Shown piece by piece: positions 1-27,964 of a stretch of 27,964 nt of DNA. The notes beneath the pieces are model-generated. The model searched no databases. It was not told where the DNA came from and saw nothing but the letters and a program-made list of their open reading frames with translations. The translations under genes were made by a program, and so were the position numbers. Source of the DNA: a virus; IMG/VR virus record IMGVR_UViG_3300025870_000055, positions 1 to 27,964 of that record; one strand, 5' to 3'. The first letter of the stretch is position 1; each line of letters begins with the position of its first letter.

Positions 1-5
1 GCCAT
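1..5 (-). CDS. start of a gene that runs off the left edge
   Basis: An ATG at 5..3 on the minus strand is preceded by an A-rich stretch with an AAAAGG Shine-Dalgarno-like site about ten bases upstream, the same layout as the 196-residue gene before it. Only the start codon and two more bases are inside the window, so the product cannot be named. Its position after two fibre-like genes suggests another tail gene, by inference only. Confidence 0.35.
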
Positions 6-99
6 TGTTTTTTTTTTCCTTTTGTTATATTAATTAATAAATGTTAACCTTTATTTTTTCGGGTCATTTGCCCTAGTTGCAACTATATAGTTTCCTTAG

Positions 100-109
100 T
101 ATAAATATC
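100..109 (-). promoter_or_regulatory. promoter-like motif, 9 of 10 match
   Basis: The minus strand reads GATATTTATA, one base from the TATATTTATA motif found at other gene boundaries here. It lies just after the stop of the 196-residue gene and about 95 bases before the start codon at the left edge. About 117 bases separate the two genes, and I see no strong terminator in that gap. Confidence 0.45.
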
Positions 110-117
110 TATCTTTA

Positions 118-708
118 TTATATTAAACCACCGTCTAAGTTTATTTTTTGTACACCCTCTTGAAAATGAGTAGAACCAGTACTTACATTAATACCACTTG
201 AGTTTAAAAGAACACCATCACCTGCAGTTAGTTCTAATACAACATTTCCACTCGATGCTCCACCAGTAATACCTTCATCAGATGTAAATACAGCGGTGAT
301 ATCACCACCACCTCCTCCACCTCCTCCTCCTTCGAGAGAAGATAAATCTATTGATTGAGATACTCTTATTGAACCAGCTAAGTCTTCACCAAATAAAGTT
401 AATGCACTTGTTGAACTATTAAATGATGCAGATACAAACGAACCACTATTAAATGAGAAAGGAGAAAACGTTACTGAATCTACGAATGTATTTGGTGGGT
501 CTGCTGGTGATACATTTGCTTTATATAATGAACCACTATCTTCTACATATACAATTTGACCATCTGCAAAATAGTTTACTGATTCAGCATTTAAAGAAGT
601 TGAAGTGTAAACTTTAAACGCGCCTTTAATTTTGTCAATATCTGCCAGTACAATATTATTGCTTTGGGCAGTTGATGATAATTGTAATTTTGAACTATAC
701 GATGGCAT
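118..708 (-). CDS. small fibre-like structural protein
   Basis: A 196-residue protein of unknown precise role, probably part of the tail fibre or adhesin apparatus. The N-terminal half has a beta-rich stretch (GQIVYVEDSGSLYKA, about residues 50-64) of a kind seen in phage fibres. A middle segment ending in DLSSLE leads into a run of nine glycines at about 127-135. The rest is Gly/Ser/Thr-rich beta sequence (DITAVFTSDEGITGG). The same DLSSL plus poly-Gly arrangement occurs in the large adhesin just upstream, so the two genes share a module. There is no signal peptide or membrane segment. The start is supported by AAAGGAAAAG upstream. The gene follows the adhesin by 36 bases and probably shares its transcript. 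The structural call is fairly safe; the exact role is not known. Confidence 0.7.
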   Translation of the reverse strand: MPSYSSKLQLSSTAQSNNIVLADIDKIKGAFKVYTSTSLNAESVNYFADGQIVYVEDSGSLYKANVSPADPPNTFVDSVTFSPFSFNSGSFVSASFNSSTSALTLFGEDLAGSIRVSQSIDLSSLEGGGGGGGGGDITAVFTSDEGITGGASSGNVVLELTAGDGVLLNSSGINVSTGSTHFQEGVQKINLDGGLI

Positions 709-744
709 TTTTCTTTTCCTTTATATTAAATATATTATTTTTCA

Positions 745-3700
745 TTATACACCCCCACTTCCACTTTCCGCACTTAATCCTAAATTAAAATTAGTTGAAC
801 TTGCAACTTGGTTTGTTGCTCCAACTACATACCAATTTGTATATCCAAGGTGTGCAGTTGCTAGTGTTATTTGATTGATATCTGATGCTTCTAATGTGTT
901 TGAACCATCAATTGTTGTTCCATCAGTTCCAACTTCCAAAACATACCTTCCATTCGTAGAACCACCATATGAATCGGTTGTAGTTGTTGGTATTCCACCC
1001 ATATCACTTGTAGATGGGAATATTATAATAAAGTGATTACTATTGGTTCTACTTATTACACCACTACTTCCCATTGCTCTTAATACATCATGTACATTTG
1101 CTCCTGTACCTTCTGCTAATTTAGATGCAGTTTGTGTACCACCAAATGAATAGGTAAATGAACTATCACCTAGTACATCATCATTTATTATTTGGTCAAT
1201 AAATCCAATATCACTATATGGTGTTGCTACTGGTGGAGTTGAACTATCTTCACTACTAATACCAATTGAAGTATTATATGTTGAGTTGTTATATCCACTA
1301 TCGTACACATAAACCTTTCCGTAATCTGCAGATGTTGCAACTGTGAAACTTCTACTATTATAATCGGTACTCTTACCAAAGTTATCAGTTACTCTTACAT
1401 TATAATTGTAAGTTGCAGCTGATAAATTACCAGATGCTTGTATTCCAACCGAAGAAGAGTTTGCATTTGTGTACACCAATTGTAATGAACTTGCATCCGT
1501 ACCACTTAGTGATGCTGAGAATGGAGTATCTGATTCTGTATCAGAAATACTCATACTAACCATAGTAGTACCAGTTGTTGCATTATCGGTTTCAAAGTTT
1601 GAAGTTTGATTTGTAAATGTAGCAGTTGGTGCTAGATTAGCAAATACATTCGCAGTTACAGTTCCACTTCCAGCATTACCATATTGGTCTTGGAATCCGA
1701 TTGTTGAAACAATATCATCACCACTTGAAGTAGTTGAACCACTAATATCCAATGCAAGTGATAATTGTCCACTTGTATTTATTGATATTGCCGGATTTGA
1801 TGAAGTCCATGATGAACCTTGTACTGCTTGTGAACCATAGTTTGGTGAATAAGATACACTCATTTGTGATTGGTTACCTGCACCAAATCCACTTGCATCT
1901 CTAATTGCTTCTCCATTTTCTCCTGATTCTATAATGTAAGAAGTTGTATCTCCTCCAAGTGTACCACCATCCGCTGATGCGATTGTTATTGTTTTACTAC
2001 TATATGTTGTTGATTTATCATAGTTATCAGTAACTTTAAGATTGTAATTTAAAGTTCCAGCAGATAAATCTTCATTTGCTCTTATATAAACAGATGATGA
2101 ATTAGAGTTTTGATAATCTAAATTAAGTTTAGATGCATCCGTTCCACTCAATGAAGCAGAATATGGCGTATCCCCTTCTGTATCTGTAATTCCTACAAGA
2201 ACTAAGTTTGTATTTGTTGTTGCTAAATTAGCATTTAAGTTTGATGTTTGATTTGTAAATGTTGCAGTTGGTGCAGCATTTTCTAAAATAGTTACACTTA
2301 AACTATCAGTAGTTTGAGTACCGAATGTATTTGTAAATGTAATTGTTGATGTTAATGAATCTCCACTTTGTTTAGCAGAACCACTTATATCAAATCCTAT
2401 TGATAAATTACCATTTGAATTTATTGCAATTTCTGAATTAGATGATGTCCATGTACCACTTTGATTTGAATTGTAATCTGCTTGTGTTGAACCATAATTT
2501 GTTGTCTTTATAGTTGTACCACTTTGTTCTGATTCTTTTATATAAGGACCAGCAGACCAATTATCTGATATAGTTGCTGCAATATCATCTGAAACTGGTA
2601 CACTAACAACTGAAGCTGATGAGATTGTTTCATTAAACGTATCTCGTATTGTTACTCTATATTGATATTGGTTAATTAAATCAGAATTTAAATGAACTCC
2701 TGTTTTTCTTGTTATATTACCACTTGAATCCATGTTGAATGGATTTTCATGTGGGTCAGTTGCTTGTGATGTTCCACCATATGAACCACTCGCTACAACT
2801 GAACCATCTAGTATTAGTTTATGTAAATTAAAAGATACAAATGATATTGAATCACTTTCATTATCAGTTGCAGATATATTACCAGCTGATGCTCCATTTG
2901 ATGAATTTTCATTTAGTCCAGTTACTTGTTGATTACTTAACGTTGGTGCTAAGTTATCAGTTACATTTATGGTAATTGGTAAGAAAGTTCTTGAATCGGA
3001 ATCTTCACCACTTTCATAATGTGCATCCGAAGCAGTTATACTAAATGTATAAGTTGTTTGTTGTTCATAATCTAATGAACCAGTATTTTGTCTAATATCA
3101 ACATAAGTTGAATATTTTGTTATATCGAAATGATTATTATCAATCGATGATGAGGTGATAGTGATTGCATCACCTTCCGTATCTGTAAAGAATACTCTTT
3201 TTACCAAAGTATTATTTGTAGAGTTTTCATTTAAGTTAGAAGTTACAGAAGTAATAATATTTCCACCAGTTGAACCTTCTCTAAACTTAGGTGATTCATT
3301 TGGTGTTACAAATATCGTAATATCCTTTTCAACAATCGCATTAAATGTATCTGTTGCAGTTGCAGTAAATGTATGTCCATGTACTCCACCTACTGAATCA
3401 GTATTGAATGATGATGATACTGCTAAAGCATTTAAAGTTAGAACACCATTTGATGCTACTCTAACTAAATCATCAGTATAAGATGAAGCAGTTCCGAATG
3501 TAAGTGATTGTCCTTCAGCATCTGTTCCTGCAATAGTTACAATTGTTGAACCATTTGATGTATATTCTTCTATTGTTTGATTACCTGTTGTTATAGTTGG
3601 AGTAGTGTTAGGGAAGAATACTTTAGTTATAAATTCTTCAACCGAACCACTTGTACCAAAGTTAGTGTTATAAACACCACTTGGTAAATCTGTATTGGAT

Positions 3701-6384
3701 ACTACTCTATTTCCATTATATGTTAATTGAGCTGAACTACTTACGATTCCACTACCATCAGTAACTTGAGATGAACCACTAATTACACTAGTTCCATCAA
3801 GTGTTCTCAATACTGAACCGCTAATTACTCCACTGCCATCTAAATTCCTTAATACAGAACCACTAATTACACCTGTTCCATCTAAGTTTCTTAATACACT
3901 TCCACTAATTACACCAGTTCCATCTAAAGTTGTGATTACTGAACCACTAACTATATTAGTTCCATCAAATGTTCTAATAACAGAACCACTAACTATATTA
4001 GTTCCATCCGTTGAGAATGATTCTGATATAAATCCTAGTCCAGTAATTTGAGATGAACCACTAATTACATTAGTTCCATCTAAAGTTCTTAATACCGAAC
4101 CACTAACTACATCAGTTCCACCTAAAGTTGTGAGTACACTTCCACTAACTATATTACTACCATCGGTAACTTGTGCTGAACTAGATACTAACCCACTTGG
4201 TACATTTGTTAGTTGAGTAAAATCACTTGTTCCACCACCACTACCAAATCCACTTGAAGCGGCTGAAGCTGAAATATAAGAATCAGTAATTATTGAGGTT
4301 ATCTGTGTTGAACCACTTACTACTCCTGCTGGTAAACCCGCGGATATATCAGTTGATATTACCCAATATCCATCATAATAGATATAAAGATTGCCATCAT
4401 TAGATTTCCACCATAAATCTCCTTGTGATGGAGAACTAGGTGCTGAATCAGAAACAGTTACACTTGCACTACCACCACTTGCTGAAGAAGATATTTCAAA
4501 ATTATCTCCAACTTGGTTTATTGTAATGTTTGTACCTGCAACTAATGAACCACTAAATATACCTGTTTCATCAAATGTTCTAATTACAGAACCACTTACG
4601 ATATTACTACCATCTGTGATTTGTGATGAACCACTAATTACTCCACTTGGAAGTTGTGATATTATAGAACCACTTAAAACTTCCTCAGTATTTAATTTTG
4701 TTTTTATAGATACATCAATAGAAGAAGTAAATGTTTCAATTGAATCTAATCGTTGTCTACTTGATGTATAATGATTTGCAAATGCAGTATCGTTTGTTGT
4801 ATCAGTTGAATTAACTAAATCTACAATTTCTACGAATTGGTCATAATCTGCATTAGCACCACTTAATATATTATCTATTCTTGATTTTTCTGTGAGGATT
4901 CTTGAATCTACTGAAGAACTATACGAACCACTAACTAATCCACTAGGAAGCTGTGATACCAATGAACCACTTAAGATTCCACTACCATCAGTAAGTTGTG
5001 TTGAACCACTAACTACACCACTTGGTAATTGAGATAGTATTGAACCACTAATTACACCAGTTCCATCTAAGTTTCTTAGTACTGAACCACTAATTACTCC
5101 TGTTCCATCAAATGTTCTAATAACAGAACCACTAACTATATTACTACCATCAGTAATTTGAGATGAACCACTTATAGTACCACTTGGTAAAGAACTAATA
5201 ACTTGAGTAGAACCACTAATTGTCCCTGCTGGAACCGAACCACCTCCTCCACTTGGTAATGTTACTGTATTACCAGTTGAGATTGTAAGTTGGTCTCCAC
5301 TTATAGAAAGTGTTTGTGAATCTGTTTCTGATGTTAGGTAAGATGAAGTTGCTGCCGATAAAGCATCTACTTCAGATTGAATGGATGATGTAAATGTATT
5401 AAGTGATGTTATATCAGTTTTTGAACCACTTAAAACATTAGTTCCATCGAGTGTTCTTAATACTGAACCACTAACTACACCAGTTCCATCTAAATTTCTT
5501 AATACTGAACCACTAATTACGTTAGTTCCATCTAAATTTCGTAATACCGAACCACTTATTACACCAGTTCCATCAAGTGTTCTTAAAACACTTCCACTAA
5601 CTACATTAGTTCCATCTAAAGTTGTGATTACAGAACCACTTACTACATTAGTTCCATCGAGTGTTCTTAATACTGAACCACTAACGATTCCACTTGGTTT
5701 ATTTATAAGATTTGAGTAATCCAATGAACCTACGAATGAAGTTGCAGTAATAGAACCAGTTACATCTAAATCTGCACTTACTTTATACTTACCACCTTCA
5801 GTAGTCCATATAGAAGAACCACCACCTCCACCACCTCCTCCGAGGGATGATAGGTCAACAGTATTTCCTTCTGATATAGTTAATTCTTTAGAAGCTTGAT
5901 TAAATGTAAGAGTTTGGTCATCTGTATCGGTGATATTTCCGATTGATGTAGCAATTGATGAACTAAACGCAGAGAATCCACTTGTTTGAGTTATGGAAAC
6001 TTGAGAAGAACCACTAACGATTCCACTTGGTAAATAATTTAATATTGAGCCACTTAAAACACTAGTTCCATCCAAATTCCTTAACACAGAACCACTAATT
6101 ACACCTGTTCCGTCTAAAGTTCTTAGTACAGAACCACTTACGATATTACTACCATCTGTAATTTGTGTTGAACCACTTATTATAGTTGGTAATGATACGA
6201 GTGAACTAAATGGTATATTAGTAAGTGAGTTTCCATCTCCTTGAAATGAACCAGTAAATGAACCACTAACACCAGATGCTTCAGATAGGTTAACTAACCC
6301 ACCACCTGCTACTGTAAAATCTCCTTCGATTACCGATGCAGTTACTACACCTTGTATCTGTTTACTTTGAATTAATGTTGCCAT
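745..6384 (-). CDS. giant repetitive tail fibre/adhesin with cadherin-like domains
   Basis: A 1879-residue protein, by far the longest complete gene here, most likely a tail fibre or receptor-binding adhesin. Residues 1 to about 900 carry SGSVLRTLDGTGVI-type 14-residue repeats in several blocks, separated by SGSSQITDGS motifs, Gly-rich linkers (eight glycines near 180) and a GDLWWKSNDGNLYIYYDGYW module near 700, typical of phage fibres. Residues about 930-1700 are beta domains with cadherin-like signatures: LNENS, DTEGD, LDYE and VTDNLAP. Within this part two composite units of about 190 residues are duplicated. The last 200 residues (from DYGKVYVYDSGY) form a distinct, non-repetitive tip, the likely receptor-contact domain. 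No signal peptide is visible. The gene starts one base after the stop of the 121-residue gene, suggesting translational coupling. Host receptor specificity cannot be read from the sequence. Confidence 0.85.
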   Translation of the reverse strand: MATLIQSKQIQGVVTASVIEGDFTVAGGGLVNLSEASGVSGSFTGSFQGDGNSLTNIPFSSLVSLPTIISGSTQITDGSNIVSGSVLRTLDGTGVISGSVLRNLDGTSVLSGSILNYLPSGIVSGSSQVSITQTSGFSAFSSSIATSIGNITDTDDQTLTFNQASKELTISEGNTVDLSSLGGGGGGGGSSIWTTEGGKYKVSADLDVTGSITATSFVGSLDYSNLINKPSGIVSGSVLRTLDGTNVVSGSVITTLDGTNVVSGSVLRTLDGTGVISGSVLRNLDGTNVISGSVLRNLDGTGVVSGSVLRTLDGTNVLSGSKTDITSLNTFTSSIQSEVDALSAATSSYLTSETDSQTLSISGDQLTISTGNTVTLPSGGGGSVPAGTISGSTQVISSLPSGTISGSSQITDGSNIVSGSVIRTFDGTGVISGSVLRNLDGTGVISGSILSQLPSGVVSGSTQLTDGSGILSGSLVSQLPSGLVSGSYSSSVDSRILTEKSRIDNILSGANADYDQFVEIVDLVNSTDTTNDTAFANHYTSSRQRLDSIETFTSSIDVSIKTKLNTEEVLSGSIISQLPSGVISGSSQITDGSNIVSGSVIRTFDETGIFSGSLVAGTNITINQVGDNFEISSSASGGSASVTVSDSAPSSPSQGDLWWKSNDGNLYIYYDGYWVISTDISAGLPAGVVSGSTQITSIITDSYISASAASSGFGSGGGTSDFTQLTNVPSGLVSSSAQVTDGSNIVSGSVLTTLGGTDVVSGSVLRTLDGTNVISGSSQITGLGFISESFSTDGTNIVSGSVIRTFDGTNIVSGSVITTLDGTGVISGSVLRNLDGTGVISGSVLRNLDGSGVISGSVLRTLDGTSVISGSSQVTDGSGIVSSSAQLTYNGNRVVSNTDLPSGVYNTNFGTSGSVEEFITKVFFPNTTPTITTGNQTIEEYTSNGSTIVTIAGTDAEGQSLTFGTASSYTDDLVRVASNGVLTLNALAVSSSFNTDSVGGVHGHTFTATATDTFNAIVEKDITIFVTPNESPKFREGSTGGNIITSVTSNLNENSTNNTLVKRVFFTDTEGDAITITSSSIDNNHFDITKYSTYVDIRQNTGSLDYEQQTTYTFSITASDAHYESGEDSDSRTFLPITINVTDNLAPTLSNQQVTGLNENSSNGASAGNISATDNESDSISFVSFNLHKLILDGSVVASGSYGGTSQATDPHENPFNMDSSGNITRKTGVHLNSDLINQYQYRVTIRDTFNETISSASVVSVPVSDDIAATISDNWSAGPYIKESEQSGTTIKTTNYGSTQADYNSNQSGTWTSSNSEIAINSNGNLSIGFDISGSAKQSGDSLTSTITFTNTFGTQTTDSLSVTILENAAPTATFTNQTSNLNANLATTNTNLVLVGITDTEGDTPYSASLSGTDASKLNLDYQNSNSSSVYIRANEDLSAGTLNYNLKVTDNYDKSTTYSSKTITIASADGGTLGGDTTSYIIESGENGEAIRDASGFGAGNQSQMSVSYSPNYGSQAVQGSSWTSSNPAISINTSGQLSLALDISGSTTSSGDDIVSTIGFQDQYGNAGSGTVTANVFANLAPTATFTNQTSNFETDNATTGTTMVSMSISDTESDTPFSASLSGTDASSLQLVYTNANSSSVGIQASGNLSAATYNYNVRVTDNFGKSTDYNSRSFTVATSADYGKVYVYDSGYNNSTYNTSIGISSEDSSTPPVATPYSDIGFIDQIINDDVLGDSSFTYSFGGTQTASKLAEGTGANVHDVLRAMGSSGVISRTNSNHFIIIFPSTSDMGGIPTTTTDSYGGSTNGRYVLEVGTDGTTIDGSNTLEASDINQITLATAHLGYTNWYVVGATNQVASSTNFNLGLSAESGSGGV
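1325..1905 (-). repeat. second copy of a composite beta-domain repeat in the adhesin
   Basis: This stretch encodes a WTSSNPAISINTSGQLSLAL block followed by NLAPTATFTNQTSN and SASLSGTDASSLQL. It matches, block by block, the unit encoded at about 1965-2560. The pair looks like an internal duplication of two adjacent beta domains that has since diverged. Boundaries are approximate. Confidence 0.6.
1965..2560 (-). repeat. first copy of a composite beta-domain repeat in the adhesin
   Basis: This encodes WTSSNSEIAINSNGNLSIGF, then NAAPTATFTNQTSN and SASLSGTDASKLNL, parallel to the unit at about 1325-1905. Shared phrases appear in the same order, which supports duplication rather than chance similarity. 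Boundaries are approximate. Confidence 0.6.
3768..4165 (-). repeat. tandem 42-base repeats (14-residue units), block 1
   Basis: The coding strand repeats units translating to SGSV(L/I)(R/T)(T/N)(L/F)DGT(G/N/S)V(I/V). About seven units are present, interrupted once by an SGSSQITGLGF segment. Units differ mostly at third codon positions and at a few residues, so they look old rather than freshly amplified. Confidence 0.75.
5426..5690 (-). repeat. tandem 42-base repeats (14-residue units), block 2
   Basis: Six consecutive 14-residue units of the SGSVLRTLDGTNVV type are encoded without interruption, the most regular stretch of the adhesin. Related single or paired units also occur near 4560-4610, 5040-5150 and 6040-6150. 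Confidence 0.8.
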
Positions 6385-6385
6385 A

Positions 6386-6751
6386 TTATCTGCTCACTAT
6401 CTTTCCTTTTACTGAGAAATCTGTATATACAACTAGCTCTGGGGCTAATGTAATATTTTCAGTAAAATTAATTACTATATCTGTTTCATTTTGTGTAACC
6501 GAGTAACTACTTGATGGTTTTTTAATTCCAGTCAAATAAACATCAACATAATCTGCCGATGCATCTACTTTTATCTCTTCAAAAACAAATCTTTTATTAG
6601 AAAGAGTAACAGTAAATAAATTACCACTCAAACTAATAGAATCTGGAATGTGTGTAAAAATAGATGTATCACTTATTACCTCGTTTACCAATTCTCTAAA
6701 TCTTTGTTTATCATCAAAGGGAGTTACAATATTTGGTTTCTTTTTACTCAT
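6386..6751 (-). CDS. small structural protein with a gp15-tail-like beta module
   Basis: A 121-residue protein of unknown function. Its second half (about 68-121) has the pattern VDVYLTGIKKPSSSYSVTQ, a hydrophobic strand, then a C-terminal VKGKI. It lines up with the C-termini of the two preceding genes (109 and 377 residues). Modules of the form VYLNG..L...YT..... are common in phage head and tail surface proteins. The start overlaps the end of the preceding gene as ATGA, so translation is likely coupled. Between the gp15-like gene and the adhesin, it may be a tail or baseplate connector or decoration protein, by inference. Confidence 0.65.
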   Translation of the reverse strand: MSKKKPNIVTPFDDKQRFRELVNEVISDTSIFTHIPDSISLSGNLFTVTLSNKRFVFEEIKVDASADYVDVYLTGIKKPSSSYSVTQNETDIVINFTENITLAPELVVYTDFSVKGKIVSR

Positions 6752-7077
6752 ACTGATTCAATATCTCCTTCAACTTTAATATCATCATCACTTTCCAAAT
6801 TAAATGGAAAATTTTCTTTTATAAATTTAACTAAAAAGTCATTATCTTTCTGCTCAGTTATATAATCTCGTTCCAATATAAACTGACCATTTATAAATAT
6901 ATCAAACCTTGAGTGTTCTTTCCTATTTTTGTGTAATTTTATATTTAAATCTTTCATTTTTACATTAGGGACTTTCCATATAAAATATTTTGGATGACGA
7001 GAATTAACTTCTTCAAGTTTAAATTCATTAAACTCGTGTACTTGTTCTAATATTTTTTTTAAATCCTTGATAGCCAT
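6748..7077 (-). CDS. small structural protein, paralogous C-terminal module
   Basis: A 109-residue protein of unknown function. The N-terminal 30 residues are helical and charged. The C-terminal half contains FDIFINGQFILERDYITEQ followed by a strand and VEGDIESV at the end. This parallels FRVYINGVLIPYSKYNY in the 377-residue protein and VDVYLTGIKKPSSSY in the 121-residue protein. Its ATG overlaps the upstream stop (TAATG), and its own stop overlaps the next start, so it sits in a tightly coupled run. It is probably a virion component near the tail-head junction or baseplate. That placement is inferred from context only. Confidence 0.6.
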   Translation of the reverse strand: MAIKDLKKILEQVHEFNEFKLEEVNSRHPKYFIWKVPNVKMKDLNIKLHKNRKEHSRFDIFINGQFILERDYITEQKDNDFLVKFIKENFPFNLESDDDIKVEGDIESV

Positions 7078-8210
7078 TATAGTTCTAAAAATTTACCAGT
7101 TATACCAAATTCATCACCACTTTCGAGTATATAACCCAATTCAGTTGCAGTTGCAACTAGTCTACCATCACCATCTAGGGAACCTGTTCCAAAGTTAAAC
7201 GTAATTTCATTTGAAGTTTTCTGAGATGTATAATTATACTTGCTATATGGTATAAGCACACCATTAATATAAACTCTAAACCAATCATCTACATCAAATA
7301 CCCCAACAAGTTGAGGTGGAAGTACTGGTAATTCTACATTAGTTAATTTTACGGAATCTGCATCTATAAAAGTTGCATCTTGACTTCCTCTGATTGACAT
7401 GAAATCAATTACATCAGCATATTCAGAATCTAATGATTGTTGTCCCATATTTAGAGATTTTCCTGTTAAATCAGTTTCCGTACCGAAAACAACCTTTTTA
7501 GGTCCTATTACTTTTTTATGAGTACGTTCATTATCAAATTGTTCTGGTAAAAGATATGCATTAACCATCATTGTGAATGTTGTACGAACAATTCGTTGTG
7601 TTCCTTCACCAACTTCAGTTGTATTATCAAATGAATCTATTTTTGTTCTAAATTTAAATCCACCCTTATCTCCCCAATACTCATCTGTTGCATATTGAAA
7701 TGCTTCAACGATTTTATTCATGTGTTCTGTAAAATCAGTCCATATTATTACTTCATATGATACAGTAACATAATCAGGCATTACTATATCGTAGAAATTA
7801 ACTGGTTTTTCAGTTCGAGTTATTGCAGAAAATCTATCATATCTATGTTTCTTTGAATATCGAGATACTGCTGAATAAGATACATGGCGATTCATTGTAG
7901 ATGCCAAAGTATCATCTCTTGCAACAGAGTTTCTTTTAAACATTACTAATGGAATTTGAATCATTCCATTCTTATCTCTAAGATATCCATCCTTTTGTAC
8001 AGATTTCCATCTTTCGGGATTACCATATACAACAGGTATCTTTTGTTTCTCTTCAAATATTTCAACAGTAGGTAAAATAGTATCTATCATGTGTTCAGCT
8101 ATTGCCATATCCACATCATATAACTTTACACCTCTCCCAGTCTCAATACTTTCTGTTTTATATTGAGTTGCTCTGTTCTTATTGATATTTTTTAATGGGT
8201 CTATTGCCAT
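7077..8210 (-). CDS. gp15: gp15-like tail sheath terminator
   Basis: A 377-residue protein resembling the T4 gp15 group, which caps the tail tube and sheath and docks on the neck. The supporting stretch runs from about residue 56, KIPVVYGNPERWKSV, through IPLVMFKRN near 86, to YDIVMPDYVTVSYEVIIWTD near 140-160 and an NKIVEAFQY segment. Proteins of this group pair a PVxYG...W segment with a membrane-free alpha/beta body. T4 gp15 is about 270 residues, so the roughly 70 C-terminal residues here (VYINGVLIPYSKYNY onward) look like an added beta module, and related modules follow in the next two genes. The order after gp13 and gp14 matches T4 (13-14-15). No Shine-Dalgarno site is visible and the gene starts two bases after its neighbour. 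Assignment is from recognition of the family pattern. Confidence 0.6.
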   Translation of the reverse strand: MAIDPLKNINKNRATQYKTESIETGRGVKLYDVDMAIAEHMIDTILPTVEIFEEKQKIPVVYGNPERWKSVQKDGYLRDKNGMIQIPLVMFKRNSVARDDTLASTMNRHVSYSAVSRYSKKHRYDRFSAITRTEKPVNFYDIVMPDYVTVSYEVIIWTDFTEHMNKIVEAFQYATDEYWGDKGGFKFRTKIDSFDNTTEVGEGTQRIVRTTFTMMVNAYLLPEQFDNERTHKKVIGPKKVVFGTETDLTGKSLNMGQQSLDSEYADVIDFMSIRGSQDATFIDADSVKLTNVELPVLPPQLVGVFDVDDWFRVYINGVLIPYSKYNYTSQKTSNEITFNFGTGSLDGDGRLVATATELGYILESGDEFGITGKFLEL

Positions 8211-8212
8211 AA

Positions 8213-8776
8213 TTAACTATATATCCTATCATCTATTTGTATTTGACTTCTTCTCACCATTAATGCAGATGCAATCAATACATTACTAGCATCTTCAAAT
8301 GTATTTGAATTTTTATCGTATATTTCCGGTGAACCACCAATCCATTGAGGTTCTTTTACATTATCTATTTCATAATAGATAGTATCATATAAAATTACAT
8401 CACCAATCTCTGGATATCCAACTGTGGTGTTTTGGATTGCTTCGGTTGGTACTAATGTACCATTTACATCCCTAACTTTTGGAACTGCATAAGAAGTATC
8501 TCTAATTCTCTGTCTATTGAATCTAAATTCAACTAAACCTTGTTTATCTGGTCCGAATCCTTCATAAGTAACATTAATTGGCTCTCTATCTACGATTGCC
8601 ATCATAGTTGAAGGTGCTCTCCATACCTTACCTAAAGATTCTCCGTATAGATTTGTTTTAGTTTCACCAACAGATACCTTAAACAAGGTTACCGCTTGCT
8701 CTACAACATAATCCACCACTTCTTCTGAAATAGTTTTTATGAAATCCAAATCTCGTGAGTTAAAAAACTTTGGCAT
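8213..8776 (-). CDS. gp14: gp14-like neck protein
   Basis: A 187-residue protein resembling the T4 gp14 neck or head-completion group, which closes the portal vertex after packaging and joins head to tail. Visible signs are an N-terminal FNSRDLDFIKTISEE segment, LYGES near 44, FGPDKQGLVEFRFNR near 73-88 and IGDVILYDTIYYEIDNVKEP near 125-144. The last has a beta layout seen in head-closure proteins. It is shorter than T4 gp14 (256 residues). It lies four bases after the gp13-like gene, which supports a neck role. The start is preceded by AGGAT. Confidence 0.65.
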   Translation of the reverse strand: MPKFFNSRDLDFIKTISEEVVDYVVEQAVTLFKVSVGETKTNLYGESLGKVWRAPSTMMAIVDREPINVTYEGFGPDKQGLVEFRFNRQRIRDTSYAVPKVRDVNGTLVPTEAIQNTTVGYPEIGDVILYDTIYYEIDNVKEPQWIGGSPEIYDKNSNTFEDASNVLIASALMVRRSQIQIDDRIYS

Positions 8777-8780
8777 AACG

Positions 8781-9932
8781 TTATCCTACATAAATATTTA
8801 AAGGAACACGAGTCATTACTTGTTGTTGTTGTTCAACCATAGCTGCTTCGTTCTCCATTCGTACTTTTTTACTAACCGCATCAAGATTTTCTCTTAATTG
8901 TTCAATTAATGCATCTTTTTCTGTTTGAGCTTCAGCTCTAAGTGCTGCACCATCTAAAGAAACTTCAGAACCAGGAATAGGAACTGTATTATATTTCTCT
9001 CTAACTGCACCTAATATCTCTTTTGCTAAAGCAAGTGTATATTTTCTAATCCATTGTCTACCAACATCATTAATTTTAGTGTATTTAGCAAAATCATATC
9101 CTACATTTGAATAATCAGATACTACATCAGGTAGTATAATAGTATTGTTTTCTCTTCTATCTTTTACAACTTGATATTCAAACCATAACTTGTATTCGGA
9201 TGCTGGTTTTGGTAAAATTGTTATCTTATTATTTACGATATTAAAAGAGTGTGCAGATTTTCTAATCTGGTCATTGAATTCAATCTGTTGAATTCTTAAC
9301 ATATCTTCATAAATCGGCATCATAATAAATTGTGCTGCTGGTGAGAATGAACCAAATCCAAATTCATCAACTAAATTAAGAGTTCCTTGTCCACTTACCG
9401 AATAAGGGTCAAAGAATCTTTGTATAGCTGGTGAAGATTCGTAATAAACTGTTGTTACATCAATTCTTTCATTACTTTCAGAAGCATCACCCCATAAAGA
9501 TTGTAAATCATATGATTGTGTACCAGGACCTACATCTATATATCCTTTTTTGATATCTGCTCTACCACCAACGTTAGCAAGGTTACCATATCCTTCTGCT
9601 ATTGTTACGATATTATTTATTTCCGAACCATTTACTGATTTACCTTGGTAGTTGGAACCCGTTGTTTGTCCTTCAAGAGCTCCGAAGTTATTTCTTATAT
9701 TAAATTGATTTACTTGTGCAGAATACTCAGATACTGCTTCTTCAAATACAGCAAAAAAGTTTTCTCCTTGTAATTCTATATCAATAATAGGATATCCTAA
9801 TCTTTTTGCACACCATGATGCAACTTTAGGTGCATCTGATTGAAATGCAGCATCTGTATCATAAATTCCAAATGGAGTTGATGAACCTGATGTAAAGGTG
9901 GATGTTCCTGTCCAAATTCTTGCTTGAGACAT
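8781..9932 (-). CDS. gp13: gp13-like neck protein
   Basis: A 383-residue protein resembling the T4 gp13 neck family, which binds below the portal after DNA packaging. Characteristic are LGYPIIDIELQGENFFAVFE near 45-64, an extended beta section, and a helical stretch WIRKYTLALAKEILGAVREK near 297-316. The C-terminal tail is Gln-rich (VEQQQQV). T4 gp13 is 309 residues, so this is somewhat longer. It is the first gene after the capsid gene and its terminator, and a promoter-like motif lies 34 bases upstream. The start has AAGGAA in suitable range. Confidence 0.7.
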   Translation of the reverse strand: MSQARIWTGTSTFTSGSSTPFGIYDTDAAFQSDAPKVASWCAKRLGYPIIDIELQGENFFAVFEEAVSEYSAQVNQFNIRNNFGALEGQTTGSNYQGKSVNGSEINNIVTIAEGYGNLANVGGRADIKKGYIDVGPGTQSYDLQSLWGDASESNERIDVTTVYYESSPAIQRFFDPYSVSGQGTLNLVDEFGFGSFSPAAQFIMMPIYEDMLRIQQIEFNDQIRKSAHSFNIVNNKITILPKPASEYKLWFEYQVVKDRRENNTIILPDVVSDYSNVGYDFAKYTKINDVGRQWIRKYTLALAKEILGAVREKYNTVPIPGSEVSLDGAALRAEAQTEKDALIEQLRENLDAVSKKVRMENEAAMVEQQQQVMTRVPLNIYVG

Positions 9933-9965
9933 ATATTTTATTCCTTAGTTATACAATTATACTCT

Positions 9966-9975
9966 TATAAATATA
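9966..9975 (-). promoter_or_regulatory. promoter-like motif TATATTTATA
   Basis: An exact copy of the ten-base motif on the coding strand lies between the terminator after the capsid gene and the start of the gp13-like gene, about 34 bases before that ATG. The layout terminator, motif, Shine-Dalgarno, ATG argues for a new transcript starting here. Confidence 0.6.
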
Positions 9976-10000
9976 AAATAAACGAAAAGGAGGGTATAAT

Positions 10001-10037
10001 ATAAAAAAAGAGGGAAACCTTTTCAGGAATCCCTCTT
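10001..10037 (-). terminator. intrinsic terminator after the major capsid gene
   Basis: On the minus strand, AAGAGGGA pairs with TCCCTCTT. A TT/TT internal loop and an inner CCT-GAAA-AGG stem with a GAAA tetraloop lie between the arms. The 3' arm runs directly into seven T residues. This is a textbook Rho-independent structure, 51 bases beyond the capsid stop codon. Confidence 0.9.
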
Positions 10038-10087
10038 AAATTATTGATACTCTATTAGAATATCTAAGTTTAAAACTTAATTAACGA

Positions 10088-11680
10088 TTATACGTTAGCT
10101 AAATCTTTTACATAGATTTTTCCGTAGAATTCAGGTCTAACCATTTTCTTAGCGTATCTCGTCATAACACCACGTCTTGGCGTGAAGTTAGTTGGGTCAT
10201 ACACTAAAGGTGTCATGATTAATGGTACATACGGTGCATAAACAGCTCCAGTTTCAAGGAAATTACTTCCTTTAAATCCTAACAAGATTTCGTTTGAAGT
10301 CATGTAAGGGTTTTTGTAAACTGTGTATCTGTTTGCAATAGAACCAACAGTAGTTACACCAGCTGCGAAAGATGTTGCATCTTTATCAGCAGAAACAGTA
10401 AATCCTGGGATAGATTCTAAAATTGTACATACGTCTGGAGAAGCAACAACGAAGTTTGCTCCACCTCTAAGTGTTAATTGGTGAATCTTGTTAGAAACTT
10501 TGTTAAGTTTCGCTCCAAGAGTCTGGAACCAAGAGTTCTTAGTATAAGCAGCTGAATTAGTTCCAGCAACCCATGCACCAGTTGAAGAGTTATACTCCTC
10601 ACCTAAAGATACAGACCAGTATTCAGTAGTTAAAGCGTTAGCTTTTAACATATCAAGGATTTCAAGGTCAATCTCTAATGAGATGTACTCTGATAACATT
10701 GAAGTTAATTCAGCTTCAGCATCAATACTGTGGTATGCATTTAAATCTTGTGCTAATTCAGGTGTCCATACAGCCTTTAGTTTTCTAGTCTTAGCAACAA
10801 TTGCTTCAGACTTTAATTCTAAATCAACTTCAGGAATACCAACATCAGCTCCAGTTTTATCTTCAAAATCACCTCTGTTTTCAGCAATTGGCTGTTGAGA
10901 ATGTTTTACAGTAAGAGCATCTACGAAATCCTTACCATCTCCACCTTTTGCGAAAAATTCGATGTTTGCACCATTTACTTTAGAGTAAGCTGGGTAAAAA
11001 GCATCTGCCGCTGAAAAATCAGAAGCTGAAATATAGAAACTTCTTACAGCATCTAAATCAGGTCTTGATAATCCTGCATGAGCGATTACAACTTTTTGAA
11101 TCTCGTTACCAGCAACTGATGCAGATAATGCAGAATCATATTGTACGTCTGCCCATGAAGCAGATGTAGCAGTTACAGAACCAGCAGCGATATCAATAGA
11201 TACATCGTTTGCAGAGTATCCAAATCTACCTTCACCGTATAAACCGTTTACAGCTGAATCAGTTGAACCTAAGTCAGCTCCAGTACCACCAAAAAGTGAA
11301 TTACCACTAAATCCAGGATTACCTGGTTGAGCAGTACCATACTTAAAGTCTAAATAAAAGATTAGACCAGAAGGAAGGTTCATTGGTTGTACACTAACGA
11401 ATTCTTTCGATGCAATTTCACCGAAGATACGTCTTACTAATGGAAGGGCTACCCCACTCCATTCTTCACTACCAGCTGATGTACCAGTTGCAGTGGATTC
11501 GTCAAGCAATTGTTTTGCTTGGTTTTCTAACAATACAGAAATCTGTGATTGTTCTCTTTCTCCTAAACCTTCTAAAAGTCCAGTTTGTTCCCATTTTCCT
11601 TTAAGCTCTCTTGTTTCAGCAAGCATAACTGATTGTGGGTTCTTTCCTTCCATTAGTTTAGATAAATCAAAATTTGCCAT
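10088..11680 (-). CDS. gp23: major capsid protein, gp23-like
   Basis: A 530-residue T4-type major capsid protein that forms the head shell. Family signatures are VSVQPMNLPSGLIFYLDF near residue 94-111, the KTRKLKAVWTPELAQDLNAY stretch near 296-315 followed by DAEAELTSMLSEYI, and the C-terminal GFKGSNFLETGAVYAPYVPL near 466-485. The N-terminal 61 residues look like a removable delta-domain. LLDE|STATG at 58-66 fits the gp21 rule of cutting after (L/I)-x-E, comparable to the T4 gp23 cut after Glu65. A strong AAGGAG site precedes the ATG. The gene follows the scaffold gene by 28 bases and is closed by a strong terminator. Confidence 0.95.
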   Translation of the reverse strand: MANFDLSKLMEGKNPQSVMLAETRELKGKWEQTGLLEGLGEREQSQISVLLENQAKQLLDESTATGTSAGSEEWSGVALPLVRRIFGEIASKEFVSVQPMNLPSGLIFYLDFKYGTAQPGNPGFSGNSLFGGTGADLGSTDSAVNGLYGEGRFGYSANDVSIDIAAGSVTATSASWADVQYDSALSASVAGNEIQKVVIAHAGLSRPDLDAVRSFYISASDFSAADAFYPAYSKVNGANIEFFAKGGDGKDFVDALTVKHSQQPIAENRGDFEDKTGADVGIPEVDLELKSEAIVAKTRKLKAVWTPELAQDLNAYHSIDAEAELTSMLSEYISLEIDLEILDMLKANALTTEYWSVSLGEEYNSSTGAWVAGTNSAAYTKNSWFQTLGAKLNKVSNKIHQLTLRGGANFVVASPDVCTILESIPGFTVSADKDATSFAAGVTTVGSIANRYTVYKNPYMTSNEILLGFKGSNFLETGAVYAPYVPLIMTPLVYDPTNFTPRRGVMTRYAKKMVRPEFYGKIYVKDLANV

Positions 11681-11708
11681 TTTTATTTTCTCCTTAAATG
11701 TTTGTTAA

Positions 11709-12830
11709 TTAATTAATGTTAGCAAGTTTCTTAAATCTATCCGCCATCGTGTTAGTTGATTCAGCTATTACTTCTTTCGAAGGAGCAGTTGATGCAACTG
11801 ATTTAGATGCGAATGATTCATTAATCTTACTTGATTTTACTTTTTTCTTAGTTCCATTAAACTTAAATGATTCAGCTAATGTGCTAAATACAAGTTTAAC
11901 TTCTCTAACGTTACCTGTTCTATCTAATGTTTCAACAACTTTCATTTTCTGGTCGTTAGTTAAATCATAAGAACGGAACAATTTGTTTGTATAAAGTAAT
12001 TTTGCGTTAAGCAAGTTTACTTCATTGATAGTAGATTTAAGTTCCTTGATTGTACTCATTGCTTCTTCTAGTTCAGCTTGAGCTTCTTCAAGTTCGTTAG
12101 TTTCCTCTACAACTTCTTCAGAAACTTCTTCATCAGATTCATCTTCTTCACCGTATCCCATTTCTTTTAGGATTTCGTTTAAGTCGATGTCTTCATCTAA
12201 GTCTTCTTCTTCTTCAGATTCTTCTACTTCTTCAGCTTCTTCTTCACCTTCTTCTGCAATTTCCTCTTCTTCAGATTCTTCACCTTCATTGTGGTGTTCT
12301 TCTTCGTGAGATTCGATTTCATCAGATGCGATATCAGATACTTCTTCAGCTTCTTCATCATCAAGTTCTTCTTCAAGTTCTTTAATGATTGATTCTAAAT
12401 CAAGTTCATCTTCATCAGATTCTTCTTCAGATTCCATAGTTTCTTCTACTTCTTCTTCTTCAGCTTCTTCTTCAGATTCTTCTTCAGCTTCTTCTTCTTC
12501 AGATACTTCTTCAGCGGTGATTTCTTCTTCACCATCTTCGTTGTACTCACCTTCAGATACTTCTTCTTCAGATACAGTTTCAGTTGATTCTTCAACTTCT
12601 TCTTTATCTTCGTCTTCAGTTACTTCAGCTTCTTCTACTACTTCGTTTTCTTCAATTTCTTCTGCCTCTTCATCAGCTTCTTCAATTTCTTGTTGAAGTT
12701 TCTGAGATAGAATAGATTGTAAACGAGGTGTAAAAGCTTCTTCTAAAGCTATTTTAGCATTTGCAATTGCAGTTTCTCTAACCATTTTTGCATCAGCGAT
12801 AGCTTCTTTTAACAAATTTGAGTTTGCCAT
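11709..12830 (-). CDS. gp22: prohead scaffold protein, gp22-like
   Basis: A 373-residue protein that would form the core on which the capsid assembles. The N-terminus (LLKEAIADAKMVRETAIANA, about 5-24, then ALEEAFTPRLQSILSQKL) is typical of gp22-type scaffolds. Residues about 45-245 are extremely rich in Glu, a low-complexity acidic stretch encoded by GAA/GAG runs. A coiled coil follows (about 250-275), then a basic C-terminus ending in ADRFKKLANIN. Likely gp21 cut sites are KINE|S (after Glu338) and VIAE|S (after Glu357), consistent with scaffold destruction before packaging. The gene has the longest untranslated leader in the window. Its immediate position before gp23 matches T4 order. Confidence 0.9.
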   Translation of the reverse strand: MANSNLLKEAIADAKMVRETAIANAKIALEEAFTPRLQSILSQKLQQEIEEADEEAEEIEENEVVEEAEVTEDEDKEEVEESTETVSEEEVSEGEYNEDGEEEITAEEVSEEEEAEEESEEEAEEEEVEETMESEEESDEDELDLESIIKELEEELDDEEAEEVSDIASDEIESHEEEHHNEGEESEEEEIAEEGEEEAEEVEESEEEEDLDEDIDLNEILKEMGYGEEDESDEEVSEEVVEETNELEEAQAELEEAMSTIKELKSTINEVNLLNAKLLYTNKLFRSYDLTNDQKMKVVETLDRTGNVREVKLVFSTLAESFKFNGTKKKVKSSKINESFASKSVASTAPSKEVIAESTNTMADRFKKLANIN

Positions 12831-12940
12831 AATAGTTACCTTTCGTTTTGTGTTCGTGAAAATATTTAAGGATTTTCAATAAGATTATTGTAAAACGGTT
12901 TGTTTGGTCACCCTACATAAGATAATCGTGGGTATTCATA

Positions 12941-12966
12941 AACCTAAGATAAGAACCTACATTAAG
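12941..12966 (-). repeat. two tandem 13-base repeats in the scaffold leader
   Basis: On the minus strand CTTAATGTAGGTT (12966..12954) is followed directly by CTTATCTTAGGTT (12953..12941), identical at 10 of 13 bases. A weaker third relative, CTTATGTAGGGT, lies at 12921..12910. They begin some 15 bases after the promoter-like motif, so they could be an operator or an RNA-binding element. Confidence 0.5.
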
Positions 12967-12972
12967 TAGGTT
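12954..12972 (-). promoter_or_regulatory. hairpin in the scaffold leader
   Basis: AACCTAC and GTAGGTT form a perfect seven-base stem with a five-base loop. No T-run follows, so it is not a standard terminator. It starts about where a transcript from the motif at 12981-12990 would begin, so it may protect or regulate the 5' end of the scaffold mRNA. Confidence 0.5.
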
Positions 12973-12980
12973 ATTCAGTA

Positions 12981-12990
12981 TATAAATATA
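12981..12990 (-). promoter_or_regulatory. promoter-like motif TATATTTATA
   Basis: An exact copy lies in the gap between the bS21 gene and the scaffold gene, about 150 bases before the scaffold start. A transcript from here would carry a long structured leader ahead of scaffold and capsid genes. Confidence 0.6.
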
Positions 12991-13008
12991 CAATCTATAA
13001 CAAAAACG

Positions 13009-13311
13009 TTATTTTTTTGTATCTTTATTTTCTTTTTTTGGATTGTTGGGCTTTTTCTTTCGTTTTTTAGTAAACATTTTAACAGTTGTATCACCTCCCT
13101 CTATCTTTTCTAAGATAGTTTGTTTTTGTTGTTCTCTAACTGCTAATTGTTTTTCTCTTCTACGAACTGTTGTTGGTTTTTTGTAGTATCTTCTTTCTCG
13201 AAGTTCTAAAAGATGTTCAGAGTCATTTACTAATCTTTTATATTTTTTAAGTGCTCTGTTGATATCTCCTTTGATTACCTTAACAGAAACAATTGCTTTC
13301 TTTTTGCTCAT
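13009..13311 (-). CDS. rpsU: phage-encoded ribosomal protein bS21 homologue
   Basis: A 100-residue homologue of small-subunit ribosomal protein bS21. The core (about 9-62) matches the family: INRALKKYKR near 17-26, then ELRERRYYKKPTTVRRRE at about 36-53, comparable to the E. coli stretch RRREFYEKPTTERKR. Cellular bS21 is about 65-71 residues; this copy has a Lys-rich C-terminal extension (KKRKKKPNNPKKENKDTKK). It probably enters host ribosomes, where bS21 sits beside the anti-Shine-Dalgarno end of 16S rRNA, and could bias translation toward phage mRNAs. Phage-borne bS21 genes are known from other uncultured and marine phages. Unlike its neighbours it has no hydrophobic-Asn-Glu sites. It stands alone between the minor head genes and the scaffold, with its own motif upstream and an oddly close Shine-Dalgarno. 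Confidence 0.9.
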   Translation of the reverse strand: MSKKKAIVSVKVIKGDINRALKKYKRLVNDSEHLLELRERRYYKKPTTVRRREKQLAVREQQKQTILEKIEGGDTTVKMFTKKRKKKPNNPKKENKDTKK

Positions 13312-13312
13312 T

Positions 13313-13317
13313 CTCCT
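13313..13317 (-). promoter_or_regulatory. Shine-Dalgarno unusually close to the bS21 start
   Basis: AGGAG is separated from the bS21 ATG by one base (AGGAGAATG), whereas neighbouring genes have five to nine. No other in-frame start precedes the conserved core, so the start seems fixed. The poor spacing may lower or regulate translation of this gene. Confidence 0.6.
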
Positions 13318-13348
13318 AATTTTAATTGTAACAATGTTTTTTACTTTA

Positions 13349-13358
13349 TATAAGTATA
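13349..13358 (-). promoter_or_regulatory. promoter-like motif, 9 of 10 match
   Basis: The coding strand reads TATACTTATA, one base from TATATTTATA, in the gap between the 114-residue gene and bS21, about 38 bases before the bS21 start. The surrounding sequence is AT-rich, so chance cannot be excluded for this single copy. Confidence 0.45.
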
Positions 13359-13370
13359 TATAATTTTAAT

Positions 13371-13715
13371 TTAAGAACCTTTACCAGTTCCTGATTTTCT
13401 TCCTTTTGTGTGTGTAGAAACGTTTATGGGTTTTTTACCTTGTCCTGCTGATTGAGAACCACCACGATTAGATTTGTTCTGTGCTGCTCTTTTTCTACGA
13501 GTTGCAGATTCTTTTTCTTTTTTACTCATGGATTTAGCTTTAGAAGCAGGAACACATTTAGCATATCCTTTCTTCTCACCACTTGTACCACATGGAGGAT
13601 GTTTACCACTTTTATCTTTCTTACCGATATTAACCCATTTGGATTTAAACCAGTTACGAAGGTCTTCATTGGTTGTTTCTTCAAATATCTCGTCTATGAT
13701 ATTTTGTAATCTCAT
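13371..13715 (-). CDS. small basic protein of a marine-phage family
   Basis: A 114-residue, strongly basic protein. After an N-terminal MRLQNIIDEIFEE segment comes a conserved-looking module: LRNWFKSKWVNIGKKDKSGK at about 19-38, HPPCGTSGEKKGYAKCVPAS near 39-58 with two cysteines, and SKKEKESATRRKRAAQ near 64-79. I associate this pattern with small uncharacterised proteins widespread in marine phages and cannot confirm a family name. The N-terminus resembles the short leaders of neighbouring proteins, so packaging into the head is plausible, and the basic tail would suit DNA contact. The start overlaps the previous stop (TAATG). Function unknown. Confidence 0.7.
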   Translation of the reverse strand: MRLQNIIDEIFEETTNEDLRNWFKSKWVNIGKKDKSGKHPPCGTSGEKKGYAKCVPASKAKSMSKKEKESATRRKRAAQNKSNRGGSQSAGQGKKPINVSTHTKGRKSGTGKGS

Positions 13716-14863
13716 TACTTACCTAATTGGAATAATTTTTCTTCTGCACCAGCATTGGTTCTGTAATCGTAATGTTTTGGATTTACTCCAAAATCTTTTA
13801 GGGATTTTTCTAACCAAATTCTATATTTGTTTTTTCCATACTTTTTTTCCATTACAGAAAGTACATCATAAAATTTAGTTTCACTATTATTTACTTTTTT
13901 TACTAATTTAGTTATTTCAGATTTATCTTCTACCATTGGATTATATCCTTGTGGTGTTGATTCACTAAATTGTTTAGTAATCATTTTAAACATCTTGTTA
14001 TTAGGTTTACCAGCAATTGCTGATACGAATGCCATTCTATCTTTTAGATTTCCTTTTTTTACAAAGTTAAAAAGTTTTTTTGCATCAATCTTATGTGAAT
14101 CGATAAAAGCATCAACCGCAGAACCACGAGTACCAGTGAATCCAGCAATACCCATAGCTAATTTACTAGCTTCGTTTACTGATTCAAATGTTTTCTTCTT
14201 AGACTTAGACACAATTTTTAAATCTTTTTCTTTTGCTAAAATGTATTTTTCAAATCTACCATCTTTACCTAAGTTAACTTTGTATTCACCATTATCATAT
14301 CTAACTACATCACCAACAAACTTTTTCTTACTCTTAGGGTCTATGTATTGAACTCTTGCATCGTAGAACTTTGGATTTATTCTTTCGTTTACTGATTCGT
14401 TCTTAGAAACCAATTCATCTACATCTTTATGAACATCTTTATAGTTGTTAAATTTTTGTTTACGAATTGCACTATACAAGGCGATTGTATATTTTTGTGA
14501 GTTGTTGTGGATTCTTCTTTTAATAAATTCTGCAGGTTTTTGTTTTAGATTTGGTTTAGTACTCATTTCTAATGCATTTACCATTGATGAGAATTCTTGA
14601 AATGATTCAAATGATTTTCTTTTATTACCATCTGAAATGAACTCCTCTATATACGATATAGCCGAATCCATGTTTCCTTTATGTGCATCAAGTAATTTCT
14701 GTGCACCTTTATCATTTTTTTCTAAAGCTCTTTTGAAGTTTCCAATTTGAGTTTTAGCTAATCCTTTATTATTAAAGTAATCTCTTTTATCGAAAATAGC
14801 ATATACTTTTTCGAATTCCTTGTTTGGAGATTTAAATCTTTCGTTGATTAACATTTTTTCCAT
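13715..14863 (-). CDS. modular minor head protein, 382 residues
   Basis: Unknown function, basic and largely helical. It appears built of modules joined at hydrophobic-Asn-Glu sites: MLINE|R at the N-terminus, SVNE|RINPKF after Glu160 and SVNE|ASKLAM after Glu231. The middle piece (about 161-222) is a small beta domain (VGDVVRYDNGEYKVNLGKDG). The next (about 232-300) has GIAGFTGTRGSAVDAFIDSH and AIAGKPNNKMFKMITKQF. The C-terminal piece (about 318-382) is helical. It overlaps the upstream gene by 16 bases. The ATG at 14863 has almost no room for a ribosome site, so the ATG three codons on (14854) may be the true start. Proposed as a gp21-processed internal head protein, by inference. Confidence 0.7.
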   Translation of the reverse strand: MEKMLINERFKSPNKEFEKVYAIFDKRDYFNNKGLAKTQIGNFKRALEKNDKGAQKLLDAHKGNMDSAISYIEEFISDGNKRKSFESFQEFSSMVNALEMSTKPNLKQKPAEFIKRRIHNNSQKYTIALYSAIRKQKFNNYKDVHKDVDELVSKNESVNERINPKFYDARVQYIDPKSKKKFVGDVVRYDNGEYKVNLGKDGRFEKYILAKEKDLKIVSKSKKKTFESVNEASKLAMGIAGFTGTRGSAVDAFIDSHKIDAKKLFNFVKKGNLKDRMAFVSAIAGKPNNKMFKMITKQFSESTPQGYNPMVEDKSEITKLVKKVNNSETKFYDVLSVMEKKYGKNKYRIWLEKSLKDFGVNPKHYDYRTNAGAEEKLFQLGK

Positions 14864-15600
14864 CCCCCACCTGCTGCTTTATATTTCTTAGCTGCCCAAC
14901 CATTAGCATATGCTGATGGATAAACATCAAATTTCTTTTTTGCTTGTGATTTATATGAACTCCACTTACTGGCATCAGTAGGACAATTTTCCTCCATTAG
15001 AGTTTCAACCTTCTGACCGAACTCATATAATGCAGTTTCTTGTTCATTCAATTCATTTACTTCTTTTATTGTAGTAGTGATAGAACCATCAGCGTTTCTC
15101 ATTGATATAGATACAGGCTCTTCGTTTAAAGATTCATTACATCCACCCTCTGTTGTTCCATTACATCCACAACCACAATCTTCTTTAGATTCGTTCATTC
15201 CTAAACGTTGTTTCATTTGGTCTTCTGAAATCTCACCAATCTTATAGTATCTTGAAAGTATGTGTCCCATATCTTCATATAATCCACCCATTCTTTGGTC
15301 AAGTGCTTTGGCTTCAAGAGCAACTTTATCGAATTGTTTACCCAACTTATCCAATTCACTCATGTTTCTTTTAACCGTATGTTTATCAAACCAATCATCA
15401 CCCTCTTGAATTGCTAATGTTCTAGCTGCTTCTGTAATACCACCAAGTGTTTCTGCCACTTGAATAATATCAGATTTTCTATCCATTGATTCTTGGTACT
15501 TGTTGTAAGTAGAAACGATTTCTAAGAAGTGTTTTTTAACTTCTAAAGAAAGGGGTCTCTTTTCTTCTGATTCGTTCATTAGTTGGGTTAATTTAATCAT
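14848..15600 (-). CDS. modular minor head protein with Cys cluster, 250 residues
   Basis: Function unknown. The leader MIKLTQLMNE|S closely resembles that of the 368-residue neighbour. Residues about 11-130 are helical. A compact cysteine cluster (DCGCGCNGTTEGGC, 141-154) follows and is flanked by GMNE|S (after 137) and SLNE|E (after 160). A short beta piece ends in ELNE|Q (after 186). The C-terminal piece (about 206-250), with KKKFDVYPSAYANGWAAKKY and a Gly-Trp-rich end, is a domain I recognise from many uncharacterised marine phage proteins. The start has AGGAG seven bases upstream. The module borders coincide with putative gp21 sites, suggesting packaging and processing. Whether the cysteines bind metal is unknown. 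Confidence 0.7.
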   Translation of the reverse strand: MIKLTQLMNESEEKRPLSLEVKKHFLEIVSTYNKYQESMDRKSDIIQVAETLGGITEAARTLAIQEGDDWFDKHTVKRNMSELDKLGKQFDKVALEAKALDQRMGGLYEDMGHILSRYYKIGEISEDQMKQRLGMNESKEDCGCGCNGTTEGGCNESLNEEPVSISMRNADGSITTTIKEVNELNEQETALYEFGQKVETLMEENCPTDASKWSSYKSQAKKKFDVYPSAYANGWAAKKYKAAGGGWKKC

Positions 15601-15612
15601 GGGATTCTCCTA

Positions 15613-15828
15613 TTATTTAATTCTTTTTAATATTTTATGAAGATATTGCAATCTATCAATAGCATCTTTACAATGGTCCATTGCTTCTAGTATTGCACTT
15701 TCATCAATCATTTCTTCAATAAGTTCAATATCGTTCTGGACTGCTCCAACTGTACCCTTTACAACTTTAACAAGTTTCTTATCAGGTTGTTTATATGGTG
15801 CTTCATTCATTATATCTATTAATTTCAT
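15613..15828 (-). CDS. small helical head-cluster protein, 71 residues
   Basis: A short, fully helical protein of unknown function. It begins MKLIDIMNE|APYKQP, the clearest example of the shared leader, with the putative cleavage after Glu9. The rest (VGAVQNDIELIEEMIDESAI and a basic end ILKRIK) reads as a two-helix hairpin. A good AAGGAG site precedes the ATG. If cleaved it would yield a roughly 62-residue internal protein, comparable in style to the small T4 internal proteins. That comparison is inference. Confidence 0.65.
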   Translation of the reverse strand: MKLIDIMNEAPYKQPDKKLVKVVKGTVGAVQNDIELIEEMIDESAILEAMDHCKDAIDRLQYLHKILKRIK

Positions 15829-15841
15829 AATGATTTTCTCC

Positions 15842-16948
15842 TTAAAATAATTTTTTTAGTTTACTATCTTTGTAAGTATCAGCGTAATACCACTTCTTAT
15901 CTTTCATATTGTATAAATATACAAATTCTGCTCCACCACTTCTATCGGCATCTTTTATATATGATTCAATATCTTTGGAATCACCTTTCATTGGTTGACC
16001 ATTTTTGTAATATTCAATATCCTTATCATCAAAGATTCCTCTTGCTCCACCCATCTTGATTAGTTTAAGAACATCTTTATCACTTTTCATGTGATGTTTT
16101 AAACCTGGTTTCATATTTGATGGATAACCATCGTAGTGAACGTATGCAGAAATAATCTTACCATTTCTACCAATTACACCAACTTGAGAACGAGTTCCTT
16201 CGTTAATCTGAACTGATTCAGGTATCATATCTGCAATAGATGTTGTTGATTCATTCTTCTCATCAAAGATTGATTGTATTTTTGCTGCTAATTTATGTGA
16301 ACCATTCATTTTTAAATCGAATGCAATTGCATCGATTGATTCTTGTCCATCCCAAGATGATTCTCCAGTTGCTGAATGAGCGATATCATCTGTTCCATCA
16401 CTTGAATCACCAAATGATGAACCCCATGCAGTACCTTTTTTCCATTCATCATATTCATCTGAGAACATATCTGGTTTGTTTGGGTCATCTGAAGGATTCT
16501 TAGCAAGTTCAGGATTATCTTCTAAAACTGCAATAAGAGCTCTTGATTCAGAATGAAAGTTTGCATCAGTTAACGCTTCAACAGCTGCTTGGGACATTCT
16601 TTTTTCGTATTCTTCTTTACCTAATTTCTGTGGTGTAACTCCTAAACTTTGTGCTTTTTTACGAACAACTTTGTTTACTTGAGGATTACCAGCTCTTGGT
16701 TTAGATGGTTCTGATTTAGGTTCATCTCCTTTAGGTTCTTCTTTATCCTTGTTAAAGATGTTCACTTTAGGAGTATCTTTTTTAGAATCATCACCTTTAG
16801 AATCGTTATCATCTTTTTTATCATGAGTACCTGCTTTTACTGCAGAATCTCTTGCATCTTTAGATTTAAATACAGAAACCGCACCACTATCTTTATTGAT
16901 TGCTGTGTATGTTTCTTCTTCTTTTAAAAGGTCAGTCAATTTAATCAT
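15842..16948 (-). CDS. modular minor head protein, 368 residues
   Basis: Function unknown. The leader MIKLTDLLKE is followed by a short module (AINKDSGAVSVFKSKDARDS, about 17-36) and an acidic and basic linker (45-85). A helical middle module (about 90-230) contains QAAVEALTDANFHSESRALI. After ADMIPE|SVQINE|GTRS the C-terminal module starts exactly at Gly251: GTRSQVGVIGRNGKIISAYV then HYDGYPSNMKPGL. That GTRS...HxDGYP pattern also occurs as a stand-alone small phage protein in my experience, so the cleavage-like site sits at a true domain border. It starts inside the end of the 62-residue gene (ATGA overlap). The role is proposed as a packaged protein; nothing catalytic is recognised. Confidence 0.7.
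   Translation of the reverse strand: MIKLTDLLKEEETYTAINKDSGAVSVFKSKDARDSAVKAGTHDKKDDNDSKGDDSKKDTPKVNIFNKDKEEPKGDEPKSEPSKPRAGNPQVNKVVRKKAQSLGVTPQKLGKEEYEKRMSQAAVEALTDANFHSESRALIAVLEDNPELAKNPSDDPNKPDMFSDEYDEWKKGTAWGSSFGDSSDGTDDIAHSATGESSWDGQESIDAIAFDLKMNGSHKLAAKIQSIFDEKNESTTSIADMIPESVQINEGTRSQVGVIGRNGKIISAYVHYDGYPSNMKPGLKHHMKSDKDVLKLIKMGGARGIFDDKDIEYYKNGQPMKGDSKDIESYIKDADRSGGAEFVYLYNMKDKKWYYADTYKDSKLKKLF
15912..15921 (-). promoter_or_regulatory. possible internal promoter-like motif
   Basis: An exact TATATTTATA copy lies within the last 80 bases of the 368-residue gene, about 84 bases before the 71-residue gene. It could serve that gene or be chance, since it also encodes VYLYN residues of the protein. 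Confidence 0.3.
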
Positions 16949-17133
16949 AATTCCTTTGTCTCCGTTTTATGTGTATATAAATCAAGTTTACCATCTTCGG
17001 TAATCTTAACTTCATAATTAGTTTTTCTAATATCGTTGTGACCACCTTTATATGGAGTAGTACCAACTTCTCGGGTTACTTTCCCAAGTTTAATTTTATT
17101 TTTGGACATATAGTCCTGTACATTAAATGCCAT
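16945..17133 (-). CDS. small protein after the prohead protease
   Basis: A 62-residue protein of unknown function, basic, with MAFNVQDYMSKNKIKLGKV at the start and a two-strand piece NYEVKITEDGKLDLYTHKTE at about 39-58. It starts three bases after the protease stop, and its end overlaps the next start by four bases, so it is surely translated with its neighbours if real. It lacks the hydrophobic-Asn-Glu signature. Tight packing between genes is the main evidence. Confidence 0.6.
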   Translation of the reverse strand: MAFNVQDYMSKNKIKLGKVTREVGTTPYKGGHNDIRKTNYEVKITEDGKLDLYTHKTETKEL

Positions 17134-17136
17134 AAC

Positions 17137-17730
17137 TTAAGTTATTTCTGTTATAATTTCTCTCATCAAATCTTGTGATTTACACCACTCGTTACAAACT
17201 TCACCTTGTTTTACTAGTTGTTTGTTAACAGATTCGTTCATCGGAGTCATAAATGCTCCATGTGTTGATGGATTAGAAACAAAATCCCAACCAATCAATT
17301 CAAAATCTTCACCTACTTGAACTTTACCACCTGATAGAGGTTCTACTGAACCCATACCTCTTGATGATATTCCTAAAAGGATTCCTGCTTTAAGTAGTTC
17401 TTTTAAGATGTTACCACTTGGAGTTGGTAATATCTCAACTGTTCCTACTAAATCATCGTTATCCCAATGTATCTCTCTTACGTTATGAGATACGTTCTTT
17501 AGGTTGATTACAGAAGAATCTGGATGGTCTAATTCACCAAGTGCTCTTCTTTCTTTAATAAGTGTTTCGTATTTTTTAGCTTCTCTCATCAAAATTTGTT
17601 TTGGATATATTCTTCCATTTTGATTTTCAGCACCTGCTCGTTGTAAAATACCTTTAACGATAGTTCTTCCACTTTCGTCTTCGTTTACTTTACCTTCGAA
17701 TAGTTTTGTTTCTATTAATAAATTTCCCAT
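17137..17730 (-). CDS. gp21: prohead maturation protease, gp21-like
   Basis: A 197-residue serine protease of the T4 gp21 / prohead protease family. It is incorporated in the prohead core and cuts scaffold, capsid and internal proteins after hydrophobic-x-Glu. Counted from the chosen start, the conserved GELDHP is at 65-70 with His69, and GISSRG is at 120-125 with the probable catalytic Ser. Self-cleavage-like sites are KVNE|D (after Glu17) and PMNE|S (after Glu166). I chose the ATG at 17730 rather than a TTG four codons upstream because GGGGAG sits just before it and the upstream small gene ends there as TAATG. It lies between portal and scaffold genes as in T4. Confidence 0.92.
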   Translation of the reverse strand: MGNLLIETKLFEGKVNEDESGRTIVKGILQRAGAENQNGRIYPKQILMREAKKYETLIKERRALGELDHPDSSVINLKNVSHNVREIHWDNDDLVGTVEILPTPSGNILKELLKAGILLGISSRGMGSVEPLSGGKVQVGEDFELIGWDFVSNPSTHGAFMTPMNESVNKQLVKQGEVCNEWCKSQDLMREIITEIT

Positions 17731-17906
17731 TATGCTCCCCAAGTTTTTCTTCGTTTAAATAAATCAAAAAAGATTGCTGATACTTCCTGTCTGATGATTT
17801 TTCTTATTAAATCTTTATCAGACTCGTTGAGTTTCTCGTTAAGTTCTCCTTTTTTAAAACTAACGATTTCTTCATTGATTATATCATATAATTCTTTTTT
17901 AGTCAT
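17730..17906 (-). CDS. 58-residue head-cluster protein before the protease
   Basis: A short gene easily missed. It begins MTKKELYDIINEE, runs through GELNEKLNES and continues with RKIIRQEVSAIFFDLFKRRK before ending in TWGA. Its stop overlaps the protease start as TAATG, a coupling typical of real phage genes. It fills what would otherwise be a 185-base gap in a tightly packed region. Three hydrophobic-Asn-Glu tripeptides in 58 residues match the pattern in its neighbours. The amphipathic second half suggests a coiled or core-associated protein, and the position resembles T4 gp67/gp68 between portal and protease. Function not known. The Shine-Dalgarno is weak (AGGAT, far upstream). Confidence 0.7.
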   Translation of the reverse strand: MTKKELYDIINEEIVSFKKGELNEKLNESDKDLIRKIIRQEVSAIFFDLFKRRKTWGA

Positions 17907-17916
17907 TATATTATTA

Positions 17917-18405
17917 TTATCCTATTTTCTTTAAATAGTTAGTTTGTGTTGCAATCCAATCTTCACCTTTTAATCCAGCCATTTTTGCAGCTTTCTTAAT
18001 TGCTTCAACTGTATTTCTTGCTTTCACTTTATACTTATTCTTCTTAGATAATTTAACACCATTAAGATTCATATCTGAAAAACTCATTTCCCAAGTTGCA
18101 AATCCTTCATTAATTGATTCCTCAACTGATTCCGTTTTATCTTCTTTTTTTTCTATTGCTTTTTGAAGTGCTGGTGGTAATTTTTTCTGAGCATCTGTTA
18201 ATTCAGAAACTTGTTCTTGTTTTGCTCCTTTACCTTTCCAAGTTTTTTCTATGTTGTTAAAGAATTTCTTTTTTTCTTCATCAGACATACTAGGAATAGA
18301 TTTACCAGCTTTTTCTAAAGCTCTTTTGAAAAACTCTTGATATTCCGATTCTTCTATCATAGTTTCTTTAACTATGTTTTTTAATGCTTCTCTTGTTATT
18401 TTCAT
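17917..18405 (-). CDS. modular minor head protein, 162 residues
   Basis: Function unknown. The leader MKITREALKNIVKETMIEE|S is followed by a helical module (SEYQEFFKRALEKAGKSIPS, about 20-39, then KKKFFNNIEKTWKGKG), a pattern I recognise from uncharacterised marine phage proteins. A short LTDAQKKLPPALQKAIEKKE segment follows at about 69-88. After ESINE|G (Glu100) a new module begins, GFATWEMSFSDMNLNGVKLS, then KARNTVEAIKKAAKMAGL to the end. The start has AGGAG seven bases upstream and overlaps the previous stop as ATGA. It occupies the T4 gene 67/68 position and is proposed as a prohead core or internal protein. Confidence 0.7.
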   Translation of the reverse strand: MKITREALKNIVKETMIEESEYQEFFKRALEKAGKSIPSMSDEEKKKFFNNIEKTWKGKGAKQEQVSELTDAQKKLPPALQKAIEKKEDKTESVEESINEGFATWEMSFSDMNLNGVKLSKKNKYKVKARNTVEAIKKAAKMAGLKGEDWIATQTNYLKKIG

Positions 18406-18881
18406 TTTTCTATCTCCTGTATAGTTCGAGCGATATTAACCAATCTCTCCTTTATCTTATAAATATGTTTGTTTGTTCTTTTCCAATACTGATTGGAATC
18501 CAACTCATTCATTGTTTTGATTTTATTATACCAATTGAAAAACTTTTCAGTTTCTCTAAGTTGATACTTAAGTTCTTTTAAACCCATTGCCATCTTCTTA
18601 TGAGGATGCATTGTTTCATCGTTTTTTAATTCTAACCAACGATTTACTGGTCTTTTGGATTTAGCTTCATTTAGCTCTTCATCCATCTTACCAACTATCT
18701 TCATACCAAATTGAGTTGAAATTTTTTTCTTACGTTTTTTATCTTTAGCACCACCATCAGAAAATGCAGCAGGAGTATTGTACCCACCAACTGCACCAGT
18801 TCCTGTCATTTCATCCAATTCGTGTTCTACTTCTTGGATTAGTTCATCTAAGAATTTATTAAGATTTTTTTCCATTGACAT
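18402..18881 (-). CDS. minor head protein with GYNTPAAF motif, 159 residues
   Basis: Function unknown. An acidic helical leader (KFLDELIQEVEHELDE, about 9-24) precedes TGTGAVGGYNTPAAFSDGGA (26-45), a motif I recognise from many marine phage head clusters. A basic patch (KDKKRKKKIS) follows. After EELNE|AKSK (Glu72) comes a helical C-terminal module (RPVNRWLELKND to the end). The start has AAGGAG seven bases upstream and overlaps the preceding gene by 23 bases. The layout of acidic leader, conserved Gly-rich motif and basic helical end fits a prohead core component, but no activity is evident. Confidence 0.7.
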   Translation of the reverse strand: MSMEKNLNKFLDELIQEVEHELDEMTGTGAVGGYNTPAAFSDGGAKDKKRKKKISTQFGMKIVGKMDEELNEAKSKRPVNRWLELKNDETMHPHKKMAMGLKELKYQLRETEKFFNWYNKIKTMNELDSNQYWKRTNKHIYKIKERLVNIARTIQEIEK

Positions 18882-19731
18882 TTTTTATCTCCTTAATTAA
18901 CTCATAAGACATCATTAAAGCTGAAACTTGTTCATCGGTAACTTTCTTACCAATTTTCTGTTTTTTCAAAACATTTATTGTTTCTCTCAACTTTATTTTT
19001 GTAATCTTATCTTTCATACCTTTATACGCTTCGTGTAAAGATGTGATAGTTTTAATTAATTCTGATTCATAGTATTCATTGAACTTAGATGTATTGGTAA
19101 CATTATTAATATATTCTCTTAATAAACCTTTTTGAGATTGATTTAAAGTTGTATATTTTTTGTTAAAAGTTTCAATAAGAATTTTATATGTCAACAATCG
19201 AAGGTCTTTCTCTTGTTTTTTATATTCTTCAACTAATTTATCTTGTTTAGCTACTTTAGTAGTTTGGGAAGTTGATGAGATGTGCTCAACAAGAGTAAGT
19301 TTAGAATCAAATACATCTTTAATATCAAGAATATCATTCTTTTTACCTTCAAATAGTTTATGTATTGAAGCTAAAATTTTGTAGTTTGTTACCGGGGAAG
19401 ATAAGAAATTATTAATTTCGAATGTTTCTTTGATAGACTTAATAAGATTATACTTTTCTCGTTGGAGTTTAGTATAATTTATTTTACTGTGTGCTTCCAA
19501 TATAGCTTCAATAAACTTCTCAGCCTTTGATTCTGTATTGTACTTTTCGTTTATAAGTAGGTTGAATAATCTAAGCTCTTTTGATAACTCAGTTCCTCTT
19601 CCATAGAATTCTTTGATTATTCCTTTTGATTTTTCCTCACTACCATTGAGTATTTCAACCGTAATTTGTCGAGTTAAAAGTTCAAAAAGAAAACCCGTAT
19701 TCTTAAATTTTGAATGTTTTATTTTTCTCAT
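18859..19731 (-). CDS. helical protein after the portal, 290 residues
   Basis: Function unknown. Almost entirely helical and Lys-rich, beginning MRKIKHSKFKNTGFLFELLT, with EYKKQEKDLRLLTYKILIET near 169-188 and KLRETINVLKKQKIGKKVTD near 247-266. It lies directly downstream of the portal gene behind its own promoter-like motif, in the T4 gene 67/68 region. I associate this N-terminal pattern with an uncharacterised protein that follows the portal in marine T4-like phages. It carries only one hydrophobic-Asn-Glu tripeptide (LINE|K near 63), so it may be a core protein rather than processed cargo. Confidence 0.7.
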   Translation of the reverse strand: MRKIKHSKFKNTGFLFELLTRQITVEILNGSEEKSKGIIKEFYGRGTELSKELRLFNLLINEKYNTESKAEKFIEAILEAHSKINYTKLQREKYNLIKSIKETFEINNFLSSPVTNYKILASIHKLFEGKKNDILDIKDVFDSKLTLVEHISSTSQTTKVAKQDKLVEEYKKQEKDLRLLTYKILIETFNKKYTTLNQSQKGLLREYINNVTNTSKFNEYYESELIKTITSLHEAYKGMKDKITKIKLRETINVLKKQKIGKKVTDEQVSALMMSYELIKEIKNVNGKKS

Positions 19732-19771
19732 CTTATGTTTTTCCTATTATGATATAGTAAAATTTCCCTCT

Positions 19772-19781
19772 TATAAATATA
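19772..19781 (-). promoter_or_regulatory. promoter-like motif TATATTTATA
   Basis: An exact copy lies between the portal stop and the start of the 290-residue gene, about 40 bases before its ATG. It shares the flank ATTTTATATTTATAAGAG with the copy ahead of the gp13-like gene, longer than the core motif. Confidence 0.6.
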
Positions 19782-19802
19782 AAATTATAAAAGTTAACCT
19801 AA

Positions 19803-21530
19803 TTAATCTTCGTCTAGTATGTTGTTTTCGTCCAACATTCCTTTCATTTCATGTAAATACTTTCGTTTTGCCGCTATACCATTGATATATTTAATTGCTT
19901 TATCTTCTGATGTTCTTGAACGTTTTTTCGTTCTTTCGTTATCACCAAGTGGGTCTCTACCAAGTGGATGTTTATCTTTTCCATATGTTCCACCTTCTCT
20001 TGGTCTACCACCTTTATCTTTTATTTCGTTCTTGATATCTTCAAGTTGTTCTTCAATATCACTTGGTTCATCATCTTCCATTGCAGGGTCACTACCTTCA
20101 TCTTCAATAGAACGAAATCTGAATCTATCTTTTAAATCATCTAACATCGCTACTCTTTGTTCATCTTGTTCACCACCACTTAGTTTGAATATATTTTCAT
20201 ATACCCAATCCTTAGATAACATATTTAATCCTTGAATATCTTGAGCTAATCTAATTTTCTCACTCCATAAGTTTACTTTTTCTTGTTCGTAAATTGTAGA
20301 TGGATTAACTAATGATAATTCAAAATTAGTCATTTCAGAATCTGTAATTCCTTGTGCATATAAATGAACAATTGCAATTTTAGATAATTCTGAAACTACT
20401 GTTCTTTGTATTCTCTCTATTGTTCTTGCAAATCTAACATCTTCTGCTGCTAATGTTGCTTTACCATTTACATTTTCTTCATATCCTAAATATGCTCTAG
20501 GAACTTTTAATGCTGCAAATAATTTGTTTTTTAGATAATCAATATCATCGATGGTTGCATACTCTAATCCTGCAAGATTATCAATAGATGTTCCACTATC
20601 ACCACCACGAACAGGAAGATAGAAATCTTCTGTTAGGTTTTGCATATTATACTTTAAGTTATAATCACCAGTATTTCTATCAATGAATGGAACTTTCTTC
20701 ATTTTATTGATAATTCTTTGCATATAGTTATCTACCTCTGTTGGAGGAATGTTACCAATATCAATTTTGAAAACTCTCTTTTCAGGTGCTCTCATAATTC
20801 TATGGATTAACATTGCATCTTCCATTAAAGATAATTGTTTCCACAATCTTCTACCATTTTCAATCATTGATTTTCCGTATGGTAACCAGTTTGTATCTGC
20901 TAATAATCTAAAGTGAGCAACTTCAAAGTTTTCGTATTGTTCTTTTCCATTTGGGTCTTCAGTAATTTTAAACTTTACTGAGTTTGGATTCGATGGGTCT
21001 GTTCTTTCTAATCTTTCTGTGTTGTAAACTGAATGAGGTGTTACGTTAACAATACCTTTACCTTCAGCGATTTCTAAACCTAAGAAGAAATCTCCATACT
21101 TACACATATTTCTTACCCAAGGCCATAAGTTGAATTCAACATTAAGAACATCATAAAATAAGTTATTTAAAATATCTTGTACTTGTTGATTATCAGAGTG
21201 AACCAATAAAGTATCACCAAATTCATTCTTTAGTGTTGATTCATCTGCGTATATATCAAGAGCTGATGCTAATATTGGGTCATTATCCATAGCATCATAA
21301 TCTCTAAAAACTTCTCTACGAACTTGTTGGTATGCCATTGATTGAGCACCACCTGCTTGTTCGAAAAAACTTTTTTGTAGTTTCGTGTACCTATCTCTTA
21401 AAGAGGATAGATTTGTTTGTTGTCTTTCATCGGTATCGAAAACTTTTCTCTTACCATCTTTATCGACAGTAACGACTGCCTGAGCTCTGAAGAGTTTTGT
21501 TAACCTACCAAAAAATGAAGTATCTGCCAT
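19803..21530 (-). CDS. gp20: portal protein, gp20-like
   Basis: A 575-residue T4-type portal protein, forming the dodecameric ring at one vertex through which DNA is packaged and to which the neck binds. Family features are ALDIYADESTLKNEFGDTLL near 89-108, RNMCKYGDFFLGLEI near 139-153, VAHFRLLADTNWLPYGKSMI near 204-223, RIMRAPEKRVFKIDIGNIPP near 244-263 and LKVPRAYLGYEENVNGKATL near 343-362. The C-terminal 90 residues are acidic, then basic (DKGGRPREGGTYGKDKHPLG), a disordered-looking tail. Length is close to T4 gp20 (524). No hydrophobic-Asn-Glu tripeptide was found, as expected for a protein that must survive maturation. Confidence 0.93.
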   Translation of the reverse strand: MADTSFFGRLTKLFRAQAVVTVDKDGKRKVFDTDERQQTNLSSLRDRYTKLQKSFFEQAGGAQSMAYQQVRREVFRDYDAMDNDPILASALDIYADESTLKNEFGDTLLVHSDNQQVQDILNNLFYDVLNVEFNLWPWVRNMCKYGDFFLGLEIAEGKGIVNVTPHSVYNTERLERTDPSNPNSVKFKITEDPNGKEQYENFEVAHFRLLADTNWLPYGKSMIENGRRLWKQLSLMEDAMLIHRIMRAPEKRVFKIDIGNIPPTEVDNYMQRIINKMKKVPFIDRNTGDYNLKYNMQNLTEDFYLPVRGGDSGTSIDNLAGLEYATIDDIDYLKNKLFAALKVPRAYLGYEENVNGKATLAAEDVRFARTIERIQRTVVSELSKIAIVHLYAQGITDSEMTNFELSLVNPSTIYEQEKVNLWSEKIRLAQDIQGLNMLSKDWVYENIFKLSGGEQDEQRVAMLDDLKDRFRFRSIEDEGSDPAMEDDEPSDIEEQLEDIKNEIKDKGGRPREGGTYGKDKHPLGRDPLGDNERTKKRSRTSEDKAIKYINGIAAKRKYLHEMKGMLDENNILDED

Positions 21531-21568
21531 GTTGTTCCTATTTTTAAATTATAACCTTTATTTTATTA

Positions 21569-21961
21569 TTACCACTTTCTACAAGACCAGTATCTTGCTT
21601 TATGTCTTGGACCGGGTGAATCACAATTGTGTCTAGCTCTGAATGCTTTTCTTGCATCTGGATTATTCTTTCGAATAGACATTGTTTTTTCTCCTGATTT
21701 CTTTGCTGAACTACCACCATGTCCAAAATTAACTTTTACAACATTACCTTGAGGGTTTTTAACATATACTTTAAATTTTTTCACATCACCTTGCATTGGT
21801 TTTCCAAGTTTAACTGTTCTACCTTGATACTCAGCTTCATTCATATCAGATTTGTATTCTTTCATGAACTTCGAAAATTCTTGTATATCATCATAGTTTT
21901 CTACTATGTACTCATTACAGTAGTTTTCGTTTTCATTTATTAAATCTATCATCGAAATCAT
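21569..21961 (-). CDS. small basic protein between terminase and portal
   Basis: A 130-residue protein of unknown function. The leader MISMIDLINE|N and an acidic helical stretch end at SDMNE|AEYQ (Glu42). After that comes a compact basic domain: GRTVKLGKPMQGDVKKFKVY, VKVNFGHGGSSAKKSG, then FRARHNCDSPGPRHKARYWS and CRKW. This Cys/His/aromatic end is a pattern I recognise from small uncharacterised phage and large-virus proteins. The cleavage-like site lies at the domain border. It has an AAGGAG site, a promoter-like motif 20 bases ahead, and occupies the place where T4 has the sheath and tube genes 18 and 19. Confidence 0.7.
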   Translation of the reverse strand: MISMIDLINENENYCNEYIVENYDDIQEFSKFMKEYKSDMNEAEYQGRTVKLGKPMQGDVKKFKVYVKNPQGNVVKVNFGHGGSSAKKSGEKTMSIRKNNPDARKAFRARHNCDSPGPRHKARYWSCRKW

Positions 21962-21979
21962 AGTTATTTCTCCTTATAT

Positions 21980-21989
21980 TATAAATATA
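21980..21989 (-). promoter_or_regulatory. promoter-like motif TATATTTATA
   Basis: An exact copy lies just after the terminase stop and about 20 bases before the 130-residue gene, directly followed by its AAGGAG site. Any transcript from here would have a very short leader. Confidence 0.55.
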
Positions 21990-21992
21990 TAA

Positions 21993-23585
21993 TTATTTAA
22001 TTAACCAAGTTAAATCCTCATGGTTATCACCAACTCGCATTTTCCAAGGGTCATCATCCATTGAAGTATTACCACCAAAACCCATTCCACCAACATCTAA
22101 TTGATGTGCACCGATTCCACCCAATGCTTGTTTTGTTAAATCAATTCCCTCTTGTCTTAATCGAAGTGCAGTATCTCTAACCCACAATCCAATTGATAAT
22201 GACATTGTTAAATCATCATTATAACCTCGCATTGCTTCTGCTCTATTACCATTCCATATAAATGTAAACATTTCATCTATTGTTCTTTGTGAACGAATTG
22301 TTACAGATTTTTCTCTAACATATTGTTCTAACTTAGAAATGATTAAAGGTCTTGTTTTAGATGTTGTACTAAAACCAGCAGTTAAACCTCTATCTTGTGC
22401 TCTGTATTTATTTGATAATTGATTTTCAGTATCTACATACTTTAAATCTTTACTCATATAAAAAGTATTTTGATAACCTCTATCAATTACTTGTTGTAAA
22501 ACTGCCCAACCAATATTTGCATTTTCAACTACAAGTAAGGCGTTATTATATTCGGTTGCCAATGCAACTAAAAAGTTTCCAAAATCTTTTGTATCTAATT
22601 TACCTTTGTATTCTGCAACTTGAGAAGATTCTTCTATATCGATAACATGACACGCTGAGTAATCCGTTGAATCTCCACGAGCAACATCCGCTACAACCAT
22701 ATAAGATTTGGTATAGTTTGGATATTCCCACTTCCAAAGATTTCCATCGAACCCAGTCTTTTCCATTGGTTCTTGTACAAATGATTCTTTATAAAACATT
22801 AAAAGTTGTGGGTCTATTACTGTATCACCAGAACTAACAAAATCACAATCACATTCTTGTGCTGCTCCCTTTACCCCAAGTAGTACCTCTTGTTCATCTC
22901 TCCAATCTTGATTTCTTTCAGGATGTACACTCCAATGTAGTCGTATTGGATTAAATGTATTTGTTTCATCTTCTGCTCCCACCCAAGTTTTGTGGAAAAA
23001 GTTTCCAACACCATTTGGAGTAGAAAGTATAATTGCATTACCACCCGTTGATAAGGTAGATTGTGATGATACCCATATATCTTCAATCTTATCAATAAAT
23101 GCTGCCTCATCAAATACTAATAAGGATAATGCCTCAGAACGACCAGCATCTCCTGCTGCAGAAGTTGCTTTTATCTGAGAACCATTTGAGTATCTTAAGG
23201 ATAGTTTGTTATCCTCTACCGTTGTTTGTTTTAACCACGATGGTAAATACTGATTCATCACACGAACCTTCGTTACAAGGTTCTTAGCAACTTCTTGTTT
23301 AGTTGCAATTACCAATACATTAAAATCTTGATTGAATAACATCTTCCAAAGTGAAAATCCCGCAGTTAAGGTTGAGATACCTGTTTGTCGAGATTTAAGA
23401 ATGATGTTGTATCTGTGTTTTGCGAATTGGTCTAATGTTCTTTCTTGAAATTGATATAAATGAAAAGGTATCTTACCACGAACAGGATGTTGAATCATAC
23501 AATACTTTTTCATAAAGTAGATTGGGTCTCCAGCACATTTCTGATACTCAAGTTTTATTATTTCTTTTAAAGATTGTTTAGCCAT
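21993..23585 (-). CDS. gp17: terminase large subunit, gp17-like
   Basis: A 530-residue DNA-packaging motor and nuclease. ATPase motifs are Walker A KSRQTGIST (64-72), Walker B LLVFDE (155-160) and the coupling motif LSTPNG (187-192). The nuclease domain shows Asp300 in VADVARGDSTDYSACHV, Glu354 in VVENANIG and Asp457/458 in GYNDDLTMSLSIGLWVRD, the acidic triad of RNase H-type terminase nucleases. It is somewhat shorter than T4 gp17 (610). It docks on the portal, encoded next but one downstream, and cuts concatemeric DNA. A small terminase (gp16) was not recognised beside it. It has no hydrophobic-Asn-Glu tripeptides. Confidence 0.96.
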   Translation of the reverse strand: MAKQSLKEIIKLEYQKCAGDPIYFMKKYCMIQHPVRGKIPFHLYQFQERTLDQFAKHRYNIILKSRQTGISTLTAGFSLWKMLFNQDFNVLVIATKQEVAKNLVTKVRVMNQYLPSWLKQTTVEDNKLSLRYSNGSQIKATSAAGDAGRSEALSLLVFDEAAFIDKIEDIWVSSQSTLSTGGNAIILSTPNGVGNFFHKTWVGAEDETNTFNPIRLHWSVHPERNQDWRDEQEVLLGVKGAAQECDCDFVSSGDTVIDPQLLMFYKESFVQEPMEKTGFDGNLWKWEYPNYTKSYMVVADVARGDSTDYSACHVIDIEESSQVAEYKGKLDTKDFGNFLVALATEYNNALLVVENANIGWAVLQQVIDRGYQNTFYMSKDLKYVDTENQLSNKYRAQDRGLTAGFSTTSKTRPLIISKLEQYVREKSVTIRSQRTIDEMFTFIWNGNRAEAMRGYNDDLTMSLSIGLWVRDTALRLRQEGIDLTKQALGGIGAHQLDVGGMGFGGNTSMDDDPWKMRVGDNHEDLTWLIK

Positions 23586-23586
23586 T

Positions 23587-24276
23587 CTATTTTTTTCCTA
23601 GTTTCCAATACATAGAACCACCAACGAATGGTTTATACTCACCAAGTTGATTTGATATACCAACATTTAAACCATAAATTTTCATTTTCTTAGTTTTAAA
23701 CAAGATGTTACCACTAATATTGTTAAATCCATTTGTTTGGTCAATTCCTGCACCAAATCCATAATAGAATTCATTCTTTGGTAATTCTTTTACTATTGTA
23801 GTATTATAAACGGTTGGAATCTTAAAATACCAATCTATTTCTCTTGATTCAATTCTGTTTTGTGAAATGATATCAGTTAAAATACCGAATCCTAAATCTC
23901 CACTTGGTTTGTTACCCAATGAATCGGTAACTACATCAGGAAAATCATATGCTAAACTTAATGTATCCTTAACTGTTATTTTTGCAAAGTAATCTTTTAT
24001 AATAGCAAGTGAATCTACATCTACTGGTATCTCTACTTCCTTAATTACTTCTTTTGTAATGTACTTTGGTACATACTTTGTTACCTTAACTTCTTTTTCT
24101 ACATATATGGTATCAGTTTTTGATTCTAACAACTCATATTGTTCTCCATCTACATCTACAATGGTTTTATCACCAGTATCATCTCCACATCCTCGTAAAA
24201 ATAAAATAATTCCAAATAAAAGAAGGATTAATATTTCTCTCCACCTTTTAATTAATAAACTAAATATAATGCTCAT
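23587..24276 (-). CDS. membrane-anchored coiled protein, unknown role
   Basis: A 229-residue protein. Residues 1-12 are basic/hydrophobic, followed by a strong membrane segment (about 14-27, ILILLLFGIILFL) ending in RGC. That could be a transmembrane anchor or, less likely because of Arg at -2, a lipobox. Residues about 45-82 are a charged repetitive stretch (TIYVEKEVKVTKYVPKYITK) likely to be extended or coiled. The C-terminal 60 residues are beta-rich with alternating aromatics (YYGFGAGIDQ, PFVGGSMYWKLGKK). Membrane, rod and beta-domain order is compatible with an envelope-spanning protein such as a spanin, but no lysis gene is nearby. It starts inside the end of the preceding gene with an AAAGGAG site. 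Function not established. Confidence 0.6.
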   Translation of the reverse strand: MSIIFSLLIKRWREILILLLFGIILFLRGCGDDTGDKTIVDVDGEQYELLESKTDTIYVEKEVKVTKYVPKYITKEVIKEVEIPVDVDSLAIIKDYFAKITVKDTLSLAYDFPDVVTDSLGNKPSGDLGFGILTDIISQNRIESREIDWYFKIPTVYNTTIVKELPKNEFYYGFGAGIDQTNGFNNISGNILFKTKKMKIYGLNVGISNQLGEYKPFVGGSMYWKLGKK

Positions 24277-24916
24277 AGTTTTTCTCCTTTAATACATCAA
24301 ACGCTAAATTACGCTTCGATTCAAGTTCAGTAATTTCACCTTCTCCGGTATTTATCATGTCTTGAATTTCTTTTTTAGTATCTTCAACTGAATTTGGTAA
24401 ATCCCATCTTTCGGTACTACCATTTTCATTTACATACTCATAAAAAGGTCTAACATCTAACAAAGATTGTTTTAGTTCTTCTAATTTTGTTTTACCAAAT
24501 ACAATCATACGAGTCCATACCTTATAATTCTGATATTCTTCAAATACACCAGCAGTTCTTAAATCATGTTCTCTATCAACAGTACAATTTATACAAAATC
24601 CGTTATTTTGAATAAACTTTAAATCTTTTTCAGATTTAGATATTGTTTTACAATCAGAATTGTTACATTTTGATTTTTCTGCTAAATATTTTCTAATTTC
24701 TTGTAACGCTTCGGAATTTTTACCCGTCTTTAAAACATATCCTTCTTTTTTCTCATATTTGTTATGTTCATCTTCCCAAACATCACCAACATTACGAGCT
24801 TCTTCCTTCTTGGTATAACCAACGGTAGTATTTTTATCATACTTTCCAGTTTCTACCATATCTACCAACTTTCTACGAGTTGGATGCATATACTTCTTCT
24901 TAAATTCTTTACCCAT
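24260..24916 (-). CDS. zinc-binding protein upstream of the terminase, unknown role
   Basis: A 218-residue protein. The N-terminal part contains HPTRRKLVDMVETGKYDKNT near 11-30 and GDVWEDEHNKYEKKEGYVLK near 44-63. Four cysteines, CNNSDC near 84-89 and CINC near 108-111, form a probable zinc knuckle. The rest is helical with VWTRMIVFGKTKLEELKQSL near 133-152. I recognise the general pattern from uncharacterised marine phage proteins but know no function. Its place just before the terminase pair suggests a DNA-packaging or recognition role, and a stand-in for the missing small terminase is conceivable but unproven. No Shine-Dalgarno site is visible. A promoter-like motif lies 28 bases upstream. 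Confidence 0.65.
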   Translation of the reverse strand: MGKEFKKKYMHPTRRKLVDMVETGKYDKNTTVGYTKKEEARNVGDVWEDEHNKYEKKEGYVLKTGKNSEALQEIRKYLAEKSKCNNSDCKTISKSEKDLKFIQNNGFCINCTVDREHDLRTAGVFEEYQNYKVWTRMIVFGKTKLEELKQSLLDVRPFYEYVNENGSTERWDLPNSVEDTKKEIQDMINTGEGEITELESKRNLAFDVLKEKNYEHYI

Positions 24917-24943
24917 TATTATACATTAGGTTATATTGTTGTA

Positions 24944-24953
24944 TATAAATATA
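24944..24953 (-). promoter_or_regulatory. promoter-like motif TATATTTATA
   Basis: An exact copy lies between the large HD/ligase gene and the 218-residue gene, about 28 bases before the latter's ATG. It would begin the transcript that carries the terminase. Confidence 0.6.
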
Positions 24954-24976
24954 TAAAAATAGAGAAACCGAAATTT

Positions 24977-27964
24977 TTAGAAGAAAATACCGAGTATCTG
25001 ATTTACGGATGCGAATGTACCTGTAAGTTTAAAAGTATTTCCTTTATATAAGAATACAATACCTTCATTTGGTACAATTTTCTTAGAACCACCAATAGAT
25101 TGTAATCTACCAAGTTCCAATTTAAGTTTTTCTATCTTTTTTGGGTCACCTGATTTCCTAACATCTTTAATTGTCTTATCAATTCGTTTTTTCATATCAC
25201 GAACTGCTGAATCAGCGTTAACTGTTAGTGCAGATGAAGTAAATTCTAATACTTCAGCTCCCAGTCCTAAGAATATCTGTTCGAACTTCATTAAGTTGTT
25301 CTTACCAATCTTCTTTTGGTCTTCTTTATCTGTTTTCTTAGCCCACTCTAATGTTTTTTCATCACTAAAGTTCTTTTTATCTAATCTAAATCCTTTATCC
25401 ATGAACGCCCATCTCTTAACTAACCCCATTTTGGTTTTGTTATCAAGTGATGTAGGTGAATTCTTATCAACCCATTGTGACCACCACCCTTGGTGATAAT
25501 CAGCAACACCATCAGTATCCTTTAAACTAAATTCTTTTTGTAATTTAGATATCTGTGATGAGTATTTACTACGTTTCTTAGATAAATCTTGTGATTTTGG
25601 TAATTTTACAATAGGAGGTCCTTGAATAGTGTAATTATCTTGTACATCTTTGTTAACTTGTTTAATCATACCAGCTAATACTCTTGCTGATTCACCATTC
25701 TCTCCGATTGCAATACCATCCATGTTGAATTCCATAGTACCATGGAACACAAGTAACGCTTGACCATAAGGAATAACGTTTACTGATGTTGGGTATATCA
25801 CTTCAAGGTTCATAAAACACGCACCTTGTTTAAATACCTTATCTCTTTGTTTATCCGATAACGATTTAATAGCATTTGAAAGGTCTTTCATTGCATAATT
25901 GTAAGCATCACTCAATCCACCTCTACCTTGGAACTTGTCTGATACACCTTTGATATCTAAAGCATTCTCACCTCTGTTCTTTAGGTGTCCTTTGTTCCTC
26001 GCTGCTACTAACCTACCATCTCTCCATGAAATAGCTAATGCTTGTCCATCTGTTTTCTCTCGTGTGAACTCAAGTGTACCTTCTAAAGCACGATTTACGA
26101 TATCTTTAAGTTGTCCAAATGTTAAATTGATATCTGTATCAAATGGATGAGACATATGTCCATACGCACCACCTTCTTGAAGTAATTTAGATTCGTTTAT
26201 GTTTTCTTTTATTAGTTGTTGTGGTGTTTTATTGTTTGGTATAAACATTTCAACTAACTTATTATCAATATCACTTATTAACTGTTCTATACTATCCATA
26301 TTTTCTATTTCTTTAGATTCACCCAAACCACCTTTATCGTGTTTAGAGAATTTACCTAATTTATCAAATGCTCTGAATGATTTTAGTTTATCTTGTTTTA
26401 CAGGTCTCATATCAGATAGTTGTTTGTATCTCATATGATTTTTAACAATGTAAAACACATTTGCAGTATTACCACCAACATCTTCTATAAACTTTTTATA
26501 CTTCTTTACTAATGAAGCAGATACTTTCTCATGTCCAAAGTGTGTGATGTGTCCTTTCTTTGGGTGAATACCCGCAGTTTCATCTTTTCCTATATCATGG
26601 AACATTGCTGCTATTGCAATATCAATATCATCTTCTTTGATTGAACGATTCACAACCATAATAGTATGTTTAAGAACATTACCCTCTGGATGTTTATCTA
26701 CTCTTTGACCAAAGTTCTTTAGATTGTAAACTCTCTTTTGTAAATCAGAAGGCATTTTCTTAAATAACGATTTAAAATCTTTTATTCCTAAATCTTTTAA
26801 ACTTTCTTCAATTGGTTCATATCCTCTTTTCTTAGTATCCTTTTCTTTCTCTTGGTGTCCACCTTCTTTATCATCATCATCAAAATCAATTGTATCTGGT
26901 TCAGCTATTGAACCTCTTTTTGCATATGATGAATATGTATGATGTTTATTAAAATCTTTTTCAGCTTCTGATGAGGGTTTGCTACTCTTTACAGATTTAA
27001 ACTTATCGGTTACCTTAGTTGGTAACGATTCCTTAACTACTTTATCTTGTTTGAGTTTGTAATGTATATCTCTACCATCAGCATCTTTACCGAATCCTTT
27101 ACCAACTTGTTTTTTCCAAAGTAACTCTAAGAACTCTGCCTTTTTTCTATAAGATAATCCTTTTAGTTTTTGATTGATTTGTTTTCTGTTTTTGTAAACA
27201 TACTTTTTGAAATCCATATAAAAGAATTCATTAACTTCCTTTATAGTATCGTATTGATATTCTTTATTAGAATCAGAATCTTTTCTATATTCCTTATTTC
27301 TTTTATCGAACCTTTTCATATCTTCAGGTCCAGCATATCCAATCATCAATTCATTAGTATCATCTTTATTAGTAAACTTCTGTACTTCTGCATCTCTTAA
27401 TGCTGGTAAGAATCTAAATCTTGCTCTTTTAAGAACTCTTTTCTTTTTTCTTAATACATTCTTATGAACTATCTTTGCTTGTTGTATAGATAATTCATTT
27501 TTCTTTTTACCAGGAAACAAATCTTTCATAAACTCATCATAAACTTGTAGATATGCTTTTTTGTATGCAATCTTTTTAAGTTTACCAAGAGATTTTCTTC
27601 TTTTCATTGTTCTTGCTCTTCTTCTTGCAATTTGAGCTCTTTTACCAGCCATCGCTGCTTTTCTTCTAAGTAATGCGGCGGGTCTTAATCTACCTTTACT
27701 TTCTTCTACATCTTCGGATATACCCATTTTCTCTTGCCACGAATCAAATGCATCAAAATCATATTCTTGTTTCTGAGAATCCCATCCACATGAATGACAT
27801 AAATACTTTTCACTATCATCAGATTCGATTTCCCATTGGTGATTACATTTTTCACACTTTACTTCTGTTCCTGCAAGTTCTGAAATGAATCCTTCTTTAA
27901 CCATTCTAAAGGTAACTACTTTTCTACCATTGATTGTTGGCATTCCATGTTCATCTTTACCGAT
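24977..27964 (-). CDS. modular zinc-ribbon / HD / ligase-like protein, open at the right edge
   Basis: At least 995 residues; the frame stays open to the window edge and the first ATG (27943) lacks a ribosome site, so it is probably partial. Counted from that ATG: zinc ribbon Cys30/33/49/52; Lys/Arg-rich region 84-185; HD phosphohydrolase 400-505 with His426, FHDIGK (448-453) and the His-rich GHITHFGHEK; nucleotidyltransferase/ligase-like domain 590-988 with motif I EKTDG (Lys630), RNKGHLKNRG, NLEVIYP (712-718), NEGIV (959-963) and FKLTG (Lys972). KxDG ligases take AMP or GMP on Lys. HD plus ligase resembles RNA healing and sealing. Sites of gp21 type lie between modules: VEE|S 81, VKE|S 305, IEE|S 380, LGE|S 542, INE|S 584. 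It may be packaged and cut apart; this is inference. Confidence 0.75.
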   Translation of the reverse strand: MGKDEHGMPTINGRKVVTFRMVKEGFISELAGTEVKCEKCNHQWEIESDDSEKYLCHSCGWDSQKQEYDFDAFDSWQEKMGISEDVEESKGRLRPAALLRRKAAMAGKRAQIARRRARTMKRRKSLGKLKKIAYKKAYLQVYDEFMKDLFPGKKKNELSIQQAKIVHKNVLRKKKRVLKRARFRFLPALRDAEVQKFTNKDDTNELMIGYAGPEDMKRFDKRNKEYRKDSDSNKEYQYDTIKEVNEFFYMDFKKYVYKNRKQINQKLKGLSYRKKAEFLELLWKKQVGKGFGKDADGRDIHYKLKQDKVVKESLPTKVTDKFKSVKSSKPSSEAEKDFNKHHTYSSYAKRGSIAEPDTIDFDDDDKEGGHQEKEKDTKKRGYEPIEESLKDLGIKDFKSLFKKMPSDLQKRVYNLKNFGQRVDKHPEGNVLKHTIMVVNRSIKEDDIDIAIAAMFHDIGKDETAGIHPKKGHITHFGHEKVSASLVKKYKKFIEDVGGNTANVFYIVKNHMRYKQLSDMRPVKQDKLKSFRAFDKLGKFSKHDKGGLGESKEIENMDSIEQLISDIDNKLVEMFIPNNKTPQQLIKENINESKLLQEGGAYGHMSHPFDTDINLTFGQLKDIVNRALEGTLEFTREKTDGQALAISWRDGRLVAARNKGHLKNRGENALDIKGVSDKFQGRGGLSDAYNYAMKDLSNAIKSLSDKQRDKVFKQGACFMNLEVIYPTSVNVIPYGQALLVFHGTMEFNMDGIAIGENGESARVLAGMIKQVNKDVQDNYTIQGPPIVKLPKSQDLSKKRSKYSSQISKLQKEFSLKDTDGVADYHQGWWSQWVDKNSPTSLDNKTKMGLVKRWAFMDKGFRLDKKNFSDEKTLEWAKKTDKEDQKKIGKNNLMKFEQIFLGLGAEVLEFTSSALTVNADSAVRDMKKRIDKTIKDVRKSGDPKKIEKLKLELGRLQSIGGSKKIVPNEGIVFLYKGNTFKLTGTFASVNQILGIFF

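Follow-up and report, generated by a model that had tools for sequence, protein, structure and literature searches.

The minor head genes of a marine, T4-like phage, whose inner-head proteins appear modular, share a short N-terminal leader and a recurring hydrophobic-Asn-Glu tripeptide (phi-N-E), which raises the question of whether their products are packaged into the head and cut there. The window analysed is the whole stretch of 27,964 nt, positions 1 to 27,964 of IMG/VR virus record IMGVR_UViG_3300025870_000055; the head-cluster genes, the capsid protein and the right-edge gene described below, with their sites, all lie on the minus strand. Because the genome is known only as this 28-kb record, relatives were used for genome-wide comparison: six IMG/VR contigs, then the 276-kb relative G007. 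A near-identity search of an annotated phage collection with the window gave no match. Expected numbers of phi-N-E were corrected for composition protein by protein, and the row of Microcystis phage Mel-JY01 was left out of the structure-prediction alignment. The window shows no excess of the Bacteroidetes -7 box TAnnTTTG (41 vs 41 expected). The best explanation, held here with considerable confidence, is that the genes encode leader-targeted cassette polyproteins cut by a gp21-type protease; cleavage, packaging and injection are inferred.

A sequence-only reading had noted about 25 phi-N-E in the minor head-cluster proteins, protease, scaffold and right-edge protein, and a recount gives 25 with the gene at 24260-24916 included. 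Three more, overlooked in that reading, lie in a 58-aa gene (17730..17906), and the total of 28 in 3,822 aa compares with 5.7 expected by composition (Poisson p 1.9e-11). The region 13371-19731 alone holds 20, against 2.98 expected (p 7.4e-11). Roughly one-fifth to one-quarter of the cluster sites are expected to be due to chance. As had also been claimed, the terminase, portal and capsid protein contain none in 1,635 aa. Since only 1.7 would be expected, this absence in a single genome proves nothing alone; pooled across six relatives, these proteins contain three, against 10.1 expected (observed/expected 0.30). The 1,879-aa tail gene also has three. The Ser, Ala or Gly said to follow the tripeptide is likewise borne out, with observed/expected for phi-N-E-[SAG] at 9.8 in the head cluster and 1.17 elsewhere.

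An equal density in unrelated genes would have refuted the reading. In six contigs, observed/expected is 3.99 in the cluster vs 1.31 in 805 other genes, and G007 repeats the enrichment (4.77 in the cluster vs 1.24 in the rest); it is weaker in G008 (2.84) and G003 (2.52). Near homology breakpoints the tripeptide is also over-represented, 61% of phi-N-E lying within 8 residues of one vs 16% of phi-N-notE. Part of this signal is linker composition, because other linker motifs are enriched there too (phi-D-E 55%, phi-K-E 45%, non-phi-N-E 42%), and E and S are frequent at P4-P6 of the joints. Could phi-N-E then be no more than a compositional habit of flexible, Glu/Asn/Ser-rich inter-module linkers that are never cut? 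The non-phi-N-E figure and the P4-P6 residues favour this, but the expectation is already composition-corrected for each protein, and in a permutation control on 261 dereplicated proteins the enrichment belongs to one residue order: phi-N-E reaches 4.51, whereas the same residues permuted are not enriched (N-phi-E 0.79, E-phi-N 0.99, N-E-phi 1.56) and phi-E-N is depleted (0.44). The preference for Ser, Ala or Gly after the Glu is strong (phi-N-E-[SAG] 13.3 in this set), the leaders terminate in the same motif, and phi-x-E|A/S also occupies the maturation column of the capsid protein. An uncut linker habit is accordingly considered quite unlikely.

The motif is looser than first described. Asn is preferred at the middle position but is no rule: it is kept at only 62% of aligned phi-N-E positions (56% for other Asn) and so is not essential, while the Glu is conserved in 85% vs 71% for other Glu. 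A strict Asn requirement is ruled out by LDE in the capsid protein and LKE in leaders.

The four N-termini reported as alike read as stated: MIKLTDLLKE in g368 (15842..16948; leader 16919-16948), MIKLTQLMNE in g250 (14848..15600; leader 15571-15600), MKLIDIMNE|A in g71 (15613..15828; leader 15802-15828) and MISMIDLINE in g130 (21569..21961; leader 21932-21961). With these, the observation on phi-N-E and leaders is confirmed. Another leader is MTKKELYDIINE in the 58-aa gene, and leader-like starts are MRLQNIIDE in g114 (13371..13715) and MEKMLINE in g382 (13715..14863). The suggested likeness to the T4 capsid-targeting peptide extends to the spacing: positions 4, 7 and 8 are hydrophobic and position 10 is Glu. 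In T4, positions 4 and 7 have been shown to influence targeting, and 8 and 10 processing (PMC9026906). The products of g368, g250 and g130 fit this 10-residue pattern, and the g71 leader is one residue shorter. Leaders occur in 27 of 94 cluster genes vs 22 of 1,024 others (p 2.6e-18). The 238 leader-bearing proteins gathered belong to many families, so that the leader is common to otherwise unrelated proteins; in strain G006 a different leader, MIKLAQLMNESSMNE, stands on an identical g71 body. Leader-directed packaging and leader removal are inferences from sequence, without virion data.

That the sites lie at domain joints is supported by the breakpoints, by exact module boundaries and by a structure model. 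In the AlphaFold model of g382, which has four folded modules behind its MLINE leader-like start, all three phi-N-E fall in linkers; the low-confidence linkers 156-163 and 225-231 contain those at 158-160 and 229-231. A fold search of this model against PDB gave nothing below 0.001; its module 165-222 resembles SH3-like small barrels, as a hint only (TMt ~0.7, E ~0.2). Other joints are found in g250 (15190-15198, 15121-15129 and 15043-15060), the C-terminal module of which is DUF5872-like at a score under the Pfam cut-off, and in g130 (MNE|A, 21836-21844), which ends in a phrog_7595 module. The g114 product has a basic, Cys-containing module (phrog_23735). In g162 (17917..18405), the module behind the joint ESINE|G (18106-18114) is missing or swapped for another in relatives, and the first joint of g159 (18402..18881; phi-N-E at 18666-18674 and 18504-18512) carries cassette insertions in relatives. 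Some sites, namely g159 aa 124-126 and those of g290, may lie within folded parts; g290 (18859..19731) is a minor head-cluster protein with two phi-N-E of doubtful function, and adjoins the portal in relatives too. The portal protein (19803..21530), whose orthologue in the relative Flavobacterium phage immuto is annotated as T4-like gp20, has no phi-N-E. Three occur in an acidic scaffold-like protein at the gp22 position (11709..12830), assigned by position and composition, with no family match.

A given module may form a leader gene of its own or sit within another gene behind a phi-N-E joint. In g368, for example, the joint QINE|G (16199-16207) precedes a phrog_1987 module (aa 251-362) that recurs in L052 as the leader gene MIKLKSLIQE|GTHSHVG; this module has only weak matches, in cyanophages and streptococcal phages, none giving a function. 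The boundary of embedded modules lies directly behind the Glu, at the same start residue as in the stand-alone leader genes. Among 102 embedded copies of leader-gene modules, the joint has phi-N-E in 59 (random windows 11%) and phi-[NDKSR]-E in 81 (random windows 29%). The proteins had been described as a set sharing a leader; they are leader-tagged, but more than that, apparently exchangeable-cassette polyproteins.

It could be that the leader targets to the core and that only leader and scaffold are cut, the multi-module proteins staying whole in the head. T4 offers a precedent, since gp22, gp67 and gp68 are degraded there and the internal proteins lose just a short N-terminal peptide (PMC9958956), and in SPN3US the multiple cuts are located in propeptides (PMC10052503). 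However, internal phi-N-E (after residue 15) are enriched like all sites (4.35 vs 4.51), and the start residue shared by embedded modules and stand-alone leader genes also speaks against intact precursors, so this alternative is judged unlikely.

Some joints are alike as DNA. The 15-bp joint GAATCAGTAAACGAA, encoding Glu-Ser-Val-Asn-Glu, recurs in frame at non-homologous joints. G007 has it seven times, exact and in frame, 68 of 236 loci contain it, and it occurs twice in the window, as the identical ESVNE joints of g382 (14384-14398 and 14171-14185). Codon use at the sites is biased (AAC 0.55 vs 0.37, GTA 0.79 vs 0.47). These findings would suit joints kept mainly as DNA, a short repeat for module exchange with the peptide incidental. 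Most sites, however, share the motif and not the DNA, because 173 sites comprise 141 different 15-mers and, at the peptide level, 95 different 5-mers; recombinant joints with phi-N-E but unrelated DNA are already frequent, and the motif is also present in leaders and the capsid protein, where exchange is not seen. That the joints are kept mainly as DNA is thus considered very improbable. A role in DNA exchange is compatible with cleavage as an extra role, and GAATCAGTAAACGAA probably doubles as microhomology for module exchange.

Cleavage at the joints would require a protease, and a gp21-like (S77) prohead protease of 197 aa is encoded in the cluster (17137..17730, ATG at 17730). It matches PF03420 (E 4.3e-27, score 95.3 vs cut-off 27) and the phrog_207 head maturation protease (4.8e-49), and its GELDH and SSRG align with GELNH and SSRG of T4, conserving the His and Ser contexts. 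Its N-terminal LLIE|T is like that of T4 gp21, and it contains phi-N-E at 17680-17688 and 17233-17241. The capsid protein (10088-11680), said to be free of sites, does lack phi-N-E but has LLDE|S where T4 gp23 is cut; the predicted cut LDE|S (aa 59-61, 11498..11506) aligns with FLTE|A, and this column reads LLDE|S/A, LISE|A, IVSE|A or LLKE|A in the aligned capsid proteins. The alignment suggests that the capsid protein is probably also cut. Cleavage by the protease at phi-x-E is inferred, without protein data, the retained phi-x-E|A/S of the capsid-protein column being indirect evidence only.

At the right edge, the open-ended reading frame 24977..27964 (g988) makes up the 3' portion of a gene for a giant cassette polyprotein, with phi-N-E at 27227-27235 and 26192-26200. 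Complete orthologues are ~1,000-2,100 aa, and in relatives the leader MNELSKFLVE, or a similar one, is the true start. Modules of this polyprotein are nucleotidyltransferase, CCA/polyA-polymerase, HD and ligase-like. The HD module lies at aa 432-510 of g988 (PF01966, 3.4e-7); the PolyA_pol head domain of the G006 orthologue (PF01743, E 1.7e-29) corresponds to a part beyond the window edge. The C-terminal ligase-like module (24977..26173) begins [LI][LI]xE|GGAYGHM and is a separate leader gene, MIRLQKILNE|VLLKE|GGAYGHM, in L210 and L211. Its conserved KxDG (here EKTDG), EGIVF and KL motifs are a likeness to the DNA/RNA ligase superfamily at motif level only; it has no Pfam match (threshold 5), no PDB match and no significant fold match with what is a poor model, half of g988 lying in low-confidence zones.

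The computed basis of the preferred reading, that of leader-targeted cassette polyproteins, consists of the enrichment and its order specificity, the spacing of the leader, the module boundaries, the position of sites in linkers and the repeated joint DNA. Cargo and core proteins encoded by the minor head genes would enter the prohead via the leader M-x-x-phi-x-x-phi-phi-x-E, the equivalent of the capsid-targeting sequence in T4. The gp21-type protease would then cut after phi-x-E, mostly phi-N-E with D, K and others also at the middle, taking off the leader and, by cuts at the joints, releasing small individual proteins and enzymes from multi-module precursors; genes and phages would swap modules at the joints. 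Some products, such as RNA-repair and nucleotidyltransferase modules, may be injected and active at the start of infection. The interpretation first offered, a packaged proteome targeted by its leader and processed by gp21, is supported, with packaging and cleavage undemonstrated; protease cutting, products in the virion, and injection and early action of some modules are inferred. Taken whole, it is possible, and proposed only tentatively, that each joint is both protease site and exchange microhomology, and that swapped effectors are freed in the capsid for injection. Such cargo would include RNA-repair enzymes delivered in advance, with modules of the CCA/polyA polymerase, HD, ligase-like, polynucleotide-kinase-like and 2H-phosphoesterase-like kinds, and a nucleotidyltransferase; host defences that cut RNA or deplete NAD would be a plausible target.

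T4 internal proteins are known singly, and the functions of injected phage proteins are mostly unknown. Leader and joint motif together give a sequence rule that predicts head-packaged proteins and their fragments from genome data alone, and suggest candidate anti-defence modules and a route for recombining injected effectors without disturbing packaging. No prior description of phage head polyproteins was found in the open-access papers searched, subscription papers being outside the search.

The closest parallel is with IPI, IPII, IPIII and Alt of T4, which share the leader spacing (MKTYQEFIAE in T4 vs MIKLTDLLKE), a homologous protease, the phi-x-E cut (inferred here) and variable gene sets. 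Ip1-3 have only the leader in common and are injected GmrSD inhibitors (PMC12373910). Unlike them, the precursors described here have several modules with joint sites and reach ~2,100 aa, leader genes are many more, Asn is preferred before Glu, and there are apparent RNA-repair and nucleotidyltransferase modules. In giant phages such as phiKZ and SPN3US (protease gp245 in the latter; A-x-E / S-x-E), many head proteins and ejected proteins are cleaved by the prohead protease on the C-terminal side of a Glu, and some of them contain more than one site and have N-termini in common (PMC5694885, PMC10052503). There, however, the multiple sites lie in long discarded propeptides, and the accounts consulted do not describe exchangeable modules freed from one precursor. 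T4-type phages are subject to modular shuffling, in which variable cassettes are exchanged between conserved borders; the border here differs in being intragenic and in frame, and in encoding the presumed protease site.

The stretch is a 28-kb piece of an uncultured T4-like phage genome (IMG/VR record IMGVR_UViG_3300025870_000055), and the head and tail genes listed here all lie on its minus strand. Their transcription order is the 3' part of a giant gene (right edge), two genes, terminase, g130, portal, g290, g159, g162, a 58-aa gene, a gp21-type protease, g62, g368, g71, g250, g382, g114, an S21-like gene, an acidic scaffold-like protein and the capsid protein, followed by neck and tail genes. 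The ribosomal protein S21-like gene (phrog_21469; 13009-13311) separates the putative cargo genes from the scaffold; in Microcystis phage Mel-JY01 an annotated S21 likewise adjoins the protease gene. The named relatives are Mel-JY01 and Flavobacterium phage immuto, with proteases 64% and 52% identical, together with Rhodothermus phage RM378 and an uncultured 484-kb phage. Close relatives were taken from IMG/VR (80 loci via the protease, 80 via the right-edge module), and eight contigs of 49 to 287 kb were used entire; the sample is one clade, for the most part metagenomic contigs, with genes from a simple ORF caller. Both ends of one contig (G008; 213,601 bases) fall within the protease gene, which makes a complete, circularly permuted genome probable. 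In G007, G001 and G008, repeats such as TTTCGTATATTTGTA, in several copies per contig, contain TAnnTTTG resembling Bacteroidetes promoters, suggesting that the host belongs to the Bacteroidota; the window shows no enrichment of TAnnTTTG itself.

The sequence-only reading had estimated about 25 hydrophobic-Asn-Glu tripeptides (phi-N-E) in the minor head-cluster proteins, protease, scaffold and right-edge protein, and had found the terminase, portal and capsid proteins free of them. Counting gives exactly 25, or 28 with the missed 58-aa gene (5.7 expected from each protein's own composition), and zero in the latter three. Positions 13371-19731 alone hold 20 (2.98 expected; p 7e-11). Equal density in unrelated genes would have refuted the reading, but in six relative contigs the observed/expected ratio is 3.99 in the cluster (141 versus 35.4) and 1.31 in 805 non-cluster genes (335 versus 254.9), with 3 against 10.1 expected in terminase, portal and capsid. 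A further 276-kb relative, G007, reproduces the contrast (4.77 versus 1.24), which is weaker in G008 (2.84 versus 1.34). With all 20 amino acids compared at the middle position, Asn leads in enrichment by a wide margin, and Arg (2.67) and Lys (1.99) come next. The controls phi-N-D and non-phi-N-E give 0.74 and 0.78. In 261 proteins dereplicated at 75% identity, a set in which related proteins remain, phi-N-E reaches 4.51 (remaining orders of the same residues, 0.44 to 1.56) and 13.3 when Ser, Ala or Gly follows. The leaders are not the source of this enrichment, since sites beyond residue 15 alone still give 4.35. Codon usage at the sites, in window and relatives, is also biased (AAC 55% versus 37%, GTA 79% versus 47%, ATC 47% versus 22%).

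The tripeptides tend to mark domain joints. Across the 261 proteins, 186/303 internal sites (61%) have a homology breakpoint to another protein no more than 8 residues away. The share is 16% for phi-N-notE, roughly 20% for both phi-A-E and phi-L-E, and also high for phi-D-E (55%) and phi-K-E (45%); breakpoints placed by BLAST are fuzzy. Some phages carry a module as a stand-alone leader gene and others carry it embedded in a longer protein, where the boundary falls directly after Glu (slash, presumed cut): MIKLKSLIQE/GTHSHVG and QINE/GTRSQVG (the latter in g368), MKLLDILNE/GKEP and SVNE/GKEP, and MIRLQKILNE/VLLKE/GGAYGHM and NINE/SKLLQE/GGAYGHM. The joint carries phi-N-E in 59 of 102 embedded copies (random windows, 11%) and phi-[NDKSR]-E in 81 (29%). 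In g368 a PHROG family 1987 match starts at residue 251, immediately after QINE-250. The AlphaFold model of g382 (13715-14863, minus; mean pLDDT 82) predicts four folded modules, joined by linkers at residues 156-163, 225-231 and 302-311, and its phi-N-E sites (6-8, 158-160, 229-231) all belong to the 17% of residues located within or beside low-confidence segments. One module, ETFTATNKKSGKTSVFKSKDSRDAAIKAGTH, occurs in a relative (L124:4737-6980, G005) and at the N-terminus of g368; it matches archaeal chromosomal protein MC1 weakly (E 2.4e-4), narrowly missing the Pfam cut-off, and is possibly a DNA-binding module in the head.

At the DNA level, each of the two internal joints of g382 (14171-14185 and 14384-14398, minus) carries one of the window's two copies of the 15-mer GAATCAGTAAACGAA, which G007 has seven times (L217, L223) and which is present in 68/236 loci. 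It is in frame in every gene examined, at non-homologous protein joints; this joint gives the impression of having been copied, possibly aiding module exchange. As the phi-N-E sites comprise 141 distinct 15-mers among 173, their shared element is the peptide.

The right-edge gene (24977-27964, minus) is open at the window edge. Complete orthologues (about 1,000 to 2,104 aa) open with a leader such as MNELSKFLVE and close with a shared 400-residue module. The modules in between are interchangeable: cytidylyltransferase-like (GRFQPxHxGH; PF01467), zinc-ribbon-like, PolyA_pol/tRNA nucleotidyltransferase head (PF01743, 1.7e-29), HD (PF01966; closest, weakly, to tRNA-processing polyA polymerase chains), DUF5661 and an HExxH stretch. 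The last module, which stands alone as a 414-aa leader gene in L210 and L211, has ligase-like motifs only, and neither Pfam nor fold search confirmed a ligase.

The window protease matches PF03420 and shares with T4 gp21 the His and Ser contexts and LLIE/T near the N-terminus, where LIE-9 is named in T4 (PMC9026906). In the capsid-protein column of the T4 maturation cut, FLTE/A, this clade has LLDE/S or LLDE/A, Mel-JY01 LISE/A, immuto IVSE/A and the 484-kb phage LLKE/A. The rule that follows, with cleavage inferred, is phi-x-E then a small residue, Asn being preferred in this clade's cargo.

Packaging, cleavage and injection of the cluster proteins are likewise inferred, without virion proteomics. 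Precursors with a leader would enter the prohead core; gp21, maturing the capsid protein after LLDE, would also cut leaders and joints after phi-x-E, and the released modules would remain with the DNA. The leader expression matches 27/94 cluster genes versus 22/1,024 others (p 2.6e-18; 8.7 expected among the latter from shuffling); some of these 22 probably encode cargo away from the cluster, as happens in T4. In strain G006, the body of g71 is identical to that of the window gene (15613-15828, minus) and the leader differs, identity starting near the proposed cut. Leader-bearing genes also lie far from the head cluster, in G007 (230-246 kb; L223:11133-11465, L223:15980-16300, L224:4764-5582) and G001 (L091:4927-5547, L091:16709-17587, L093:13078-13650). 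Those outside the cluster, which include AAA_33/zeta-toxin/polynucleotide-kinase-like and 2H-phosphoesterase-like proteins, are candidates for further packaged cargo. The enzyme modules, the kinase-like and 2H-phosphoesterase-like leader genes included, point to RNA repair. The T4 proteins Ip1-3, whose only common feature is the leader, are injected (PMC12373910), and by analogy some freed modules should act immediately in the host. The leader, M-x-x-phi-x-x-phi-phi-x-E, has the same spacing as T4 IPII and IPIII (MKTYQEFIAE); in T4, positions 4 and 7 are important for targeting and positions 8 and 10 for processing (PMC9026906).
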